Assembly (NCBI RefSeq): GCF_007751035.1 | Contig: NZ_CP036433.1 | Location: 4,507,001-4,571,000 of the forward strand | Origin: Lignipirellula cremea | GTDB taxonomy: Bacteria; Planctomycetota; Planctomycetia; Pirellulales; Pirellulaceae | DNA: 64,000 nucleotides | Direction: 5' to 3' | Shown here: positions 1-64,000 of the stretch, one piece after another | Position numbering within the stretch: the stretch's first letter is position 1 | Layout: each line of letters opens with the position of its first letter | The notes under the pieces: generated by a model | Told to the model about the DNA's origin: nothing | Database searches by the model: none | Seen by the model: only the letters and a program-made list of their open reading frames with translations | Made by a program: the position numbers and the translations under genes

Positions 1-660
1 GCCCATCAGGAACAGGTAGGTGTGGGCCAGGTCCGCCTGGAAGCCGAGCGACTCCGGCATGCCGACTTCTTCCAGCAGGTTGAGCATGTCTTTCCAGGAG
101 TGCATGCCGGCCCAGCAGATTTCTCCTTCGGCGGCCAGACGTTCGCCATGATCGGCCGCAATTTTGGCGGCTTTTTTGAACGTGTCGGCGATCCGCGAGG
201 TGTGTACGGCAGGGTTTTCTCTCCACTTGCCCACGCCGTGTTCGGCCGAGTCGATGCGGATGGCGCCGTACTCCCGCACGCCGTGTTCGTTGAAAACTTT
301 GGCGATGCGACAGGCCGTTTCCACCGCTTCCAGGAACTTCGCCTGCTGGGCGTCGTCACCCATCGAAGAGTCGCCGACGGTACCCGGCCAGACGGGCGCC
401 ACCAGGGAGCCGACTTTGAAACCATAGCTGGCGATCTTGTCGGCGATCGCTTTGATGTCGTCGTCGCTGGCCTGCGGATCGGTGTGCGGATGGAACAGGA
501 AGTAGTCGATGCCTTCGAACTTTTGCCCGTCGACTTCGGCGGCGGCCGTCCACTGCAGCATCTGGTCCAGGCTGATCGGCGGCTCCATGCCTTCGCCGTC
601 GCCCTTGCCTACCAGACCCGGCCACATGGCGTTATGTAGTTTGGGGGAAGAGTTACTCAT
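1..660 (-). CDS. Sugar phosphate isomerase/epimerase (xylose isomerase-like TIM barrel), 3' end outside window
   Basis: The frame is open from an ATG at 660 to the window edge, giving 220 codons with the C-terminus missing. The protein resembles the sugar phosphate isomerase/epimerase (AP endonuclease 2 / xylose isomerase-like) family: the N-terminal [14 protein letters not shown], a central segment with [10 protein letters not shown] and a later ICWAGMHSW stretch fit TIM-barrel strands carrying metal-binding acidic and histidine residues. There is no signal peptide, so it is probably cytoplasmic. It lies downstream of the cupin gene on the same strand, about 124 bp away, and probably belongs to one sugar-interconversion operon. 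The substrate cannot be read from the sequence. Confidence 0.8.
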
Positions 661-734
661 CGGTTCGCTTTCTCAGATAGGGGAGGAGTCAGGCTGCGTA
701 GCATTCCCTTGCTGGTCCGGGCGGCCGGCTCAAC

Positions 735-758
735 GGACCGGCGATGTGGCGCCGGTCC
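735..758. other. Strong hairpin between the cupin and isomerase genes
   Basis: A perfect 9-bp stem (GGACCGGCG / CGCCGGTCC) closes a 6-nt loop. It is nested in a wider imperfect stem (GCATTCC near 701 and GGAATGC near 762). No T-run follows on the minus strand, so it is more likely an mRNA-processing or partial-attenuation structure than an intrinsic terminator. Confidence 0.5.
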
Positions 759-784
759 GAAGGAATGCGGGGGCGGTCAGACCG

Positions 785-2026
785 TTAGCGTTTGAAATCG
801 CCCACGTTGGGGACGGACTCAAAGGTGTGCGGGCCAAAGTAACGCAAGCTGACCAGCGGTTCGCTGCCGGTGTTCTCGACTTCCACGCCGGCTGCGGCGG
901 CTTCGGCCGAGATGAACACCTCGTCTTCGGTCTCCTGGCCAAAGCGAATCATGGCGGGCGTCTGCAGGGCGAGCGAGCCGATGCGGCCTTTCCCTTGGAC
1001 GGTAATCCAGCCGCTGGCGCCGGGGTCCTTGAGGGTGCATTTGGCGCCGGGCTGCAGCGTCAGCTCTTTGGCGGTGAACAGCTGCTCGCCGTCGACCAGG
1101 CCGTAAACAATCCACAGATCTTCCCAGCCTTCGCCGGCGTCGCTGGGAATCGGTTCCAGGTAGTTATTATCTTTGAAATTGGGGTCGATGTTCTTTTCCC
1201 AGTCCAGCTGACCGACAATGAAATCCAGGTCCTGGTGTTTTTCGGCCGGCATGTCTTTGACCAGCAGCGACCAGGGCACTTCGCGGCCTTCCACCAGCGA
1301 CTGGTACATGCCGAACACATCGCTGCCCCACTGCGGTTCATACGTGCAGAGCGAACCGGGCGCATGCAGCACACCGGGCGGAATCAGCCAGCCGGTGCCG
1401 CGTTGCAAGCGGTACGCCTTGGACAGATCCAGAATGCCGTTGTCGCCGCGGCTCCAGTTTTCCAGGCACTTCCGCACCTGCTGTTTGGTGGTGCCGGGCT
1501 CCAGTCCCATGAAGGTGTAGGGGAAGTTGTTGTCGCAGTTGTTGTACTGCGGCGGGAAGTAATAGCTTTCCGGCTTCCCTTCCTGCCCGGTCAGTTTGGC
1601 GTCGGCGAAGCTCTGATGCATGTGATGGGGGATCGGCCCCATGTTGTCGAAGAACTTCGAGTACACGGGCCAGCGACCATATTTGTCGAACATGGCCTTG
1701 CCGATAAGTCGTTCGCCCGCTTCGGCGACGGCGTGTTTCAACTGCAGGTGCTGCCCTTCAAAGGTGCAGAAGGACTGGCCTTCGTGCCAGACGCGGCCTT
1801 CGTTCGCGGCGTCGGTCGTACTGGCGAACCAGCGTTCGTCGATCCCGCCGCGGCTGGCGCCGTATGCGTAATAATCGTTGGGGTGCAGTTTGATGCGTTT
1901 GCCCGGATGCAGAAAGCTGCGGGGGACCCAGGTGGGGGCCAGTCGCAGCAAGCCGCCGCCTGCATCCAGGGCGCTATCAAGGACTTTGGCGATGCTGTCG
2001 CCCGGTACTACGTTCGGCTCAATCAT
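785..2026 (-). CDS. Cupin protein resembling class I phosphomannose isomerase
   Basis: About 413 aa, with no signal peptide. A PIPHHMHQ motif at roughly residues 131-138 looks like the metal-binding histidine cluster of a cupin, and the wide two-lobed layout resembles type I mannose-6-phosphate isomerases. The frame extends six codons upstream to a TTG at 2044. I prefer the ATG at 2026 because a GGAG lies about 12 nt before it. The gene is divergent from the DUF4432 epimerase-like gene and upstream of a sugar isomerase-fold gene, which supports a role in sugar or sugar-phosphate interconversion. The exact reaction is unknown, and a non-catalytic sugar-binding cupin is possible. Confidence 0.7.
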   Translation of the reverse strand: MIEPNVVPGDSIAKVLDSALDAGGGLLRLAPTWVPRSFLHPGKRIKLHPNDYYAYGASRGGIDERWFASTTDAANEGRVWHEGQSFCTFEGQHLQLKHAVAEAGERLIGKAMFDKYGRWPVYSKFFDNMGPIPHHMHQSFADAKLTGQEGKPESYYFPPQYNNCDNNFPYTFMGLEPGTTKQQVRKCLENWSRGDNGILDLSKAYRLQRGTGWLIPPGVLHAPGSLCTYEPQWGSDVFGMYQSLVEGREVPWSLLVKDMPAEKHQDLDFIVGQLDWEKNIDPNFKDNNYLEPIPSDAGEGWEDLWIVYGLVDGEQLFTAKELTLQPGAKCTLKDPGASGWITVQGKGRIGSLALQTPAMIRFGQETEDEVFISAEAAAAGVEVENTGSEPLVSLRYFGPHTFESVPNVGDFKR

Positions 2027-2336
2027 GGTTGCCTGTTGCTCCAAAGATCGAAGGGCGACCTTATCGGCCGCCGGCGGTCGTGATGCAGGAGAAGGGGGAA
2101 ACGATAACGCTTGCCAGCAGGGGAGACGATGGCTCCCCGCGGAAAATGGCCGGCGATACGTTGAACTTCAGGGTTATCAGGGTGTGGGATACACGCCCGG
2201 CAGATGTCTGGAAACGCCTTGCGGCGCCGCCGGTCTGCGGTCAACTGTTGTATTCCTTTTTCGAGTGTGATACAAGTCACCGGAGCGTCAGGGGACCGGC
2301 GTTAAGTTTCGACGGTAAAAGCAATTGGGCCAATAA
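2027..2336. other. Divergent intergenic region, no gene seen
   Basis: This 310-bp stretch separates the divergent cupin and DUF4432 genes and should hold both promoters. A TTGTAT near 2248, 17 nt, then TACAAG pattern could serve the plus-strand gene, but the -35 match is weak. Open frames here have no protein-like composition. No riboswitch or operator was recognised. Confidence 0.4.
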
Positions 2337-3491
2337 ATGACAACTCGTTTCTGGACCGTAGTCGATACCAGCAGGCAGATCTGCCTGTCGGATCTCACCA
2401 TCACCCCTGCCGGCGACGCGCACGACTATCGTATCGAAATGCAGACGCTGCGCGGCGGTCTGGCCGACGGCGTGCAAATGCTCCGCATCCGGTCGGGCGA
2501 TTTATCCTTTGTTGTGCTGCCGACACGCGGCATGAGTCTCTGGAAAGCGGCTGTCGGCGATCTGGAGTTCGGCTGGAAATCGCCTGTTCGTGGGCCGGTC
2601 CATCCGCAGTTCGTCCCGTTGGCCGAGCCTTCAGGCCTGGGCTGGCTGGATGGTTTCGACGAAATGCTCGTCCGCTGCGGACTGGAAAGCAACGGCGCCC
2701 CGGAGTTTGATGAGCAGGGCCGGCTGCGTTATCCGCTGCACGGGCGTATCGCGAACAAACCGGCGCATCGAGTCGAAGTGGCGGTCGATGAGGACACCGG
2801 CGACATCGCCATTCGCGGCGTGGTCGAGGAGACGCGGTTCCTGATCTTCAAAATGCGGCTGACGACGACCTATCGCGTGCGGGCCGGCAGCAACCGGATC
2901 GAGATCGAAGACACCGTGCTGAATCTGTCCGCCGCCCCGGCTGAAATGCAGCTGCTTTACCACATCAACTTTGGCGCCCCGCTGCTGGAAGAAGGGGCGC
3001 AGTTCGTCGCTCCGCTGAATACGGTCGTGCCGCGCAACGACCACTCGGCGGCTGGCCTTGCGGACTGGCAGCTCTATGCGGGGCCTGTGGCTGGTTTTGT
3101 CGAGCAGGTCTACTTCCTGGACTTGCTGACCGACGAGGCTGGCGGGACCGAAGTGCTGCTGAAGAATGCGGCCGGCTCTCAGGGCGTGGGTCTGCACATG
3201 AACAAGCAGCAGCTGCCTTGCTTTACCGTCTGGAAGAATACGGCCGACCTCGCCGACGGTTATGTGACAGGGCTGGAACCGGGCGTCAATTACCCGAACC
3301 CGCGTAGCTTTGAAGGGGAGAACCACCGGACGATCCGCCTGCCGGCCCATGGCAATCAGAAGTTTCAGCTGGCGCTCCAGTTCCATACAACGGCCGAGAG
3401 CGTCGCGCTGGCGGAACAGGCGATTGCCGGTCTGCAGGGGAAAATCACGCCAACGGTGCACGCCACACCGCCGCCCGGCTGGTGTTCTTAA
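2337..3491 (+). CDS. DUF4432 family protein (aldose 1-epimerase-like fold)
   Basis: 384 aa, no signal peptide. The sequence fits the DUF4432 family, which shares the beta-sandwich fold of galactose mutarotases. Family-type segments include FVVLPTRGMSLW near residue 57, GWLDGFDEMLVRCGLESNG near 101, LHGRIAN near 134 and a C-terminal GLEPGVNYPNPRSF. It probably binds a sugar and may catalyse epimerisation or mutarotation, but enzymatic data for DUF4432 are sparse. The start ATG at 2337 lies close to the sequence GGTAAAAG. It is divergent from the cupin/isomerase pair, forming a small sugar-metabolism locus. Confidence 0.85.
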   Translation: MTTRFWTVVDTSRQICLSDLTITPAGDAHDYRIEMQTLRGGLADGVQMLRIRSGDLSFVVLPTRGMSLWKAAVGDLEFGWKSPVRGPVHPQFVPLAEPSGLGWLDGFDEMLVRCGLESNGAPEFDEQGRLRYPLHGRIANKPAHRVEVAVDEDTGDIAIRGVVEETRFLIFKMRLTTTYRVRAGSNRIEIEDTVLNLSAAPAEMQLLYHINFGAPLLEEGAQFVAPLNTVVPRNDHSAAGLADWQLYAGPVAGFVEQVYFLDLLTDEAGGTEVLLKNAAGSQGVGLHMNKQQLPCFTVWKNTADLADGYVTGLEPGVNYPNPRSFEGENHRTIRLPAHGNQKFQLALQFHTTAESVALAEQAIAGLQGKITPTVHATPPPGWCS

Positions 3492-3535
3492 GGAAAGGCG
3501 TCCCTCGTAGACCTCGCCCCAGATCCCTCCTCATC

Positions 3536-3630
3536 CCCGTAGTGGATCTGGCCGCAGATCCCTCCGCATCGTTGACCTGGCCGCGATGTATCGCGGAAGA
3601 AAAGGGACTTCTGGCCAGGTCCACTACGGG
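3536..3630. repeat. Long imperfect inverted repeat between convergent genes
   Basis: Arms at 3536-3562 and 3604-3630 are near-complementary over 27 bp; each begins CCCGTAGTGGA and contains CTGGCC when read toward the centre. A perfect palindrome, CCGCGAT GT ATCGCGG, sits inside at 3581-3596. A partial direct copy of the left arm precedes it near 3508-3530. It lies between the convergent DUF4432 and RNase D genes, so it could act as a bidirectional terminator or be a dispersed intergenic repeat. Confidence 0.65.
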
Positions 3631-3676
3631 AAAGTGGGCTGCCAGGTCATCCTGATTTTTAGCGATGATGTGCCGC

Positions 3677-4855
3677 TTACGACTGTCGCGGTTCAAAGGC
3701 CAGGGGCTGTTCACTGTTCGGGTTGACGACAGCGATGACCAGCTTGCCGGACAGAAGGTCGGCGATCTTGTTGCCGACAACTTCGGCTCTCCAGCCGGTC
3801 GACAGCGAGGGCTTCTCCCCTTTTTCTTTATTCAGCAAACTGGCGACCAGTTCGCGCACGTCCTGGCCGGAGCCGACCAGCGAAGGGGCGATCTGGGCGT
3901 CGCGACAGATGCTGCTGAGAGCCGAAGCCAGAAACTGGCCAAGCAGGTTGTGCTGGCGACTGGACTGCGACTGGATCCGCGACGGCAAGTCGGCCTCGGG
4001 CAGGTTCATGGCCCGGTCGACCGCAGAGCCGAGGTCGTCCAGGTGGCGCTGCAGGCCGCTGCGCTCCATGCCGCGGACGGCGCGGATCCGTTTGACGTCG
4101 CTCGTCTGGCGACGTGCCAGCTCAATGATGAGGTCGTCGCGCAAGATCCGTTTGGGAGGGCTGTTGCGGGCCTGCGCCTCTTCTTCGCGCCATTGCCACA
4201 GCTCGCGGACAATCGCCAGGGCGCGGCGTCCCAGACCGGAAATGCCAGAGACCCGGCGCCAACGTTGCTGGGCTTCTGCTTCGATAATGTCGTTCTGCCA
4301 ACGCGTCATTTCGTCAAGGAACCAGGAACGGCGATCCAGCTCGTCGAGCTTACCCAGCAGCTGGTCGCGAATGGCGGCCAGATAGATGACATCCTGCAGG
4401 GCGTACTCCATCTGCCGATCGGTCAGAGGACGCCGGCGCCAGTCGGTGCGGGTTTCTCCTTTGGGGAGCGTTTTTCCCAGCAGCTTGTGGATCAGCGTGC
4501 CGTAAGCGGCCGGATATTCCAGACCAATCATGCCCGCCGCCAGCTGCACGTCGATCAGTTGCGGCGGCGGGGCCTGCACGGCCTGCAGGCAAAAACGGAG
4601 CTCTTCGCGTCCCGCATGGACGATCGTTTGCCGCGGAAAGGCCGCCAGCGTTTCCCAGAAAAGAGTCACGTCCTCACAAGCTTTGGGGTCAATCACCGCC
4701 AGCGCGTCGCCAGCGGCGACCTGGATCAGGCACAAATCAGGGCGATAGGTGTCCTCAGAAATAAATTCCGTGTCAAAGGCAATGAATTCCGCCTGGGCCA
4801 ATCGGGCGCAGTAATCCTGAAGTTGCGAATCCGATGTAATATGCTCGTACTGCAC
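3677..4855 (-). CDS. rnd: Ribonuclease D (DEDD exonuclease with HRDC domain)
   Basis: About 392 aa, close to the usual RNase D length of roughly 375. It is a 3'-5' exoribonuclease acting in tRNA and stable RNA 3' maturation. The N-terminal DEDD domain shows AFDTEF (D28, E30), the Exo II-like IVHAGREEL at 79-86 and the Exo III YALQD (Y151, D155). An HRDC domain follows at roughly 215-290. In the Exo II motif the usual Asp is Glu (E85). I start at the GTG at 4855; a TTG at 4984 would add a Cys-rich, non-domain 43-residue extension. The gene is divergent from ispG and convergent with DUF4432. Confidence 0.88.
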   Translation of the reverse strand: MQYEHITSDSQLQDYCARLAQAEFIAFDTEFISEDTYRPDLCLIQVAAGDALAVIDPKACEDVTLFWETLAAFPRQTIVHAGREELRFCLQAVQAPPPQLIDVQLAAGMIGLEYPAAYGTLIHKLLGKTLPKGETRTDWRRRPLTDRQMEYALQDVIYLAAIRDQLLGKLDELDRRSWFLDEMTRWQNDIIEAEAQQRWRRVSGISGLGRRALAIVRELWQWREEEAQARNSPPKRILRDDLIIELARRQTSDVKRIRAVRGMERSGLQRHLDDLGSAVDRAMNLPEADLPSRIQSQSSRQHNLLGQFLASALSSICRDAQIAPSLVGSGQDVRELVASLLNKEKGEKPSLSTGWRAEVVGNKIADLLSGKLVIAVVNPNSEQPLAFEPRQS

Positions 4856-5046
4856 GCTGGCACAATTCCGCTGGAAGAGTTGGGGGGCGGCAAGCCTTTG
4901 CCGCAGGGGGTGTTGAATTTTGGATTCTAAATCAAAACGCGCGCAGGCGCAATCGCAAAATTGGGTGAAACGCCGTATATTCAAAGGGAGACACGGACGC
5001 GCATTCTTAGATCCCCTTTTCCGCAGGATTTGTAAAGGAGCCCCCT

Positions 5047-6195
5047 GTGCAGTTGACGCGGAATCCCACCCGTTCAGTTCGCATCGGTTCGATCACTATC
5101 GGCGCTGGTCATCCCATCGCCGTACAAAGCATGACGGCGACGCACACGCAGGATGTCGCGGCGACCGTTGATCTGGTCAATTTGCTGGTGGAGGCAGGCG
5201 CCGATGTGGTGCGGATCGCCGTCGACAGCAAAAAAGACGCCGACGCCCTGGCCGAAATCCGCCGACAGACCACAGCCAATCTGTCGGTCGACCTGCAGGA
5301 AAACTATCGCCTGGCGGAGCTGGTGGCGCCGCACGTCGACAAGATCCGCTACAACCCGGGGCATTTGTACCACCACGAAAAAGAAAAACCGTGGCGGGAA
5401 AAGGTCAAATACCTGGTCGATGTGGCCCTGGCCAATGACTGCGCCATGCGCGTCGGCGTCAATTGTGGCAGCGTGGATCCGGCCAAAAAAGCAAAGTTTG
5501 ACGAACGCGATTCGCTCTCGCCCATGCTGGAAAGCGCCCTGGATCATTGCGAATACCTCGATTCCCTGGGCTTCACGCGGTACTGCGTTTCGCTGAAAGA
5601 TTCTGATCCTCGCCAGGTGATTGAAGTCAACCAGCGGTTTGCCGAGCAGCGTCCCGATGTGCCGTTGCATCTGGGCGTGACCGAGGCCGGTATCCCGCCG
5701 GACGGCGTGATTAAAACACGCATCGCCTTTGAGCAGCTCATCAGCCGCGGCATCGGCGACACGATCCGCGTGTCGCTGACGGTGCCCAACTCTCGCAAGC
5801 CGGAAGAGATCGAAGCCGGCCGGAAGATCCTGGCCGATATCGCCGCGGGGCGCGTCCGGTCCGTCGTCGATTATGGGCTGTCGACCTTGAATATCATCGC
5901 CTGTCCCAGCTGTTCCCGGGTGGAGAATGAGGCGTTTATCGAACTGGCCGAGCAGGTCAAAGAGATGACCCGATATGCGCAGGATCACCAGTTGACCATC
6001 GCGGTGATGGGTTGCCGCGTGAATGGTCCCGGCGAAACCGACGACGCCGACCTGGGCCTGTGGTGCGGCCCCACGCATGTGAACCTGAAGCGGGGCGGCG
6101 AACCGATTGGCGCTTTCCCCTACGATGAGATTCTGGGCCGTTTGAAGCAGGAACTCGACGCTTTGATTGCCCAGCAAAGCCCGGCCGCCAGTTAA
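5047..6195 (+). CDS. ispG: 4-hydroxy-3-methylbut-2-en-1-yl diphosphate synthase (IspG/GcpE)
   Basis: 382 aa, the compact bacterial form without the large plant-type insert. It carries out the penultimate step of the MEP isoprenoid pathway, converting MEcPP to HMBPP in the cytoplasm with a [4Fe-4S] cluster. The cluster ligands are visible: C286 and C289 in [12 protein letters not shown]323 in [10 protein letters not shown], and the acidic ligand E330. The N-terminus shows the conserved [10 protein letters not shown]. The start is a GTG at 5047, supported by AGGAG a few bases upstream. A sizeable gap separates it from dnaK, so the two are probably transcribed independently. Confidence 0.96.
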
Positions 6196-6505
6196 GGCTG
6201 CGGGCTGCTGGCCGGGGGCAGGAAAACCGTCAGGCTGTCAAATTGGCAGCTGGGGAATCGTCCTTCCGTGGGGAAAAACACCGCAAATCCCCGTAAATAA
6301 TGGGGGGTTGTCCAGTTTTTCGCCGCTGCTGGCCTTATTGGCGCGCTCTTTGCTTCTTAGTTGAGACCTTGTTTTCCTGACATTGAAATGTATCGAATGC
6401 GCTTGCCCGTTGTGACGGGGCGCGGGGCGGCTTGCGTTAAAGAAGAACGCATCGCTTCCATTTTTATTCATACAAATCCGCCCTATTGCTTAGAAGGAGG
6501 CTCCC
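6196..6505. other. dnaK upstream region
   Basis: This 310-bp stretch has no convincing gene. It should contain the dnaK promoter. I looked for a CIRCE element (TTAGCACTC and its inverse) and saw none, nor a clear sigma-32-type promoter. The only certain signal is the strong AAGGAGG ribosome-binding site just before the dnaK ATG. Confidence 0.5.
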
Positions 6506-8431
6506 ATGGCACAAGGCGAAAAAATTATTGGAATCGACCTGGGAACCACGAACTCGGTGGTCTCGGTGATGGAAGGTTCCGAACCGAAAATTATCCCCAA
6601 CGCGGAAGGGAATCGCATTACGCCTAGCGTGGTGGCGTTCACCGAAAAAGGGGAGATCCTCGTCGGCGAACCTGCCCGGCGCCAGGCCGTCACCAACCCC
6701 ACGCGGACCGTGTACTCGGTCAAGCGGTTCATGGGGCGACGGCATAGCGAAGTGCAGAACGAAGAAAAAATGGTCCCGTACAAGGTCGTTGGCGGCGACA
6801 ACGACTACGTCAAGATCCAGGTTGGCGACAAAGAGTACACGCCGCAGGAGATTTCCGCCCGCATTTTGATGAAGCTGAAAGAAGCGGCTGAAAAATACCT
6901 TGGCCACAAGGTCAACAAGGCCGTGATCACCGTACCTGCGTACTTCAACGACGCCCAGCGCCAGGCGACCAAAGACGCCGGCCAGATCGCCGGTCTGGAA
7001 GTTTCGCGTATCATCAATGAGCCGACCGCGGCCGCCATGGCGTACGGTCTGGACAAAGATCAGTCCGAGAAGAAGATCATCGTCTTCGACCTGGGCGGCG
7101 GTACGTTCGACGTCTCCGTGCTGAACGTGGTTGTCGATGAGGACAACATGCGCACCTTCGAGGTGATCAGCACGTCGGGCGACACCCACCTGGGCGGCGA
7201 TGACTTCGACGAAGAGCTGATCAACTACGTGGCCGACCAGTTCAAAAAAGACCACGGCGTGGATCTGCGGAAAGACACCATGGCTTTGCAGCGTCTGCAG
7301 GAGGCGTGTGAAAAAGCCAAGAAAGAACTGTCGACCCTGCCGCAGACCGACATCAACCTGCCGTTTATCACGGCCGACGCCAGCGGGCCGAAGCACCTGC
7401 AGGTGTCGATCAGCCGCTCCAAGTTTGAAGAGCTGATCGATCCGCTGATTGAGCGGTGCCGTAAGCCCGTCATGCGAGCGCTGGATGACGCCAAGCTGAA
7501 GCCGAGCGACATCCAGGAGGTGGTGCTGGTGGGCGGGTCCACCCGGATTCCGAAAGTCCAGCAGGTCGTCAAGGCGATCTTCAACCGCGACCCTCACCAG
7601 GGCGTCAACCCGGACGAAGTCGTCGCCGCCGGCGCCGCCGTGCAGGGCAGCGTGCTCTCGGGCGACCGGAAAGACGTGCTGCTCCTGGACGTGACGCCGC
7701 TTACCCTCGGTATCGAGACCGAAGGCGGCCGCTTTACTCCTTTGGTGGAGCGGAACACCACGATCCCCGCTTCACGCAAGAACGCGTTCAGCACGGCCGC
7801 CGACAACCAGACCGGTGTCACCGTGGTGGTTTACCAGGGCGAACGTCCGATCGCACGGGAGAACCGGCTGCTCGACCAGTTTGAGCTGCAGGGAATTCCG
7901 CCGGCCCCGCGAGGCGTGCCGCAAATCGAAGTCAAATTCGACATCGACGCGAACGGCATTTTGAATGTTTCCGCCAAAGATCTCGGCACCAACAAGGAAG
8001 CCTCGGTCGAAATCAAGCAGTCGTCGGGTCTCTCGAAAGAGGAGATCGAACGGATGCAGTCCGATGCGGAATCGCATGCCGAAGAGGACAAGCGGAAGCT
8101 GGAATTGATCGAAGTCCGCAACCAGGCAGACCAGATGGTCTACCAGTTAGAGAAGACGATCAAGGAACATTCCGACAAGCTGAAAGACTCCGACAAGGAG
8201 CCTCTCAACAAGGCGATCGAGAAGGTCCGCGAAGCAGCCAAAGGCGAAGACGCCGGCGCCATCAAGTCGGCGATTGAAGAGCTGGAGCAGGCTTCGCACG
8301 CCTTTAGCAAAGTGATCTATGAGAAAGCCGGCGCCGCCGGAGCGACCCCTGGCGAAGAAGGGGCCGAGCCCGGCCCGGCCGCCAGTTCCGACGACGATGC
8401 GATCGACGCGGAATTTGAAGTGAAAGAGTAA
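6506..8431 (+). CDS. dnaK: Molecular chaperone DnaK (Hsp70)
   Basis: 641 aa, full-length Hsp70. The nucleotide-binding domain (about 1-380) carries [10 protein letters not shown] at the start, the phosphate loop [13 protein letters not shown] and [11 protein letters not shown]. The conserved linker [16 protein letters not shown] leads into the substrate-binding beta domain and helical lid, ending in a short acidic tail (DAEFEVKE). It folds nascent and stressed proteins with DnaJ and GrpE, neither of which is next to it here. A strong AAGGAGG precedes the ATG and a clean terminator follows, so it is probably a single-gene transcription unit. Confidence 0.98.
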
Positions 8432-8483
8432 CCGACACGAATGCATCGCTGGCATTCCCAGCGGACATTCTGAAAGACCCCGA

Positions 8484-8512
8484 AGGCCCGCTTCCCCAGG
8501 AAGCGGGCCTTT
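8484..8512 (+). terminator. Intrinsic terminator after dnaK
   Basis: An 11-bp GC-rich perfect stem (AGGCCCGCTTC / GAAGCGGGCCT) with a 5-nt loop is followed by TTCGTCATTTCTT. It lies about 50 bp beyond the dnaK stop codon. Confidence 0.85.
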
Positions 8513-8883
8513 CGTCATTTCTTGTCTTTGATCAGGGTGGGCTGCAGTGCGGGTATGTTAATTCTTCGGGAATCAGACCACGGGCGGTGCTGCCCTTCTA
8601 GGCGATCGCTGCAACGTCTTGAGGCAGTGTTGTGAGAATATTGCGTGTTTTTGGCCATTTATCTTCCGTTTACTGCCGTACGGACGCGATTGGCACATGC
8701 CTTGCGTATGGCTGAAGACAGCGTTCGAAACGAATCTTCAATTTCTTTCAATCGTTCTTTGCCTGTAACCCTTTCTTTTTGCGTGTTCACACCAGGCAGG
8801 CGGCCTTAGAGAATTCGTATGGGTCAAAGGAGTCAGCGCCGTATTTGCGGCCGTCTTTATCTCTCTTTTTCCTTGGAGAAGCA
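8513..8883 (+). other. Leader and promoter region of the DUF1559 gene
   Basis: About 370 bp without a gene. It contains the sigma-54-type promoter at 8690-8706 and then a long, pyrimidine-rich leader of about 165 nt. The frame of the following gene stays open upstream to about 8779, but that part has no protein-like composition and the GGAG before 8884 marks the real start. Confidence 0.6.
8690..8706 (+). promoter_or_regulatory. Sigma-54 (-24/-12) promoter for the DUF1559 gene
   Basis: TTGGCACATGCCTTGCG matches the RpoN consensus: TGGCAC, five bases, then TTGC, with the invariant GG at 8692-8693 and GC at 8704-8705 correctly spaced. Transcription would start near 8717, leaving a leader of about 165 nt. 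Such promoters need an activator ATPase; no enhancer site was recognised upstream. Confidence 0.75.
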
Positions 8884-9882
8884 ATGAATCGCTCTCTTGC
8901 TCGAACTCGCGGCTTTACCCTTGTGGAGTTGCTCGTGGTGATCGCCATCATTGGCGTTCTGGTCGCTTTACTACTGCCGGCAGTGCAGATGGCTCGAGAG
9001 GCCGCCCGTCGCTCAAGCTGCACCAACAATCTCAAGCAGATTGGCCTGGCTTCAATGACCTATCATGATGCCCATCGCAGTCTTCCGCCGGGGGCGGTGG
9101 TGTCGCTGACGGCAATCCCGATGAGCCCGGCCTATTATCACTTGTGGTCCTGGAGCGCAATGATCTTGCCGCAATTAGAAGAGGCCAACCAGTACCAAAC
9201 GCTGGGCGTCAGTACGGGAGCGCGAGCAAGGGAGCCGGCCATTCCCGGGACGGGGATCGAAACGCCGATGGAAGCGTATCGCTGCCCCTCTGACACCGCA
9301 CCGATTTTGAATGACTATCGATCCTACGGGGGGAGTGCGACCGTCGCCGCGTTCAAAACTGCTTCCAGCAGTTATGTGGCCAACAACGGCTACGGCGACT
9401 ACAACGCCACCACCGGAAATAACTCCGCGATGGCGCTCCACAGTTCGACCGGTCCCTTCCGGGATTTTCACACCTCCTCGGCGACCGCGGACTATTCGTT
9501 ACTGTCCATTGATGACATCACCGATGGCACCGCCCATACGATCGCCTTTGGCGAACGCTGCTGGGAGTTGAAAGTCAATGGTGTCAATATCAAGTATGGC
9601 AGCGCCAATAGCTATGGCATCCGCTACTACTCGTCGAGCACCTCTTACTTTGATTCGGCGATGGCGATTGGCGGTCCAGGGATCAACAACGCTACCAACA
9701 CGACCCAGATCCGTGGCTTTAGCAGTATGCACCCCGGGGGTGCTAACTTTGCCTTCTGTGACGGTTCGACGCACTTCATCTCTGAGAACGTCAACTACGA
9801 TATCGTGAACCCTGGTTGCAACAGCGTTTACGAGCAACTGTTGGCCTATGAAGACGATTCGGTCATCACGCGCGACTACTAA
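8884..9882 (+). CDS. DUF1559 prepilin-type N-methylation protein
   Basis: 332 aa. The N-terminus RTRG/FTLVELLVVIAIIGVL is a type IV prepilin/pseudopilin signal: a basic leader, cleavage after G10, Phe at +1 and Glu at +5, then a membrane helix. The C-terminal DUF1559 region shows family features: AREAARRSSCTNNLKQIGLA, YRCPSD, a central GERCWE and a late HPGGANFAFCDGSTHF. These proteins are expanded in planctomycetes and are thought to form pseudopilus-like or cell-surface fibres; individual roles are unknown. The start at 8884 is set by GGAG and the prepilin peptide. It stands alone behind a sigma-54-type promoter. Confidence 0.95.
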   Translation: MNRSLARTRGFTLVELLVVIAIIGVLVALLLPAVQMAREAARRSSCTNNLKQIGLASMTYHDAHRSLPPGAVVSLTAIPMSPAYYHLWSWSAMILPQLEEANQYQTLGVSTGARAREPAIPGTGIETPMEAYRCPSDTAPILNDYRSYGGSATVAAFKTASSSYVANNGYGDYNATTGNNSAMALHSSTGPFRDFHTSSATADYSLLSIDDITDGTAHTIAFGERCWELKVNGVNIKYGSANSYGIRYYSSSTSYFDSAMAIGGPGINNATNTTQIRGFSSMHPGGANFAFCDGSTHFISENVNYDIVNPGCNSVYEQLLAYEDDSVITRDY

Positions 9883-9969
9883 ATCTGGCGCCAGTCGTGT
9901 CCCAGGCGATGCGGGCAGAAAGGCTGCTCGTGTCTGCTGGTTACGGAAAAAGAAGCGGGTGATCAGAAG

Positions 9970-11787
9970 CTATCGACCAGCCGGATCTTGTCGATATATG
10001 GGTAGATGGCGGTAGTAGACTTCCAGCATATAAAGATTCATACAGGTGGAATAAAGCCGGCCAGCGCGGCGGCCCCAGGTATCGTTCTGCGGTTGCCAGC
10101 TGCCCTTCTCTCGGCCCGTGCGGACCTGGGCGGCAGGGGTCTCTACACGCATTACGTCGTTCCACTCATCCCATTTTTTCCCGCCCAGGTGATGCAACAC
10201 CTGGGTGGCGTAGTAATCGTAATAGACATTGGCAGTTCCGCTGCCCGGTTTATCTTCCAGCAGCAGGTCCGCGCCCTGCTGCAGCAGGCTGTTATCCCGT
10301 TTCCAGCCTAGATACTGACGGCACAAGAGTGCTTCGGCCGTCATGGTGGGCGAGTGTTGGCGCTGAGGCTGATAGCCGAAGTAGGCGCCGTTCTCCTGGC
10401 TGACCGAGTCCAGAAATTTCCCCACCTGTTCCAGCGAGTCTGTCGAAGGATGCAGGCCCGCCATCTTGGCGCTTTGCAACGCCATGACAAACCAGCCCGT
10501 CACCGAGGTATCGCCGTCAACGTGCGGCTGATACCGCCAGCCGCCTTGGGGAGACTGGATCTGGACGTCGTAGTCGATCGCTCGCTGGGCGGGTCGCAGC
10601 AATCGTGGATCCTGGGTCATGCCGTAGGCTTCGCAAATGGCGATGCTGGCCTGGGCCTGGCTGTACAGTCGGTGATGGCTGGGCGTGAGGGCGCTGTTCC
10701 GGGTGAAATCGCCCGACTCGTCCTGCATTTCCAGCAGGGCGTCGATCCCCTTGCGGACCACGTTCTGGTATTCGCCCGACTGATGGGTATGGCCGGCGCC
10801 AAGGAAGGCCAGCAACGCCATGGCGGTAGCCGCCACGCGGTTCTCTTCCCGTGAGCCGTTGGTGTAAGGTCCGACCAGGCTCCAGGCTCCGTCTTGTTGT
10901 TGCTGGCGACTGAGCCAGACCAACCCGGCCTCGACGGCCCCTTCTGTTTTGGCGGTGCCGCCGTTGAGGGCAAGCATCGCTTTCCGCTGGGCCGGGTTAC
11001 GACCCGACAGGGCCGAACTGACAGCAGGAGCGTCAAAATCGAACAGCCCGGGCAGCTCCGCCAGGGCGACCAGCTCGTTCCGTTCCACTGCATCGACGGT
11101 CGCCTCCGGCTCCTCGGGCAAGGTGGGCAGGTCCGGCAGGGTCGCTTCCAGTTCGGCGACCTGGGGCTCCTCCACGACTTCGGTCTGAACTTCCTCCACT
11201 TCCAGCGGAACGGGCAGCGGTTCGAGCAGCGGCGTGGCTTCGGCCGGTCCGCGCATTTCGAGCGTGAAGACTTCGGCTTCCGGCGGCGGACGAAACGTAA
11301 TAAGCGCCAGCAGAATGAACGCCCCCATGTGGACGACCACGCTAACCAGCCACGGCGGCGCCGTGCGCAGGGCGCGCTCGCCCGAGTCGTCGAATTCTTC
11401 TTCCTCCTCGTCGTACACCCTTACCGGATCTGTCGATGGTGAACCGGCAAGGCCCGGCGAAGACAACGGCGGCGCCTCCACCAGGGCGGTTGCGGCACGG
11501 ATCGCTCGCGGCGGCGGCAAAGGCGGCGGAACCGTTGCGGCAGAGGGACGCACCACCGGCGGGGCGGCGATGGGCCGCTCAACGACCGGCGGGGCGGCGA
11601 TAGGCCGCTCAACGACCGGCGGGGCTATGACTGGCGATTCGCCCTGACGGGAGACCGACACAGGCGGCGGCACAGGAACGGCCGCAGAAGTTTCGGCGCG
11701 AGGCGGCGAGGACGGGGGCGCGATCGCCCTTTCCTGCGGAAGGTGCGCAGCAGGCAGTGGCGGCGGTCCTGGATAGGGAGGCGTCAT
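9970..11787 (-). CDS. Membrane-anchored protein with terpenoid cyclase/prenyltransferase-like repeats
   Basis: About 605 aa. Residues 1-145 are proline-rich with tandem PPVVERPIAA repeats and then an acidic segment. One membrane helix follows (WLVSVVVHMGAFILLALITF, about 145-165), then a Pro/Glu-rich linker. Residues about 260-600 form an alpha/alpha-barrel of repeats such as GLVWLSRQQQQDGAWSL, SPQGGWRYQP and TSVTGWFVMALQSAKMAGL, typical of the squalene-cyclase/prenyltransferase toroid. No DxDD or DCTAE cyclase motif is visible, so it is probably a non-enzymatic or binding version. The topology suggests a cytoplasmic Pro-rich tail and a periplasmic toroid. Start at the ATG at 11787, not the TTG two codons before. 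Confidence 0.75.
   Translation of the reverse strand: MTPPYPGPPPLPAAHLPQERAIAPPSSPPRAETSAAVPVPPPVSVSRQGESPVIAPPVVERPIAAPPVVERPIAAPPVVRPSAATVPPPLPPPRAIRAATALVEAPPLSSPGLAGSPSTDPVRVYDEEEEEFDDSGERALRTAPPWLVSVVVHMGAFILLALITFRPPPEAEVFTLEMRGPAEATPLLEPLPVPLEVEEVQTEVVEEPQVAELEATLPDLPTLPEEPEATVDAVERNELVALAELPGLFDFDAPAVSSALSGRNPAQRKAMLALNGGTAKTEGAVEAGLVWLSRQQQQDGAWSLVGPYTNGSREENRVAATAMALLAFLGAGHTHQSGEYQNVVRKGIDALLEMQDESGDFTRNSALTPSHHRLYSQAQASIAICEAYGMTQDPRLLRPAQRAIDYDVQIQSPQGGWRYQPHVDGDTSVTGWFVMALQSAKMAGLHPSTDSLEQVGKFLDSVSQENGAYFGYQPQRQHSPTMTAEALLCRQYLGWKRDNSLLQQGADLLLEDKPGSGTANVYYDYYATQVLHHLGGKKWDEWNDVMRVETPAAQVRTGREKGSWQPQNDTWGRRAGRLYSTCMNLYMLEVYYRHLPIYRQDPAGR
11555..11628. repeat. 30-bp tandem repeat inside the Pro-rich coding region
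   Basis: Two full 30-bp units (11555-11584 and 11585-11614) and a partial third encode the repeated PPVVERPIAA peptide on the minus strand. The units differ at one base in the GCGATGGG/GCGATAGG stretch. The 30-bp length keeps the frame, so copy number could vary without loss of function. Confidence 0.85.
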
Positions 11788-12081
11788 GACCAACGGTCTT
11801 GCGTGGGATAAGAAAGAGAGCCCCTCCCCTGGAGTCTACCAGTCCTCACGCCCCACTACAATTGAGAAGCGGCCAGGTCGCCATGCGCGGGTGAGGTGCG
11901 CTCTCCGCTGTCCTTTTGCTGGAATTGCAGCCTGACCAGAGTGGGCGTTAGTTCGTCATTTTCCCCCTCCATTGAATTGACATTGCTCGATGCGAGAAGT
12001 TAGGCTGATGCGCCGAAACCTCGATTGCCTGTGAAAACACAGGTGCAACTTGACATGCCCGCCTGAGTTAGAGGAACCATC

Positions 12082-13377
12082 ATGTCGCTATTCCGATTTC
12101 CTTTGATTCTGGCGCTGATTGGATGTTGCGCCACGCTATCCGCGCAGGAAGAACCCTCGTTGAAGGTGGTTCGTACCCTGGAAATGCCGCAGAAGTCGGG
12201 TGAATATGATTCCCCGCTGGTGGCATTCTCGCCGGACGGCAAACGTCTGGCGGCGAGCTGGAAAGAGCAAATCGTGGTTTACAATGTTGAGACAGGGAAG
12301 CCGCAGGCCAGGATTCCGCTGCCAGAAGATGCTACATCGCTAGGCTTCTTGTCCCGGGGCGGCAACGTGTATGCCTATGTTGACGGAAATCTCGCCACCT
12401 GGGACGCAGCAACGGGCAAGCTGTTGTCGAGTGCTCCGCTGGAGTTGCTTAGCCTGCATCTCGACTTTTCGCCCCAGGGGGACCTTGTCGCGCTGTGCCA
12501 CCGCGGCACGCTTGATCGAACTTCGGAACACGCGGTGGTCGAAATCCGCGACGCCAAAACCGGCAAATCACTCCGCCAGGTAGAGCTGATGCAAGCCACT
12601 ACGCCGGGGCCGGTTCAGTTCCATCCCGCGGACGGCAGCACGCTCGCCGTGGACATTGGCGAAGCGATGGTCGTCCTGAAGACGGCCGATCTGACAGAAG
12701 TGATAACGCTTGAGACCGACCCGAAAGATCTGGCGTACTCGCCGGATGGCAAACGGGTCGCCTCCGCCGATTTCAGCGGCTATCTGAACGTGTGGGATGT
12801 CGACCAGGGGACCAGGGCGCCTGGTTTCACCCAGGAAGATCTTTTTGGAATGGATACGAACCGTTCCCTCAATGCTGTCGCCTTTTCGCCCGACGGCAAA
12901 CTGGTGGTCATTGTCGGTCGCCGGCGCGGAGGCGACGATAAATACAATCGCCTGCTTGTGATGTACGACATTGAGCAGAAAGGGAAAGTGGTGCTTTCCG
13001 TCGACGACGAATCGCTCAACGACTTCCGCACGGTCGATTTCAGCCCCGACGGTACTCTGCTGGCGACGACAGGCGACGACGAACCGGGCGTCACCTTGTG
13101 GGATGTCTCCACGTTGGTTGGCAAGCCGATCAATCCGCTGCCGGGAAACAGCCAGCCGGCAACGAGCACCCCTGCCAGGCCCGCGCCCGCCAGTCCGCCG
13201 GCCATCGTGGATCGCAAGTGGACGAGCGCCGATGGTAACTTCACCGTGACCGCCAGGTACGTCCAGCAAAACGCCACGCATGTCCAGATCAAACGCGCAG
13301 ACGGCAGCCTGCTGGCGATCCCCAAGGAGCAACTCAGCGCCGCCGACCGCGCCTACCTGGTCCGCATGGCCAAATAG
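12082..13377 (+). CDS. Secreted WD40 repeat protein with C-terminal SHD1-like domain
   Basis: 431 aa with a signal peptide (LILALIGCCATLSAQ, cleavage near residue 20). WD40-type blades recur as AFSPDGKRLA, YSPDGKRVASADFSG, AFSPDGKLVVIVG and DFSPDGTLLATTGDDE, each followed by an LWDV/VWDV-type strand. After a Pro-rich linker, the last 55 residues (RKWTSADGNFTVTARYV to YLVRMAK) resemble the SHD1 domain that planctomycetes often attach to secreted proteins. It is probably a periplasmic or surface scaffold. It is divergent from the toroid-fold membrane protein, and the 294-bp gap between them must hold both promoters. Confidence 0.85.
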   Translation: MSLFRFPLILALIGCCATLSAQEEPSLKVVRTLEMPQKSGEYDSPLVAFSPDGKRLAASWKEQIVVYNVETGKPQARIPLPEDATSLGFLSRGGNVYAYVDGNLATWDAATGKLLSSAPLELLSLHLDFSPQGDLVALCHRGTLDRTSEHAVVEIRDAKTGKSLRQVELMQATTPGPVQFHPADGSTLAVDIGEAMVVLKTADLTEVITLETDPKDLAYSPDGKRVASADFSGYLNVWDVDQGTRAPGFTQEDLFGMDTNRSLNAVAFSPDGKLVVIVGRRRGGDDKYNRLLVMYDIEQKGKVVLSVDDESLNDFRTVDFSPDGTLLATTGDDEPGVTLWDVSTLVGKPINPLPGNSQPATSTPARPAPASPPAIVDRKWTSADGNFTVTARYVQQNATHVQIKRADGSLLAIPKEQLSAADRAYLVRMAK

Positions 13378-13462
13378 CCAGGCCACCCGCCGCCGGCTTC
13401 TGGCAGAAAAAGGACAGGCGACTTTTCACCGGGAGTTGCGGCAACAGGATCGCCGAACCTTG

Positions 13463-13503
13463 ACCAGGATCGGCAGCGTCAGGCGAAGTAAATCGAGTCG
13501 CTG
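13463..13503 (+). repeat. Intergenic 41-bp repeat, copy A
   Basis: Starts ACCAGGATCGGC and ends AATCGAGTCGCTG. It matches copy B at 14215-14255 at 34 of 41 positions without gaps. It lies downstream of the WD40 gene. Confidence 0.6.
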
Positions 13504-13535
13504 CAGATCGATGAAACTATTCCCGGCGAGAATCA

Positions 13536-14084
13536 CTACTTTAGCTGAATCGCTGTCATCGCTTCGCCAACCGTGATCTGGGCGCTGCTGGGCGGGACAA
13601 GTTTGATACTTCCCTTGGAAGTGTCGGTGACGATGGGCATGCCGAGTTGTCCCGCCAGGCTGGCGTCGGTCGTCGCGAAGGTATGAATGCTACGGCGTTT
13701 GCTGCCCTGCTTCTGGGCGCCGGCAATGAGCAGACCCTTATCGTGTGAAACCCAGACATCATAGATCGCCCCTTTCGCTTCCAACTCCTGGGAGTGGATG
13801 ACGTTGCCGCGGCTCTTGACGCCGGCGTCATCGCCTGCTGCACCGCTTGGAGTCTTGACGTCTGGGGCGCTGCTTCCGCCGCCGCTCGACTTCTTACCGC
13901 CCCCGTTCTGATCGCAAGCGGTGACGCCGAGTGCGAGAAACAGCGTCATCGCATAGACCCCACGCGCGTGAACAAACAAACGGCGATGTCGACCGGTCGC
14001 CATGGGCAGGGGGTGCTCCTGGTTTGGCTCGCCCCTGCTCGAAGAGGAACTCGCGGCCACGGTCTTCGCGTACTTCTTTTCCAT
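13536..14084 (-). CDS. Small predicted lipoprotein of unknown function
   Basis: 182 aa from the ATG at 14084, chosen because GAGG sits 5 nt upstream. A second ATG at 14003 would give a more normal lipoprotein signal. The hydrophobic stretch MTLFLALGVTAC ends in a lipobox with the lipidation cysteine at residue 57. Next come a Gly/Ser linker (DQNGGGKKSSGGGSSAP) and a compact domain of about 110 residues. I do not recognise the domain. It is probably tethered to a membrane facing the periplasm. Its gene ends close to the convergent WD40 gene. Confidence 0.6.
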   Translation of the reverse strand: MEKKYAKTVAASSSSSRGEPNQEHPLPMATGRHRRLFVHARGVYAMTLFLALGVTACDQNGGGKKSSGGGSSAPDVKTPSGAAGDDAGVKSRGNVIHSQELEAKGAIYDVWVSHDKGLLIAGAQKQGSKRRSIHTFATTDASLAGQLGMPIVTDTSKGSIKLVPPSSAQITVGEAMTAIQLK

Positions 14085-14348
14085 CACTACCTCTCTTTTG
14101 CCTGGTCGTTGAAGAAAAAGTCGGCTGTTTCGGAGTGAGCATCAGGCAGAAACACCTGCTCCAAAAAGGGAGCGACAAGTGAGGCCGCCCGCAAAATGGC
14201 GCCGACAAAACTCTACCAGGATTGGCGGGGTTGGGCAAAGTAGATCGAGTCGCTGAAAAGCTGAATCTTGAACCAGGCAGCGGCTGCCCAGACTTTCCCG
14301 AACAAGAGAAGGACAGCCAGTGGACCAAAAAACTGGCGTTTAGGAGTC
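14085..14348. other. Gene-free stretch upstream of the lipoprotein gene
   Basis: About 260 bp, continuing into the MITE-like unit. It contains copy B of the 41-bp repeat and a short hairpin near 14317-14338 (GCCAGT / ACTGGC). No gene is supported up to the transposase at 14749. Confidence 0.5.
14215..14255 (+). repeat. Intergenic 41-bp repeat, copy B
   Basis: Starts ACCAGGATTGGC and ends GATCGAGTCGCTG, preceded by AAAACTCT. It matches copy A at 34/41 and copy C (20663-20703) at 28/41, all ungapped. It lies about 130 bp upstream of the lipoprotein gene start. Confidence 0.6.
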
Positions 14349-14718
14349 GGGGAAAAATAACTTCGGCCATTTCCCCCATCTGGTCGGAGTCTGAAGCGCG
14401 ACATCCCCCAGGGTCGCGGCCAATTTATTCTCACACCGTTTCATCCTTCTTTGCGCCTTCGCGCCTTGGCGTGAGTCCCCATTGACGCGAGGGAAATTTT
14501 GGAACCGGCTCGTTTTGTCTTCTCGCCGTTCCAGGACGGATTGGCGGTTCTGTCGCGAAGAGGATCTCACGCGAAGGCGCAAAGGGTCGGTCGGCAGCGG
14601 ATCGTCCTTGATGGAGTCGGCCAGACTGGCTCTTTCGGCACAGGTCGCGACGTGGTTTCAAGCAGGCTCGCTTTCCGCAACGTCCTCGGTGTTATACAAA
14701 ACCGAAGTTATTTTCCCC
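14349..14718. repeat. MITE-like unit with terminal and internal inverted repeats
   Basis: Near-perfect terminal inverted repeats bound about 370 bp: GGGGAAAAATAACTTCGG at 14349-14366 and CCGAAGTTATTTTCCCC at 14702-14718, differing by one A. A looser match extends outward by 5-6 bp. Inside is a second inverted pair built on CTTTGCGCCTTCGCG (near 14451-14474) and its complement CGCGAAGGCGCAAAG (near 14570-14584). No coding frame is convincing. The structure fits a non-autonomous mobile element, though no target duplication was identified. Confidence 0.5.
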
Positions 14719-15463
14719 TCGTTCCTTACATCACTGCACTTTAGGCGATCATTTTACTATGGCGATTAGCCCCTCAATGAGCGTGCGGATTTGGGGGCTG
14801 TTGGGCGTTGGGGGTAGAGTGGCGAGAAATTGGTTTTCTAGCATTTTACGGGCGATCGTGCGGCGACGGTCGGCGTGCGAAGGGCGACGCGAGGCGTTGT
14901 CCCAGGGGCGGGAGCGGCGGTCGCTCAGTTCCGCTTGCGGCGACTCCCAACTGCACAGTTCCACAAGGCCGTACACCCAGCTGTTGAGATTCCAACAGCC
15001 GATGCTCGACCACACATTTCGAACTTGCTGCTGACCGGCGCCCCAGACTTCTTTCATCCCTTGGAAACATTCTTCGATCGCCCAGCGCGCGGCGACGGCC
15101 TCCAGAATCTCACGCACGTCGGCGCTGGGGTCCGTGCAAAAGTAAGGCGCCCAGTTGCCGTCGTCAAAGCGGAGCAGCACCACACGGATGCGCCCGCTGA
15201 TCAACTCCGATGTCGCCAGGAACGATTTGCACGGGCGCGTGACTTCGACGCCTCGGCCAGAATAGGTGAGCGATTCCCAGCCTTGACTTTGGTCGGCGAG
15301 TGTTGAAGTGGACCCCAATAGCTGGACCAGTTTTGACCTGCGATTTGGTGTGACACATTCGTGGCACTGGCGGCAAGCGAGCCCGAAGGTAGCTCGCGTT
15401 AAGCCGCGTAGCGCGGCCTCGGTAAGGGTTCCGTGAAAGGTTTCAATTTCAGTCCGAGCATTT

Positions 15464-16252
15464 TCAGATTTTTCCCCCGTACTTCGCCGCTGGCGTCATG
15501 CCGCCGAGCGAGGAGTGCGGACGCTCGTAGTCGTAAAAAGAAAAATAACTCGCCAGGCCGCGTTCCAACTCGCGAGGTGAATCGTAGTCCCGCAGATACA
15601 CGTCCTCGTACTTCACGCTCCGCCACAGACGCTCGATGAAGACGTTGTCCAAGGCCCGGCCTCGGCCGTCCATGCTGACCGCAATCTCGCGAGACAGCAA
15701 ACGATCCGTGAACGACGGCGAGGTGAACTGACTGCCCTGGTCCGTGTTGAATATCTCCGGCTGGCCCAGGACCAAGGCGGCCTCCAGCGCCTCGATGCAA
15801 AATCCGCCGTCCAGACTGTTGGAAAGCCGCCAGCTCAACACGTACCGACTCCACCAGTCGATCACCGCCGCCAGGTACATGAAGCCCGTTCGCAAGGGGA
15901 TATAAGTGATGTCGGTGCTCCATACCTGGTCCTTGCGGGAAATCTTCAAATCTCGCAATAAATACGGGAAAATACGGTGCGAAACGTTTCGCCGCGTCGT
16001 TCGCGGGCCAGGGCTGACCGAGGCGATGCCCATGATGCGCATCAGCCGCTGGACGCGTTTGCGATTGATCTGCAGTGACAGGTTCAGACACAGGTAGTCT
16101 CGCATTTGACGCGAACCAAAGAACGGATATCGCAAATAAATTTCGTCGATGCGCCGCATCAGCCGTAAGTTCTCTGCGGTCTCGACGCCGACCGGCAGGT
16201 AGTACGAAGACCGCGGCAGACCGAGCAGTTCGCATTGCCGACGAACGCTCAA
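15464..16252 (-). CDS. IS3-family transposase OrfB (integrase catalytic part)
   Basis: 262 aa from a TTG, but this is probably not a true start: the frame is open upstream to about 16315 and should be expressed as an OrfAB fusion. It begins with an HTH-like region (SVRRQCELLGLPRSSYY) and carries the rve/DDE core: D in WSTDITYIPL, D in FNTDQGSQF and E in NVFIERLWRS. The C-terminal YERPHSSLGGMTPAAKY is typical of IS3-type transposases. It catalyses cut-out/circle transposition of the element. Confidence 0.92.
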   Translation of the reverse strand: MSVRRQCELLGLPRSSYYLPVGVETAENLRLMRRIDEIYLRYPFFGSRQMRDYLCLNLSLQINRKRVQRLMRIMGIASVSPGPRTTRRNVSHRIFPYLLRDLKISRKDQVWSTDITYIPLRTGFMYLAAVIDWWSRYVLSWRLSNSLDGGFCIEALEAALVLGQPEIFNTDQGSQFTSPSFTDRLLSREIAVSMDGRGRALDNVFIERLWRSVKYEDVYLRDYDSPRELERGLASYFSFYDYERPHSSLGGMTPAAKYGGKI

Positions 16253-16289
16253 CGGAGCGCCGCTCGGATCGACCAGCTGGCGTTTGGCG

Positions 16290-16574
16290 TCAGTCGAGAT
16301 CGCCAGCTTTTTTTTTGAGCCATTCCAGCTCCATCTTGAGTCGGCCGATCTGTTCGAACAGTTCGGCCGTGCTCACTTCCTCGCGAGCCGGCTTCTTGCG
16401 ACCGTCTTCAAACAGGGCTTCGACTCCATCGGTCAAAGTCTTCTTCCAGGCCGAAACCTGATTCCCATGCACGGCGAACTCGCTGGCCAGTTGGCTCAAG
16501 GTCTTGTCGCCGCGAACCGCAGCGAGCGCCACCTTGGCCTTGAATTTGGCTCCCAGAATACGTTTCTTCCGCAT
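16290..16574 (-). CDS. IS3-family OrfA (DNA-binding part)
   Basis: 94 aa. It starts MRKKRILGAKFKAKVALAA and contains an HTH typical of IS3 OrfA (TLSQLASEFAVHGNQVSAWKK), followed by a leucine-zipper-like helix (AELFEQIGRLKMELEWLKKK). Near its end lies a run of nine A residues on the coding strand (16308-16316). Joining it to OrfB requires a +1 or -2 shift at this run; a -1 shift leads to an early stop. Confidence 0.9.
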   Translation of the reverse strand: MRKKRILGAKFKAKVALAAVRGDKTLSQLASEFAVHGNQVSAWKKTLTDGVEALFEDGRKKPAREEVSTAELFEQIGRLKMELEWLKKKAGDLD

Positions 16575-17945
16575 CGTAATCGCTCCATCCCCAAGGGTAA
16601 ATTCATCCCGTTTTACACCTTATCGCGCGGTCCAGTTTTTGGGGTCCACTACATGTCGCCAGGGAGAGTTTGTTCCGGCCATAAATCCGGTGCCTGCCGC
16701 GACGGTGCGGAACAGCTTCGCCGGGCAGGTCGAACAAGCAGGCGTCCCTGCGCAAGCGGCTGACGACCGTGACGCCGAGTTTCAGCACAGGCAGGAGAAA
16801 AGGTCGTGCGGCGTAGGCGCCGTCGACCGCCAGCCAGACCGAGTTCCGCACGCCGCGGGCGCGCAGCGATTGCACGAACGACGTCAACAGCGCGACGCCC
16901 AGTTCGTGTTTCGTACGGAATTCCCATGCATATTTTACCGCCAGTTTCGGCACATCGGCCTGGCGGACGTACAGCAGCGACTGCAGCGGCAAGGCGATCA
17001 CGCCCCACAACGGATGCGTCGCCAGCCAGGTCAACAGGACCCAGTTGTGGCCGTAAAGCCATTCTCCGTCGGCCGGTCCCGGCGTCGGATTGTGATGCAC
17101 TCCGGCGCCTTCCACACAGCGTCCGAAGCGCGAAGTGGGCGAGTCATCCAGGGCGAGCTGAATGCGGTCGCCGACGCCCGGCGCGAACTTCTGCACGAGC
17201 AAGCCGACCATGGCGCTGGCCAGCGATCCCGACGATCGGCCAACGCTGATGAGGCATTCATAGAAGCGATCCCAGTCCTGCTGCACCCCGGCCGCGGCGA
17301 ACCAGGCGCTGGCGGTGCGTCGATCGTCGGCCAGCAACATGCCCGCGACGATGATCGACAACCGAAAGGCGATCCGTCGATCCAGCACCGACTGCAAGGC
17401 GGCCACCGCCGTCTGGAGATAGCCGCACAAAGGGGTGATCGCTTCTGTCGTGCGCGATCGCAAGGGATTGGTCCGCTTCAAACGCTGGCACTTGTGATGC
17501 TGCGACGGCGTCTGCTTTTTGTGTTTCGCTTGCGGACGTTTGGCGGATCGCTTACGCTTGGCCATCCATGGCTCTCCCGGTGGTTTTGTGATTTGTGGTT
17601 ATCTCACTAACCATCGCGGAGAGCCACCTTTTCAGGCAAGCTCAAAATTCCAGACTCCCCCGTCAAACGGCAGACGTTCGCCTAAAGTGCAGTTACTTCA
17701 TCCCTCTACTTCATTTTGTGGGCGGCCCCTATCCGATAACCGCTGAGGAACGGTTTGCCTACCCGGTTCCTTCGCATCGCGCGAGTCACAACTTTTCAAC
17801 TTGGACTTGCACCAGCCTGCTCACACGGATTTTGTCTCTCGCAAGAACGGAGAGGAAGCACTTCGAAGCTGGGTGATAGCCGGCAGGACAAAGCGAATTG
17901 TCGCTCAGAAACATTGCACCGCAGGAGACATCCCAGACCGAGGTT

Positions 17946-19443
17946 CCAGGGCTTTAAAGCTAGCACTTCTTGCGTTTAGCAAGAATTTTGGCGGTGGAAA
18001 CGTGGGGTTGGTCGTTCCGTTTGGTTCGCTTCGGCGGCGGGCGTTTTGGGCCGCGTTTGTGTTTCTGAAAGGCGGATAGACGCACGTTCCCCGCCAACTC
18101 CACTAACATTTTTGATAACTGTTTCAGCGTCAAAGGCGACAGCGCTTCGCGCCATTCATCTTCCGGGATGGCGATCATCATGCCGCGCCACACCATGCTC
18201 ATTTCATCCGCCATGTAGTAGAAGGAAAAATTCTTCTCAATCTTTTCCACGCCGTGCGCCGCCCGCAGCGCGGCTTTCACTACAGCCAACGCATTGAAAA
18301 TCACCAGTCCCAGGCTAAAACCGAATAACGCCGCCGGCGGATAGCCCAGCGTGTTGATCTCGTTGTTGAGCGACAGTCGCAGTTCGTTGAAGGCGGCTTC
18401 AATGCTCCAGCGCGTGCGGTATGTGTCAGAGATTGTCACTGCGTCGACGTCCGCCGGCAGATTGGAAAGGATGTGAATCTCCTGTTCTCCGCCACGGCCC
18501 GATTGGAACAATTCGACGCTGATGCGGCGAGCCGGCAGCTTGGCGCCAAAGTCGTCGGTGATCAGAATGGACTGCTCGAAGACTTGGCCCGTTTCGCTTT
18601 CGCCCCGTAAAACACGGTCTCCCGTGGGCTTCCAGCGGACATTCGCGGCGTGTTGCCGAATGACGAAAAACGCTTCATTCAAGGCGATCTCTTGGAGGAA
18701 CACCGACGTGCAGAAATTGCGATCGGCGACCCACACCTCGCCTGGCACCAAGCGATTGATCAACTCGATCAGCAGCGAACGCTCTTGCGCATGGCCGTCT
18801 TCCGCCAGTTCCACATCGTCGATGAGACCGAGTTGGGGGTCGAGCACCGCCAGCACCACGCCTGGCAAAGGACCGGCGGCGATGGTCCGTAACTCCTGGA
18901 TGCGATGCTGCGTGGCGCCGGGATGATTGCCGTCCAGGATGCGCACGCGATAACCGGGCAACAGGCTGGGACGGGCGCTGTTCATCGGCTCGATCAGTTC
19001 CCGAAACAGCGTCGCCGTCTCGCGCACCAACGCGGCGGACACCAGCGGCTCAACGCCGTTGAGTTTGTCATAGACGCTGTTCACGGAGACGGAGATATCT
19101 TGCTTGCAAGCTTGATAAGCGGCGTTGGTGCTTTTGCGAGTTTTGGCGACCACCATGCCCATCAAATTGACCAACACCGAAAACGACAATTCCGACACCC
19201 GTTGCGACACAGCATGGTCGGCGAAGATCTGATCCAACCGATCCGGCGTCAAGGCCGCACCGAGCGCCGCTTTGGTCATGACGGGGATGGGACCCTCCTT
19301 TTCAAACCGCGCAAACACCTCGCCGAGAATCATGATACGCCTCCGAATTGCCGTAAATGGTTAGTTCTACTGCAATTATTGCAATCCGAGCCAACGCGTC
19401 ACCCCACACCGCCGGGGAGGTGGTGCTAGCTTTAAAGCCCTGG
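17946..19443 (-). mobile_element. IS4-family insertion sequence, complete
   Basis: 1498 bp bounded by 21-bp perfect inverted repeats beginning CCAGGGCTTTAAAGC (17946-17966 and complement at 19423-19443). A perfect 9-bp target duplication, ACCGAGGTT, flanks it at 17937-17945 and 19444-19452. Perfect repeats, a perfect duplication and an intact transposase point to a recent insertion. Confidence 0.95.
17960..19333 (-). CDS. IS4-family transposase
   Basis: 457 aa, intact. The DDE residues are visible: D in VRILDGNH, D in WVADRNFC and E in the YREK-type signature YRTRWSIEAAFNELR. The C-terminus is strongly basic (KHKRGPKRPPPKRTKRN). The start ATG at 19333 is preceded by GGAGG at good spacing. 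The stop codon lies within the terminal inverted repeat. It moves the element at 17946-19443. Confidence 0.95.
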   Translation of the reverse strand: MILGEVFARFEKEGPIPVMTKAALGAALTPDRLDQIFADHAVSQRVSELSFSVLVNLMGMVVAKTRKSTNAAYQACKQDISVSVNSVYDKLNGVEPLVSAALVRETATLFRELIEPMNSARPSLLPGYRVRILDGNHPGATQHRIQELRTIAAGPLPGVVLAVLDPQLGLIDDVELAEDGHAQERSLLIELINRLVPGEVWVADRNFCTSVFLQEIALNEAFFVIRQHAANVRWKPTGDRVLRGESETGQVFEQSILITDDFGAKLPARRISVELFQSGRGGEQEIHILSNLPADVDAVTISDTYRTRWSIEAAFNELRLSLNNEINTLGYPPAALFGFSLGLVIFNALAVVKAALRAAHGVEKIEKNFSFYYMADEMSMVWRGMMIAIPEDEWREALSPLTLKQLSKMLVELAGNVRLSAFQKHKRGPKRPPPKRTKRNDQPHVSTAKILAKRKKC

Positions 19444-20591
19444 ACCGAGGTTCCCCCCTCGTTCCACGAAAACAGATATTCGTCACAGGCTAACGTCCCT
19501 TCTGGGCCAGGAAACCACCGAACCTGCTTGCCCGATGCGACATCGAAGATGCAAACAGCGGGAACCATCCATTCGTCATCCTCGCCATAGCCCCAGACAG
19601 CCAGATGACGGTCATCAATCCAGCACATTGACCCTTGCCAGAAATAGGCTCGGCGGCAAAGGTATTTCTTGGAAGCGCCATCCTCCGACTCCCACACGTT
19701 ATCGTGCAGCCAGTCCTTTACGCTCCAGCTTGCAACAACGCCATAGGGAGCCCAGACCCAGCCGTTATCCGCCACAAAATTTTGGTCGGGCGACACAAGC
19801 AGCCCACAATGGAAATAGTCGAGATAATGCTCCGGTGGTTTCTCTCCACTCTTGCAAGACGTGGGGTCTCGCTCCGTCAGCAGTTTCTGTGTACCGACGT
19901 CGGATATGTCGAGGCGGTTCCAGGCGGCGCCGTGAATCAATAATGTGCTTCCCTCGACCTCAACAAATGCCACGGGGAAATCCGAATGTTCATTGTGGTA
20001 ATCATCCCGATACAAGAGGAGTTTTGTCTGTCCGGTGATGGCATCTAACACAACGCAGTTTTGACCGTGGCGTTCAGCGACCGCAATGAAGTCGCCTTTG
20101 CGGGTGGTCAGCAGGAGCAGTTTATTTCCGAGGTCGATGATTCCTTCGGGCAGTCGAGGCCCAGCAACAACCCGGCGTTGAACCACGTCCAATCGCAGGA
20201 TCTCTCCCTCCAAGGTGAGAGCCGCCCATTCGTTTGGGACGTCATGGATCGGCTGAATCGCAACGACGTTCCTTGCCGCCAGTTCAGGCAATTCAATGGA
20301 CTCATATTCGAAGCGAAGGTTACTGTTGCGGTTGCGAATCTCCGGTCTTCCGATGATGCCATCCCAGCACCCTTCGCATTCAACTTCTTCGAAGCAGGTC
20401 AGGCAGACATGTCTCAGAATGCTTTCTATCTCGCCTTCGATGCCTTTGCACTGGGGGCAAAGTAGATCATATTCCAGCCCAGAACCGGTGAACCGTTGGT
20501 GGTAGTCCAAGCCTTTTGACGCCAACAGATGAAGGCACACTCGCTTTGTAGCGGAGGAAGACCTGTGTGGGCAATCCGACGAACTCATCAT

Positions 20592-20982
20592 GTGTACTCC
20601 AGCAGATTTTACATGGTCGCGCCAATGTCAAACTGGGGGGCGGATTGGGCCAGCAAAACTCTAGCAGGATCAGCCGAGACTGGCAAAATCGATCCAGATG
20701 CTGAAAGGCCCGATCTTCCTCCGATATCGTGGGGACCAGGGTGACTCGCCTGTCCGGTGTCAAGTGGCGGGGGCGGCCATTCCAAAGCTTGCTCCGGGCA
20801 GGCGCCGCTTGCCTGGCAGAGGAACGCTCGGACGAGGTGATCGCCGCTCCTCTCTTCGACCTTTATCGCATTGCCCGCCAAACGCCGTGCCACTCAGGCG
20901 TTCGTCGCTGGCGGTGGTTTGCCGGGGCGGGTAATCTAACGCTCCTGGATTGTGGCGGTTACTTGGGGAATGGAGGTGCAAG
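20592..20982. other. Intergenic region upstream of glpK
   Basis: 391 bp between the divergent disrupted gene and glpK. It holds copy C of the 41-bp repeat (20663-20703) and a small stem (CAGGC / GCCTG near 20798-20814). No gene or clear promoter was found; open frames here look random. Confidence 0.5.
20663..20703 (+). repeat. Intergenic 41-bp repeat, copy C (diverged)
   Basis: Starts AGCAGGATCAGC and ends CCAGATGCTG, preceded by AAAACTCT exactly as in copy B. It matches copy B at 28 of 41 positions without gaps, so the relationship is weaker than A-B. Confidence 0.45.
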
Positions 20983-22470
20983 ATGGCGGAGTATGTGCTG
21001 GCCCTGGATCAGGGGACGACTTCCAGTCGGGCGATTGTCTTTCGTCGTGACGGCACGATTGCGGGCCAGTCGCAGCAGGAGTTTGAGCAGATCCTGCCGG
21101 CGCCGGGGGTGGTGGAGCATGATCCCGAAGTGATCTGGTCGACCCAGCTGGCGGTCGCCCGGGAGGCGATGGCGAACGCCTCGCTGATCGCCGAGGATAT
21201 CGCCGCGGTCGGCGTGACTAACCAGCGGGAAACGACCATCCTGTGGGACAAAGAGACGGGCCAGCCGATCGGCAATGCGCTGGTCTGGCAGAGCCGTGTG
21301 TCGGCTCCGATTTGCGAACAGCTTAAAGCGGAAGGCTGCGAAGACGTCGTTCGCGAGAAGACGGGCCTGCTGCTTGACCCTTATTTCTCCGGCACCAAAG
21401 TCAAGCATCTGCTTGACCTGCATCCGGGTTTGCGGGAACGGGCCGGCCGGGGCGAGGTGCTGTTCGGCACGGTTGATACCTGGCTGATCTGGAAGCTGAC
21501 CGGGGGCCGCCGGCATGTGACGGATTACAGTAACGCCAGCCGCACCCAGCTGCTCAACATTCATACGCTGGAATGGGACGACGAGCTGCTGCGGATCTTC
21601 GATGTTCCCCGGGCCATGCTGCCGGAGCTGGTTCCTTCCAGCGCCGTTTATGGGGAAACCGACGCCGCCCTGTTCGGCTGCTGTATCCCCATCGCGGGCG
21701 ATGCGGGCGATCAGCAGGCCGCCACCTTTGGCCAGGCCTGCTTCACGCAGGGGAGCGCCAAGAATACTTATGGCACCGGCTGCTTTCTATTGATGAACGT
21801 GGGCGACCAGCCGGTCGCGTCGCAGAACAATCTGATTACGACGGTCGGCTGGTATGTGGGCGGCAAGGCGACGTATTGCCTGGAAGGTTCGGTCTTTGTC
21901 GCCGGAGCGGTCGTGCAGTGGTTGCGCGACGGACTGGGACTGATTGAAACGGCGGCGGAAATCGAAGAGCTTTCGGCGACGGTGGAAGATTCGGGCGGCG
22001 TGTACTTTGTGCCGGCCTTTGTCGGTCTGGGAGCCCCGCACTGGGATCCCTATGCACGGGGAGCCATTTTTGGGTTGACCCGGCAAACAACGGCTGGACA
22101 TATCGCCAGGGCGGCGCTGGATTCGATGGCGTGGCAAACATGCGATCTGCTGGATGCGATGCAAAAGGACTCGGGCGTGCCGCTGGCGGAACTGAAGGTC
22201 GACGGCGGCGCGGCCGTCAACAACACGCTGATGCAGTTCCAGGCCGATGTGCTGAACACCATTGTCAAACGTCCGCAGGTATCGGAAACGACCGCGCTGG
22301 GGGCCGCGTACCTGGCGGGGCTGGCGGTCGGTTTCTGGGAAGGCTTGCACGATATCGAAAAAAACTGGGCGCTCGACGCCGAGTTTCATCCGGTGGTCAA
22401 CATGGAACATCGGGAGGAGCAGCTGGCTCAATGGCGAAAAGCAGTCGGACGCTCTGGCTCCTGGGTTTAA
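20983..22470 (+). CDS. glpK: Glycerol kinase
   Basis: 495 aa, the usual glycerol kinase length. It phosphorylates glycerol to sn-glycerol 3-phosphate with ATP in the cytoplasm. FGGY-family features: [15 protein letters not shown] at the N-terminus, [29 protein letters not shown], and the late adenine-site region [17 protein letters not shown]. The start ATG at 20983 has GGAGG about 7 nt upstream; an in-frame extension upstream is ignored. No glpD or glpF neighbour is present, so regulation and flux partners lie elsewhere. Confidence 0.96.
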
Positions 22471-22595
22471 ACGAAACGCCAGCATGTAGCCGACATCGTC
22501 AGACCTGGCAGGGAGTAAGCTGCGCTGATTGAAGCGGCGGCCCAACCCCGGCGAGTCAGGTTACCAGAGTGTTTCTGTTTTTTCGCCGATTTTTC

Positions 22596-22624
22596 TTGCA
22601 TGCAGGTTCGTGAATCGGTACATT
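22596..22624 (+). promoter_or_regulatory. Possible sigma-70 promoter for the DUF1501 gene
   Basis: TTGCAT, 17 nt, TACATT, about 70 nt before the start codon. Spacing is ideal, but both boxes are only partial matches. Confidence 0.35.
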
Positions 22625-22692
22625 TCCAAGTATAAACGGCTTCTTATCTGTTGTTGTCGTCTACACACGCCGTTACTACAAAGGAGTGCGCG

Positions 22693-23979
22693 ATGTTAAA
22701 GGTCGTTTCGAACCAGCGTTCCCACGATTGTGCGGGCAACACCCGGCGAGACTTTCTCCGCGTGGGTGCGATCGGCGCCAGTGCGTTGACCTTGCCGAAT
22801 CTGTTGCGTTCTCGGGCGGCTGCGGCCGAGTCCCAGCAGTCGCTCCGCAGCAAGTCGGTGATCTGGGTCTGGCTTTCTGGCGGTCCCACGCATGTGGAAA
22901 CGTTTGATCCCAAAATGACGGCTCCGGTGGAATTCCGCAGCATCACGGGCGAAGCAGCAACGCCGATTCCGGGCGTCACGATCGGCGGCAGTTTCCCCAA
23001 GCTGGCTTCGGTCGCGGACAAAATGGCGATCGTGCGTTCGTTTGCCCATAACAACAGCAGCCACGGCAACGGCACCCAGCTGGTCATGACGGGCTACAAC
23101 GACCGGGCCGACATGCGGCCTTCGATGGGTTCGATCATGGCCAAGCGTTTTGGCTGCAGCGATCCGCAATCCGGCATGCCGACGTATGTCCGCATGGGGA
23201 ACATTCGCAGCGATGGTCCCGGCTGGCTGGGCACCACGTATAGCCCCTTTGATCCTGGCAGCCAGGCAAGCAAGAGCATGCGGCTGTCGCTTGACGCCGA
23301 CCGTGTTTCCGATCGCCGGAACCTGCTCGACAGCATCGACAAAATGAAGCGTTCGGCCGACGCCAGCGGCAAAATGGCCGGTATGGACGGCTTTGAACAG
23401 CAGGCCTTCGAGCTGATCCTGGGCAGTTCCCAGGAGGCGTTTGATACCACGAAAGAGTCGAAGCAGACCCGCGACGCCTATGGCAGCGGACTGGGCGAAA
23501 GCCTGCTGAAGGCTCGACGCCTGGTCGAAGCCGGTTGTGGTTTCGTCACCCTGAATTACGGTGGGTGGGACATGCACGGCGGGATCGAAAAAGGGATGAA
23601 GTCGCGCGCCGGTCAGGTTGACCAGGGCGTATCCGCCCTGATCGCGGATCTGCACGAACGCGGCATGAACGAAGACACCCTGGTCGTGGTGACGGGCGAA
23701 TTCGGCCGCACCCCCAAGATCAACGCCAAAGGCGGACGCGATCACTGGGGCCGTTTGTGCACGCTGGCCCTCAGCGGCGGCGGTTTGAAAATGGGCCAGG
23801 TGATTGGCGAATCTTCCCGCAAGATCGAAGTTCCGGCCACCACCCCGATCACGCCGCAGGACCTGATGGCGACGATCCTGCAGATGTATGGCGTCGACCA
23901 TCGGATGCAGTTCGTCAACAACTCCGGTCGCCCGGTGTTCCTGGTCGAAGACGGCCAGCCGATCGCCGAGTTGGTTTAA
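22693..23979 (+). CDS. DUF1501 domain protein with Tat signal
   Basis: 428 aa. The N-terminus TRRDFLRVGAIGASALTLP is a twin-arginine signal (R18, R19), so the protein is exported folded. The body fits DUF1501, an alkaline-phosphatase/sulfatase-like fold abundant in planctomycetes: WVWLSGGPTHVETFDPK, GGWDMHGGIEKGM and VVTGEFGRTPKIN, with Asp/His residues suited to metal binding. Start at 22693 with AAGGAG upstream. In planctomycetes DUF1501 genes are usually paired with DUF1553/DUF1549 cytochrome-like genes; none is adjacent here. Substrate unknown. Confidence 0.92.
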   Translation: MLKVVSNQRSHDCAGNTRRDFLRVGAIGASALTLPNLLRSRAAAAESQQSLRSKSVIWVWLSGGPTHVETFDPKMTAPVEFRSITGEAATPIPGVTIGGSFPKLASVADKMAIVRSFAHNNSSHGNGTQLVMTGYNDRADMRPSMGSIMAKRFGCSDPQSGMPTYVRMGNIRSDGPGWLGTTYSPFDPGSQASKSMRLSLDADRVSDRRNLLDSIDKMKRSADASGKMAGMDGFEQQAFELILGSSQEAFDTTKESKQTRDAYGSGLGESLLKARRLVEAGCGFVTLNYGGWDMHGGIEKGMKSRAGQVDQGVSALIADLHERGMNEDTLVVVTGEFGRTPKINAKGGRDHWGRLCTLALSGGGLKMGQVIGESSRKIEVPATTPITPQDLMATILQMYGVDHRMQFVNNSGRPVFLVEDGQPIAELV

Positions 23980-24158
23980 GGTTTGCCTGGCTGCCGTCCC
24001 GTTCAACCGAGAGCGGGACGGACGGGGCCGACGGTGCGATCCTTCTTCATCCGGTCGCATGGGGAAGATATTTGCTGGACAGCGGGCTCTGCCTGTTTTA
24101 CCCTGGCCGGTTCGCGGTCCGCGATCGTCCGTCTGTTCTTCCCTGAAAGCCGTCCGTC

Positions 24159-25175
24159 ATGCGATGTTCGTACTTGCGCTGTTTGCCGTTGCTGCTGTTG
24201 GTGATGTTGGCTTCCTCCTCCCGTTCACTGCGGGCCGCAGAACCGGGGGCCGTCACCCTGGTGGAAGTAAAGCGGATCTGGGACAAGGCTCCGCATAATG
24301 CCTTTACGGATCTGATTCGTTTCCAGGATCGCTGGTACTGCGTGTTCCGCGAAGGCAGCGCCCATGTTTCGCCCGATGGCGCCTTGCGCGTGTTGACGTC
24401 GGTCGATGGCGATACCTGGGAGTCGGCCGCGCTGATTACGTCGGAAAACTCTGACCTGCGCGACGCCAAGATTACCGTTACGCCCGCGGGTCAGCTGATG
24501 CTGGCCGGAGCGGAAGCCATCAACAAGCCGACGACCCATCGGCATCAATCGCTGGTCTGGTTCTCTGACGACGGCAAAACGTGGAGCCGGAAACATGAAA
24601 TCGGCGACCCCGATAACTGGCTCTGGCGGCTTACCTGGCACAAAGGCGAAGCGTACGGTTTTGGTTACGGTTGCAAGCCCGATAACCGCGGCATTCGCCT
24701 GTTCCATAGCGAGAACGGCAAGTCGTATGAAACCGTCTCCGACCAGCCGGCCGAGAATGGCGCCTACCCGAACGAATCGGCGCTTCTGTTCCTGCCCGAC
24801 GACACTTGCTACTGTCTGCTGCGACAGGATGCAAAGCCCGACAAGGGGCTGATTGGCGAGTCGCATCCGCCTTATTCCGACTGGAGCTGGAAGACGCTGC
24901 CGGTCCGTATTGGCGGGCCGCAAATGCTCCAGCTGCCCGACGGTCGTTTCCTGGCGACGGTTCGCCTTTACGATGCTCCGCGGCGGACTTCGGTTTGCTG
25001 GCTCGACCCCAAAACGGGCGACTTGACCGAGGCTCTCAAATTGCCTTCCGGGGGCGATACCAGCTATGCGGGCATGGTCTGGCACGATAACCTGTTGTGG
25101 ATCAGCTATTATTCTTCGCACGAAGGGAAGACCGCCATCTACCTGGCCAAGGTGAAGGTTCCATTGAACCCGTAA
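24159..25175 (+). CDS. Secreted sialidase-like (BNR) beta-propeller protein
   Basis: 338 aa with a signal peptide (LRCLPLLLLVMLASSSRSLRA, cleavage near AAE). Asp-box/BNR-type turns recur: SVDGDTWES, SDDGKTWSR and SENGKSYET, each preceded by a beta strand, as in exo-alpha-sialidase-like proteins. Whether the catalytic Arg triad, Tyr and Glu are present cannot be settled by eye. It is the first gene of the accessory metabolic cluster and could release or bind sugars outside the cytoplasm. A non-catalytic propeller is the alternative. Confidence 0.75.
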   Translation: MRCSYLRCLPLLLLVMLASSSRSLRAAEPGAVTLVEVKRIWDKAPHNAFTDLIRFQDRWYCVFREGSAHVSPDGALRVLTSVDGDTWESAALITSENSDLRDAKITVTPAGQLMLAGAEAINKPTTHRHQSLVWFSDDGKTWSRKHEIGDPDNWLWRLTWHKGEAYGFGYGCKPDNRGIRLFHSENGKSYETVSDQPAENGAYPNESALLFLPDDTCYCLLRQDAKPDKGLIGESHPPYSDWSWKTLPVRIGGPQMLQLPDGRFLATVRLYDAPRRTSVCWLDPKTGDLTEALKLPSGGDTSYAGMVWHDNLLWISYYSSHEGKTAIYLAKVKVPLNP

Positions 25176-25292
25176 CGACGGCGCTCCTCTCGGTTTTTGT
25201 GGGAAGTAATTGGATGCGATGGGCTCTTGCCGATGCTGCTCCCCCTGACGGTTTGCAAACGCATTTCGTGGTTCTGGTAGTTCGACTTGCAG

Positions 25293-26036
25293 ATGATGGA
25301 ATCGACGCAGAGTTGTCTGGGCGATCTCGAAACGATCGCCGCAGAATATGAACGCCACGGCGTGGTGCGACTGCCGGGCCTGCTTTCCCCTGACGAAGTC
25401 CGCGAGTTCCGCGCCGAGCTGGAGCGTTACCAGCTTGAGGACTTGCCCTCGCGCCCGGCCGACGCTTGCACCTGGGAGCCAGGCGGCAAGGTGGTTCGCA
25501 ATTTGTGGCGGCTGGAGCAGCATCATCCGGCTTTCTGTCGGCGTCTGGTGCGTCCTGCAATTACCACCCTGGCGGCCCGATTGACGCGTGGCGAGCCGGT
25601 GCTGGCTGCGGTGGAAACGTTCAACAAGCCGGCCCGCGTCGGCACGGCCGTGCCGTTTCATCAGGACAACGCCTATTTCTGCCAGGCGCCGCCCGACATG
25701 CTGACCCTCTGGATCGCCCTGGATCCGGTGACGGAAGCGAACGGACCGGTGATCTATCTGCCTGGTTCACACCAGGCCGGCGTCTTGCCGACCCGCCCAT
25801 CCGGCGTAAGCGGCAACTCGATGGTGCTGGCGGATCCGCCTGTCATGTCGGACCGGAGTTCGCTGGTCGGGCTGCTGGAGCCGGGCGACGCATTGGTGCA
25901 TCATTGCCAGACCATTCATCGTTCCGACCCCAACCGGAGCGGACAGCCTCGCAAGGCGTTGCTGATGGTCTACCGGGGCGCTCACACGCAAACCGATCCC
26001 GTGCTCAAAGCAGCTTATGATGCGGCCAGAAGTTGA
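25293..26036 (+). CDS. Phytanoyl-CoA dioxygenase (PhyH) family oxygenase
   Basis: About 247 aa. It fits the non-haem Fe(II)/2-oxoglutarate PhyH family: the iron triad is visible as HQD in VPFHQDNAYFC and the distal His in LVHHCQTIHRSD, with RKALLMVYRG supplying the 2-oxoglutarate-binding Arg. GPVIYLPGSH is the usual family segment. It probably hydroxylates a small molecule made or used by the neighbouring enzymes. Start taken at ATG 25293 (a second ATG follows directly); the TTG at 25287 is less likely. The next gene starts about 30 bp after its stop, suggesting co-transcription. Confidence 0.88.
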   Translation: MMESTQSCLGDLETIAAEYERHGVVRLPGLLSPDEVREFRAELERYQLEDLPSRPADACTWEPGGKVVRNLWRLEQHHPAFCRRLVRPAITTLAARLTRGEPVLAAVETFNKPARVGTAVPFHQDNAYFCQAPPDMLTLWIALDPVTEANGPVIYLPGSHQAGVLPTRPSGVSGNSMVLADPPVMSDRSSLVGLLEPGDALVHHCQTIHRSDPNRSGQPRKALLMVYRGAHTQTDPVLKAAYDAARS

Positions 26037-26065
26037 CGACGCCCGGACTGCAGTAAAGGAATTGT

Positions 26066-28429
26066 GTGGAAAAGAAACCAGCAGCCGGGCTGCGTGACTT
26101 TGCGGATCCAGGCCGCTGGAAGTTCACGCCGGAAGATCGCACGCTGTTCGAAGCGCAGCTGGCCGACTTTGTGCCGCCCGACGCATTTGACGCCCATGCG
26201 CACTGGTACGACGTGCAGCATCTGCTGCCCGATGATCGGGCCGTGCCGCCCACTCCGGTTGGCTTCCAGGTGATGCAGGACCGGATGCGGTTGTGGATGG
26301 GGGAACGGGTCCACGACAACGGCCTGTACTTTGGCTATCCCACGCGCGGCCTGGATTGCACGGCCGCGAATGCGTACGTCGAGGCCGAACTGCGGCAGCG
26401 GCCCGGCAGTCGCGGGCTGATGCTGATCCGTCCCAGCGACGATTCTGCGGCGGTGGAAGCGGCGCTGGTCGCCGGCGGCTTTGCCGGCTTCAAGGTGTAT
26501 CATCTGTTTGCTTTGCGGGAGGACTCGTTTCATGCCGAGCAGGGCGAGTTTCTCCCCGAGTGGGCCTGGGAGATGGCGCACCAGCGCGGGCTTTGGATCA
26601 CCATGCACATGGTGCTGCCCCAGGCGCTGAGTGACGTCCGTAACCTGGACTACATCCGTCAGCACTGCCGGGCCTGGCCGCATGCGAATCTGGTGCTGGC
26701 GCACGCGGGGCGGGGCTTCAATGCGAACCATACGGTCGCCGCCATCGATCAGCTGCGCGGGATCGAGAACGTCTTTTTTGATACCTCGGCCGTTTGTGAA
26801 CCGGCTGCGTTTGAGGCCATCATGCGGGCCTTTGGAACGACCCGGCTGATGTATGGCAGCGACTTTCCCGTCTCGGAGTTGAATGGCAAGGCGATCTCGG
26901 TCGGCGATGGTTTTATGTGGCTGTACCGGCAGAATGTCGACTGGGAAAGCTGGCCGCATGGCCGGCCGCACCTCGTGGGAATCGAATCGCTGCTGGCCCT
27001 GCAGCAGGCCTGCCGCACGCTGGGCTGGAAGGATCGCGATCTGGAGCGATTGTTCGGCGGGAACGCCCGGGAACTGCTGGGCATTCGTCCGGCGATTGGC
27101 GACGAGAGCGACGAACGACCGCTGGTGCAGCGTCAGTATGAAGAGGCAAAGACCCGCATTCCCGGCGGGGTGCAGCTGCTTTCCAAGCGGCCGGAAATGT
27201 TCGCGCCGGGGCAGTGGCCGGCGTACTACGAGCAAGCGATCGGCTGCGAGGTGATCGACACGTCGGGGCGCCGGTATGTCGATCTGTCGCACAACGGCAT
27301 CTTGTCGTGTCTGCTGGGGTTCGCCGATCCCGATGTCAACGCGGCCGTGATTCGCCGGGTGCATCTGGGTTCGATGGCGACACAGCAAACGTACGACGAA
27401 GTGCGACTGGCTGAACTTCTGACGGAGGTTCACCCCTGGGCCGGCATGGCTCGTTTCACCCGCACCGGCGGCGAAGCGGCGGCCGTGGCGGTGCGGATCG
27501 CGAGGTCGTCGACCGGGCGTGACAAGATCGCCTTCTGTGGTTATCACGGCTGGCACGACTGGTATCTGGCCGCCAACCTGGCCGATCCCGATGCGCTGGC
27601 AGGGCATCTGCTGGCCGGACTTTCCCCACGGGGCGTGCCGGCGGGGCTGGCCGGGAGCGCGTTGCCATTCCACTACAACCGACTGGACGAACTCGATCAG
27701 ATTCTGGCCGACCATGGCGACCAGCTGGCGGCCGTCATCATGGAGCCGACCCGATTTGTCGACCCGGAGCCGGGCTTCCTGGAGGGCGTTCGCGAGCGAG
27801 TGACACAGTCCGGCGCCAGGCTGATCTTCGACGAAATCACCGTCGGCTGGCGGCTCTGCCTGGGCGGAGCCCATCTGCTGTACGGCGTGACGCCGGACCT
27901 TGCTATCTTCGCCAAGGCGATGAGCAACGGATTCGCCATGGGAGCGGTGATCGGCACGGCTGAGACGATGCAGGCGGCGGAAGGCTCGTTCATCTCCAGC
28001 ACCTACTGGACCGAAGGCGTCGGACCGGCCGCCGCAGTGGCGACGATCGAGAAAATGCGGCGCGTCAATCCGCCGCCGCACCTGGCGCCGATCGGCGAAC
28101 TCTATCGCCAGGGCTGGACCCAGCTGGGCGAGCGGCACGGCTTGCCGGCTACGGTGCAAGGTCGTCCGCAGATGGTGCTCGTGGGGTTCGATCATCCGGA
28201 ATCCAGCGCGCTGATGACGCTGTTCACAACACGCATGCTGGACGCCGGATTCCTGGCAGCCGGCGCCTTTCATCCGACGCTCGCTCATCAGCCGCATCAC
28301 GTGGAGCGGGCGCTGGCGGCGGCTGACGGTGTGTTTGCCGAGCTGCGACAGGCCCTCGACCAGGGCGACCTGCTGCAGCGGATCGGGCATCGTCCCCGGC
28401 ATACGGGCTTTGCCCGCCTGACCGACTAA
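26066..28429 (+). CDS. Fusion: amidohydrolase domain + class III (GSAM-like) aminotransferase
   Basis: 787 aa. Residues about 40-378 form an amidohydrolase (metal-dependent TIM-barrel) domain: FDAHAHWYD (H44, H46), WITMHMVLP, LVLAHAGRGF and LMYGSDFPVSE, the last supplying the late Asp. Residues about 390-780 form a class III PLP aminotransferase close to glutamate-1-semialdehyde aminomutase: VDLSHNGILSCLLGF, FCGYHGWHDWY, the cofactor Asp in LIFDEITVGWR and the Schiff-base Lys in AIFAKAMSNGF (about residue 617). A single polypeptide could couple hydrolysis to transamination. Start GTG at 26066 with AAAGGA upstream. The order of action and substrate are unknown. Confidence 0.88.
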   Translation: MEKKPAAGLRDFADPGRWKFTPEDRTLFEAQLADFVPPDAFDAHAHWYDVQHLLPDDRAVPPTPVGFQVMQDRMRLWMGERVHDNGLYFGYPTRGLDCTAANAYVEAELRQRPGSRGLMLIRPSDDSAAVEAALVAGGFAGFKVYHLFALREDSFHAEQGEFLPEWAWEMAHQRGLWITMHMVLPQALSDVRNLDYIRQHCRAWPHANLVLAHAGRGFNANHTVAAIDQLRGIENVFFDTSAVCEPAAFEAIMRAFGTTRLMYGSDFPVSELNGKAISVGDGFMWLYRQNVDWESWPHGRPHLVGIESLLALQQACRTLGWKDRDLERLFGGNARELLGIRPAIGDESDERPLVQRQYEEAKTRIPGGVQLLSKRPEMFAPGQWPAYYEQAIGCEVIDTSGRRYVDLSHNGILSCLLGFADPDVNAAVIRRVHLGSMATQQTYDEVRLAELLTEVHPWAGMARFTRTGGEAAAVAVRIARSSTGRDKIAFCGYHGWHDWYLAANLADPDALAGHLLAGLSPRGVPAGLAGSALPFHYNRLDELDQILADHGDQLAAVIMEPTRFVDPEPGFLEGVRERVTQSGARLIFDEITVGWRLCLGGAHLLYGVTPDLAIFAKAMSNGFAMGAVIGTAETMQAAEGSFISSTYWTEGVGPAAAVATIEKMRRVNPPPHLAPIGELYRQGWTQLGERHGLPATVQGRPQMVLVGFDHPESSALMTLFTTRMLDAGFLAAGAFHPTLAHQPHHVERALAAADGVFAELRQALDQGDLLQRIGHRPRHTGFARLTD

Positions 28430-28471
28430 AAACGAATCCTTTTTCGCAGGCGCCGGCCCGCGGATTCGTTT
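28430..28471 (+). terminator. Hairpin after the fusion gene, possible terminator
   Basis: A perfect 10-bp stem, AAACGAATCC (28430-28439) and GGATTCGTTT (28462-28471), encloses a GC-rich loop. The T-run is short, so termination may be partial. Confidence 0.5.
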
Positions 28472-28535
28472 ATCATTCGTCGGGCCTGTCAGATAAATTA
28501 CCTCGTAACTCCGGTCGGCAAGAGCCAGGCAAACT

Positions 28536-29549
28536 ATGAGTTTTCGGCATCGTGTTTTGATCATCGGGACCGGCTCCATCGGCGTGCGGCATTTGCGCTG
28601 TTTCCAGGCGACAGGGCGTGCGGAAATGTCGATCTGTGAAGCGCTGCCCGATCGACGCCGTGAAGTGGCGGAGCAGTTTGGCGTCGCGCATGCCTGTGCG
28701 GATATCGAAGAGGCGATCCGCGCGGCCCGGCCGACGATGGCGGTCGTCGCTTCGCCGGCGCCGTCGCACATTCCGCTGGCTCTGCAGCTGGCGGAAGCAG
28801 GCGTCCATCTGCTGATTGAGAAACCGCTCAGCCTCACGCTGACCGACGCCGACCGGCTGCTGGCCGTGGTCCAGCAGCGGGGACTGACCGCCGGCGTCGC
28901 CTACTGCTGGCGGTATCATCCGCTGATCGCGGCGGCGCAGCAGTTCCTGGCGTCGCAGCCTTTTGGCCGGGTGCTGGAGATTGTCTGCCAGACGGGGCAG
29001 TGCTTTCCGTTCTATCGGCCCGCCTATCGGGACATTTATTACAACGACCGGGCGACGGGCGGCGGGGCGATCCAGGACGCGCTGACCCACATGCTCAATA
29101 CGGGCGAATGGATCGCCGGCCCGATCCAGCGGCTGGGCGCCGACGCCGGGCATCAACAGCTGGAAGGCGTCACGGTGGAAGATACCGTCCATGTGATTAC
29201 CCGGCAGGGACGCGCCAGCGACGTGATGGGCAGTTATAGTTTGAACCAGTACCAGCCGGCCAACGAGGTCAACTGGTCGATTGTCTGCGAACGCGGCGTG
29301 GTGCGGATCGAAGTCGCCAAGCACCGCTGGATGCAGCAGAACGACCCGGCCGCCGCCTGGGAGATCCACACGATACCGCCGCCTGACCGCGACACCATGT
29401 ACAAAGCCCAGGCCGAAGGTTTTTTGGATGCGGTCGAACAGCAGGCGCCGCCGCGCTGTACGCTGGCGGACGGCCTGCAGACGCTGAGGGTCAACCTGGC
29501 CGTTCTCGCTGCAGTCGACAGCGGCCGCAGCCTGGCCGCGGTGACATGA
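28536..29549 (+). CDS. Gfo/Idh/MocA family NAD(P)-dependent oxidoreductase
   Basis: 337 aa, cytoplasmic, no signal peptide. The N-terminal Rossmann motif LIIGTGSIGVRH and the family signature HLLIEKPLSL are clear; the C-terminal part is the alpha/beta substrate domain, with GGGAIQDALTHMLNTGEW containing the expected Asp and His near the active site. Such enzymes oxidise or reduce hydroxyls of sugars, inositols or sugar acids. It lies between the amidohydrolase-aminotransferase fusion and a secreted hydrolase-like gene, on the same strand, fitting a shared pathway. Confidence 0.9.
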   Translation: MSFRHRVLIIGTGSIGVRHLRCFQATGRAEMSICEALPDRRREVAEQFGVAHACADIEEAIRAARPTMAVVASPAPSHIPLALQLAEAGVHLLIEKPLSLTLTDADRLLAVVQQRGLTAGVAYCWRYHPLIAAAQQFLASQPFGRVLEIVCQTGQCFPFYRPAYRDIYYNDRATGGGAIQDALTHMLNTGEWIAGPIQRLGADAGHQQLEGVTVEDTVHVITRQGRASDVMGSYSLNQYQPANEVNWSIVCERGVVRIEVAKHRWMQQNDPAAAWEIHTIPPPDRDTMYKAQAEGFLDAVEQQAPPRCTLADGLQTLRVNLAVLAAVDSGRSLAAVT

Positions 29550-29675
29550 TTCCGTCAGTTTGATCTTTGTCTTTGTCGCCGTGACAGCACGCGTCTTGCT
29601 GTTCGGCGGCAATCGCACGTTCCCCCATCGCAACCTTCAACTCTCTTCCTTCCCTCTCACGTCGAAAGGCTCCTC

Positions 29676-31067
29676 ATGACTTGCCGCCTGCGACTTTATG
29701 GCCTGCTCGCAATCACCTGCTGTTTCCTGCCAGCGAGGTTCGCCCCGGCCGCGGAGCCGATTGCGATCGGCGACCGGCTGGAATTGCTGGTCGACGATTA
29801 TCTGGTGGATTCGCTCCAGGGCGACATTCAGCGAGTAATGATCCGGCCGGAGCCGAAAGAAGTCGTGTTTACGGCGGACGAAGCCTGGGAGGGGAACACC
29901 AGCGGTTATTACACCGTGTTCCAGGACGGCGACCTGTACCGGATGATTTATCGCGGCTGGCAGCATGGCGACAAGGACGACGTCGCGGCCGGCGACAGGC
30001 GGAAAGCGGCCCATCCGGAAACGACCTGCTATGCGGAAAGCAAAGACGGCGTGCACTGGACGAAGCCTGACCTGGGGCTGTTTGAGTATGCAGGTTCCAA
30101 GCAGAACAACATCGTCTGGCTGGGGCCCGGCTCCCATAACTTTACCGCCTTTCGTGATGACAACCCGGCCGCACCAGCGTCGGCCCGTTACAAAGCTCTC
30201 GGCCGCGGCCCAGGCGGGCTCTTTGCGTTTGAATCGCCCGACTGCATCCATTGGAAACAGATCGGGGAAAAGGCAGTAATTACGCATGGCGCGTTCGATT
30301 CGCAGAACCTGGCGTTCTGGGATCAGGATCGGAAAGAATACCGGGCGTACTGGCGGTTCTTCGGGCAAGGGGTGCGGAAGATTCGCACCGCCGTTTCCAA
30401 GAACTTTGTCGACTGGGACCAGGAGGCTGATCTGTCGTACACGCCGGCCGACGAAGGCGAGCATCTGTACACGAACGCTATCCAGAAGTACGCCAGGGCG
30501 CCGCATCTGTTTGTCGGCTTTCCGACCCGTTTTGAGAAGAAGAGCGAACAGGTCGAGCCGATCCTGATCGTCAGTCGCGACGGCGAGAATTTCACCCGCT
30601 ACGCCGAGCCCGTCATCCCGCGGACGGCCCCTCAGGACCGGAACCATAACCGCAGCAACTACATGGTCTGGGGCATCCTGCAGCTGCCTGGCAAGCCGGG
30701 AGAATTGTCCGTCTACGGCACGGAGAACTACTACGAATCGACCCCCGGCCGCCTGCGGCAGTTTGTGTATCGGGTGGATGGATTCGTCGCCCTCCGCGGC
30801 GGAAGCAAGGGCGGCCAGGCAACGTCGCGCCTGTTGACGCAGTCGGGCGACAAGCTGGTGCTGAACTACCAGGCGAAGCAGGGTGGCAGCCTCACGGTGG
30901 AAGTGTTGGATGCGGCGGGCAAGGTCGTCGGCAAATCGCAACCGCTCACCGGCGACGCGACGGCGGCGACGGTCGTCTGGCAGCAACAGCCGAAGCTGGG
31001 CCAGGGTGCGCTGCAGCTGCGTTTCCATCTGCAGGACGCCGATCTGTACTCGTTCCGGTTTCAGTAG
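29676..31067 (+). CDS. Secreted glycoside-hydrolase-like beta-propeller protein
   Basis: 463 aa with a signal peptide (LYGLLAITCCFLPARFAPA). The mature protein starts with IAIGDRLELLVDDYLVDS, and has a propeller-like series of strands (YYTVFQDGDLYRMIYRGW, CYAESKDGVHWTKPDLGLF, FESPDCIHWKQIGEK) like five-bladed glycosidases and related planctomycete exoproteins. The last 90 residues form a separate beta-sandwich-like end (GGSLTVEVLDAAGKVVG). Catalytic residues are not certain. It probably processes or binds a sugar polymer feeding the cluster. Confidence 0.7.
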   Translation: MTCRLRLYGLLAITCCFLPARFAPAAEPIAIGDRLELLVDDYLVDSLQGDIQRVMIRPEPKEVVFTADEAWEGNTSGYYTVFQDGDLYRMIYRGWQHGDKDDVAAGDRRKAAHPETTCYAESKDGVHWTKPDLGLFEYAGSKQNNIVWLGPGSHNFTAFRDDNPAAPASARYKALGRGPGGLFAFESPDCIHWKQIGEKAVITHGAFDSQNLAFWDQDRKEYRAYWRFFGQGVRKIRTAVSKNFVDWDQEADLSYTPADEGEHLYTNAIQKYARAPHLFVGFPTRFEKKSEQVEPILIVSRDGENFTRYAEPVIPRTAPQDRNHNRSNYMVWGILQLPGKPGELSVYGTENYYESTPGRLRQFVYRVDGFVALRGGSKGGQATSRLLTQSGDKLVLNYQAKQGGSLTVEVLDAAGKVVGKSQPLTGDATAATVVWQQQPKLGQGALQLRFHLQDADLYSFRFQ

Positions 31068-31161
31068 TGGGCCGGCGATTGTCGCTCTCAAGGCCCCCGT
31101 CTGGCGGCATGCGGCCGCCGGGCATCCCGTTTATTGACGCTATCGAAAATCGCGATTCGCC

Positions 31162-31965
31162 ATGACTGCTGAACCGACGGTTACTGAACTCTTCAATCTG
31201 CAGGGCCGGGTCGCCCTGGTGACCGGTGCGGCCGGGTATCTGGGGACGGCGTTCGCCACGGCTTTGGCCGAGGCCGGCGCCAGCGTGGTGGTCGCCTCCA
31301 GCAGTGACCGCGACCGGGCCCAGGCACTGGCGGATCGCTTGCCGTCGCCGCACGGGGCGTCGCATTTCAGCGTACTGCTGGACCAGATGGAAGAAGCCTC
31401 GTGCGAGTCCGGCTTTGCCGCCGCGGTCGAGCAGGCCGGCAGGGTCGACATTCTGGTCAATAACGGACACGAAGGTTGCGGTCGTGATCTGACCCAGGTG
31501 ACGCATGCGGAGTTTGCCCGGCATCAGCAGAACAACGCCGGCTACTTCGTGCTGGCCCGTCTGCTGCATGCTCACGTGACGGCGGCTGGTCGGGCTGGCA
31601 GCGTGATCCTGGTCGGTTCCATGTACGGTCAGGTCGGCTCTTATCCCGACACGTACGACGGCGTGTGCGCTGCGAGTCCTGTGTCGTACCATGCGCTCAA
31701 AGGCGGCGTGATTCATATGACGCGGCACCTGGCCGTGTACTGGGCGAAGGACGGCGTGCGGGTCAACTGCCTCAGTCCGGGCCCGTTTCCCAACGGGGAA
31801 AAAGTCGCGCCGGAACTGGTCCGCCGACTGAATAAGAAAAGCCCGATGGGGCGGATGGGATCGCCGCATGAACTGAAAGGCGCCCTGCTGTTTCTCGCCA
31901 GCGACGCTGCGAGTTATGTAACCGGACAGAACCTGACCGTCGACGGCGGCTGGACTGCCTGGTAA
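31162..31965 (+). CDS. Short-chain dehydrogenase/reductase (SDR)
   Basis: 267 aa classical SDR. It has the cofactor motif TGAAGYLG (21-28), a variant of NNAG as VNNGH, and a catalytic set S153, Y176 and K180 (in VSYHALKGG). The Ser-to-Tyr spacing is about 23, longer than the usual 13, because of an insert MYGQVGSYPDTYDG. The end PDG-type C-terminus VTGQNLTVDGGWTAW is standard. It probably oxidises or reduces a sugar-derived carbonyl with NAD(P). It precedes the symporter gene by about 60 bp on the same strand. Confidence 0.9.
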   Translation: MTAEPTVTELFNLQGRVALVTGAAGYLGTAFATALAEAGASVVVASSSDRDRAQALADRLPSPHGASHFSVLLDQMEEASCESGFAAAVEQAGRVDILVNNGHEGCGRDLTQVTHAEFARHQQNNAGYFVLARLLHAHVTAAGRAGSVILVGSMYGQVGSYPDTYDGVCAASPVSYHALKGGVIHMTRHLAVYWAKDGVRVNCLSPGPFPNGEKVAPELVRRLNKKSPMGRMGSPHELKGALLFLASDAASYVTGQNLTVDGGWTAW

Positions 31966-32023
31966 GTTGCCGCCCTGATTCGATTCGCCCGGCGATCTGT
32001 GTCTTTTGAAAGTATCTGGAACG

Positions 32024-34510
32024 ATGGAAACCTTTGTAGTGTGGGGCCAAACTCCGGCGCCGGAAGCGGCCGTGATGGGGCTGACCGTATTGGACTGGAT
32101 CGTCGTTGCCTGCTACGCGCTGGGAACGTTGTTGCTGGGCTGGTATTTCGGCAGGAACCAGAAGTCGACCAAAGAGTATTTCGTGGGTTCGGGATCGATG
32201 AACTCGATTTTGATCGGCGTGTCGCTGTTCGCCACGCTGCTGAGCACGATCTCTTATCTGTCGATGCCCGGCGAGGCGATTGGCAAGGGGCCGGTCTGGC
32301 TGGTCACGCTGCTGGGCTACCCGATCATTTATCTGGTGGCGGGCTATGTGCTGTTGCCCATTTATATGCGGCATCGGGTGACCAGCGCCTATGAGCTGTT
32401 AGAGCAGAAACTGGGACGAGGGACGCGGCGGCTGGGGGCTGCGCTGTTTATTGTGCTACGGCTGGCGTGGATGTCGACGCTGATCTATTTTGCGGCCGAA
32501 GCGCTGGCCCTGATCATCGGCGTGAACGACGAGTGGGAGCCGCTGATTGTACTCATCACGGGGATGATCGCGGTCGGCTATACGTCGCTGGGCGGTTTAC
32601 GGGCGGTCGTCATTACGGACTTTGCCCAGACGGTGCTGTTGTACGGCGGGGCGTTGCTGGTGATTGTGGTGGTGTCGTTTCACATGGGCGGCCTGCAATG
32701 GTTCCCGGCCGAGTGGCACGCCAACTGGGATGAACAGCCGCTGTTCAGCTTTGACCCTTCGGTCCGCGTCACGGTGGTCGGCGCGCTACTCACCATGACG
32801 ATCTGGCATGTCTGCACTCTGGGCGGCGATCAGACTTCGGTGCAGCGATTCATGGCGACAGCGGATCTGAAAGCGGCCCGCCGCTCGCTGGCCGCCAATC
32901 TGACCGTGGGGGCCGTCGTGCTGACAACGTTGTTCCTGGCCGGCTTTGCGCTATTGGGTTACTACCAGGCGTTTCCTGAGGCTCTGGGCCAGGGACTCTC
33001 GCTGGAGAAAAACGCCGACAAAATCTTCCCGCACTTTATCGCCACCGGTTTCCCGCCTGCGGTCAGCGGGCTGGTCGTTTCGGCCCTGCTGGCGGCCGCT
33101 ATGTCGAGCGTGGACTCGGGCGTCAACTCGATCACCGCAGTGGTGATGTCGGACTTTCTACCGCCGGCTGATGAAGAAGCAGGCGAGGCCGTCCGTAGCG
33201 GCCTGAAGCCGAGCCACGATCTGGGCGCCAGGCAGCAACGCCGGTTCCGCCAGGCGCGATTGCTGGCGTTTGCTATCGGGGCGCTGGTCGTCGCGACCAG
33301 CTGGCTGGTGAAATATGTGCCGGGGAACATCACCGACACGACCATGAAGACCGTCAACCTGCTGACGGTTCCGATCTTCTGCCTGTTCTTTTTCGCCCTG
33401 TTTGTCAAAATCGCTAAACCTGTCGGCGTCTGGCTGGGGTGCGTGGTGGGCATTATCGTGGCGGTGCTGACGGCCTATTCGGGCCCCATTTTTGGCTACC
33501 TGGTTGTTTTAGATTCGGCTTCCGACCCGATCAGGGATCCCGTCAGTATGATCTGGATGTCGCCGGCGACGTTGGCGGCGAACCTTCTGGTGGGCTGGCT
33601 GGCTTGCCGTTTTTTGCCTGATCGCGAGACATTCGCCGGTCGCATGTGGAGTTACACGCCAGCCGTGCTGGCGGTTGTCTTCGTGGTGGGACTGGCGACC
33701 TGGTGGCGGCCGGCGCCGCGGATCCAGCTGACGGAAGCGAACCGGGACAAGTGCCTGGAGGTGCTGCGGGCAGGGCTGGCGTCGGACGAATTCTGGCCCT
33801 CGATGCACGCGGCGGAAGGACTCACGGTCGGCGGCCAGGGGGACGAGGTCCGCGAGAAACTGGAGCCTCGACTGGAAGAACCGCTCGACGACCAGCAGCG
33901 CTGCGGCGTGGCGCGGGAGCTGGTGAGAGCGGGCGACGAAGAGAAGCTGCCAATCCTGTTCAACATTCTTGAAGGGGAAGAAGACTTCGGCCGGGTGCAT
34001 GCGGCCGAAAGCCTGTTCAAAGTGCATCCGACCGGCGACGCTCCCGCCCTCCGCGCGGCGATGAAACCAACGCAGCCTGACGCCGTTCGTCGAATGGCGG
34101 CCGGAGCACTGGCCAGGGCGCACGATCCGGCCGCCCTGGCGTACCTTCGCGAGTGCATGCTGCAGCCGGAACCGGAGACCTTCCAAATCGCTGCCTGGAT
34201 TCTGGGCCGCACAGGCGGCGGAAAAAAAGATATCGCCCTGCTGAAAAGCCGGCTGCCCGATGCTCCGACCCCCTTGATCAGGGCGTACCTGCAGCATTCG
34301 CTGGCCACGCTGGGAGACGAGGAAGGGATGGCGGCCCTGCTGCAGAACCTGGACAGCGACGATCCCAAGGTGCGAACTTACGCCGCGACGTTTGCCGGCG
34401 ACGCTGGCGACCTGGCGGCAGCCCCCAAATTGTTGAAAATGCTCGACGACCCGGATCTTGACGCACGCATTCGAGCAGCCCAGTCGCTGCTCCGTCTGGC
34501 CCGCCGGTAG
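32024..34510 (+). CDS. Sodium:solute symporter with C-terminal HEAT-like repeat extension
   Basis: 828 aa. Residues about 20-570 are a sodium:solute symporter (SSS) with 13 or so hydrophobic helices; family segments include FGRNQKSTKEYFVGSGSMN, SLFATLLSTISYLSMPGEAIGKG and AAAMSSVDSGVNSITAV. After the last membrane helix, residues about 580-828 form alpha-helical HEAT-like repeats (RVHAAESLFKVHP, DAVRRMAAGALARAHDP, VRTYAATFAGDAGDLAAAP, ARIRAAQSLLRLARR). The repeats should face the cytoplasm if the helix count is odd. Start is the ATG at 32024 rather than a TTG 18 nt earlier. It likely imports the cluster's substrate. Confidence 0.9.
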   Translation: METFVVWGQTPAPEAAVMGLTVLDWIVVACYALGTLLLGWYFGRNQKSTKEYFVGSGSMNSILIGVSLFATLLSTISYLSMPGEAIGKGPVWLVTLLGYPIIYLVAGYVLLPIYMRHRVTSAYELLEQKLGRGTRRLGAALFIVLRLAWMSTLIYFAAEALALIIGVNDEWEPLIVLITGMIAVGYTSLGGLRAVVITDFAQTVLLYGGALLVIVVVSFHMGGLQWFPAEWHANWDEQPLFSFDPSVRVTVVGALLTMTIWHVCTLGGDQTSVQRFMATADLKAARRSLAANLTVGAVVLTTLFLAGFALLGYYQAFPEALGQGLSLEKNADKIFPHFIATGFPPAVSGLVVSALLAAAMSSVDSGVNSITAVVMSDFLPPADEEAGEAVRSGLKPSHDLGARQQRRFRQARLLAFAIGALVVATSWLVKYVPGNITDTTMKTVNLLTVPIFCLFFFALFVKIAKPVGVWLGCVVGIIVAVLTAYSGPIFGYLVVLDSASDPIRDPVSMIWMSPATLAANLLVGWLACRFLPDRETFAGRMWSYTPAVLAVVFVVGLATWWRPAPRIQLTEANRDKCLEVLRAGLASDEFWPSMHAAEGLTVGGQGDEVREKLEPRLEEPLDDQQRCGVARELVRAGDEEKLPILFNILEGEEDFGRVHAAESLFKVHPTGDAPALRAAMKPTQPDAVRRMAAGALARAHDPAALAYLRECMLQPEPETFQIAAWILGRTGGGKKDIALLKSRLPDAPTPLIRAYLQHSLATLGDEEGMAALLQNLDSDDPKVRTYAATFAGDAGDLAAAPKLLKMLDDPDLDARIRAAQSLLRLARR

Positions 34511-34533
34511 TCTCCTTTTGTGAGAGATCCTTC

Positions 34534-35304
34534 ATGCGAAAAAGTAAAACGGTGGCCCGCTTCGCCCAGGGCGAAGTGGTGCGCGTGTGCAACCTGGGCC
34601 ATTTCATCCCTTCCTATGTCGCGCATGCGGCCCGCGCCGGGTACGATTGCATCTGGCTCGATCTGGAGCACAGGGCGATGAGCACGCGCGAGGTCCAGGC
34701 GATTCTGGTGCAGTGTCATCTCTACGATATCGATTGTCTGCTGCGTCCGCCCACGCTGGAAAAAACCCGTTTGTACCGTTACCTGGAAGACGGCGCCGCG
34801 GGGCTGATGATCCCGCACGTTTCGACCGTGGAGATGGCGCAGCAGCTGGTGGCGGCCGTCAAGTTCCCGCCGGTCGGCAACCGCGGGCTGGATAACGCCG
34901 GGCTCGACAGCGACTACCTGGCCAGCTACGACCATATGGCCTACACCCAGGCGGCCAACGCCGAAACCTTTTTGACGGTGCAGATCGAAACGCCCGAAGC
35001 GGTCGAAAACTGCGAGGCCATTATTGCCCTGGAAGGCGTCGATGCGGTCTTTGTCGGCCCTGGCGATCTGGGTTTCCGGCTGGCTCTGGCCGGCGACAAG
35101 ACCGGCGCTCAGCTGGAAAGTGCGATTGAGAAAGTCGCCGCCGCCTGTGCGAAATACGGCAAGGCATGGGGCTGTCCCGCGAGTACGCCCGACATGCTGA
35201 AGCGGCGTCGCGAACAGGGAGCCCAGCTGCTCTGCAATTTCGGCGAGTTTGTCTGTCTGATGCAAGGCCTGGCGAACGCGTCCCAGGCCTTCGACGCACT
35301 CTAA
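34534..35304 (+). CDS. HpcH/HpaI aldolase/citrate lyase family protein
   Basis: 256 aa. The TIM-barrel class II pyruvate aldolase family is shown by YDCIWLDLEHRAMS, GLMIPHVSTVEMAQQLV, TVQIETPEAVEN (metal-binding Glu) and DAVFVGPGDLGF (metal-binding Asp). Such enzymes split or join pyruvate or related oxo-acids and aldehydes, often at the end of sugar-acid or aromatic breakdown. It starts about 23 bp after the symporter gene and is followed 8 bp later by an SDR gene, strong evidence for one operon. Confidence 0.9.
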   Translation: MRKSKTVARFAQGEVVRVCNLGHFIPSYVAHAARAGYDCIWLDLEHRAMSTREVQAILVQCHLYDIDCLLRPPTLEKTRLYRYLEDGAAGLMIPHVSTVEMAQQLVAAVKFPPVGNRGLDNAGLDSDYLASYDHMAYTQAANAETFLTVQIETPEAVENCEAIIALEGVDAVFVGPGDLGFRLALAGDKTGAQLESAIEKVAAACAKYGKAWGCPASTPDMLKRRREQGAQLLCNFGEFVCLMQGLANASQAFDAL

Positions 35305-35312
35305 GGAAAGTT

Positions 35313-36107
35313 ATGAACAACACAACTGGAAAACTGGCCGGCAAGACGGCGCTGGTCACCGGCGGCGGCCGCGGCATTGGACTCGGCTGCGCGCTGGAAC
35401 TGGCGGGACAGGGAGCGCGGATCTTTTTGAACGATCGACCCGGCAGCCCGGAACTGGCCGGCGCGGTCGAGCAGGTTCGCGAACGGGGCGGCGAATGCCA
35501 GGGAGTGGAAGCCGACGTGTTCACCCGGGAAGGCTGTGAGCAGCTGGTGGCTGCGGTCGACCGGATCGATATTCTGGTCAGCAATCCGGCGTTCAGCCGG
35601 CGGGGGGACTTTGTCGATTACCCCACCGACCTGTTTGAGAAAACGCTGCAGGGGACGCTGCTCAGCGGTTTTCACCTGGGCCAGCTGACCGCTCGTCGGA
35701 TGATCCAGCAGGGCGGCGGCGGTAAAATGGTGTTCATCTCCAGCGTGCATGGGCAACTCCCGCTCGCCAGGGCGATCGCCTACAACGCGGCCAAAGCGGG
35801 ACTCGATCACATGGTGCAGTCGATGGCGGTGGAGCTGATGGCTCACCGGATCAACGTCAACGCGATCGCGCCCGGCTGGATCGACACGCCGGGCGAACGG
35901 GCCACCTTTCCGGCCGAGCTGATCGAGTCGGAAGGGAAGCTGCTCCCCTGGGGCCGGCTGGGTCTGCCGGCTGAGATCGGCAAGACGGCCCTGTTTTTGG
36001 TATCGGACGACGCCTCGTACATCACCGGCGTGATCCTGCCAGTTGACGGCGGCTTCCGCTTCCGCGACTGCCTGCCTTCGGCCCTGCCCAAACCGGCGGA
36101 TTATTGA
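35313..36107 (+). CDS. Short-chain dehydrogenase/reductase (SDR)
   Basis: 264 aa classical SDR: cofactor motif TGGGRGIG (16-23), catalytic S144, Y157 and K161 at the normal spacing, and the C-terminal ITGVILPVDGGFRF. The expected NNAG is here ILVSNPAF, a variant. The ATG at 35313 follows AAGGAAAG. It is the last gene of the plus-strand cluster and starts 8 bp after the aldolase gene, so the two are almost certainly co-translated from one mRNA. Probably dehydrogenates a sugar-derived intermediate. Confidence 0.92.
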   Translation: MNNTTGKLAGKTALVTGGGRGIGLGCALELAGQGARIFLNDRPGSPELAGAVEQVRERGGECQGVEADVFTREGCEQLVAAVDRIDILVSNPAFSRRGDFVDYPTDLFEKTLQGTLLSGFHLGQLTARRMIQQGGGGKMVFISSVHGQLPLARAIAYNAAKAGLDHMVQSMAVELMAHRINVNAIAPGWIDTPGERATFPAELIESEGKLLPWGRLGLPAEIGKTALFLVSDDASYITGVILPVDGGFRFRDCLPSALPKPADY

Positions 36108-36188
36108 TTGCCAGGAGTGCCGATGTCGATGGACATTCGCGGACGACGTCAGCGTTCTCAGAGCGACAGACGCTGCGTTCGTCCAACT

Positions 36189-36210
36189 CGACGGGCAGGA
36201 GTGCCCGTCG
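36189..36210. terminator. Hairpin between convergent SDR and sulfatase genes
   Basis: A perfect 8-bp stem CGACGGGC / GCCCGTCG with a 6-nt loop AGGAGT. No T-run on either side, so it may be a weak bidirectional terminator. Confidence 0.4.
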
Positions 36211-36243
36211 TACGGAATGGCGACAAGCGACGCCGCGTATTGC

Positions 36244-37704
36244 CTACTTGCCGGCCGGCTTCTTCGCCAGCGGGTCGTCGAGTTCGCCTTGCATTTGCTC
36301 CAGGGCGTGGGTCAGCCGGGCGACTTTGCTGGCGTGCTCGGGCTGCTGGGCCAGGTCAGTTGTTTCCAGCGGGTCGACCGTCAGGTGGAACAGCAGTTTC
36401 GTGTTGATTTTGGGGTAGTGGATCAGCTTCCACTCGGGCGTGCTGATCATCCGCTGCGTGTCGGTATAGGCGCCGTACATGAGCGGGCGGCCCGCCCGCC
36501 CGTCGAGGAGCGGGAGGACGCTCTGGAATTCGACGTGGTCGGGACGGTCCACTCCGGCCAACTCCAGCGTGGTCGCCATGGCGTCCTGGACGTAAATTGG
36601 CGCGGCGATTTTTTCGCCCGGCTTGATGGAGGGACCGGCGATCAGGAACGGGGTGCGCACGCTGTGGTCGTACATATTCTGTTTCCCCAGCAGGCCATGA
36701 TGCCCACAGGCCAGGCCGTGGTCGGCGGTGAAAATGATGTACGTGTTGTCGGCCTTGCCGGTTTTTTCCAGGGCGTCGAGGATGCGGCCGATCTGCTGGT
36801 CCATGTGGGTGATGATCGCGTAGTATTCCTGGCGATTGACCTTCACCGCGTATTCGGTCCGCGGGAACGGGGCCAGCTGCTCATCGCGAATGCGGTTGCT
36901 GCCGATCTGGTAGGGATACTCGGCCAGGAACGGTTGCGGCAGGCTGATCTTGTCGAGCGGGTACTGCTCGACGAACTCCTGTGGCGACTGCCGCGGATCG
37001 TGCGGCGCGTTGAACGCCAGGTACATGAAGAACGGGTTGTCCCGCCCTGCGGCCCGGTCGAGGTAGTCGATGGCGTCGTCGGCCAGCACCGCGCTCCAGT
37101 GCTTGCCGCCCTCCCAGAAGCCGCCGGCGCCGGTGTCCCAGGGGCGCCACTTCTGGTCGTCGGGTCCGGTCGGCCGGTTATAGCCGGCCGGCGTCTGGGC
37201 GGGCATGCCGGGCCGCACATGCCGGGAAACCGTAAACACCTTGTTGGGATCGGCTTTGACATGCCATTTCCCGGAAAAATAGGTGTCGTAGCCGGCTTTT
37301 TCCAGTAACTGGGGCCAAAGCTTTCCCTGAGCCTGGAAGTCGCTTTTGAGGATCGGTTCGGCCGCTTTGGCATGCCACAGCGAACGTCCGCTGAGCAGCA
37401 TGGTGCGACTGGCGACGCAGATGGCTCCGTGCCAGCCGCCCTGGTTATAGCAACGGGTGAACTGGGCGCCGCGTTTGGCCAGGCGATCCAGGTTGGGCGT
37501 GTGGACTTCCGCGTTACCGGCCGCCCCCAGGGTGTCATACGCCTGATCATCGGCGAAGATAAACAGTAGATTGGGACGCGACTCGGCCGCGGTCGCCAAA
37601 GCACCGGCCTGCATCGTGACGAGGCAGGCGAAAGTGGAGGCCGCCAGCAGTTGTGCGGCGCGGCGCCGGAAGGACGGCTGGGGGATAGTGTCAACATATG
37701 TCAT
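36244..37704 (-). CDS. Secreted type I sulfatase (formylglycine-dependent)
   Basis: 486 aa with a signal peptide (LLAASTFACLVTMQAGALATA). The sulfatase N-terminus is clear: LLFIFADDQAYDTLG gives the metal-binding Asp pair at about 52-53, and CVASRTMLLSGRS (C96) is the formylglycine site, here C-x-A-S-R rather than the commoner C-x-P-S-R. Later FTADHGLACGHHGLLGK provides further Asp/His ligands. It removes sulfate esters from glycans outside the cytoplasm. The ATG at 37704 follows GAGGAG. It converges on the metabolic cluster, suggesting a sulfated glycan source. Confidence 0.95.
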   Translation of the reverse strand: MTYVDTIPQPSFRRRAAQLLAASTFACLVTMQAGALATAAESRPNLLFIFADDQAYDTLGAAGNAEVHTPNLDRLAKRGAQFTRCYNQGGWHGAICVASRTMLLSGRSLWHAKAAEPILKSDFQAQGKLWPQLLEKAGYDTYFSGKWHVKADPNKVFTVSRHVRPGMPAQTPAGYNRPTGPDDQKWRPWDTGAGGFWEGGKHWSAVLADDAIDYLDRAAGRDNPFFMYLAFNAPHDPRQSPQEFVEQYPLDKISLPQPFLAEYPYQIGSNRIRDEQLAPFPRTEYAVKVNRQEYYAIITHMDQQIGRILDALEKTGKADNTYIIFTADHGLACGHHGLLGKQNMYDHSVRTPFLIAGPSIKPGEKIAAPIYVQDAMATTLELAGVDRPDHVEFQSVLPLLDGRAGRPLMYGAYTDTQRMISTPEWKLIHYPKINTKLLFHLTVDPLETTDLAQQPEHASKVARLTHALEQMQGELDDPLAKKPAGK

Positions 37705-37870
37705 GATGCAACTCCTCTTGAATTTTCGATCAAAGGCGCTGTAGAACCACCTGCTCGCGCGACGCCATGAAACCTCGCGGCTATTGTGGGCGACGTCGTC
37801 GCACGGGTCAAACCTCCGGCGGCCGATTCCTGAACTCCGGCGAACCTCTTCCGTTTCCTTCGAGCACGTT

Positions 37871-38875
37871 ATGCATCAACACCACGGCCACAGCCACGAT
37901 CACGGCGGCAGCGACTACAGCCGTCCGCTGGCGTGGGGGGCCGCGCTGAATGTGGTCTACGTGGTGATCGAAGCGGGCTGCGGGCTGTACTTCAATTCGC
38001 TGGCCCTGCTGGCCGATGCGGGCCATAACCTGAGCGATGTCCTTGGCCTGTTGTTGGCACTGGGGGCGGTCCTGCTGGCGCGTCGTCCGGCCACGCCGCG
38101 GCGGACGTACGGTTTTCGCCGGGCGACCATCCTGGCGGCATTCATTAGTTCGCTGCTGCTGCTGGCGGCCTTGCTGGGGATTATCTGGGAGTCCTTCCAG
38201 CGGCTGGGAAACCCGGCCCAGGTGAGCGGGGTCGCCGTGATGATCGTGGCGGGCGTCGGCGTGCTGGTCAACGCCGCCACGGCAGCCATGTTCCATGCCG
38301 GCAGCAAGCACGATTTAAATGTGAAGGGCGCCTATCTGCACATGGCGGCCGATGCGGCCATTTCGCTGGGGGTGGTCGGCGTGGGTCTGGGCGTCTGGCT
38401 GACCGGTTGGAACTGGCTGGACCCGGCGGTCAGCCTCGCCGTGGCCGGCGTAATCGCTTACGCCGGCTGGGAGCTGCTGCGCGATTCGTTCAATCTGGCG
38501 GTCGACGCGGCGCCCAGTGGGATCGACCCGCATGCGGTGGAGACGTTCCTGCTGGAACAGCCGGGCGTGGAAGCCTTGCACGATTTGCATATCTGGGGGC
38601 TGAGCACGCGGGAGACGGCGCTGACCGTGCATTTGATCCGTCCCGAAGGCAACTCGCACGACGATTTTCTGCAGTCGCTGGCCGCCGACCTGCGGGAGCA
38701 GTTCCAGATTGGTCACTCCACCGTGCAGATCGAGCAAGGCTACAACCTGTGCCCTGCCGCCGGCTGCATCACCCAGCATGACGGAGCCGAGGACCACGAC
38801 GACGAAGGCGGCGACCACGATCACGACCACGATCACGACCATGATGGCGACTGCGACCACGCCACAGAAATCTGA
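37871..38875 (+). CDS. Cation diffusion facilitator (CDF) metal/proton antiporter
   Basis: 334 aa, six predicted membrane helices. The metal-site pairs are visible as ADAGHNLSD in helix 2 and HMAADAAISL in helix 5, typical of Zn-type CDF (CzcD-like) exporters. Both ends are His/Asp-rich: MHQHHGHSHDHGG at the start and a (HD)-type run near the C-terminus, likely metal-binding tails. A cytoplasmic C-terminal domain (VETFLLEQPGVEALHDLHIW) precedes the tail. It exports Zn, Cd or Co from the cytoplasm. Start chosen at 37871 because the His-rich region is the family's normal N-terminus. Confidence 0.92.
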   Translation: MHQHHGHSHDHGGSDYSRPLAWGAALNVVYVVIEAGCGLYFNSLALLADAGHNLSDVLGLLLALGAVLLARRPATPRRTYGFRRATILAAFISSLLLLAALLGIIWESFQRLGNPAQVSGVAVMIVAGVGVLVNAATAAMFHAGSKHDLNVKGAYLHMAADAAISLGVVGVGLGVWLTGWNWLDPAVSLAVAGVIAYAGWELLRDSFNLAVDAAPSGIDPHAVETFLLEQPGVEALHDLHIWGLSTRETALTVHLIRPEGNSHDDFLQSLAADLREQFQIGHSTVQIEQGYNLCPAAGCITQHDGAEDHDDEGGDHDHDHDHDHDGDCDHATEI

Positions 38876-38950
38876 CCGTCGGGTTGCCGGAGTGCTGGTT
38901 GCCAGAAATAAGGTTTCTCGACATAATCAGGCTTTTCGCGAGCGCCGCCC

Positions 38951-40756
38951 ATGCCCCTGGTCACTCTGAACGAAGTTGCGATTGCCTTTCGGGGGCCGCC
39001 GCTTCTTGATCATGTGAACTGTCGCATCGAAATGGGCCAGAAAATTGGCCTGCTGGGGCGAAATGGAGCGGGTAAAACCACGCTCATGAAAATGCTGATG
39101 GGCGAAACCCAGCCCGATCACGGCGATATTATTTTCGATCCGGGCGCGACGATCGCTTTTTTGCCGCAGGACATCCCCCGCGACCTGACCGGCAGCCTTT
39201 ACGATATCGTCGCCGGCGGCGTGACCGAGCGTCCCCCCGAGGAAGAGTGGATCTCGCATCAGGAGATCGAGCAGGTCCTGTCCCGCATGGACCTGCCGAT
39301 CGAATCGCCGTTTGAATCCCTTTCCAGCGGGATGAAACGCCGCGTGTTGCTGGGTCGGGCGATCGTCTCCCAGCCCAGCTTCCTGCTGCTCGACGAACCG
39401 ACGAACCATCTCGACATTGCGGCGATCGACTGGCTGGAGAAGTTTCTTACCAGCTTCCGCGGGACGCTGCTGTTTGTGACCCATGATCGCATGTTTCTGC
39501 GGAAACTGGCGGGCCGCATCCTGGAAATCGACCGCGGCCAGATTTTTGACTGGTCGTGTGATTACGATACGTTCCTCGCCCGCAAGGAAGCGGCGTTTGA
39601 AGCGGAAGAGAAGCAGAACGCCCTGTTCGACAAAAAGCTGGCGGAAGAAGAAGTCTGGATCCGACAGGGGATCAAAGCCCGGCGGACCCGCAACATGGGC
39701 CGCGTGCGGGCCCTGAAAGAACTGCGAAACACCCGTGCGGATCGCCGCACCCAGCCCGGCCAGGTGCGTCTGGAAATCCAGCAAGGGCAACGTTCCGGGA
39801 TGATGGTGGCCGAGGTGGAGAAGGTTGGATTTTCCTACGACGAGCGGGAGATCGTCAGCGATTTCTCGACGACGATCCTGCGCGGCGACAAGATCGGACT
39901 GATCGGTCGCAACGGCGTTGGGAAAACGACCCTGCTGCGGATCCTGCTGGGGCAGCTTACCCCGCAAACCGGCAAGGTGAAGCTCGGCACAAATCTCGAA
40001 ATCGCCTACTTCGACCAGCAGCGGCAGCAGCTGGATGAAAACAAAACGGTCCAGGAAAACGTGGGCGACGGCTACGACAACGTGGGCGTCGGCGACCAGA
40101 AGCAGCACATTATTGGCTACCTGCAGAATTTCCTGTTCACGCCGGAACGCGCCCGCACGCCGGTCCGTTTTCTCTCCGGCGGCGAGCGGAACCGGGTGCT
40201 GCTGGCGAAACTTTTCGCCAAGCCGGCGAACGTGATCGTGCTGGACGAACCGACCAACGATCTCGACGCCGAAACGCTGGAGATGCTGGAAGAACGGCTG
40301 GTCGAGTACAAAGGAACCGTGCTCCTGGTCAGTCATGATCGCGAGTTTTTGAACAACGTGGTTGGCAGTACGATCGTGTTCGAGGAAGACGCCGTGCGTG
40401 AGTACGTCGGCGGTTACGACGACTGGCAGCGACAGCGGAACCAGCGCCTGGAGCTGCAGGCCCAAAGGGAAAAGGAAGCAGCCGCGGCCGCCCGACCCGC
40501 GAAAACTTCGGCCCCTGCCGCAACTCCTGTCGCCAAACGGAAACTGAAGTTCAAGGAGCAGCAGGAACTGGCCGCCCTGCCGGCCAAAATGGAGAAGCTG
40601 GAGCAGCAGATCGCCGCCGTCCACGAGAAAATGGGGCAGCCGACCTTCTACCAGGAGTCGGGCGAAAAGATCGCCCAGGCCCAGAAGGAGCTCAAGGAAC
40701 TGGAGATGAGCCTGGAGCAGGCCTTGCTGCGTTGGGAAGAGCTTGAGCAGTTTTAA
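38951..40756 (+). CDS. uup: ABC-F ATPase, Uup type
   Basis: 601 aa with two ABC ATPase cassettes and no membrane segments. Cassette 1: Walker A GRNGAGKT (36-43), signature region SSGMKRR, and Walker B LLLDEPTNHLD. Cassette 2: GRNGVGKT, LSGGERNR and VLDEPTNDLD. A C-terminal coiled coil of about 70 residues (LAALPAKMEKLEQQIAAVHE to WEELEQF) is characteristic of Uup. ABC-F proteins act on the ribosome or on branched DNA intermediates rather than transport. It lies 75 bp after the CDF gene. Confidence 0.93.
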   Translation: MPLVTLNEVAIAFRGPPLLDHVNCRIEMGQKIGLLGRNGAGKTTLMKMLMGETQPDHGDIIFDPGATIAFLPQDIPRDLTGSLYDIVAGGVTERPPEEEWISHQEIEQVLSRMDLPIESPFESLSSGMKRRVLLGRAIVSQPSFLLLDEPTNHLDIAAIDWLEKFLTSFRGTLLFVTHDRMFLRKLAGRILEIDRGQIFDWSCDYDTFLARKEAAFEAEEKQNALFDKKLAEEEVWIRQGIKARRTRNMGRVRALKELRNTRADRRTQPGQVRLEIQQGQRSGMMVAEVEKVGFSYDEREIVSDFSTTILRGDKIGLIGRNGVGKTTLLRILLGQLTPQTGKVKLGTNLEIAYFDQQRQQLDENKTVQENVGDGYDNVGVGDQKQHIIGYLQNFLFTPERARTPVRFLSGGERNRVLLAKLFAKPANVIVLDEPTNDLDAETLEMLEERLVEYKGTVLLVSHDREFLNNVVGSTIVFEEDAVREYVGGYDDWQRQRNQRLELQAQREKEAAAAARPAKTSAPAATPVAKRKLKFKEQQELAALPAKMEKLEQQIAAVHEKMGQPTFYQESGEKIAQAQKELKELEMSLEQALLRWEELEQF

Positions 40757-40991
40757 AGCGAACGGCGCGACGGGGAAGGGCTCCCTCTTCCGGGAGTGGA
40801 GAGTTTGCCTGGGATGGCGTCCGAGGAACCCCCTTTTCCCCTTTTGCAACCGGGCCGGATGTAGCGGGCGGCGAAAGCGCTGTTTGCACGCCTTGCAAAG
40901 CGTCGCAGGCGGCTTAAAATGCGGTCGATTGAATTTGTGGGTTGGCGTACGCCAGCCCGCCGTTTTGCTACTTCAGCGGTAAGGCGTGGTA

Positions 40992-41687
40992 ATGGAAGCC
41001 TTAGGCTCCTCCCTGAGCATCGTGGCCTACTTGGCCTTGTTCTGCTCCGTCGGATTGATCTTTGTTTTCGCCAATTTGTTGATTGGCTATCTCGTGCGTC
41101 CCTCGGATCCGCACGCGGAGAAGGAAGAGATCTACGAGTGTGGCGAGCCGACGATCGGTTCCAGCTATGTGCAGTTCGACCTGCGTTTTTACGTGGTGGC
41201 GTTGCTGTTCATTATCTTCGATGTCGAAGTCGCCTTCTTTTTCCCCTGGGCGACCGTGTTCGGCAAAGCGGACCACCTGAGCGATCAGCGTTTTGCGGTC
41301 GTCGCCGCGGATACCTCGGTGCTGACCCCCCAGGCGATCGGGCTTTATAAAGAGTTTGGCGTGCGTGAGCCGGCCTTGCCGGAAAGCGTGCCGCCGACCC
41401 TGGCCAAACCGTTCAATCAAAAGTACGGCAAAGGGGCCGCCAGTGCGGCGACGCTAACGCCGGAACAAGCAGCCGATGTCTGTAAGCTGGGAGGTCGGCA
41501 GTTAATGCTCGTGACCCTGGTTGATATTCTCGTATTCTTTGCGGTGTTAATGGTCGGTTTTGCTTACGTCTGGAAGCGAGGCGATCTCAACTGGGTGCGA
41601 GCGGTTACCGACGCCCGTTCCCAGGGCGCGGTGCGCACCCTGGCGCCTGAAGAAGTCACCGAACAAGATCCTGTCCTCACGGCCTAG
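40992..41687 (+). CDS. nuoA: NADH-quinone oxidoreductase subunit A, with large insert
   Basis: 231 aa, much longer than the usual 120-150. The N-terminal part is typical NuoA: IFVFANLLIGYLVRPSDPHAEKEEIYECGEP and VQFDLRFYVVALLFIIFDVEVAFFFPW, covering two membrane helices and the conserved Cys loop. A soluble insert of about 90 residues (ADHLSDQRFAVV to ADVCKLGGRQ) follows before the third helix (LVTLVDILVFFAVLMVGFAYVW). It is a membrane subunit at the quinone-binding junction of complex I. Start ATG at 40992, with AAGG upstream; the GTG two codons earlier is also possible. Confidence 0.93.
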   Translation: MEALGSSLSIVAYLALFCSVGLIFVFANLLIGYLVRPSDPHAEKEEIYECGEPTIGSSYVQFDLRFYVVALLFIIFDVEVAFFFPWATVFGKADHLSDQRFAVVAADTSVLTPQAIGLYKEFGVREPALPESVPPTLAKPFNQKYGKGAASAATLTPEQAADVCKLGGRQLMLVTLVDILVFFAVLMVGFAYVWKRGDLNWVRAVTDARSQGAVRTLAPEEVTEQDPVLTA

Positions 41688-41699
41688 CTGGGTAATTCG

Positions 41700-42221
41700 A
41701 TGTCGCTGCTCGAACAATTGCAAGCCAAGTTTGGCGACAATATCACAGGCCATAACCTGGAGGCGGTCGATCCCTGGATCGAAGTCGCCCCGGTCGGCAT
41801 TGTCGATGTTTGCCAGTTCCTGAAAACGGCCCCCGACCTGCAGTTTGACATGCTCAGCTGCATCTCCGGCGTCGACTACTGGATGGCCGACGAAAAGAAA
41901 ATGGCGAAGGCCGGCTGGGAGCCGCACACCGAAGTGGTGTACCACCTTTCCAGCACCGTCAAAAAGCACACGCTGGTCCTTAAGGTGATGCTGCCCCGCT
42001 GGAAAGACGACGTCGAAGGCCAACTGCCCGAAGTGGCTTCGGTCACGTCCGTCTGGCGGACGGCCGACTGGCACGAACGGGAGGTCTTCGATCTGTCGGG
42101 CGTCCGTTTTGTCGGGCATCCTTACCTGCGTCGCATTTTGTGCCCGGAAGACTGGGTCGGCTTCCCGCTGCGTCGGGATTACGAGATGCCGCTCGAATAT
42201 CACGGAATTCGTGGCCGCTAG
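41700..42221 (+). CDS. nuoC: NADH-quinone oxidoreductase subunit C (30 kDa)
   Basis: 173 aa, a stand-alone NuoC. Family features are DMLSCISGVDYW, WRTADWHEREVFDLSGVRFVGHP and LRRILCPEDWVGFPLRRDYE near the end. It is a peripheral-arm subunit that packs against NuoD and NuoB. Its ATG is only 12 bp after the nuoA stop; no nuoB lies between them. It belongs to the nuoACD operon. Confidence 0.95.
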   Translation: MSLLEQLQAKFGDNITGHNLEAVDPWIEVAPVGIVDVCQFLKTAPDLQFDMLSCISGVDYWMADEKKMAKAGWEPHTEVVYHLSSTVKKHTLVLKVMLPRWKDDVEGQLPEVASVTSVWRTADWHEREVFDLSGVRFVGHPYLRRILCPEDWVGFPLRRDYEMPLEYHGIRGR

Positions 42222-42299
42222 ACAGCGCCGGCCTGTTCGCCCTCTGCTGCTATCTGCCCCGAACCGCTCCTTATTTCTCTCTCGGTCGAACCTATCCTC

Positions 42300-43502
42300 A
42301 TGGCGACAATCGACGACCAGCGTATTATCGAATTCGACGTTCGCACCGACGAAATGTTGGTGAATATGGGGCCGCAACACCCCAGCACGCACGGCGTGCT
42401 GCGACTGGTGTTGCGCACCGACGGCGAGATTGTTTCCGAGGTCGAGCCGCACATCGGCTACCTGCATCGCTGTGCGGAAAAGATCGGCGAGAATCTGACG
42501 CCCCGCCAGTTCATCCCGTACACCGACCGGATGGATTATCTGGCCGGCATGAACATGAACCTGGGCTGGGCCCTGGTCGTCGAAAAACTGCTGGAACACG
42601 ACCTGCCGGAAAAGGCCAAGCACCTCCGGGTGATCATCGCCGAACTCAACCGCCTGGCCAGCCATCTGGTCGGTATGGGAGCCTATGGCCTGGACCTGGG
42701 AACTTTCAGCCCGTTCCTGTATGCGTTCCGCGAGCGGGAAAGAATCCTTGACCTGTTTGAGGAAGCCTGCGGCGCCCGGTTAACGTATAGTTATCTGACG
42801 CCCGGCGGAGCAACCGCCGACCTGCCGCACGGCTGGACGCAGAAGCTGTCGGCCTTTCTGGATCAGTTTGAACCGCTGATCCAGGAGTACCACGCCCTGC
42901 TGACCACCAACGCGATCTTTGTCAAACGTACGGCTAACATTGGCGTGATGTCGGCCGAAATGGCGATCGATTACGGCTGCACCGGCCCGGTGCTGCGCGG
43001 CAGCGGCGTGGATCACGACCTGCGTCGCGACGGCGAAGAGCGTTACACCGACATGTACGACGGCTATGCCTTTGAAGTCATCGTCGAACGGGACGGCCAT
43101 TATCCCAACGACCACAACTACCCGGCCGTGCCGCGGGAAGCGGTGCTGGGCGATTGCTGGCACCGTTTCTATGTTCGCATGCTCGAAGTCGTTCAAAGTG
43201 TCGACATTCTTCGCCAGGCGATCGAGCGTTACAGCACCGCCTCGGGCGACTGGGGCCAGCCGATCAAGCTGACGCAGAAGCTGCCCAAAGGCGAAGCCTA
43301 CCTGGAAACCGAAGCCCCCCGCGGCCAGATGGGCTTCTACATCGTCAGCGACGGCTCCTCGATTCCTTGGCGGGTCCGGGCCCGCAGCAGCTGCTTCTGT
43401 AATCTGTCGATCACGAATGAGCTCTGTCGCAACTGCCTGATCGCCGACGTCCCCGCCATCGTCGGATCCCTCGACATCGTCATGGGCGAGATCGACAGGT
43501 AG
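42300..43502 (+). CDS. nuoD: NADH-quinone oxidoreductase subunit D (49 kDa)
   Basis: 400 aa, normal length. It carries the quinone-site signature MGPQHPSTHGVLRLVL, then YLHRCAEKIGENLTPRQFIPYTDRMDYLAGM and the conserved GCTGPVLRGSGVDHDLRR. The C-terminal IPWRVRARSSCF and VGSLDIVMGEIDR are as in the family. It forms the ubiquinone/menaquinone pocket with NuoB. It follows nuoC by about 78 bp and ends the local nuo cluster; the next gene is convergent. Confidence 0.97.
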   Translation: MATIDDQRIIEFDVRTDEMLVNMGPQHPSTHGVLRLVLRTDGEIVSEVEPHIGYLHRCAEKIGENLTPRQFIPYTDRMDYLAGMNMNLGWALVVEKLLEHDLPEKAKHLRVIIAELNRLASHLVGMGAYGLDLGTFSPFLYAFRERERILDLFEEACGARLTYSYLTPGGATADLPHGWTQKLSAFLDQFEPLIQEYHALLTTNAIFVKRTANIGVMSAEMAIDYGCTGPVLRGSGVDHDLRRDGEERYTDMYDGYAFEVIVERDGHYPNDHNYPAVPREAVLGDCWHRFYVRMLEVVQSVDILRQAIERYSTASGDWGQPIKLTQKLPKGEAYLETEAPRGQMGFYIVSDGSSIPWRVRARSSCFCNLSITNELCRNCLIADVPAIVGSLDIVMGEIDR

Positions 43503-43655
43503 CAGGAAACGACGCCCAGGTCGTGTGGTTGAAAATGTGCGGCTAATCGAGGGCTTGCGTGTTTTCGCCAGATTAGCGCATCTCTGGCTCGACATCGCAC
43601 AACTGTTTTCGGTTGGATTGAGCGTCGACCGCACCGCCTGAAGCGGAGGCGTAGA

Positions 43656-44567
43656 CTACAGCGCCGCCACCACACTGCCATGCACGACGGTTTCCTCGAA
43701 TGCCAAAGCTGAGGCATGATCGCCTCGTTCGGATTCGGCACGGTATTCTTCGCCTTCTCCCACCGCTTCCGATTGCTCCCAAGGCAGTTTGACCGCAGTC
43801 GCAACAAGCAGTTCGACATCAGCGACCGAGGCATATTGATCGGTTTTACCGGCTTCCAGGGCATCGAACACGGCGCCCGAAAGCAGTCGGTCCCAGACTT
43901 TCTGGCACGTTACGGGTTTGTCGAAGAGATCGACGGCCACGACACGATTCCCGATAGCAACGGCTACACCGGAAGCGCCCTCGACGTACTTTAGCTTGTC
44001 TCGATACTCCTCGATGCGAACAGCGTAGGAATCGAAGACATCTGACATTGCGGCAGTGGACGACTCGACGCCATGCGAAGCATGCAGGCAAGCGACTTCC
44101 TTCCAGACTTCTCGCTGGTCAGAAGTGTGGCCTCGTTTTTCCTTGATGGAGCGGTTCACGGACGCTTTGAGGGCCCGGCGAAGCTTCGAGGGCGAGTGCG
44201 ATCCACTCGATCCGAAATATCGAGACTTGTACCCCCAGCGGCCTTGCTCGACGCACGAAACGGGAATCCTGATCTTGGTGTGGGCGGCCACGAGCACCGA
44301 GGTGTTGAGAATTCGGTTTTGCCTGGCGCCGACAAGTTCCTCGCCTTCCAGGAAAAGAACCCGAACATCACCTTTGTTCTCGACGAGTAGATCGGGCACC
44401 GATCCCCCTTCACTGACTTCCTCGACGAGCAGCGATTCGTCGGCCAGCGCAGCATCGGACAGGCGGTAATCGACCCCGCCATTGACCTCGCAAAACAGCG
44501 GGAAAACAGAGAGGGCCTCATGGCGAACAGGGTCGCCAACACGGAGTTTGGGCAAAGCAACGGACAT
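43656..44567 (-). CDS. ARPP-1 (DUF6569)-like protein
   Basis: 303 aa, no signal peptide. The stretches LSVFPLFCEVNG, VLFLEGEELVGARQNRILNTS and SCVEQGRWGY resemble the ARPP-1/DUF6569 family, named for association with phosphatase-superfamily and ADP-ribosyl genes in other bacteria. Function is unknown. The start ATG at 44567 has a near-ideal AAAGGAGG site, suggesting strong translation. Its promoter region abuts the truncated IS66 gene, so the insertion probably lies just upstream of its regulatory DNA. Confidence 0.78.
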   Translation of the reverse strand: MSVALPKLRVGDPVRHEALSVFPLFCEVNGGVDYRLSDAALADESLLVEEVSEGGSVPDLLVENKGDVRVLFLEGEELVGARQNRILNTSVLVAAHTKIRIPVSCVEQGRWGYKSRYFGSSGSHSPSKLRRALKASVNRSIKEKRGHTSDQREVWKEVACLHASHGVESSTAAMSDVFDSYAVRIEEYRDKLKYVEGASGVAVAIGNRVVAVDLFDKPVTCQKVWDRLLSGAVFDALEAGKTDQYASVADVELLVATAVKLPWEQSEAVGEGEEYRAESERGDHASALAFEETVVHGSVVAAL

Positions 44568-44656
44568 GGGAGCCTCCTTTCGACGAGACGATAATCAAAA
44601 AAAGACACAATCCGGGCCTGCAAGGTTCACCTGGGGAATGTTCGGGAACTTCCTGA

Positions 44657-45700
44657 ACGAGACAAACTCCCAAAGATCTCAAGCCGGTCATCACCGAAGA
44701 TGTCTTGCATCGCGACTATTGCCCGAACTGCAAAAAACGCGTCGAGCCGAAGCTGCCCGACGTCTTGCCGAACTGCACGCTGGGCAATCGCGTGCTGGTG
44801 CTGGCGGCCATGCTGCACTACTCGCAAGGGCTGACAATCAGCCAGATTGTCGACACCTTCAACTTCCATCTGCGGATGAAAGTCACGCCGGGCGGGTTGG
44901 TGCAAATGTGGCATCGCTTGGCGGAACTGCTGTTCGCCTGGTACGAGCAGATTCAAGCGGAGTGCCTCGATTCGGCCCGACTCAACGCCGACGAAACCGG
45001 TTGGCGAGTGCAAGGCAAAACGTTTTGGCTATGGTGCTTCACCGGGGTCGATGCGGTCTTCTATATGATCGATCGCAGCCGCGGTTCGCCCGCCTTGCAG
45101 AAGTTTTTCATCAAGGCCTTCGAAGGCGTGCTGATTACCGACTTCTGGTCGCCGTACGACGCCATCGTTTGCGGCGACCAGCAGAAGTGCTGGCCGCATC
45201 TGCTGCGCGATATGGCCAGCGTCGACGAGAAACACAGCGGTGACAAGGAATGGCAGTCGTTCGCGCGGCGCGTGATCAGCGTGTATCGCGAAGCGAAGAA
45301 GCTGCAGGCTGCGAAGGCGACGACGGTCGAGGTCGATTACGACATCGCCGTAATGCAATTGGAAAACCGCCTGACCACAATCGCTGGCGAAGACTGGATC
45401 CACCGCGACGCAGCCCGTTTGGCCAAACGTCTGAGCAGGTATGGCGACCAGTTGTTGACCTTCTTGAGCTACGACGACGCGCCCTCGGATAACAACCATG
45501 GCGAGCGACAAATTCGTCCGGCGGTGATGATCCGCAAGACCAGCTACGGCAACCACAGCGACCGCGGCATGCTCATCCAGTCGGTGCCAATGACCATTTT
45601 CCGCACTCTCAAACTGCGCGGCCATCACCCCTTGGAGACCATCCTCAACGCCCTCGCCCAAACCGGAAAAATCCCGCCGCTGCCCCAGAAGGCTGAATAG
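44657..45700 (+). pseudogene. IS66-family transposase (TnpC), N-terminally truncated
   Basis: About 347 codons remain. The zinc-ribbon part (HRDYCPNCKKRVEPKLP) and the DDE core are present: ADETGWRVQGKTFWLWCF with the first Asp, LITDFWSPYDAI with the second and DNNHGERQIRP with the Glu. The usual N-terminal 130-170 residues are missing; a stop codon lies at 44654-44656, and just upstream the same frame reads weakly IS66-like (ECSGTS), suggesting nonsense decay plus deletion. No tnpA/tnpB partners or terminal repeats were found. It is a dead remnant. Confidence 0.8.
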
Positions 45701-45892
45701 TTACTTTCGGCCGAAGGTGAATCGTAATGTTCACAAATCGGCTCCAAGGGATAGGTTCTGGCAACTGCCGCTTGACGGAGTGGCGGAGTTTGGGAAGGAT
45801 TTGCTGGAGCTGGACCGGAGGCTGATTTAATATGATGCGTGAACGCTGTCAGGCGGCGTGTGTCGTCGGCAAGCGACCCCTGGAGTTGCGCC

Positions 45893-46420
45893 ATGATGAA
45901 AGTGCAATGGGAAGAGCCGGTCGAGTTCTTCCAGGCTTACCTGCAGGAGACAGGCTCGATCCCCTCGCCCCGGAACCGGATCCTGGCGGGCGTGGCGGCG
46001 GCGGCGTTCGTCGCGCTGCTGGTGCTGGGTTTTGAGTGGTTTTTTTTCTGGCTGCACCAGAAGGATCTGGGCGTGCCCTTGTGGGTTTACTTCGTGGCGC
46101 CGGGGATTTCCGGCGTGGTCGTGTGGTTCTTTCCCGTCATGCTGATGGCGACTCCGGCCACGATCGTGCTGGACGAGGAAGGCTTGCACCGCATCAAACC
46201 GGTTGGCAGCCAACTCACGGTCACGCACTGGCCCTGGGAGAACCTGGCCGAACTGACGCTGGACGAGGTGCGGTATGGCCAGAAGGTTTTTCCGGTGCTG
46301 GTCGTTCGCACGGCGCCGGAAGGGGAAGAAATGCTGTTTGGCGTTGGCGGCGCTCCGCTGGATCGGCTGCGGGAACTGGCTACCCATCGCGGTCGGACGA
46401 TTGGCGACCGGCCTGGTTGA
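45893..46420 (+). CDS. Small membrane protein of unknown function
   Basis: About 175 aa. Two membrane helices are predicted: ILAGVAAAAFVALLVLGFEW near residues 30-50 and the stretch around FVAPGISGVVVWFFPVMLM near 65-85. A cytoplasmic beta-rich C-terminal domain follows (ATIVLDEEGLHRIKPVGSQL, THWPWENLAELTLDE), resembling PH-like or bPH-type domains only loosely. Start chosen at 45893 because GGAG lies 8 nt before it; an ATG directly follows. No function can be assigned. Confidence 0.65.
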   Translation: MMKVQWEEPVEFFQAYLQETGSIPSPRNRILAGVAAAAFVALLVLGFEWFFFWLHQKDLGVPLWVYFVAPGISGVVVWFFPVMLMATPATIVLDEEGLHRIKPVGSQLTVTHWPWENLAELTLDEVRYGQKVFPVLVVRTAPEGEEMLFGVGGAPLDRLRELATHRGRTIGDRPG

Positions 46421-46502
46421 ATTCCTCGCTGGGCGAGGGACGCTTCTCCTGCGTGCGAAATAGCAGCAGCGTTCCTTGATTGGTTCTTGACGAGCAAGGT
46501 TC

Positions 46503-46508
46503 TATACT
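46503..46508 (+). promoter_or_regulatory. Possible -10 box for the Tat Gfo/Idh/MocA gene
   Basis: TATACT lies about 40 nt before the chosen start codon. No -35 box with normal spacing is clear; TTGATT lies 21 nt upstream and TTGACG only 10. Confidence 0.3.
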
Positions 46509-46548
46509 GGCGGGTTGATTCATGAACCTGCCCCTTCGGAGACGACGC

Positions 46549-47898
<1,350 letters not shown>

Positions 47899-47976
47899 TT
47901 TTCGCCGACTGATTTCTGATCGCCCGACTCCCAGGGAGTTCGGGCGGTCGTAGTTTCCCGGGACGTTCGCCGTGGC

Positions 47977-49254
47977 TCAGGAAGCGATTGCTTTTTCCCG
48001 ACGGGAAGGGGCGTTCTCTTTGGCGAACGGCCATTGGGCGGGCTGGTAGCGGATGGCTAGTTCCGGCGTGGCGATCCGCTTGCTGTTGTCGGCCAGGCTG
48101 TGCATGGCGGCGTCGAGGATGCCGGTCGTCAGCAAGGTGCGCTCCACCGGGTAGGACGGCTTGCCGGTCTGCATCATCTGGTCGATGGCCTGGAGCAGGA
48201 AGGCGAAGTGGCCGTAGGGCTTGTCCTCTTCGAGCTCCATCCAACAGGCGCGAGGCTGGGGCTCGCCTTTGACCTGGGCGGCGAAGGCAAAGTTGTGCGT
48301 CAGGGCGCCGTTGAGGGCGACGGCGGCCCGTAGTCCGTCGCGGTACTCGACCAGGAAGATGACCGCTCTCTCATCGAGTTTCCGTTCACGATTACCGCGG
48401 AACGGCGGCGTGGTGTTGGCGGCCGCGAATACCAGCTGGCGGGACCACTGGCCGGCCTTCTCGGCCATTTCGATCGCGTCCCCTTTGACGGCCTGCACCG
48501 AAGCGACGCCCGTCTCTCCGCCTTTGCGGCGTTCCACCATACACTGCAGGGATTCGAGCGCGTGGAAGCCGTAGGCTTCGACACTGCCGTAACCGACACT
48601 GGCGGCCTCGGTCAGTTCGCAGTCCTGAGGCAACGTCAGTTGGGGCCAGCGCCAGCTCAGCGGCACCGAAGATCCTGCCATGAACGGGATCTCCATTTTT
48701 TTGGCCAGGTCGTACATGTGCTTGGCGTCGGCCCAGTTGTACGACAGGTGTTTGTCGGAGAAGACGGGCCGCACCTCGCCCTGTTTTTCAAAGGCGGCGG
48801 CGACGCCGTCGAACAAGCGCCGGCGGGGATACATTTTCTGTCCCGTGTCGGGAGTCACCGGATAGTCGCCGTGCTCGCCCACGATGATCACGCCTGCGAC
48901 GGGCACTGTTTTCTGGCCGAGGGTGACGGCCTCGTCGATAGTTTTGCAGATTCGAATGCCGTGTTTCTCGGCCACTTCGCGGCTCAGGTCGTTTTTGGGA
49001 ACCTGGTCGGTATACAACGAAACCAGTTCCAGATTGGGCCCGGGACCGCCGTCCTGCCGAAAACCAGTAAGAATTTTTCCCAGCAGCACATCGGCATGGG
49101 AGTTATTCGTGTAATGCGTGACGACGCCTGCGACAGGCAACTTGCGACGCGATTGTGGTTCTTTGGCGAACAAGCGATGGTCGCGCAGTCCGGCCAGAGC
49201 GGCGACGCCTGCGGCGGTGGAGGTCAAGAAACGTCGACGATCGGGAGTCTGCAT
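47977..49254 (-). CDS. Tat-exported protein of unknown function, conserved-looking
   Basis: 425 aa with a Tat signal (DRRRFLTSTAAGVAALAGL). The first half looks Rossmann-like (LPVAGVVTHYTNNSHADVLLGKILTGF, VAGVIIVGEHGDY), with LVSLYTDQV and RPVFSDKHLSYNW. The second half has alternating strands and helices (VFAAANTTPPFRG, VIFLVEYRDGLRAAVALNG). It resembles periplasmic Gfo/Idh/MocA relatives but I cannot confirm a family. It is convergent with the Tat Gfo/Idh/MocA gene. Substrate unknown. Confidence 0.7.
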   Translation of the reverse strand: MQTPDRRRFLTSTAAGVAALAGLRDHRLFAKEPQSRRKLPVAGVVTHYTNNSHADVLLGKILTGFRQDGGPGPNLELVSLYTDQVPKNDLSREVAEKHGIRICKTIDEAVTLGQKTVPVAGVIIVGEHGDYPVTPDTGQKMYPRRRLFDGVAAAFEKQGEVRPVFSDKHLSYNWADAKHMYDLAKKMEIPFMAGSSVPLSWRWPQLTLPQDCELTEAASVGYGSVEAYGFHALESLQCMVERRKGGETGVASVQAVKGDAIEMAEKAGQWSRQLVFAAANTTPPFRGNRERKLDERAVIFLVEYRDGLRAAVALNGALTHNFAFAAQVKGEPQPRACWMELEEDKPYGHFAFLLQAIDQMMQTGKPSYPVERTLLTTGILDAAMHSLADNSKRIATPELAIRYQPAQWPFAKENAPSRREKAIAS

Positions 49255-49642
49255 AGCTCAAACCTGTCAGATACGGGAAGAGATCAGGGCGGGAGTTCCG
49301 GGGGGCGCCAATCGATGCGGGCATAAGGCATTATATAAAAGGTCATTGTTCCCTGCCTCCCGTTAATATCGAGGAAGCCAGTGTTTTTTTGCACGATGCT
49401 GGCCAGGTTCCGGCGTTGTCGCAGAATGCCATCGCGAAGATGGCAGAATGGTTGCTGACGGCCTTTCCAGCGACGTTCTCCAAGGATGGGCCGCCAGGCC
49501 GTCTTGGCGGTTCTGGCGGAAGTGTTACGATCATGCCTTGCAGGCAACAACGGAGGCTGGCGAACGGGCCACTTCGGCGCTCCGAGACGGTTCCGCAATT
49601 ACGACAGGATTTGAGCAGGCGTTTTCAGTACAGGCATCCCTC
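49255..49642. other. Divergent intergenic region
   Basis: 388 bp between the divergent Tat protein and DUF1611 genes. A TATAAT on the minus strand at 49330-49335 is the only convincing promoter element. The frame of the DUF1611 gene is open upstream to 49448, but that stretch does not look coding. Nothing else recognised. Confidence 0.45.
49330..49335 (-). promoter_or_regulatory. -10 box for the 47977-49254 gene
   Basis: A perfect TATAAT on the minus strand, 75 nt before the ATG at 49254. No clear -35 hexamer 16-18 nt upstream. Confidence 0.4.
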
Positions 49643-50674
49643 ATGACGCGTAAAATTTTGCTCCTGACCCAGGGCCATACGAACCCTCATACGGCAAAGA
49701 CCGCGAGCAGCGTGATCCGCTATCGTCCCGAAGAGGCGGTCGCCCTGCTGGATAATACCCAGGCGGGAAAAACCAGCGGCGACCTGCTGGGCGTGGGCGA
49801 CAAGCCGGTTGTCTCGACATTTGATGAGGCGCCGGGCTGCGATACCCTGCTGATCGGCATCGCTCCTCCTGGCGGCAGCATTCCAAAAGAATGGCGGCCG
49901 ATTGTGCTGGAAGCGATGGCCCGCGGGATGAATGTCGTCTCGGGCCTGCACGATTTTTTCACCGATGACGCCGAGTTTTCCGCCGCGGCCGCAAAGCATG
50001 GAGTGGAGCTGACCGATGTTCGCAAGAACAACGTCCGTTGCATCGCCTTGCGGCAAGGGCTGGATGAAAGCACCCTCCGCATCCACACCGTCGGCCATGA
50101 CTGCAGCATTGGCAAGATGACGGCCGCTCTGGAGATCGAGGCCGGATTGCGACGTCGCGGTCACGATAGCCAGTTCATCGCCACCGGTCAGACCGGCATT
50201 ATGGTGTCGGGCGCCGGACTGCCGATCGACTGCGTGACGGCCGACTTCATCAGCGGCGCCACGGAAAGTCTGATCCTGGAAAACCAGAAGCACAAAATCC
50301 TGGTCGTCGAAGGGCAAGGCAGCCTCGTCCATCCGGCCTACTCGGGCGTTACGCTCGGCCTGCTGCACGGCTGCTCGCCGCATGGGCTGATTTTCTGTTA
50401 CGAGTACGGCCGCACCGAGGTCGCCGGTTACCCTGGCCGGAAGCTCCCGCCGGTTCCCGAGTTCATCAAAATCTGCGAGTCGATGGCCAACCAGATGCAG
50501 CCCAGCCAGACGATCGGCGTCGTCATCAACGCCCGCACGGCCTCCGATGACGAGCTGGAGCGGGAACGCGACGCAATGCAGTCAGCCACCGGCCTGCCGG
50601 TGGTCGACGTCTTCCGCAACGGCGTCGAAGAACTGGTCGACGCCGTCGAGAAGCTCCAGCAGTCGCGCTCATAA
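49643..50674 (+). CDS. DUF1611 family protein (DgcN-like)
   Basis: 343 aa, no signal peptide. The family segments are clear: GCDTLLIGIAPPGG, MNVVSGLHDFF, HTVGHDCSIGKMTAALEIE (a P-loop-like motif), FIATGQTGIMVSG and VEGQGSLVHPAYSGVTLGLLHG. The DUF1611 family has a Rossmann-like N-terminal domain and a P-loop-type C-terminal domain; the characterised relative DgcN is linked to D-glutamate metabolism with the epimerase DgcA. No DgcA-like gene is adjacent here, so the role is open. Start at 49643, where the family sequence begins. Confidence 0.85.
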   Translation: MTRKILLLTQGHTNPHTAKTASSVIRYRPEEAVALLDNTQAGKTSGDLLGVGDKPVVSTFDEAPGCDTLLIGIAPPGGSIPKEWRPIVLEAMARGMNVVSGLHDFFTDDAEFSAAAAKHGVELTDVRKNNVRCIALRQGLDESTLRIHTVGHDCSIGKMTAALEIEAGLRRRGHDSQFIATGQTGIMVSGAGLPIDCVTADFISGATESLILENQKHKILVVEGQGSLVHPAYSGVTLGLLHGCSPHGLIFCYEYGRTEVAGYPGRKLPPVPEFIKICESMANQMQPSQTIGVVINARTASDDELERERDAMQSATGLPVVDVFRNGVEELVDAVEKLQQSRS

Positions 50675-50723
50675 TTCGGCCGTCGCTGCTTTACGCCATG
50701 ATCAGATGCACGTCGGCAGGCTT

Positions 50724-52250
50724 CTAAGGTTTGGTTGGACGGCTGGCTTTCTCGGCGGTCAGGATCGCCTGCACCACGCCCGGCATGTCGTATTGCACCG
50801 CTTCGGCGGCCGGCTGCAGTCCCAGCTCCCGTAGCACCGACGAGGTCTGCGGGCTAATGCTGGCCAGTTTTGTTTGCTGCAGCCGATCTCCGAACATGGC
50901 GAATAACGACCGGGCGATGGCGGAGCTGGTGACGGTGACCCAGTCGATCCGCCCTGAAGCCATATCGGCGGCGATCTGTCCATCCGGCTCCGCCAGGTCG
51001 GAGCTTTGATAGACGACGACCTGTTCAATCACGGCGCCGGCTGCGACCAGCGTTTCGGCCAGGACCTCACGACCACGGCTGGCCCGCAGCAACAGATAAC
51101 GCTTGCCAGCGGCATCGGCCGCCAGCGCCGCCGCCAGTTCTTCAGCGATGAAACGCTCGGGGATAACGTCCGGTTCCAGGTGGTAGCCGCGCAGGGCTGC
51201 GCCGGTTGCTGCTCCCACGGCCGCCAGTTTCGAGCGGCCTAGCGCCCTGAGATCGCGGCCGACTGCTTTCAAACGGCCGAGAGTCGCATGCACGCCGTTG
51301 ACGCTGGAGAAGACCAGCCAGTCAAACTTCTCCAGCTGCAGCAGGGCGGCATCGACCGGGCTCCAGTCGGCAGGATCAGAGATTTCAATCGCAGGCTGGA
51401 ACAGCACTTCGGCGCCCAGTTCCTGCAGCGGTTCCGCCAGACCGGCTGCCTGGTGGGCGGGGCGCGTGACGAGAATCCGACGGCCGAACAGCGCGCGGCG
51501 ATCGAACCAGGAGAGCTTCGGCGCCAGCTGCACGACCTCGCCAACAATCACGACGACTGGCGGACGCAGGCCGGTGGACCGCAGCCTCTCGGCCGCTGTT
51601 TCCAGCGTGCAGAGCACCGTTTGCTGGTCAGGCAGACTGCAGCGACGGATCAGGGCGACAGGCGTGTCGGGCCTTTTGCCGGCAGCGAGCAGGCCGCCGG
51701 TCCATTCGTCGATGGTGGTGACGCCCATGTAAAATACAAGCGTGCCGGGAAACCGGGCCAGCGCCGCATAGTCGATCGGCTCGGTCGCCCCTTCCTGTTG
51801 CTGCCCCGTGACGAGCGCGGCGGCGGAAGCCGTGTCGCGATGGGTAATGGGCACGCCGGCGCAACTGCCGGCGGCCAGGGCAGCCGTGACGCCGGGCACG
51901 ATTTCGAACGCCAGGCCATGATCGGCCAGGACCTCGGCTTCTTCTGCTCCCCGGGCAAAGACGGCCGGATCGCCCCCTTTGAGCCGCACGACCGTCTTTC
52001 CCTGTTGCGCCAGGCGGACCAGCTCGTTGTTGATTTCCACCTGCGTCCAGATTTTGGTTTTCCCGTGTTTGCCGACGCAGACCAGATCCGCACCGGGGCG
52101 GGCGTGCGACAGGATCAGCGGGTTGGCCAGATAGTCGTACAGCACCACATCGGCTTTCGCCAGGCAAGCGACGCCGCGGACGGTGATCATGCCGGGATCG
52201 CCGGGACCGGCTCCCACCAGATAGACGGTTCCAGTGACAGATTCTGTCAT
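50724..52250 (-). CDS. Fused uroporphyrinogen-III C-methyltransferase / uroporphyrinogen-III synthase (CobA-HemD)
   Basis: 508 aa. Residues about 8-250 are a SUMT domain: VYLVGAGPGDPGMITVRG (SAM-binding loop), LKGGDPAVFARGAEE, VPGVTAALAA and PITHRDTA. Residues about 260-500 are a HemD domain (ILVTRPAHQAAGLAEPL, DWLVFSSVNGVHATL, VVYQSSDLAEPDG). The first half dimethylates uroporphyrinogen III towards sirohaem and cobalamin; the second half makes uroporphyrinogen III from hydroxymethylbilane. Fusion lets one protein serve the tetrapyrrole branch point. I start at the ATG at 52250; an in-frame TTG lies upstream at 52277. Confidence 0.93.
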   Translation of the reverse strand: MTESVTGTVYLVGAGPGDPGMITVRGVACLAKADVVLYDYLANPLILSHARPGADLVCVGKHGKTKIWTQVEINNELVRLAQQGKTVVRLKGGDPAVFARGAEEAEVLADHGLAFEIVPGVTAALAAGSCAGVPITHRDTASAAALVTGQQQEGATEPIDYAALARFPGTLVFYMGVTTIDEWTGGLLAAGKRPDTPVALIRRCSLPDQQTVLCTLETAAERLRSTGLRPPVVVIVGEVVQLAPKLSWFDRRALFGRRILVTRPAHQAAGLAEPLQELGAEVLFQPAIEISDPADWSPVDAALLQLEKFDWLVFSSVNGVHATLGRLKAVGRDLRALGRSKLAAVGAATGAALRGYHLEPDVIPERFIAEELAAALAADAAGKRYLLLRASRGREVLAETLVAAGAVIEQVVVYQSSDLAEPDGQIAADMASGRIDWVTVTSSAIARSLFAMFGDRLQQTKLASISPQTSSVLRELGLQPAAEAVQYDMPGVVQAILTAEKASRPTKP

Positions 52251-52394
52251 TGCAAGTCCCAGCCCTTCTGCAGGCAAGGTTCGCCCCGGCCCGTCAATGC
52301 GGATAGCTGGCGATCGGGGACGCGGTTAGAATGCCTGGTGCGGCGGCTGACCTTCATTGGCTGCGTTCATTCTTTCTGGATTGTTGCCCTGGCC

Positions 52395-53768
52395 ATGACG
52401 AAATCGGATTCCAGCCAGCAGGGGCCGCTGGGCGTGATCAATGCGGCCCAGCGCCGGCGCCTGCAGCTATGTTTTGAGCAAAGCCAGCGATTCCCGCCAG
52501 GGCAGGAGCCAGGAAAACGCGATTTTGACGCGGCCCACACGTCGTTGTTGATCTGTGTGACGGAAGATCCCGGAAACCAGCTGTACGTGGAAGCCTTCCT
52601 TAAGAATTTGCAGCGCAAGTACAAAAATAACAAGACGGGCGCACTGATTCCGCGGTTGCGCGGTCGTTCAGCCTTTCGCCGCGCCGTCGCCCAGCAGGAC
52701 CACGCCCAGGTGCTGGCGCAGGGGCCCATGCTGCTGGGTTCCAACCCCTGGAACGTGCCCGTCTTGCGTGCCATGGCCCAGGCGTGCGCGGCGTTTGCTC
52801 TGGACGAGGTCGAGCTCTGCTATCTGCGCCAGGCGCTCGACACTCGGCCGCATGACCCGGCGGTGAACGATCAGACGGGCCAGGCATTGGCCCGGCAAGG
52901 CCGTTTTAAGGAAGCCTTGTCCTGCTTCGAGACGATCCTTGTCCAGTTGCCTGGCCAGGCGGAGGCGACCGCCTGGATCGAAATGCTCCGCAACGGGCAA
53001 CCTCGCCCTTCGGGTGATCAGGGGTTGCCCGAGAATCCAGCCGCAGGGGACGAAGCAGGCGATCTGCCGCGACTGCGGCAAACGCTGGCGGATTCACCGG
53101 CCGAGATGGCGAATTATCTGCAGCTGGCGGAGCGACTGCTGGAAGAGGACCAGCACGACGAAGCGGAACAGGTGCTGTCGACGGCGCTTGCCGCCTGTGG
53201 GAGTCAGCTGCGGGTGCTGGAAATGCTGGAAGATGTCCGGCTGGCCCAGGCGGCGTGGCGGCTGGAAGTCGCTGAGCAACAGGCGGCCCTGTTTCCTTCG
53301 CCGGCCGCCAGTGAACTGGTCGAGCGTTTCCGCGGTGACTGGAGTCGGGCGGAACTGGTGATACTGGATGCTCGAGCGCAGCGTTATCCGCAAACGACCG
53401 AGTATAAATGGCGACTCGGACAGCGACTGCATCAGGCCGGCAACCATGCCGAAGCGATCCGACGGCTGGAAGAGGCGGCCAGCGATCCGGAATTCGCCCC
53501 CCAGGCCTTGCTCACCATGGCCGAATGTTTTGCCTGTATGCGAAAACTGAAAAAAGCGTCGGCCTGTTACCAGCAGGCGGCCGACGCGCCGTCCAGCACG
53601 CCCGCCCAGCGCCGGCAGGGTCTGCATGGGGCAATTCTGCTCGCAGAAAGGGCGGAAAACGGGAACGAAGCGGCCCAGTTACGGGAAAAACTGCAGGGAA
53701 TCGAATCCTGCGACAAAGATCGCTCTCCCCGACTAGACAAGACGGACGAAAAACGTCATAAAAAGTGA
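52395..53768 (+). CDS. Tetratricopeptide repeat (TPR) protein
   Basis: 457 aa, no signal peptide. After an N-terminal region with DFDAAHTSLLICVTEDPGNQLYVEAFLKNLQ, helical TPR-like repeats are seen: VNDQTGQALARQGRFKEALS, YLQLAERLLEEDQHDEAEQV, YKWRLGQRLHQAGNHAEAIR and LTMAECFACMRKLKKASACY. The C-terminus is charged and low-complexity. TPR proteins scaffold other proteins; the partner is unknown. The start ATG at 52395 is the first in a region of normal composition; the frame continues open upstream opposite the cobA-hemD gene, but that is antisense shadow. Confidence 0.8.
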   Translation: MTKSDSSQQGPLGVINAAQRRRLQLCFEQSQRFPPGQEPGKRDFDAAHTSLLICVTEDPGNQLYVEAFLKNLQRKYKNNKTGALIPRLRGRSAFRRAVAQQDHAQVLAQGPMLLGSNPWNVPVLRAMAQACAAFALDEVELCYLRQALDTRPHDPAVNDQTGQALARQGRFKEALSCFETILVQLPGQAEATAWIEMLRNGQPRPSGDQGLPENPAAGDEAGDLPRLRQTLADSPAEMANYLQLAERLLEEDQHDEAEQVLSTALAACGSQLRVLEMLEDVRLAQAAWRLEVAEQQAALFPSPAASELVERFRGDWSRAELVILDARAQRYPQTTEYKWRLGQRLHQAGNHAEAIRRLEEAASDPEFAPQALLTMAECFACMRKLKKASACYQQAADAPSSTPAQRRQGLHGAILLAERAENGNEAAQLREKLQGIESCDKDRSPRLDKTDEKRHKK

Positions 53769-53862
53769 TTCGACTCACGCCGTTATCCCATCGCCTATTC
53801 CGGCGGTGACTTCAGACGGCCACGGCGCCGTCGCTCAATCACACCCGTTCATTGAACCAGCT

Positions 53863-54135
53863 ATGCCCAATACAAAAAGTGCGGAAAAACGTCTTCGCCA
53901 GAATCACGATCGCCGCGCGCAGAATCGTATCGTCCGCACGATCCTGCGGAATCAAATTCGTCGGGTCCGTGCAGCGGCTGCGGCGGGTGAGCATGAGCAA
54001 GCGGAAGCCGAATGCCGCATTGCCAACAAAAAGCTTGATCAGGCCAAAGCCAAGAACATCATTCACGCCAACAAGGCGTCCCGCCTGAAGAGCCGTCTGC
54101 AGAGCATGCTGAAGCGCGCCAAGCAGGCTGCCTGA
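53863..54135 (+). CDS. rpsT: 30S ribosomal protein S20
   Basis: 90 aa, the normal S20 length, strongly basic and helical. Family features include MPNTKSAEKRLRQNHDRRAQN, RNQIRRVR and the C-terminal HANKASRLKSRLQSMLKRA. It binds 16S rRNA early in small-subunit assembly. It follows the TPR gene by about 95 bp. Confidence 0.96.
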   Translation: MPNTKSAEKRLRQNHDRRAQNRIVRTILRNQIRRVRAAAAAGEHEQAEAECRIANKKLDQAKAKNIIHANKASRLKSRLQSMLKRAKQAA

Positions 54136-54260
54136 TGCGGTAATGGCGGAGCGCGGGCGATTCGCCTGCGCCGCCTTTGCCTGCCGGAATTATCTCTGGC
54201 GTCGGTTTCTCTTTCCTTCCAGATTTCCGGTCGAATGCTGCGACCGGCGAAAGTGCGACG

Positions 54261-54923
54261 ATGCCGAGCCTGCAGGCCGTGATTTTCGATGTCGACGGCG
54301 TCCTCATCGATTCTTACCATGCCCATTTTGAAAGCTGGCGGATTGTCGCCGCCGAACATGGCATGGTAATGACGCCGGAGGACTTCCACGCTACCTTCGG
54401 CCGCACCAGTCGGGAGACAGTGCGCGCCGCCTGGCCCGAGCGGAGTTTTTCCGACGAGCAGGTGCGGCAGCTCGATGAAGAAAAAGAAGCTGTTTACCGG
54501 AAGCTGCTCGCTGAGAACTTCCCTGCGATGCCCGGCGCCGTCGCGCTGATTGCCGATCTGGCCGCAACGGGAGTGGGCTTGGCCGTGGGCTCTTCTGGAC
54601 CGCCGCCCAATGTGCGGTTGACGCTCGATCTGCTGGGATGCAAAGAGCAGTTCCAGGTGGTCGTAACCGGAGCCGACGTCACACGCGGCAAACCGGATCC
54701 CGAGGTCTTTCTGACGGCCGCCCAGCGACTGGGCCTGTCGCCTGCCGATTGCCTGGTGATCGAGGATGCGGCCGCCGGCATTAAAGCCGCCCAGTCTGCC
54801 GGCATGAAAGCCGTGGGACTGGTCAGCACGGGGCATACGCGCCAGGAACTGGCTGCCGCCGATCTGCTCGTTGATCAACTGGCCGACCTGACCGTAGCCC
54901 GTCTTCAGCAACTGGCGGTTTAA
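54261..54923 (+). CDS. HAD-superfamily phosphatase (beta-phosphoglucomutase-like)
   Basis: 220 aa. The HAD motifs are complete: motif I IFDVDGVLID (D10 nucleophile, D12 acid/base), motif II GLAVGSSGPP with Ser/Thr, motif III Lys in TRGKPDPEVF and motif IV VIEDAAAGIKAA. The cap between motifs I and II is of the small helical C1 type, as in beta-phosphoglucomutase and phosphoglycolate phosphatase. It probably dephosphorylates or mutates a sugar phosphate. Start set at 54261, where motif I lies ten residues in; an in-frame upstream extension is ignored. Confidence 0.9.
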   Translation: MPSLQAVIFDVDGVLIDSYHAHFESWRIVAAEHGMVMTPEDFHATFGRTSRETVRAAWPERSFSDEQVRQLDEEKEAVYRKLLAENFPAMPGAVALIADLAATGVGLAVGSSGPPPNVRLTLDLLGCKEQFQVVVTGADVTRGKPDPEVFLTAAQRLGLSPADCLVIEDAAAGIKAAQSAGMKAVGLVSTGHTRQELAAADLLVDQLADLTVARLQQLAV

Positions 54924-55311
54924 GCTCTCGCTGCCCTGAAGCGATGTCGTGAAAGAGGTTGCTCGGGAATCCAGGGCAGGGACGCCGTAACTTCTTGCCC
55001 GGCATCGAGGCAATTCGGCAGTTCTTCTGTTATCGGGCTCGTAACGGTCAGATGATCTAGTGGGGCGGCTGGCAAAATTTGGTTGCGGGTCGACCGGCCT
55101 GATCGTCAGGATCCCAATCTGGGATGGGGAATCTCATTCTGATACAGGGGGGGAAATCGTTGAAAACGCTCGACGAGTTCGCTAAACTACTCTAAGGCGA
55201 TTGTTTGCTGAATGTTAGAGGAGCCCTTTCCTGCCGGCATGGGTTTTGGCGCATGGATTGCACTATCGTACGGGGTCACGAGATTAGTTCCTTTTCATGT
55301 AGGGTGAGAAA
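54924..55311 (+). other. Leader region of the secreted protein gene
   Basis: 388 bp between the HAD gene and the next one. It carries a good sigma-70-type promoter (55160-55188) and a leader of about 120 nt. No gene, riboswitch or strong hairpin recognised. Confidence 0.5.
55160..55188 (+). promoter_or_regulatory. Sigma-70-type promoter for the secreted protein gene
   Basis: TTGAAA, 17 nt, TAAACT, with correct spacing and good -35 and -10 matches. It would start transcription near 55195, about 117 nt before the ATG at 55312. Confidence 0.6.
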
Positions 55312-56007
55312 ATGATGCGTACAGTCCTTGCTGCACTTAGTCTGGTCCTGGTCATGGGGGCCATGCAATCGGCTTCGGCCCAGCAGTTTTACGCCCAGCG
55401 GCAGACCAATAACGGTACGCCCGTTATCTATCGGCATGCTTCAACGGCGGCCCAGGGCTTCCTGGATGGCCGCGCCAATAATGTGCGGGCGGCTGGCGAC
55501 TACAATTACAACACGTCGCTGGCGCTCATCAACGTTGAGATTGCTCGCAGCATGTTCCTGGACAACAAGTTGAAATCGGTGCAGACCTATTTTGAGATGC
55601 GACGCCAGAACCGTGAAGGTCGTGAATATGAAAACGGCCCGCGCCCGACCCAGGCGGAACTGGCCCGTTACGCCAAAGACCGGGCGCCCGATCGTCTGGC
55701 TTCGTACCAGTACGAACCGACGTTCAAAAAGCTGTACTGGCCGACCATTTTTCTGGATCCCCGCTACGACGTGCCGCGCAACGCGATCAACGAGCTGGTG
55801 CGGGATCGTTCGCCTGAAGACAGCGGTCTGGGCAGTGAGAATCACCGCCTGATTCGCGAGCAGACCGAAGCGATGAAGGAACTGCTGAAGGTCGATGTGG
55901 AAACCCTCGATCCGGCCGCCTATGCCATGTGCAAGCGTTTTCTGACCAGCCTGGAATTTGAAGCCCAGCAGAAAGCGGACGCCCCGGCCGTCGCCGCCCT
56001 GGAATAA
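55312..56007 (+). CDS. Secreted protein of unknown function
   Basis: 231 aa with a clear signal peptide (VLAALSLVLVMGAMQSASA, cleavage before QQF). The mature protein begins with Gln/Asn-rich residues, then FLDGRANNVRAAGDYNYNTSLALINVEIARSM, YFEMRRQNREGREYENGPRP and a helical, charged remainder; I recognise no family. Two adjacent ATGs mark the start, with GGGTGAG about 4 nt upstream. A solid promoter lies upstream and a strong terminator downstream, so it is a single-gene unit and probably a structural or envelope protein. Confidence 0.7.
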   Translation: MMRTVLAALSLVLVMGAMQSASAQQFYAQRQTNNGTPVIYRHASTAAQGFLDGRANNVRAAGDYNYNTSLALINVEIARSMFLDNKLKSVQTYFEMRRQNREGREYENGPRPTQAELARYAKDRAPDRLASYQYEPTFKKLYWPTIFLDPRYDVPRNAINELVRDRSPEDSGLGSENHRLIREQTEAMKELLKVDVETLDPAAYAMCKRFLTSLEFEAQQKADAPAVAALE

Positions 56008-56097
56008 GACTGGCGGGTTTCGTCCCGCAGAGCGATCGCAACCAAAGCCGGAATTCACCCTTTTCGTGCTTGCGGTTCGTGACGCCGCAAACATGAG

Positions 56098-56130
56098 CGC
56101 GACAGGTTTTGCCTGTCGCGTTTTTTATTT
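56098..56130 (+). terminator. Intrinsic terminator after the secreted protein gene
   Basis: A perfect 9-bp stem CGCGACAGG / CCTGTCGCG with a TTTTG loop, followed by TTTTTTATTT: a textbook Rho-independent terminator, 90 bp past the stop codon. Confidence 0.93.
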
Positions 56131-56164
56131 GCGTCGCAAGGGAAACGGGCAAGTGCATGGCCAT

Positions 56165-56170
56165 TATAAT
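56165..56170 (+). promoter_or_regulatory. -10 box for the ABC permease gene
   Basis: A perfect TATAAT 39 nt before the ATG at 56209. The -35 region is not a good match. Confidence 0.4.
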
Positions 56171-56208
56171 CGGCCGTTGTTATTTCCTGTCTGGCTGCAG
56201 GTTTTTCG

Positions 56209-57129
56209 ATGCCGCTGTCTGTTCGCCGTTATCTGGTAGCGTTCTCTTTTATTGCCCCGTGGGCCATCGGCTTTGTTGCGCTGATCCTGTTTCCGTTTGT
56301 CGCGACTGGATACTGGAGTTTTACCCGGTACGACATGCTGTCGCCGCCGGAATGGGTCGGCGGGCATCATTACTGGGAGCTGGCGGGAGAGATTTTGCGC
56401 GGGGAAGACTTTGGCCGCGCGCTGTGGAACACGGCCTATTATGCCTTGCTGTCGGTGCCGCTTTCTGTGGCGCTGGGGATCGCCCTGGCGGTGATGCTGC
56501 GCTGGGAAGTGCGGGGGCAGGCTGTTTTCCGCACGTTGTTCTTTTTGCCATCGGTGGCGCCGGTGGTGGCTTCGTGCGTGCTGTGGATGTGGATCCTTGA
56601 TCCGCGCAACGGCCTGCTGAATTATCTGCTGCGGGGAATGGGGCTGGCGGAGCAGCAATGGTTTGCCTCGCCTCAAGAGGCGTTGCTAAACGGAGGGATG
56701 GCGTTTGGATCGAAAGACGGCCTGGTATTGATGAGTTTGTGGGGCGTGGGCAACTTTATGGTGATCTACCTGGCCGCCCTGGGCGAGGTCCCGCGGTATC
56801 TTTACGAAGCGGCCGAGCTCGACGGCGCCGGACCGGTGCGGCGTTTCTGGCACATTACGTTGCCGATGCTGTCGCCTGTCATTTTCTTTAATCTGGTGAT
56901 GGGGCTGATCCAATCGGTCCAGGCTTTTACTCAGATTTACATTGTCAGTGAGGGGGCCGGCGAGCCAGCCAAGTCGACCCTGGTTCTGTCGTTGTACCTG
57001 TTCCTGCAGGCGTTCTCTGACCTGAACATGGGGAAGGCGTCAGCCGTCGCGTGGATCCTGTTCCTGCTGCTGCTGGTTGCGACCGCCGGCCTGTTTCGCA
57101 CGTCCCGGCGCTGGGTGCATTACGGCTGA
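56209..57129 (+). CDS. Sugar-type ABC transporter permease (MalF/UgpA-like), orphan
   Basis: 306 aa with six membrane helices (for example VAFSFIAPWAIGFVALILFPF and ASCVLWMWIL). The EAA motif that docks the ATPase is clear: YEAAELDGAGPVRRFWHITLPMLSP. It belongs to the binding-protein-dependent sugar permease family (CUT1). Such permeases normally act with a second permease, a binding protein and an ATPase, none of which is adjacent; the next gene is convergent. It may pair with subunits encoded elsewhere. Confidence 0.92.
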   Translation: MPLSVRRYLVAFSFIAPWAIGFVALILFPFVATGYWSFTRYDMLSPPEWVGGHHYWELAGEILRGEDFGRALWNTAYYALLSVPLSVALGIALAVMLRWEVRGQAVFRTLFFLPSVAPVVASCVLWMWILDPRNGLLNYLLRGMGLAEQQWFASPQEALLNGGMAFGSKDGLVLMSLWGVGNFMVIYLAALGEVPRYLYEAAELDGAGPVRRFWHITLPMLSPVIFFNLVMGLIQSVQAFTQIYIVSEGAGEPAKSTLVLSLYLFLQAFSDLNMGKASAVAWILFLLLLVATAGLFRTSRRWVHYG

Positions 57130-57164
57130 TGCGACGCCCGGCGACGGGCAGAGGGACGCGGCGG

Positions 57165-57638
57165 TTACCTGGGATCGGTCAGGTACTTGCGGGCCTTGGC
57201 GATGCCTTCCTCGGTAGCGGCTTCCATGAAGAACGCGGCCGGGCCCAGCACCAGGTTCTCTGCTTCGGACCCATCCTGCAGGGCCGCGTCGACCGTATTG
57301 GCCTCGGCCGACATTTGGACGAGCAGGGAGAATGCCGGCTTGTGGGCATACTTTTCCACCAGACCGACGGCGGCGAGGTAATACGGCTCTTCTTCGATCA
57401 GGCCCGCACGAACGGCCTCGCCGTCGGCGTCGAACCAGATGTATTCGTTATCGAACCGTACGCCCATGCTGTACAGAACGGCCCGAGCCCAGGCGGTCTG
57501 CGTGAACTTGTAGGCGTGGATGGCGACCGGTTCGGGGAAGCCTTGCTCTTCCATTGCCTCATAAATTTCGAGCTCGGTAAATTTGTCCCGAGCGGCAAGA
57601 ATCTCCGCCAGGTTCGCGACTGCCGTTTCAGGGTCCAT
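57165..57638 (-). CDS. Small cytoplasmic protein of unknown function
   Basis: 157 aa from the ATG at 57638, chosen because AAGG lies about 7 nt upstream. The frame is open further upstream, but that part is not protein-like. The sequence shows ATAVANLAEILAARDKF-type helices, YIWFDADGEAVRAGLIEEEP and a C-terminal segment with FMEAATEEGIAKARKYL. No family is recognised. It is convergent with the ABC permease and downstream of, and on the same strand as, the AddA-like gene. Confidence 0.6.
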   Translation of the reverse strand: MDPETAVANLAEILAARDKFTELEIYEAMEEQGFPEPVAIHAYKFTQTAWARAVLYSMGVRFDNEYIWFDADGEAVRAGLIEEEPYYLAAVGLVEKYAHKPAFSLLVQMSAEANTVDAALQDGSEAENLVLGPAAFFMEAATEEGIAKARKYLTDPR

Positions 57639-57795
57639 AAAATTGCCTTTGGCCCAGGGCTTCACAAAGAGAGGGGGAAGTCTGCCCAGCCCAGCGCCAG
57701 CAGTCGCCGCCATTGTCGATATCAGGCGGGAGCTGTCAAGGATTTGCGCGAGGGAGCGCTCCGGCAAGACGCTTCCCGGTTCGGAAGCGGTCGCC

Positions 57796-60700
57796 CTAAA
57801 ACAGCTCCCGTTGGCGGGCGGCGGGGCCGAGCGGCTGGCTGATGTTGACGATGGCGTCGCTGGCGGTGAATAGCAAACGGGCCGTGACGTGCCGCGGGTC
57901 CAGGTTCAGCGTTTTCGCGGCGGCCTGGCGGTAGGCCTCCATCTGTGGCCGGTAGTACTCGACCAGGGACTGGCCGTCGCCGTGGTTGCGCAGGCTGTCG
58001 GTTTTGAAGTCGACCAGGTCGGCGGCCAGCAGCTTTCCGTCGCAGCGCAGCAGGGTCAGCCGATCGATGACGCCTTCGGCGATCTGCTCGCCTTCCCGCA
58101 CGGCGAAGCGTTGCTCCCGTAGCGTTTCCGCGGTGCAGTTCTCGCCCAGCTGGTCGATCACTTCGGCTGGCAGCGGCAGGCCGCGGGGCGGCTGGTAGCT
58201 TTCCAGCGTGAGCACCTTGTGCAGGTTGGGTTGCTGGAGCATCTGCTCGAATTCGTCCATCAGGGCGGGCAGCGACAAGGGCCCGGCGCCGATCTTTTTG
58301 GCGATGCGGAAGAGTGTTTCGCGATCCGGGGGGCCTGCGCTCAGCCAGCTGATTTTGTCCAGCCAGGCGTGCAGGATCTGGCCGCGGCGGAGCCCCCACA
58401 GGTCGTCTCCCTGCAGAACCGACCGCAGGCTGACGGCCTGGCCGCCTTCGTGCTGGGAGGGGGCCGCCTTGCGAACGACGCCGCGGGGACGGGATGGGGC
58501 GGGATTCAGCGTCACGACCAGCGGCTCCTCGTCGGTAGTTTCTGCGACGACGTCGGGCAGTTCGGTCGGCGTGGAGGAAGCGTACCACTGGGGATCGCCC
58601 AGCTCAAACAGCAGCGACGACGGCTCCGCAAACTGGCCGTCGGTCAAGGCGGCCCGGAGCATGCCGGCGGCTGTACGCAACAGCTGCTTTTCGCTCTTTT
58701 TCGAAGGCCTGATCACCATGTGTAAGGCATGCACGGCCCGGGTGGTCGCCACATAGAGTACGCACAACGCTTCCGACGCCTTGCGGGATTCGGCATGGGC
58801 GAACATCTCCTGGACGGCCTTCGGCAGCAGTTTCTGCAGGGCGGCGTTGGTATGACGACAAACGCGATCGATGGGCGACGTGGGCGTCTGGCGGTTGACG
58901 ACAAAATCGTCGGACTGGCCGGGGAAGGAAGCGTCGAGTTCCGGCAGCACGACGACATCAAATTCGAGCCCTTTGGACTGGTGGATCGTCATCACGCGGA
59001 CCTGGTCGGCCGAAGGATCGGCGACCCGTTTCCCCTCGACGAACTGCAAAAAATCCCGCGGCCGTAGCGTGGCCTGACGCTGGAACTCGTAGCCGATTTC
59101 GACCAGCTTCTCCAGCCGGCCCACCTCGCGGCGGTTGCAGTGCGGCGCCAGTTCTTTGGCCCAGTCGTACAGCAGGCCGCCGTAACCGCGGAGCAGTAGC
59201 TGGTCGCGGATCTGCTGCGATGCCTGGCGAGCCTCCGCCTTGCCGGCGCTGTCCGGCAGGCCGAGCACCGGGCCCAGCGGGGACTGGGACAGATGGAACC
59301 GGGCGACCGTATCGCCGGGATGGTCGGCCAGCTGCAGGGCCGACAGGCAGAGCAGCACGGCGGCCGAATCGGTGACCGGGTTGCCGCCTTCTTCGCTGGC
59401 GCGGATGCCGCGTTGCTGCAGGCGATGGATGATCTGGGCGATGGTGCTGTTGCTCCGCACGAGCACGCCGATGCTGTAGTCGGGGGCGTTGGCCACGACT
59501 TCGCAGATACGATCGACAGCCGTATCCAGCACGGCGTCGTCTTCTGCTTCGGCGGCCGTTTCCAGCGTGACATACCCTGACAGGTCGTCCCGCTGGGTGC
59601 TATGGCGGTCCATCCGCTCCTGCCAGCCCCGCACGGAGTCGATAAACCGGTCCAGGTTCCCGTGCTGATCGAGCCTTGAGAAGATCTGGTTGACGGCTTC
59701 GATTACCTGCGGGGATGATCGCCAGCTGACCGCCAGCGACAGCGGCGTCAAGCCTGGCAGTTCGTCGGCCACGGCGTCAAAGATCTCCGCCACGCCGCCG
59801 CGCCAGCCATAGATCGCCTGTTTGATGTCGCCGACGCAAAAGAAGGAGCCCAGCGACTGGTGAGTTCCGGCGCCCGTGATTCGCCGGCCAAACGGCCGCA
59901 GCACGCGCCACTGCAGGGGGCTGGTGTCCTGGAATTCATCCAGCAGGAGATGATCGATCTGCGAGTCCAGGCGATGCGCGAGCGCGGCCGATCCACCCAG
60001 GCCGGTCGCTTCGGCCAGGCGTCGGGTGACGTCGTCGTACCGCCAGGCTTGGCGATCCGCTTTGAGCCGCTGGTACTCGGCATGGAACCGGGCCAGCAGT
60101 TCGTAGGTGGCCTCGGTCTGGAAAATGACCACGCCAATCAAATGGGCGGCCGCGTTCGCCAGCAATTCTTCGTACAAGGCGACCGCCTCCGACGGGATCT
60201 CCTTGCCATAAAACTTGTAATCGCCTTCGAGCACCTTTTTGGTCAGCCCTTTGCCGAGCAACGATTCCCAGTCTCCTTCTTCCGCCAGGGCCACATCGCC
60301 ATTGCGGGCGGTCACCATCCGAGCGTTCGGCAGGTCGACCGCCAGCAGTCGGCCCAGCAATTCCTGCAGGGCTTCGGCATCGAGGGGTTTGGCCCGTTTC
60401 AGGCTATGCCAGGGTTCGGGGTTGGCGCCTGTCTCCTGGAACACGTCGTACAACGAGTCGACGGTGGTGCGGAGGAGGGCGGCAATGCTGCGCGAGGCGG
60501 CGCCTTTGGAGAGCAGGCTGGTGATACGGCGAATCTGCCGGTTGTCGTCGTTTCGCAGGACGGCCTCGATCGCTTCGGTGCGCAGCCGCTTGTCTTCAAA
60601 TTCATCAATCATGCGCCAGCCGGGGGACAGGCCCAGCTCCAGGCAAAAGCTGGTCGCCATTTGCGAGAAGAAACTATCGAGCGTGCCGACCCGGGTGCGA

Positions 60701-61089
60701 TACAGGTTCCGCGTCAGTTCGCCCAGCAGCGTGCGGCAGCGGGCCTGGTCCAGGTCGGGAGTTTCCAGCACTTTGGCCAGTTTCCCGGCCTCGACGGGAT
60801 CGTTCGCAGCGATTGCCAGACGCAGCACGACACGGTCGAGGATTTCGCCAGCGGCCTTCCGCGTGAAGGTCGAGGCCAGGACCGTTTCCACCGGCACGCC
60901 CTGGCAGAGCAAGCCGAGAAACCGGTTTGACAGCTGGAACGTTTTGCCCGATCCGGCGGACGCCCTGATGATGCGATGTTCGAACAGCGAGCCCGTTCCC
61001 GTGGCTGCGGGAATGTTCCTGGCGTTGACGAGGTCGGTGGGCGAATCGGCCGCGGCGTTCTTGGGGGAGGACGATTTCCTGGGGCTCAT
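57796..61089 (-). CDS. UvrD/AddA-like helicase with C-terminal PD-(D/E)XK nuclease
   Basis: 1097 aa. Superfamily 1 helicase motifs are present: Walker A ASAGSGKT (43-50), DEFQDTSPLQWRV (motif II), GDIKQAIYGWRG, VMTIHQSKGLEF and LYVATTRAVHALH (motif VI). A RecB-type nuclease ends the protein: GVIDRLTLLRC with LVDFKTDS at about 1025-1031. It resembles AddA of the AddAB double-strand-break processing enzyme. The start ATG at 61089 overlaps the stop of the upstream gene (ATGA), indicating translational coupling. It should resect DNA ends for homologous recombination. Confidence 0.93.
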   Translation of the reverse strand: MSPRKSSSPKNAAADSPTDLVNARNIPAATGTGSLFEHRIIRASAGSGKTFQLSNRFLGLLCQGVPVETVLASTFTRKAAGEILDRVVLRLAIAANDPVEAGKLAKVLETPDLDQARCRTLLGELTRNLYRTRVGTLDSFFSQMATSFCLELGLSPGWRMIDEFEDKRLRTEAIEAVLRNDDNRQIRRITSLLSKGAASRSIAALLRTTVDSLYDVFQETGANPEPWHSLKRAKPLDAEALQELLGRLLAVDLPNARMVTARNGDVALAEEGDWESLLGKGLTKKVLEGDYKFYGKEIPSEAVALYEELLANAAAHLIGVVIFQTEATYELLARFHAEYQRLKADRQAWRYDDVTRRLAEATGLGGSAALAHRLDSQIDHLLLDEFQDTSPLQWRVLRPFGRRITGAGTHQSLGSFFCVGDIKQAIYGWRGGVAEIFDAVADELPGLTPLSLAVSWRSSPQVIEAVNQIFSRLDQHGNLDRFIDSVRGWQERMDRHSTQRDDLSGYVTLETAAEAEDDAVLDTAVDRICEVVANAPDYSIGVLVRSNSTIAQIIHRLQQRGIRASEEGGNPVTDSAAVLLCLSALQLADHPGDTVARFHLSQSPLGPVLGLPDSAGKAEARQASQQIRDQLLLRGYGGLLYDWAKELAPHCNRREVGRLEKLVEIGYEFQRQATLRPRDFLQFVEGKRVADPSADQVRVMTIHQSKGLEFDVVVLPELDASFPGQSDDFVVNRQTPTSPIDRVCRHTNAALQKLLPKAVQEMFAHAESRKASEALCVLYVATTRAVHALHMVIRPSKKSEKQLLRTAAGMLRAALTDGQFAEPSSLLFELGDPQWYASSTPTELPDVVAETTDEEPLVVTLNPAPSRPRGVVRKAAPSQHEGGQAVSLRSVLQGDDLWGLRRGQILHAWLDKISWLSAGPPDRETLFRIAKKIGAGPLSLPALMDEFEQMLQQPNLHKVLTLESYQPPRGLPLPAEVIDQLGENCTAETLREQRFAVREGEQIAEGVIDRLTLLRCDGKLLAADLVDFKTDSLRNHGDGQSLVEYYRPQMEAYRQAAAKTLNLDPRHVTARLLFTASDAIVNISQPLGPAARQRELF

Positions 61090-63887
61090 GACTGCACCTC
61101 CTGCCAGCGATCGAACACGTTGTCCTGGCAAATGGCCGCAAAGTCTTCGGAGAAGTCCGGCGGCGGATCGGTCGGCGGCCAGAACTTCCCGGCGCGAATG
61201 TTGCGAATCACTTCGCGGGCTGTTTCGTCGGCCGTTTCCAGCTCGCCGGCGGTCCATTCGGCCCAGGAGAAGCCGATGTTTCGCGTATCTTTCGGCAGCA
61301 GGATATAGGCCATGCGGAACGGACCGTGCAGGCCGATGCTTTGCGCCAGATGGCGATACAAGGGCAGCTGCAGGTCGATCCATTCGCCCGACGACTTGCG
61401 GTGGACCTTCTCAGGCGACTTGCCGGCGTCGGACGTCTTATAGTCGAGGATCGCCAGCTCGCCGGTGGTCTGATGCTGATCGATCCGATCGATATAGCCG
61501 TGAATCCGCTGCGGCGTTCCATCGACATCGAACTGCATCGGCTGCTGCAGGCCGGGCACTTCTGTATGAAGGATCCGCCAACCCTGGGCGGCCCAGTCGG
61601 CCTGCACCTGGGCGTACACATCCAGACGGGAGCGGAGCTGTTCAATCTGTACGGCGACCGGAGTGAGCGGATGTTCGCCAACCAGATCGGCGGCGCACTC
61701 CACCAGGTACTGCCGCAGCATTTCGGTAATCTGGTCGGCGTTGCACGAATCGCGCATGTCGGACTCGCCAAACTTCTCCAGCACGGCGTGGGCCAGCGTG
61801 CCGAACATACCGCCGTCGAGCTCTTCCGCCTCGTCGGAAGCGGGACTCAAACGGAGCACATGTTTCAGATAGAAGCGGTAGGGGCAGGAAATATAAGTGC
61901 GAAACGCCGTCGGGCTGAGGGCTCGGTTGTGCCAGCGGGACGGATCCGGCTGCGGGATCGGAAAGTTGGGATGCTCCAGCGGTCCGGTCAGGCGGCCGGC
62001 CAGCGGCTGGCGGGGCGTGGGCGGCTGCGGCTGGAAGAACGCCAGCGCCCTTTGCACGACCGTTTCGTCGTCGGCAGCGAAGAGCAATCGGGTCGGCAGC
62101 AGCGGGGAGCCTTCGCTGTCGCGGCGGGCCACAATGTAGGTCAGGTCGCGCTGCGATCCGGCCAGCACGCTCACGGCGTAGGCGTCGCGGGCGTACCTCC
62201 GCAGGTTGTCGTCGAGGCCCAGTTCACTGCGCAGCGTATTGGGCAGGAACAGGTCGCCGGCGACGGAGCGGGGGACGAACGGCTCATTAAAACTGGTGAC
62301 GATCAGGGCCGGCGCGTCGTCGAGCGGCAGGTCGAGCCAGCCGACGATCTCGATGGCGGCCGAGTCGTTCGGTTCCGCCAGCCGTTCGCCGCTGAGCTCG
62401 CTCAGCGTGAGGCGGATCGCTTCCGCCGCCGTCATCGAAGGGGCCAGCGAGGCCGGCATGTTCTGGTGGTCCAGCAGGGAGCGATGAATCCGCTCGCACG
62501 ATAGCAGCGTCCAGCGATCGGCCGGCACGCTGCGGTCAAACTCCCGTCCCTCGTAGATGCGGAGCAGCAGATGGGTCAGCGGGGCCGTCCATTGATCAAG
62601 CCGTCGGACGCGCTCTTCCTCGTCGCCGCGCAGCTCCTGGGTCGCTTCCTGCAGCAGGCTGTAGACGGCCTGGATTCGCTCGTGTGCGGCTTCTTCCCCC
62701 AGCCAGGCGTCGCCCAGGCGGAGCGGCAGATGCTCGTTGAAATAGTCATCGACGGCCGGCAGCCAGTCGGGCGTTTCTTCCTCGGCGCCTTGCCGGTCGA
62801 TCCAGGCCGAAACATCGGGATGCCGCACGAGCGCGGCAAAATCGGCGAACCGCTCCCGTTCCAGAAAGTCGCCAACCGCCGCCAGCAGTCGATACGGGCC
62901 GAGCTCCGCCAGCGGCCGACCGGGACCAAAGCGGACCGGCAGGCCGTACTGTTCAAACTGGCTTTCCAGCCGCTGCACCAGGGCCGTATCAGGGGCGCCG
63001 ATGGTGATCTCTTCCGCCGCATAGCGGCCTTCCCAGCTGGCGATGCGGTGGACGGTTTGTTCCACCTGCGACGCGGCGTTCTCCGCCAGCAGCACCTGGT
63101 CCGTGCGGATCGGCAGGTGCGGCGTCTCCCAGGCGGTCGGCTCGAGGCAGCCGAACTCGTCGAAGCGATCGGCCCAGGCCTCCCAGGCATAGACCAGCGT
63201 CGTGACCTGGTCGGCGACCTGTTCCAGCATCTGTTTCATGGCCCGGTTCATGTCGGCCACCGCCAGCAGGACGATGCGTCGATCGGTCGTGCACTCCTTG
63301 TCGCGGATTGCCTGGAGTCGGGCGGACTGGGCGTCCCAGACTTCTTCGGCGTCGAGCAGACGGTGATAGCGCTGCTGGGCCTGATGCAGAGCCTGCCAGC
63401 GGGCCGCTTCGGCCGGGCTTTCCTGTTCCAGCGTCTGGGCGACATCGGCAAAGTCCAGGCCGTCGGCGGCAAGGTCGACATGCTGCCGGCGAATCAGCTC
63501 GCCCAGGTCCCGCCAGCGGGCAAGGTCGCGTTCTTCCGGCGGTTCGGGAATCAGCGGCCGGAGTGCGTCGCGGTCCATCATCCGCAAGGATTTCGCCCAG
63601 GCGAACTGCTGGACCAGCTCGCCTGCCAGCGGCAAGCGGGGGTGATACAGCCGCTCTGGCAGCGAGCCGATCGTATCGATCTCTGGCGGCAGCAGCCGCA
63701 GGTGCTGATCCTCGGCCGATTGAATCAGCAATTCAATCAGCCGACGACCGGCCCGGGCGCTGGGGGTGATGACGATCACGCCGCTCAGGTCGATGAGTTC
63801 GTTCTTTAGAAATTGACGGGTGAGGTACGTCGCGGCCGCATGCAAAGCGGGACGATCGAGCTCAAGAAAAACACGCTGGATAGGCAT
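61086..63887 (-). CDS. AddB/RexB-like helicase-nuclease subunit
   Basis: 933 aa. The N-terminus has a degenerate Walker-like loop (VITPSARAGRRLIELL) and a helicase-like fold without a complete motor. The C-terminal PD-(D/E)XK nuclease is visible: HGYIDRIDQHQ, LAILDYKTSDAGK and QLPLYRHLA. The Fe-S staple of B. subtilis AddB needs a CxxC pair near the C-terminus; here only single Cys residues are seen (SCPYRF, ICQD), so the cluster is probably absent, as in RexB. Start ATG at 63887 with AAGGAGGAG upstream. It works with the AddA-like protein encoded directly downstream. Confidence 0.88.
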   Translation of the reverse strand: MPIQRVFLELDRPALHAAATYLTRQFLKNELIDLSGVIVITPSARAGRRLIELLIQSAEDQHLRLLPPEIDTIGSLPERLYHPRLPLAGELVQQFAWAKSLRMMDRDALRPLIPEPPEERDLARWRDLGELIRRQHVDLAADGLDFADVAQTLEQESPAEAARWQALHQAQQRYHRLLDAEEVWDAQSARLQAIRDKECTTDRRIVLLAVADMNRAMKQMLEQVADQVTTLVYAWEAWADRFDEFGCLEPTAWETPHLPIRTDQVLLAENAASQVEQTVHRIASWEGRYAAEEITIGAPDTALVQRLESQFEQYGLPVRFGPGRPLAELGPYRLLAAVGDFLERERFADFAALVRHPDVSAWIDRQGAEEETPDWLPAVDDYFNEHLPLRLGDAWLGEEAAHERIQAVYSLLQEATQELRGDEEERVRRLDQWTAPLTHLLLRIYEGREFDRSVPADRWTLLSCERIHRSLLDHQNMPASLAPSMTAAEAIRLTLSELSGERLAEPNDSAAIEIVGWLDLPLDDAPALIVTSFNEPFVPRSVAGDLFLPNTLRSELGLDDNLRRYARDAYAVSVLAGSQRDLTYIVARRDSEGSPLLPTRLLFAADDETVVQRALAFFQPQPPTPRQPLAGRLTGPLEHPNFPIPQPDPSRWHNRALSPTAFRTYISCPYRFYLKHVLRLSPASDEAEELDGGMFGTLAHAVLEKFGESDMRDSCNADQITEMLRQYLVECAADLVGEHPLTPVAVQIEQLRSRLDVYAQVQADWAAQGWRILHTEVPGLQQPMQFDVDGTPQRIHGYIDRIDQHQTTGELAILDYKTSDAGKSPEKVHRKSSGEWIDLQLPLYRHLAQSIGLHGPFRMAYILLPKDTRNIGFSWAEWTAGELETADETAREVIRNIRAGKFWPPTDPPPDFSEDFAAICQDNVFDRWQEVQS

Positions 63888-64000
63888 TGTCGGCTGCTCC
63901 TCCTTATTTACCCCATTATCGCCGACTGAGTGACACCTTTGGTCTCTGCCCCCAGCGAATGGGGGCGATTTTAACAACTTTCGGCCACTGCCGCGGGCGT
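63888..64000. other. Promoter region of the AddB-AddA pair
   Basis: 113 bp upstream of the AddB-like gene. A perfect 6-bp GC stem GCCCCC / GGGGGC (63948-63953 and 63961-63966) is followed by GATTTT on the plus strand, like a weak plus-strand terminator. The region continues past the window edge. Confidence 0.4.

Follow-up and report, generated by a model that had tools for sequence, protein, structure and literature searches.

The window analysed here is a stretch of 64,000 nucleotides of the Lignipirellula cremea genome. As shown in Table 1, positions 24159–37704 hold ten intact open reading frames, nine on the plus strand (A–I) and a convergent sulfatase gene (J), in agreement with what a sequence-only reading of this DNA had described. 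With 32024 and 35301 taken as the starts of G and I, the intergenic gaps are 111 bp (A–B), 29 bp (B–C), 106 bp (C–D), 126 bp (D–E), 94 bp (E–F), 58 bp (F–G), 23 bp (G–H), −4 bp (H–I) and 136 bp (I–J); the G–H and H–I values bear out the spacing of about 25 bp noted earlier for the symporter, aldolase and SDR genes. The nine genes A–I were scanned against Pfam and J against NCBIfam, and, the sulfatase aside, the families named from the letters alone were recovered above cut-off in Pfam, namely PhyH, Aminotran_3 with Amidohydro_2, GFO_IDH_MocA, two SDRs, SSF with HEAT, and HpcH_HpaI. Two members, A and E, had been left unnamed in that reading.

Table 1. Genes of the cluster, with their positions in the window and the evidence for each assignment.
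Gene	Product	Position	Strand	Evidence
A	Secreted BNR/sialidase-like propeller (signal peptide by eye)	24159..25175	+	PF13088 20.2 bits, cut-off 31.4
B	PhyH-family Fe(II)/2-oxoglutarate oxygenase	25287..26036	+	PF05721 122 bits; HQD motif, residue 125
C	Amidohydrolase (aa ~37–345) + class III aminotransferase (aa ~355–787)	26066..28429	+	PF04909, PF00202
D	Gfo/Idh/MocA dehydrogenase	28536..29549	+	PF01408 77.9 bits; EKP, DxxxH motifs
E	Secreted five-bladed propeller (signal peptide by eye)	29676..31067	+	Predicted model; no Pfam
F	SDR dehydrogenase	31162..31965	+	PF13561 146 bits; YHALK motif
G	Sodium:solute symporter, C-terminal HEAT repeats	32006..34510, start maybe 32024	+	PF00474 108.7, PF13646 77.7 bits
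H	HpcH/HpaI class II pyruvate aldolase	34534..35304	+	PF03328 96.9 bits, cut-off 25
I	Second SDR dehydrogenase	35313..36107, start uncertain 35301–35313	+	PF13561 169.7 bits; YNAAK motif
J	Sulfatase	36244..37704	-	Best NCBIfam arylsulfatase 216 bits, under every listed cut-off; CVASR motif

Gene C joins an amidohydrolase (AH) and an aminotransferase (AT) in one 787-aa frame, with 53.6 bits for PF04909 (cut-off 26.4) and 123.6 bits for PF00202 (cut-off 30.5). The fusion is real and not an artefact, since it is found as a single open frame with zero internal stops in 17 of 100 genomes of the family, including that of the window, and other phyla also have full-length relatives. H44, H46, K143, H181, H213 and D266, which are metal-site positions, and the PLP lysine K617 are invariant in the 17 fusions; in the AH half, these six and D42 are invariant across 44 sequences. 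Profile scores above cut-off, together with the HxH/H/H/D metal site and K617, place the two halves in Amidohydro_2 and the class III aminotransferases, respectively. The AH half has the same fold and metal-site residues as COG3618/Amidohydro_2 enzymes (lactonases, decarboxylases), with a Z of 21.4 to the COG3618 protein 4do7 (3.2 Å, 247 residues) that lies within 1 of the values for 3cjp, IDCase and others, but identity in these comparisons is 11–20% and function is not transferable. It may be an N-deacylase or a lactonase, two activities that the structure comparison fails to separate. For the AT half, a HemL (TIGR00713) or heme role was rejected because the equivalog score of 177 bits is far short of the cut-off of 527. 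AH and AT also occur as separate genes no more than three genes apart at L037, L038, L039, L044, L081, L149, L110 and L118.

The profile score of A lies below the BNR_2 cut-off (Table 1), so that A is not classed as a GH33-type sialidase by profile; 4 of 11 members of its family match BNR_2 at E ≤ 0.1. R64, R77, D99, E206, R222, R269 and Y303 are invariant in 11 homologues, and some of these residues may correspond to the catalytic ones of sialidases (Arg triad, Asp, Glu, Tyr). The match of A to solved sialidases is weak (E 0.0085), and within it E206, R222, R269 and Y303 align with identical letters in 5hx0. In L036, L056 and L058, A is the N-terminal half of a single protein of ~800 aa, and in L036 a homologue of I adjoins this A–E protein. 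E has zero Pfam matches; its AF2 model (pLDDT 84.8) is a five-bladed propeller whose structure neighbours are BT_0996 (VIA Z 23.4, 3.4 Å, 275 residues), a GH130 phosphorylase (Z 23.2) and a GalNAc deacetylase (Z 22.4), so that the predicted structure is a GH43/GH130-like fold with a C-terminal beta domain. E as a sugar deacetylase was rejected, as its fold neighbours tie among glycosidases, phosphorylases and the GalNAc deacetylase, and the profile search yielded weak hits only.

Among the partner genes, H belongs to the HpcH/HpaI family (PF03328) and keeps the DLEH, LLRPP, IETP and GPGDL motifs, which are presumably catalytic; it is nearest to the HpaI (118 bits, cut-off 369), GarL (97, cut-off 407) and RhmA (98, cut-off 441) aldolases but is far under the cut-off of each equivalog. 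F is a strongly conserved partner, with homologues of 57–67% identity in 39 of the 99 other genomes of the family (one as two fragments); it matched the YxxxK motif and gave no match to a strict glycine pattern. D co-occurs with F and is often its neighbour. In L086, L172, L181 and L183, homologues of I (54–57%) are found no more than two genes away from an HpcH gene, and the HEAT part of G is also found as separate ORFs in some relatives.

In the 99 genomes, from which that of the window is left out, F is present in 27 of 32 AT-bearing genomes versus 12 of 67 without AT, D in 23 of 32 versus 12 of 67, and H in 19 of 32 versus 10 of 67; D is present in 31 of 39 F-bearing genomes versus 4 of 60 without F. 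These counts leave out D matches at 39% (G009, G072) and F matches at 41–46%, and take H at ≥51% identity. Shuffling matched for genome size was run as 12 tests, six of which used a single genome for each genus; in none of them did more than 5 of 20,000 shuffles reach the observed co-occurrence. Linkage within 15 kb, for which weaker listed H matches were allowed, was found for F–D in at least 21 of 31 genomes, D–H in at least 17 of 31 and AT–H in at least 9 of 28; these are lower bounds because not every listed H match entered. Linkage of D, F and H is seen in many genera, and the three frequently adjoin. Since the co-occurrence of AT, D, F and H survives size matching and three of them are often found side by side (D, F and H), the grouping is not accidental: the cluster is a real, co-inherited functional set of AT, D, F and H, whose clustering is not universal. 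That chance largely explains the grouping seen in the window, with a large genome having collected common catabolic genes, is very improbable, as it conflicts with the size-matched co-occurrence, with the linkage of D, F and H across genera, and with the assembly of similar roles in both Bacteroidota and Planctomycetota loci. It would nevertheless fit the five genomes whose fusions are closest (L050–L054), where most partners are present at other sites, and the 49 distinct fusion loci, of which 25 lack any nearby partner and just 8 show at least three. These partner counts (eight genes each side; SDR 45%, Gfo 40%, sulfatase 40%, AT 38%, others 30% identity) are undercounts because of the strict thresholds and short contigs, and Bacteroidota SDR and Gfo genes under the thresholds were left out. 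The sequence-only reading had held that scattered relatives would make the grouping accidental and had proposed a check for co-conservation of all members; scatter is seen in the five closest genomes but co-occurrence and linkage hold, and co-conservation extends to AT, D, F and H but not to the sulfatase, with half of the fusion loci partnerless.

No homologue of J at ≥40% identity was found within eight genes of any of the 49 fusion loci, though distant sulfatases (24–26% identical to J) do lie near the fusion in L061, L062 and L089. J probably lies outside the conserved system, and the sulfated substrate suggested earlier, while still conceivable in view of these distant sulfatases, is set aside because J is not conserved at fusion loci.

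The best clue to the substrate lies in the AT domain. Fused ATs and those of nonulosonate (NulO) clusters fall into one 94-row tree group with a support of 99, three identical AT rows having been dropped beforehand. At least two NulO-synthesis markers, themselves proteins chosen from some of these loci, were found at 20 of 60 stand-alone AT rows and 0 of 47 fused rows. PseI, PseB, PseC and PseG are above cut-off in three stand-alone-AT NulO loci, and NeuB from the NulO locus L116, one of two scored, is under both the PseI and NeuB cut-offs. A Gfo (8) or aldo-keto reductase (AKR; 8) gene lies within six genes of AT in 16 of the 20 NulO loci, but in only 9 of 47 fused loci; a common AKR subfamily in biosynthetic and catabolic loci is not claimed because identity between the two sets is only 24–35%. 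The planctomycete stand-alone ATs of the fullest clusters (L037, L042, L049) do not fall into the group containing the NulO ATs. The grouping of the AT domain with pseudaminic-type biosynthesis ATs points to a nonulosonate-type amino sugar acid, although family membership leaves the substrate of C unfixed.

Meanwhile, SusD is found beside the Bacteroidota fusions L098, L099 and L103. L098 and L103 also carry BNR proteins, to which L098 adds a SusC-type receptor and L103 a member of the DHDPS family; L099 has an MFS transporter. Such glycan-uptake genes beside three Bacteroidota fusions argue for catabolism; with the co-inherited set they support the uptake and breakdown proposed earlier, and the aldolase, the suggested end step, is among the commonest members. 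A catabolic pathway at this locus is well supported. It is improbable that the set instead builds or remodels an unusual surface sugar, with HpcH condensing pyruvate and an aldehyde and AT adding the amine: aldolases and transaminases are reversible, and outside this lineage the AT family has its clearest functional setting in biosynthesis, but secreted propellers and a sodium symporter are present here, SusD accompanies three Bacteroidota relatives, and no fused row carries two or more NulO-synthesis markers. The nine genes scanned gave no Pfam match to NeuB/PseI, to a cytidylyltransferase (CTP_transf_3), to PseB/PseC or to DegT, and are thus not a NulO biosynthesis cluster. In the window genome, NeuB matches reach 37 and 26 bits, over the cut-off of 22.1, compared with 270 and 320 for two NeuB proteins of NulO loci, and NanE gave zero matches. 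With no NanE and low NeuB matches, this genome would consume such sugars while lacking the customary Nan route.

An unusual sugar acid containing nitrogen, possibly one of the bacterial sugars related to sialic acid, is probably imported by the products of this cluster and degraded to pyruvate. Many microbes are coated with bacterial sugars of the sialic-acid-like kind, and it is quite possible, if somewhat short of an even chance, that the locus catabolises an amino-deoxy sugar acid, likeliest a pseudaminic- or legionaminic-type NulO from the surface glycans of other microbes. The secreted propellers A and E would free the sugar, which G would bring in by sodium coupling, SSS-type transporters also serving sialic acids. 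The AH half of C would split off an N-acyl group or open a lactone, the AT half would turn the freed amine into a carbonyl, and D, F and I would carry out reductions or oxidations at neighbouring carbons, with the outcome that a carbon that bore an amine now bears a hydroxyl; H would then split the resulting 4-hydroxy-2-oxo acid into pyruvate and an aldehyde, and PhyH (B) may take off or hydroxylate a substituent. Of the earlier interpretation, uptake, breakdown and the presence of an aldolase are supported, sulfation is weak, and the substrate is sharpened towards nonulosonate-type amino sugar acids.

With the substrate proposed here, the locus would share nonulosonate uptake and a pyruvate-releasing aldolase with the Nan system (NanA/NanK/NanE). 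NanA homologues have been reported, in the part of the source available, from Planctomycetes, Verrucomicrobia and Bacteroidetes (PMC2693436). Unlike Nan, this cluster also has AH, Gfo and SDRs besides an AT proposed to deaminate, and its aldolase is of the HpcH/HpaI and not the NanA type; no sugar kinase and no NAL-type lyase was found among the nine genes by Pfam, and without NanE in the genome Nan sialic acid catabolism is not assigned. The window genome has eight matches to the DHDPS family, to which NanA belongs, elsewhere, and the related cluster L080 holds a NAL-like protein of this family, scoring 169 bits against a cut-off of 281.

Degradation of a different amino sugar acid, such as an oxidised hexosamine, a hexosaminuronic acid or a 4-amino-4,6-dideoxy sugar, is a real contender, though not a probable one. 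AH would act as a deacylase or sugar lactonase, AT would deaminate, SDR and Gfo would be sugar dehydrogenases and HpcH a 2-keto-3-deoxy-acid aldolase. This logic fits the ong pathway for GlcNAc1A from oxidised chitin, in which, according to the available part of the report (PMC9537276), an SSS importer is followed by an N-deacylase and by PLP-dependent deamination that yields a 2-keto-3-deoxy acid; the same roles are proposed here, but OngB is related to D-aminoacylases and OngC is a PLP enzyme of fold type III, as opposed to Amidohydro_2 fused to a class III AT, and KdgK is absent here. The COG3618 neighbours of AH, the lack of a kinase among the nine genes and the DTA-, AstE- and 3HCDH-type genes of related loci, for which no NulO is needed, also favour it; however, it leaves unexplained why the fused AT groups with pseudaminic-type biosynthesis ATs. 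Ectoine-like catabolism was rejected, as the AstE-/M24-type genes of relatives, neither of which is among the nine window genes by Pfam, resemble DoeB/DoeA at family level only (77 vs. 403 bits and 41 vs. 575 bits, respectively).

For the NulO substrate, the sequence comparisons suggest that the locus may be the catabolic counterpart of NulO biosynthesis clusters, the key enzyme type (AT) being common to both. As far as the accessible text goes, Aeromonas group I pseudaminic-acid islands have, among their pse genes, a class III AT together with an alpha/keto reductase (PMC7874193); by gene type they resemble the stand-alone AT loci found here, the Aeromonas AT itself not being compared, but they are biosynthetic, and that text mentions no AH fusion, transporter or HpcH. 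Similarly, in the portion seen of PMC12053666, Pse 8-epimerisation by EpaA/EpaB employs an aldo-keto reductase and CTP_transf_3 acting on a nonulosonate, but is biosynthetic and without an aminotransferase. The literature search gave Nan-type and general sialic acid papers, with no match for the present route or for catabolism of pseudaminic, legionaminic or nonulosonic acids; PMC7439481, PMC13317340 and PMC10570557, in their available parts, show nothing comparable, whether a class III AT or a cluster for NulO catabolism. It is conceivable, but rather unlikely, that this is the first catabolic pathway for pseudaminic-/legionaminic-type or extra-aminated NulOs, undoing the biosynthetic "oxidise then aminate" step; the fused AH–AT with Gfo or AKR would convert C–N to C–O and let HpcH cleave a 6-deoxy sugar that is not phosphorylatable at C6. 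The co-inherited set makes it testable in cultured strains, e.g. Chitinophaga alhagiae, who eats NulOs and how, and the marker fusion spans Planctomycetota, Verrucomicrobiota and Bacteroidota.

The window genome, probably that of a planctomycete to judge from its named relatives, is a single contig of 9.57 Mb, and ten ORFs (A-J) lie at 24159-37704, all of them intact, which confirms the nine plus-strand genes and convergent sulfatase of the sequence-only reading. The close spacing described there also holds, with 23-126 bp between genes from A through H, while H and I abut or overlap. Activity-type motifs are present in B, C, D, H, I, and J; F has the YxxxK motif, and the strict glycine pattern looked for in this gene gave no match. 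DUF1501 genes, like the one upstream of the cluster, turn up repeatedly near related loci.

Genes of the window cluster and two upstream ORFs (window positions)
Feature	Position	Orientation	Content
Upstream ORF	20950-22470		resembles glycerol-kinase-type FGGY kinase (translation read by eye); not counted as member
Upstream gene	22651-23979		DUF1501 (Pfam); not counted as member
A	24159-25175	plus	BNR-like
B		plus	PhyH
C	26066-28429	plus	Amidohydro_2 + Aminotran_3, single 787-aa frame
D		plus	Gfo/Idh/MocA
E	29676-31067	plus	no Pfam match
F		plus	SDR
G	32006-34510	plus	SSF + HEAT (C-terminal ~250 aa)
H		plus	HpcH/HpaI
I		plus	SDR
J		convergent to A-I	sulfatase

The amidohydrolase (AH)-aminotransferase (AT) fusion claimed for C is real and widespread. 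It forms one open frame in 17 of the 100 family genomes, including the window genome, and the other 16 copies show 46-69% identity to the window copy. Among the best 80 matches in a scan of named genomes, full-length fusions were found in Planctomycetota, Verrucomicrobiota (Prosthecobacter, Brevifollis gellanilyticus, and Opitutaceae), Bacteroidota (Chitinophaga alhagiae and Membranihabitans marinus), Hydrogenedentes, Spirochaetia, and Clostridia. The metal-site and PLP residues are invariant across the 17 fusions, and the AH metal site across 44 sequences. Unfused AH and AT genes lie at most three genes apart in eight loci of other genomes (L037, L038, L039, L044, L081, L149, L110, and L118), of which L037 and L038 belong to the same genus.

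It had also been proposed that the genes form one metabolic grouping, which would be accidental if their relatives were scattered elsewhere. The family genomes were searched with F, H, and D as well, and co-occurrence was counted in the 99 others, with the AT subfamily scored as present at 40% identity or more and H at 51% or more. F was found in 27/32 genomes with the AT subfamily versus 12/67 without it, D in 23/32 versus 12/67, and H in 19/32 versus 10/67; the F-D pairing gave 31/39 versus 4/60. In 20,000 shuffles inside genome-size quintiles, run on all 99 genomes or on one per genus (67), the observed count was attained in 0 to 5 shuffles over six pairs. Linkage within 15 kb, counted as lower bounds, was seen, among genomes holding both genes of a pair, for F-D in at least 21/31, D-H in at least 17/31, F-H in at least 16/35, AT-F in at least 9/27, AT-D in at least 6/23, and AT-H in at least 9/28. 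However, under strict thresholds, and with some contigs stopping close to the fusion, no partner stands nearby in 25 of the 49 distinct fusion loci outside the window; 24 have one or more and 8 have three or more, the commonest being HpcH (12), followed by SSS (9), PhyH (8), and E (8). The five fusions closest to the window copy (L050-L054) each have at most one partner nearby, and their genomes carry F and H (5/5) and D (4/5) at other sites. The partners are thus partly scattered, and the genes are overall a co-inherited set, brought together in the window and some other genera but not everywhere.

Related loci vary in make-up. L037/L038 hold PhyH, AH, SSS, AT, HpcH, Gfo, and SDR; L058 holds two SDRs, SSS, PhyH, HpcH, the fusion, and A-E; L162 holds SSS, a 774-aa A-type protein, HpcH, AKR, PhyH, and SDR; and L166 holds SSS, SDR, PhyH, E, A, and D without AT. 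A and E, separated by three genes in the window, are likely one functional unit, because they are joined as a single ~800-aa protein in three other genomes (L036, L056, and L058), with A as the N-terminal and E as the C-terminal half. Matches to the HEAT part of G also occur in other ORFs of relatives: in the N-terminal portion of a 636-aa protein (L036/L160, which represent one gene), in a 323-aa ORF of L088, and in a 202-aa ORF of L183. This part appears to be a module of the system that can move between proteins. In L152, L153, and L159, F and D stand together with A/E, with an additional Amidohydro_2 gene, and with genes of the 3HCDH, DHDPS, and DTA types; L152 and L153 also have HpcH. This second Amidohydro_2 protein accompanies D and F in L106, L150, L151, L152, L153, L159, and L166 (67-75% identity to the L106 protein); AT is nearby only in L106, DHDPS-family genes occur in 5/7, and these loci may reach the same outcome by another path. 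Distant sulfatases (24-26% identity to J) lie near the fusion in L061, L062, and L089, so a link of some versions to sulfated glycans is possible.

The gene content points to a catabolic rather than biosynthetic system. Bacteroidota loci carry SusD proteins (L098, L099, and L103), a SusC-type TonB-dependent receptor (L098), BNR proteins (L098 and L103), a DHDPS-family protein (L103), and an MFS transporter (L099), and the window cluster encodes a sodium symporter and two propeller proteins that seem to carry signal peptides. No Pfam match to families for synthesis of nonulosonic acid (NulO), the tentatively proposed substrate, was found among the nine window genes scanned. In the proposed route, A/E would release the substrate, G would take it up, AH would expose the amine or open a lactone, AT would remove the amine, D/F/I would adjust the redox state, H would split off pyruvate, and B would trim a substituent; the observations themselves are family membership, conserved motifs, the fusion, and co-inheritance. 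The structural neighbours of AH are tied between the COG3618 protein 4do7 (Z 21.4; 3.2 Å, 247 residues), 3cjp (20.7), and IDCase (20.6), and E is predicted to resemble GH43/GH130-type propellers and GalNAc deacetylase equally. Several R, D, E, and Y residues of A do not vary among its homologues, and those aligned with the solved protein 5hx0 agree with it at E, R, R, and Y; by their roles in sialidases these residues would suit 2-ulosonic acid binding, but the scores of A are weak. The DHDPS protein of L080 is N-acetylneuraminate-lyase-like (169 bits; cut-off 281), while those of L103 and L104, scored alongside it, are not. NanE had no match in the window genome, which thereby differs from the defining form of the Nan route; the ong route for oxidised GlcNAc follows similar logic with other enzyme types (PMC9537276). 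No published NulO catabolism was found in a literature search that did not cover most subscription journals, and widening the query brought up work on Nan-type pathways or on sialic acids in general.

A substrate clue comes from stand-alone ATs of the same subfamily, which occur in many phyla with 47-59% identity to the AT domain among the matches kept in the named-genome scan. At least two of NeuB, SpsF, PseB, and PseG were found in the loci of 20/60 stand-alone rows versus 0/47 fused rows (Fisher p 2e-6), the marker queries being taken from some of these same loci; among the fused loci, L059 shows one PseB-like match. Neighbours exceed curated cut-offs for PseI in L140 (505/340), PseB and PseC in L137 (500/408 and 482/424), and PseG in L116 (193/154), where the NeuB protein is below both the NeuB and PseI cut-offs. 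In the AT tree (110 rows), fused and NulO-cluster ATs fall within one 94-row group (support 99), and all 20 NulO rows within a 31-row subgroup of it (support 83). The 94-row group does not include 14 stand-alone ATs from planctomycetes, of which 8 belong to catabolic clusters. Within six genes of AT, the 20 NulO loci hold Gfo in 8, an aldo-keto reductase in 8, both in 0, and neither in 4, and only 9/47 fused loci hold either. In published Aeromonas islands, pse genes are accompanied by a class III AT together with an alpha/keto reductase (PMC7874193), and an AKR-CTP_transf_3 fusion participates in 8-epimerisation of pseudaminic acid (PMC12053666). We infer that AT and one oxidoreductase may form an amine-carbonyl-alcohol module, which would build in NulO clusters and break down here. 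One family genome has, at 6519-8651 of its PseB/PseC/PseG/NeuB/SpsF locus L035, a 710-aa ORF with a C-terminal AT domain.

Follow-up and report, generated by a model that had tools for sequence, protein, structure and literature searches.

The DNA analysed here, which we call the window, is a 64,000-nt stretch of the Lignipirellula cremea genome (GCF_007751035.1, contig NZ_CP036433.1, positions 4,507,001 to 4,571,000 of the forward strand), and the host genome is a single 9.57-Mb contig that is 99.99% complete. We found nine genes in succession between positions 24159 and 36107, all on the plus strand and separated by gaps of roughly 8-126 nt (Table 1). One of them encodes an N-terminal amidohydrolase-superfamily (AH) domain and a C-terminal aminotransferase (AT) domain, and no internal stop was found on reading its frame. 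The promoter scan found no more promoter-like sites than in shuffled sequences (2 versus a mean of 2.1), and the terminator scan found 19 terminator-like sites versus a shuffle mean of 10.5. Antisense to the fusion gene lies a 940-codon open frame (26015..28837, minus strand), which is probably no gene but a side effect of codon use at high G+C.

Table 1. Features of the fusion gene and of its neighbours in the window.
Feature	Position	Strand	Basis or remark
Secreted sialidase-like (BNR) beta-propeller protein	24159..25175	+	PF13088, E 4e-4, below cutoff
PhyH-type Fe(II)/2-oxoglutarate dioxygenase	25287..26036	+	Pfam; near 9/38 fusions
Shine-Dalgarno-like AAAGGA	26055..26060	+	5 nt 5' of fusion-gene GTG
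AH-AT fusion gene	26066..28429	+	Single 787-aa ORF, GTG start, both Pfam domains
Amidohydrolase-superfamily domain, N-terminal, residues 22-338	26129..27079	+	Pfam, domain model, fold matches
H44-x-H46 metal motif	26195..26203	+	Invariant in 38/38 fusions
K143, candidate site residue of hydrolase half	26492-26494	+	Invariant in 38/38 fusions
H181, candidate site residue of hydrolase half	26606-26608	+	Invariant in 38/38 fusions
H213, candidate site residue of hydrolase half	26702-26704	+	Invariant in 38/38 fusions
D266, late catalytic Asp of hydrolase half	26861..26863	+	Invariant in 38/38 fusions
Inter-domain linker, short, about residues 339-350	27080..27115	+	pLDDT dips to 57
Class III (fold type I) PLP aminotransferase domain, residues 351-780	27116..28405	+	Pfam, full model, fold matches
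D589, PLP pyridine-nitrogen Asp	27830..27832	+	Invariant in 38/38 fusions; aligned with HemL
K617, PLP Schiff-base Lys	27914..27916	+	Invariant in 38/38 fusions; aligned with HemL
Gfo/Idh/MocA sugar oxidoreductase	28536..29549	+	Pfam; recurrent neighbour
Secreted propeller-like protein without Pfam match	29676..31067	+	Common near fusions
SDR dehydrogenase	31162..31965	+	Pfam, NCBIfam; recurrent neighbour
Sodium:solute symporter with C-terminal HEAT repeats	32006..34510	+	Pfam
HpaI/RhmA-type metal-dependent pyruvate aldolase (2-keto-3-deoxy acid aldolase family)	34534..35304	+	Pfam, NCBIfam; near 9/38 fusions
Second SDR	35313..36107	+	Pfam; likely ATG at 35313

The sole PDB match of the first propeller was P. 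aeruginosa PA2794, a weak match (E 4e-4) that may reflect the Asp-boxes only. PA2794 is listed as a pseudaminidase (PMC2716378) and is said to seem to cleave pseudaminic acids (PMC3658417), and the likeness of the propeller to it is suggestive but weak. For the second propeller-like protein the PDB search returned chance matches only. The HEAT repeats of the symporter appear to be a shuffled partner: they are C-terminal in the window, related repeats are N-terminal in L016, L017 and L109, and a separate HEAT gene adjoins the symporter gene in L021, L031 and L034 (L029 is also listed in this comparison).

A preliminary description of this DNA had proposed that an amidohydrolase and an aminotransferase related to glutamate-1-semialdehyde aminomutase (GSAM) are joined in one uninterrupted frame carrying HxH, late-Asp and PLP-Lys motifs. 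Pfam searches bore this out, placing Amidohydro_2 (PF04909) at residues 42-340 (E 3.7e-14, 53.6 bits, gathering cutoff 26.4) and Aminotran_3 (PF00202) at residues 385-734 (E 1.1e-35, 123.6 bits, cutoff 30.5) of the 787-aa protein, and the motifs correspond to H44/H46, D266 and K617. The full-length structure was modelled confidently as two domains (pLDDT 88.5, pTM 0.85). Our scan of genomes from bacteria and archaea yielded 80 loci with more than 30 full-length fusions among them, spread over about nine phyla (Planctomycetota, Verrucomicrobiota, Lentisphaerota, Bacteroidota, Spirochaetota, Armatimonadota, Hydrogenedentota, Acidobacteriota and Bacillota), the genomes being mostly metagenome bins whose phylum labels may be wrong. 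Four genomes come from cultured strains: Pleomorphovibrio marinus, two of Membranihabitans marinus, and Chitinophaga alhagiae. The distribution is patchy: of 297 genomes sampled from the order to which the window belongs, 11, that of the window included, carry a full-length stop-free fusion.

The preliminary description had itself named two findings that would count against a working fusion, confinement to this genome by a misread stop codon and a domain lacking key catalytic residues, and neither was seen. We aligned 38 distinct uninterrupted fusions from these phyla, four cultured isolates included, and found H44, H46, K143, H181, H213, D266, D589 and K617 invariant in all of them. The complete single-contig genome and the uninterrupted recurrence in many genomes therefore indicate that the fusion is real, and we rejected an annotation or assembly artefact or chance as its source. 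That the frame is such an artefact, or that one half is dead, found no support in our results and has a practically negligible probability. A literature search that covered few subscription journals did not find the fusion, and neither did a search on GSAM-like aminotransferases in nonulosonic-acid work. Both domains were already known, and their combination is new relative to the literature searched.

The hydrolase half is, judged by sequence, a divergent member of PF04909, and no close relative was found among solved structures. Its domain model (pLDDT 91) has the hallmarks of the amidohydrolase superfamily, namely the (beta/alpha) barrel, HxH, H181, H213 and the late Asp D266. The best fold match was the COG3618 protein 4dlf (Z 21.5, 3.0 A over 245 residues), followed by IDCase decarboxylases (Z 20.6) and the PDC-lactonase-like 2ffi (Z 20.3), and by this modelling the three are practically tied, within about 1 Z. 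L-fucono-1,5-lactonase and the COG3618 lactonases (4dlf, 2ffi) share the Pfam family with this half and are among its best folds, but they show 20% identity or less to it, and its score lies far below curated cutoffs. The weak NCBIfam match to L-fucono-1,5-lactonase itself (NF052480) scored 19.9 bits against a cutoff of 400 and covered only 27 residues. The label "amidohydrolase" thus holds for the superfamily but misleads if read literally, since the fold resembles lactonases and decarboxylases. Characterised PF04909 enzymes are mostly lactonases, decarboxylases and hydratases, and few are known to cleave amides.

Hydrolysis by this half is accordingly only a prediction, because IDCase decarboxylases and enzymes of other PF04909 activities rank level with the lactonases by fold. 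The first domain might instead be a decarboxylase, hydratase or isomerase, so that the fusion would join two pathway steps that are not necessarily consecutive and only fix their stoichiometry. IDCase lies close to the best match, and LigJ hydratase and the dihydroxybenzoate and ACMSD decarboxylases score about 1-3 Z below it; the fusion loci, however, hold sugar-type enzymes and no aromatic-catabolism set, and we consider this possibility unlikely. Two loci bear on the choice of bond. In L039 and L113, whose unfused aminotransferase branches in the same part of the AT tree as that of the window, a separate PF04909 gene lies between the AT and HpaI genes; it shows relationship to sulfomuconolactone hydrolase (3e-26) and to fuconolactonase (6e-18). 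Because the hydrolase half seems to have been naturally replaced there by a lactonase-related gene, a lactone is favoured over an N-acyl bond as the target of the first domain, and the lactonase-like folds and the weak fuconolactonase match lean the same way. In L113 (positions 2046-7957), as in L039, genes for a luciferase-like monooxygenase, the lactonase-like PF04909 protein, HpaI and a 2-hydroxyacid dehydrogenase stand in a row, possibly a ketone-to-lactone variant of the route.

For the aminotransferase half, the best NCBIfam matches were GSAM-like models, all far below cutoff (hemL, TIGR00713, 177 versus 527 bits), and a separate true HemL is encoded elsewhere in the genome (614.5 bits). 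The half shares its fold and PLP residues with GSAM at 27-32% identity. It differs in carrying Lys (K374) where HemL has the Arg after PGGV, which we take to be the substrate carboxylate site of GSAM, and this Lys is found in fused and nonulosonic-acid-type aminotransferases alike. We therefore rejected a true GSAM; "GSAM-like" describes the fold and the cofactor residues and does not extend to the enzyme's identity. The best structural match was FumI, the aminopentol aminotransferase of Sphingopyxis sp. MTA144 (PDB 6hbs/6hbv; Z 42.6, 2.0 A over 401 residues), at only about 25% identity, with GSAM structures ranking after it (Z 39.9 or less). FumI is a catabolic class III enzyme that deaminates hydrolysed fumonisin and acts after a hydrolase step (PMC2933618). 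In that system the hydrolase, FumD, is a separate carboxylesterase without the amidohydrolase fold, unlike the fused AH half, and the only FumD-FumI fusion that we found reported is an engineered one (PMC9025740).

The nearest unfused aminotransferases by sequence (48-58% identity) lie in clusters for the biosynthesis of nonulosonic (sialic-acid-like) acids, where they are probably biosynthetic. Among 42 such loci, SpsF was present in 22, NeuB/PseI-like proteins in 19, PseC-like in 18 and PseG-like in 12; the SpsF cytidylyltransferase was confirmed by Pfam, and the other names are our own reading of the sequences. These PRK06209-like enzymes adjoin SpsF or are fused with it, the natural fusions to an SpsF-type cytidylyltransferase being L071:9185-11284 and L114:6519-8648. 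They share the invariant residues of the fused aminotransferases and differ from them in their biosynthetic gene company and in lacking the AH half. In the alignment, none of the positions conserved to at least 85% within both groups differs between fused and nonulosonic-acid aminotransferases, so both sets probably handle a similar amine. Near unfused aminotransferase genes of planctomycete relatives (L115, L120, L122 and L127), a class IV aminotransferase of the branched-chain/D-amino-acid type recurs. A published table of the Legionella Sg6 O-antigen genes (PMC3694923) includes a "glutamate-1-semialdehyde 2,1-aminomutase" flanked by PseG and an acylneuraminate cytidylyltransferase.

We compared the gene company of 38 fusion loci with that of 27 AT-only loci, each of at least 10 kb; the baseline is thus AT-only and not random loci, and the p-values take the sequences as unrelated. 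BNR proteins were found in 13/38 fusion loci versus 1/27 AT-only loci (p 0.005), HpaI and PhyH each in 9/38 versus 0/27 (p 0.008 for both), and the SSS symporter in 8/38 versus 0/27 (p 0.02). NeuB, SpsF and PseC occurred in none of the 38 fusion loci versus 15-17 of the 27 AT-only loci (p below 1e-7), and PseG was likewise absent from all 38. Gfo/Idh, SDR and AKR genes were no commoner near fusions than near AT-only genes, and AKRs from fusion loci share only 26% identity with those from AT-only loci. SusC/SusD-like pairs join in the Bacteroidota, and some fusion loci carry NanA-like or other DHDPS-family lyases. Catabolic markers were absent from 15 of the 38 within the flanks covered, some of which are short. 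Relatives of the BhcC-like 3-hydroxy-D-aspartate aldolase were seen near fusions or split relatives (L117:2593-3801, L109, L112, L027 and L036), often where HpaI is absent. By their gene content, the fusion loci look catabolic.

This comparison bears on whether the fusion might be biosynthetic and aminate a nonulosonic-acid-like sugar, which its unfused homologues likely do. The close kinship of those homologues in SpsF/NeuB/PseC/PseG clusters, their SpsF fusions and the lack of any distinguishing conserved position speak for such a role, but the fusion loci hold importers, secreted propellers and an aldolase in place of these four genes. A biosynthetic role is disfavoured by this gene company and seems improbable.

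In the AH tree, the hydrolase halves of all 40 fusion sequences group in a single clade supported at 87/89 and recovered in 86% of bootstrap trees; standalone AH genes fall outside it, those closest to it having AT genes nearby. The distance matrices of the two halves are correlated (Mantel r 0.87), a value reached in 0 of 2000 permutations. The fusions lie mainly in three groups of the AT tree with a few AT-only genes interspersed, a pattern that one fusion with later losses would seem to explain better than repeated joining. These results are consistent with one ancient joining of genes that lie next to each other in other genomes. L015 looks like a pre-fusion state: its AH and AT genes adjoin in the same frame, parted at the domain boundary by a stop and a short gap, and its hydrolase groups outside the fusion clade. 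Unfused AH and AT genes are also adjacent in L057, L120 and L125, and both occur in one locus in L115, L116, L117 and L122. Fusion together with adjacency of the unfused genes is a classical Rosetta-stone sign of two activities within one process, and with the co-divergence it argues for a functional pair. The hydrolase half is nevertheless dispensable or replaceable, since AT genes within the fusion groups lack it in L037, L042 and L069.

Taken together, we propose that the fusion is a bifunctional catabolic enzyme, hydrolase then aminotransferase, of an operon-like locus for the utilisation of amino sugars or amino-sugar acids, and we give this reading a probability of roughly 0.45. In this pathway, the secreted sialidase-like propellers would free, or otherwise handle, an acidic or amino sugar, which the symporter would import. 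The N-terminal metal-dependent barrel would hydrolyse a lactone (favoured) or an N-acyl bond, yielding a free acid or a free amine, and the C-terminal PLP domain would then transaminate the amino group away to leave a carbonyl compound. Redox steps by Gfo/Idh and SDR enzymes, and in other genomes by AKRs as well, may rearrange this compound, and the HpaI-type aldolase would cut it in a retro-aldol reaction to pyruvate and an aldehyde. The idea of the preliminary description that hydrolysis directly feeds transamination is plausible given the signs of a functional pair and the precedent of fumonisin catabolism, in which the enzymes are separate (PMC2933618), and the intermediate might be channelled between the two sites.

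The same order of steps could also run without a lactone, the first domain deacylating an N-acyl amino sugar and the second removing the freed primary amine. This would be the simplest reason for fusing both steps, because deacylation makes the amine that the aminotransferase needs, and natural nonulosonic acids are N-acylated, with an 8-amino-nonulosonic acid reported from Flexibacter maritimus (PMC3210612). The closest AH folds and weak sequence matches, however, are lactonases and decarboxylases, in a family with few characterised members known to cleave amides, and we regard deacylation as doubtful. In the proposed catabolic pathway the lactone remains the favoured substrate of the first domain.

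On a more specific reading, the fusion would be the hallmark enzyme of a widespread and so far undescribed pathway by which bacteria consume amino-nonulosonic (pseudaminic-like) acids from the surfaces of other bacteria, running the biosynthetic amination in reverse. To our knowledge, how bacterial nonulosonic acids are broken down has been poorly mapped, Neu5Ac excepted. The kinship of the aminotransferases, the sialidase-like neighbours and the 8-amino-nonulosonic acid known from marine Flexibacter (PMC3210612) point in this direction, though we hold it to be rather unlikely. If the proposed catabolic role is right, a gene family that databases would file as a plain amidohydrolase or a GSAM would mark patchily spread catabolic loci among Planctomycetota, Verrucomicrobiota, Bacteroidota and other groups, and would be the natural counterpart of the engineered hydrolase-transaminase fusion used against fumonisin. 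The four cultured-isolate genomes that carry the fusion would open it to experimental test.
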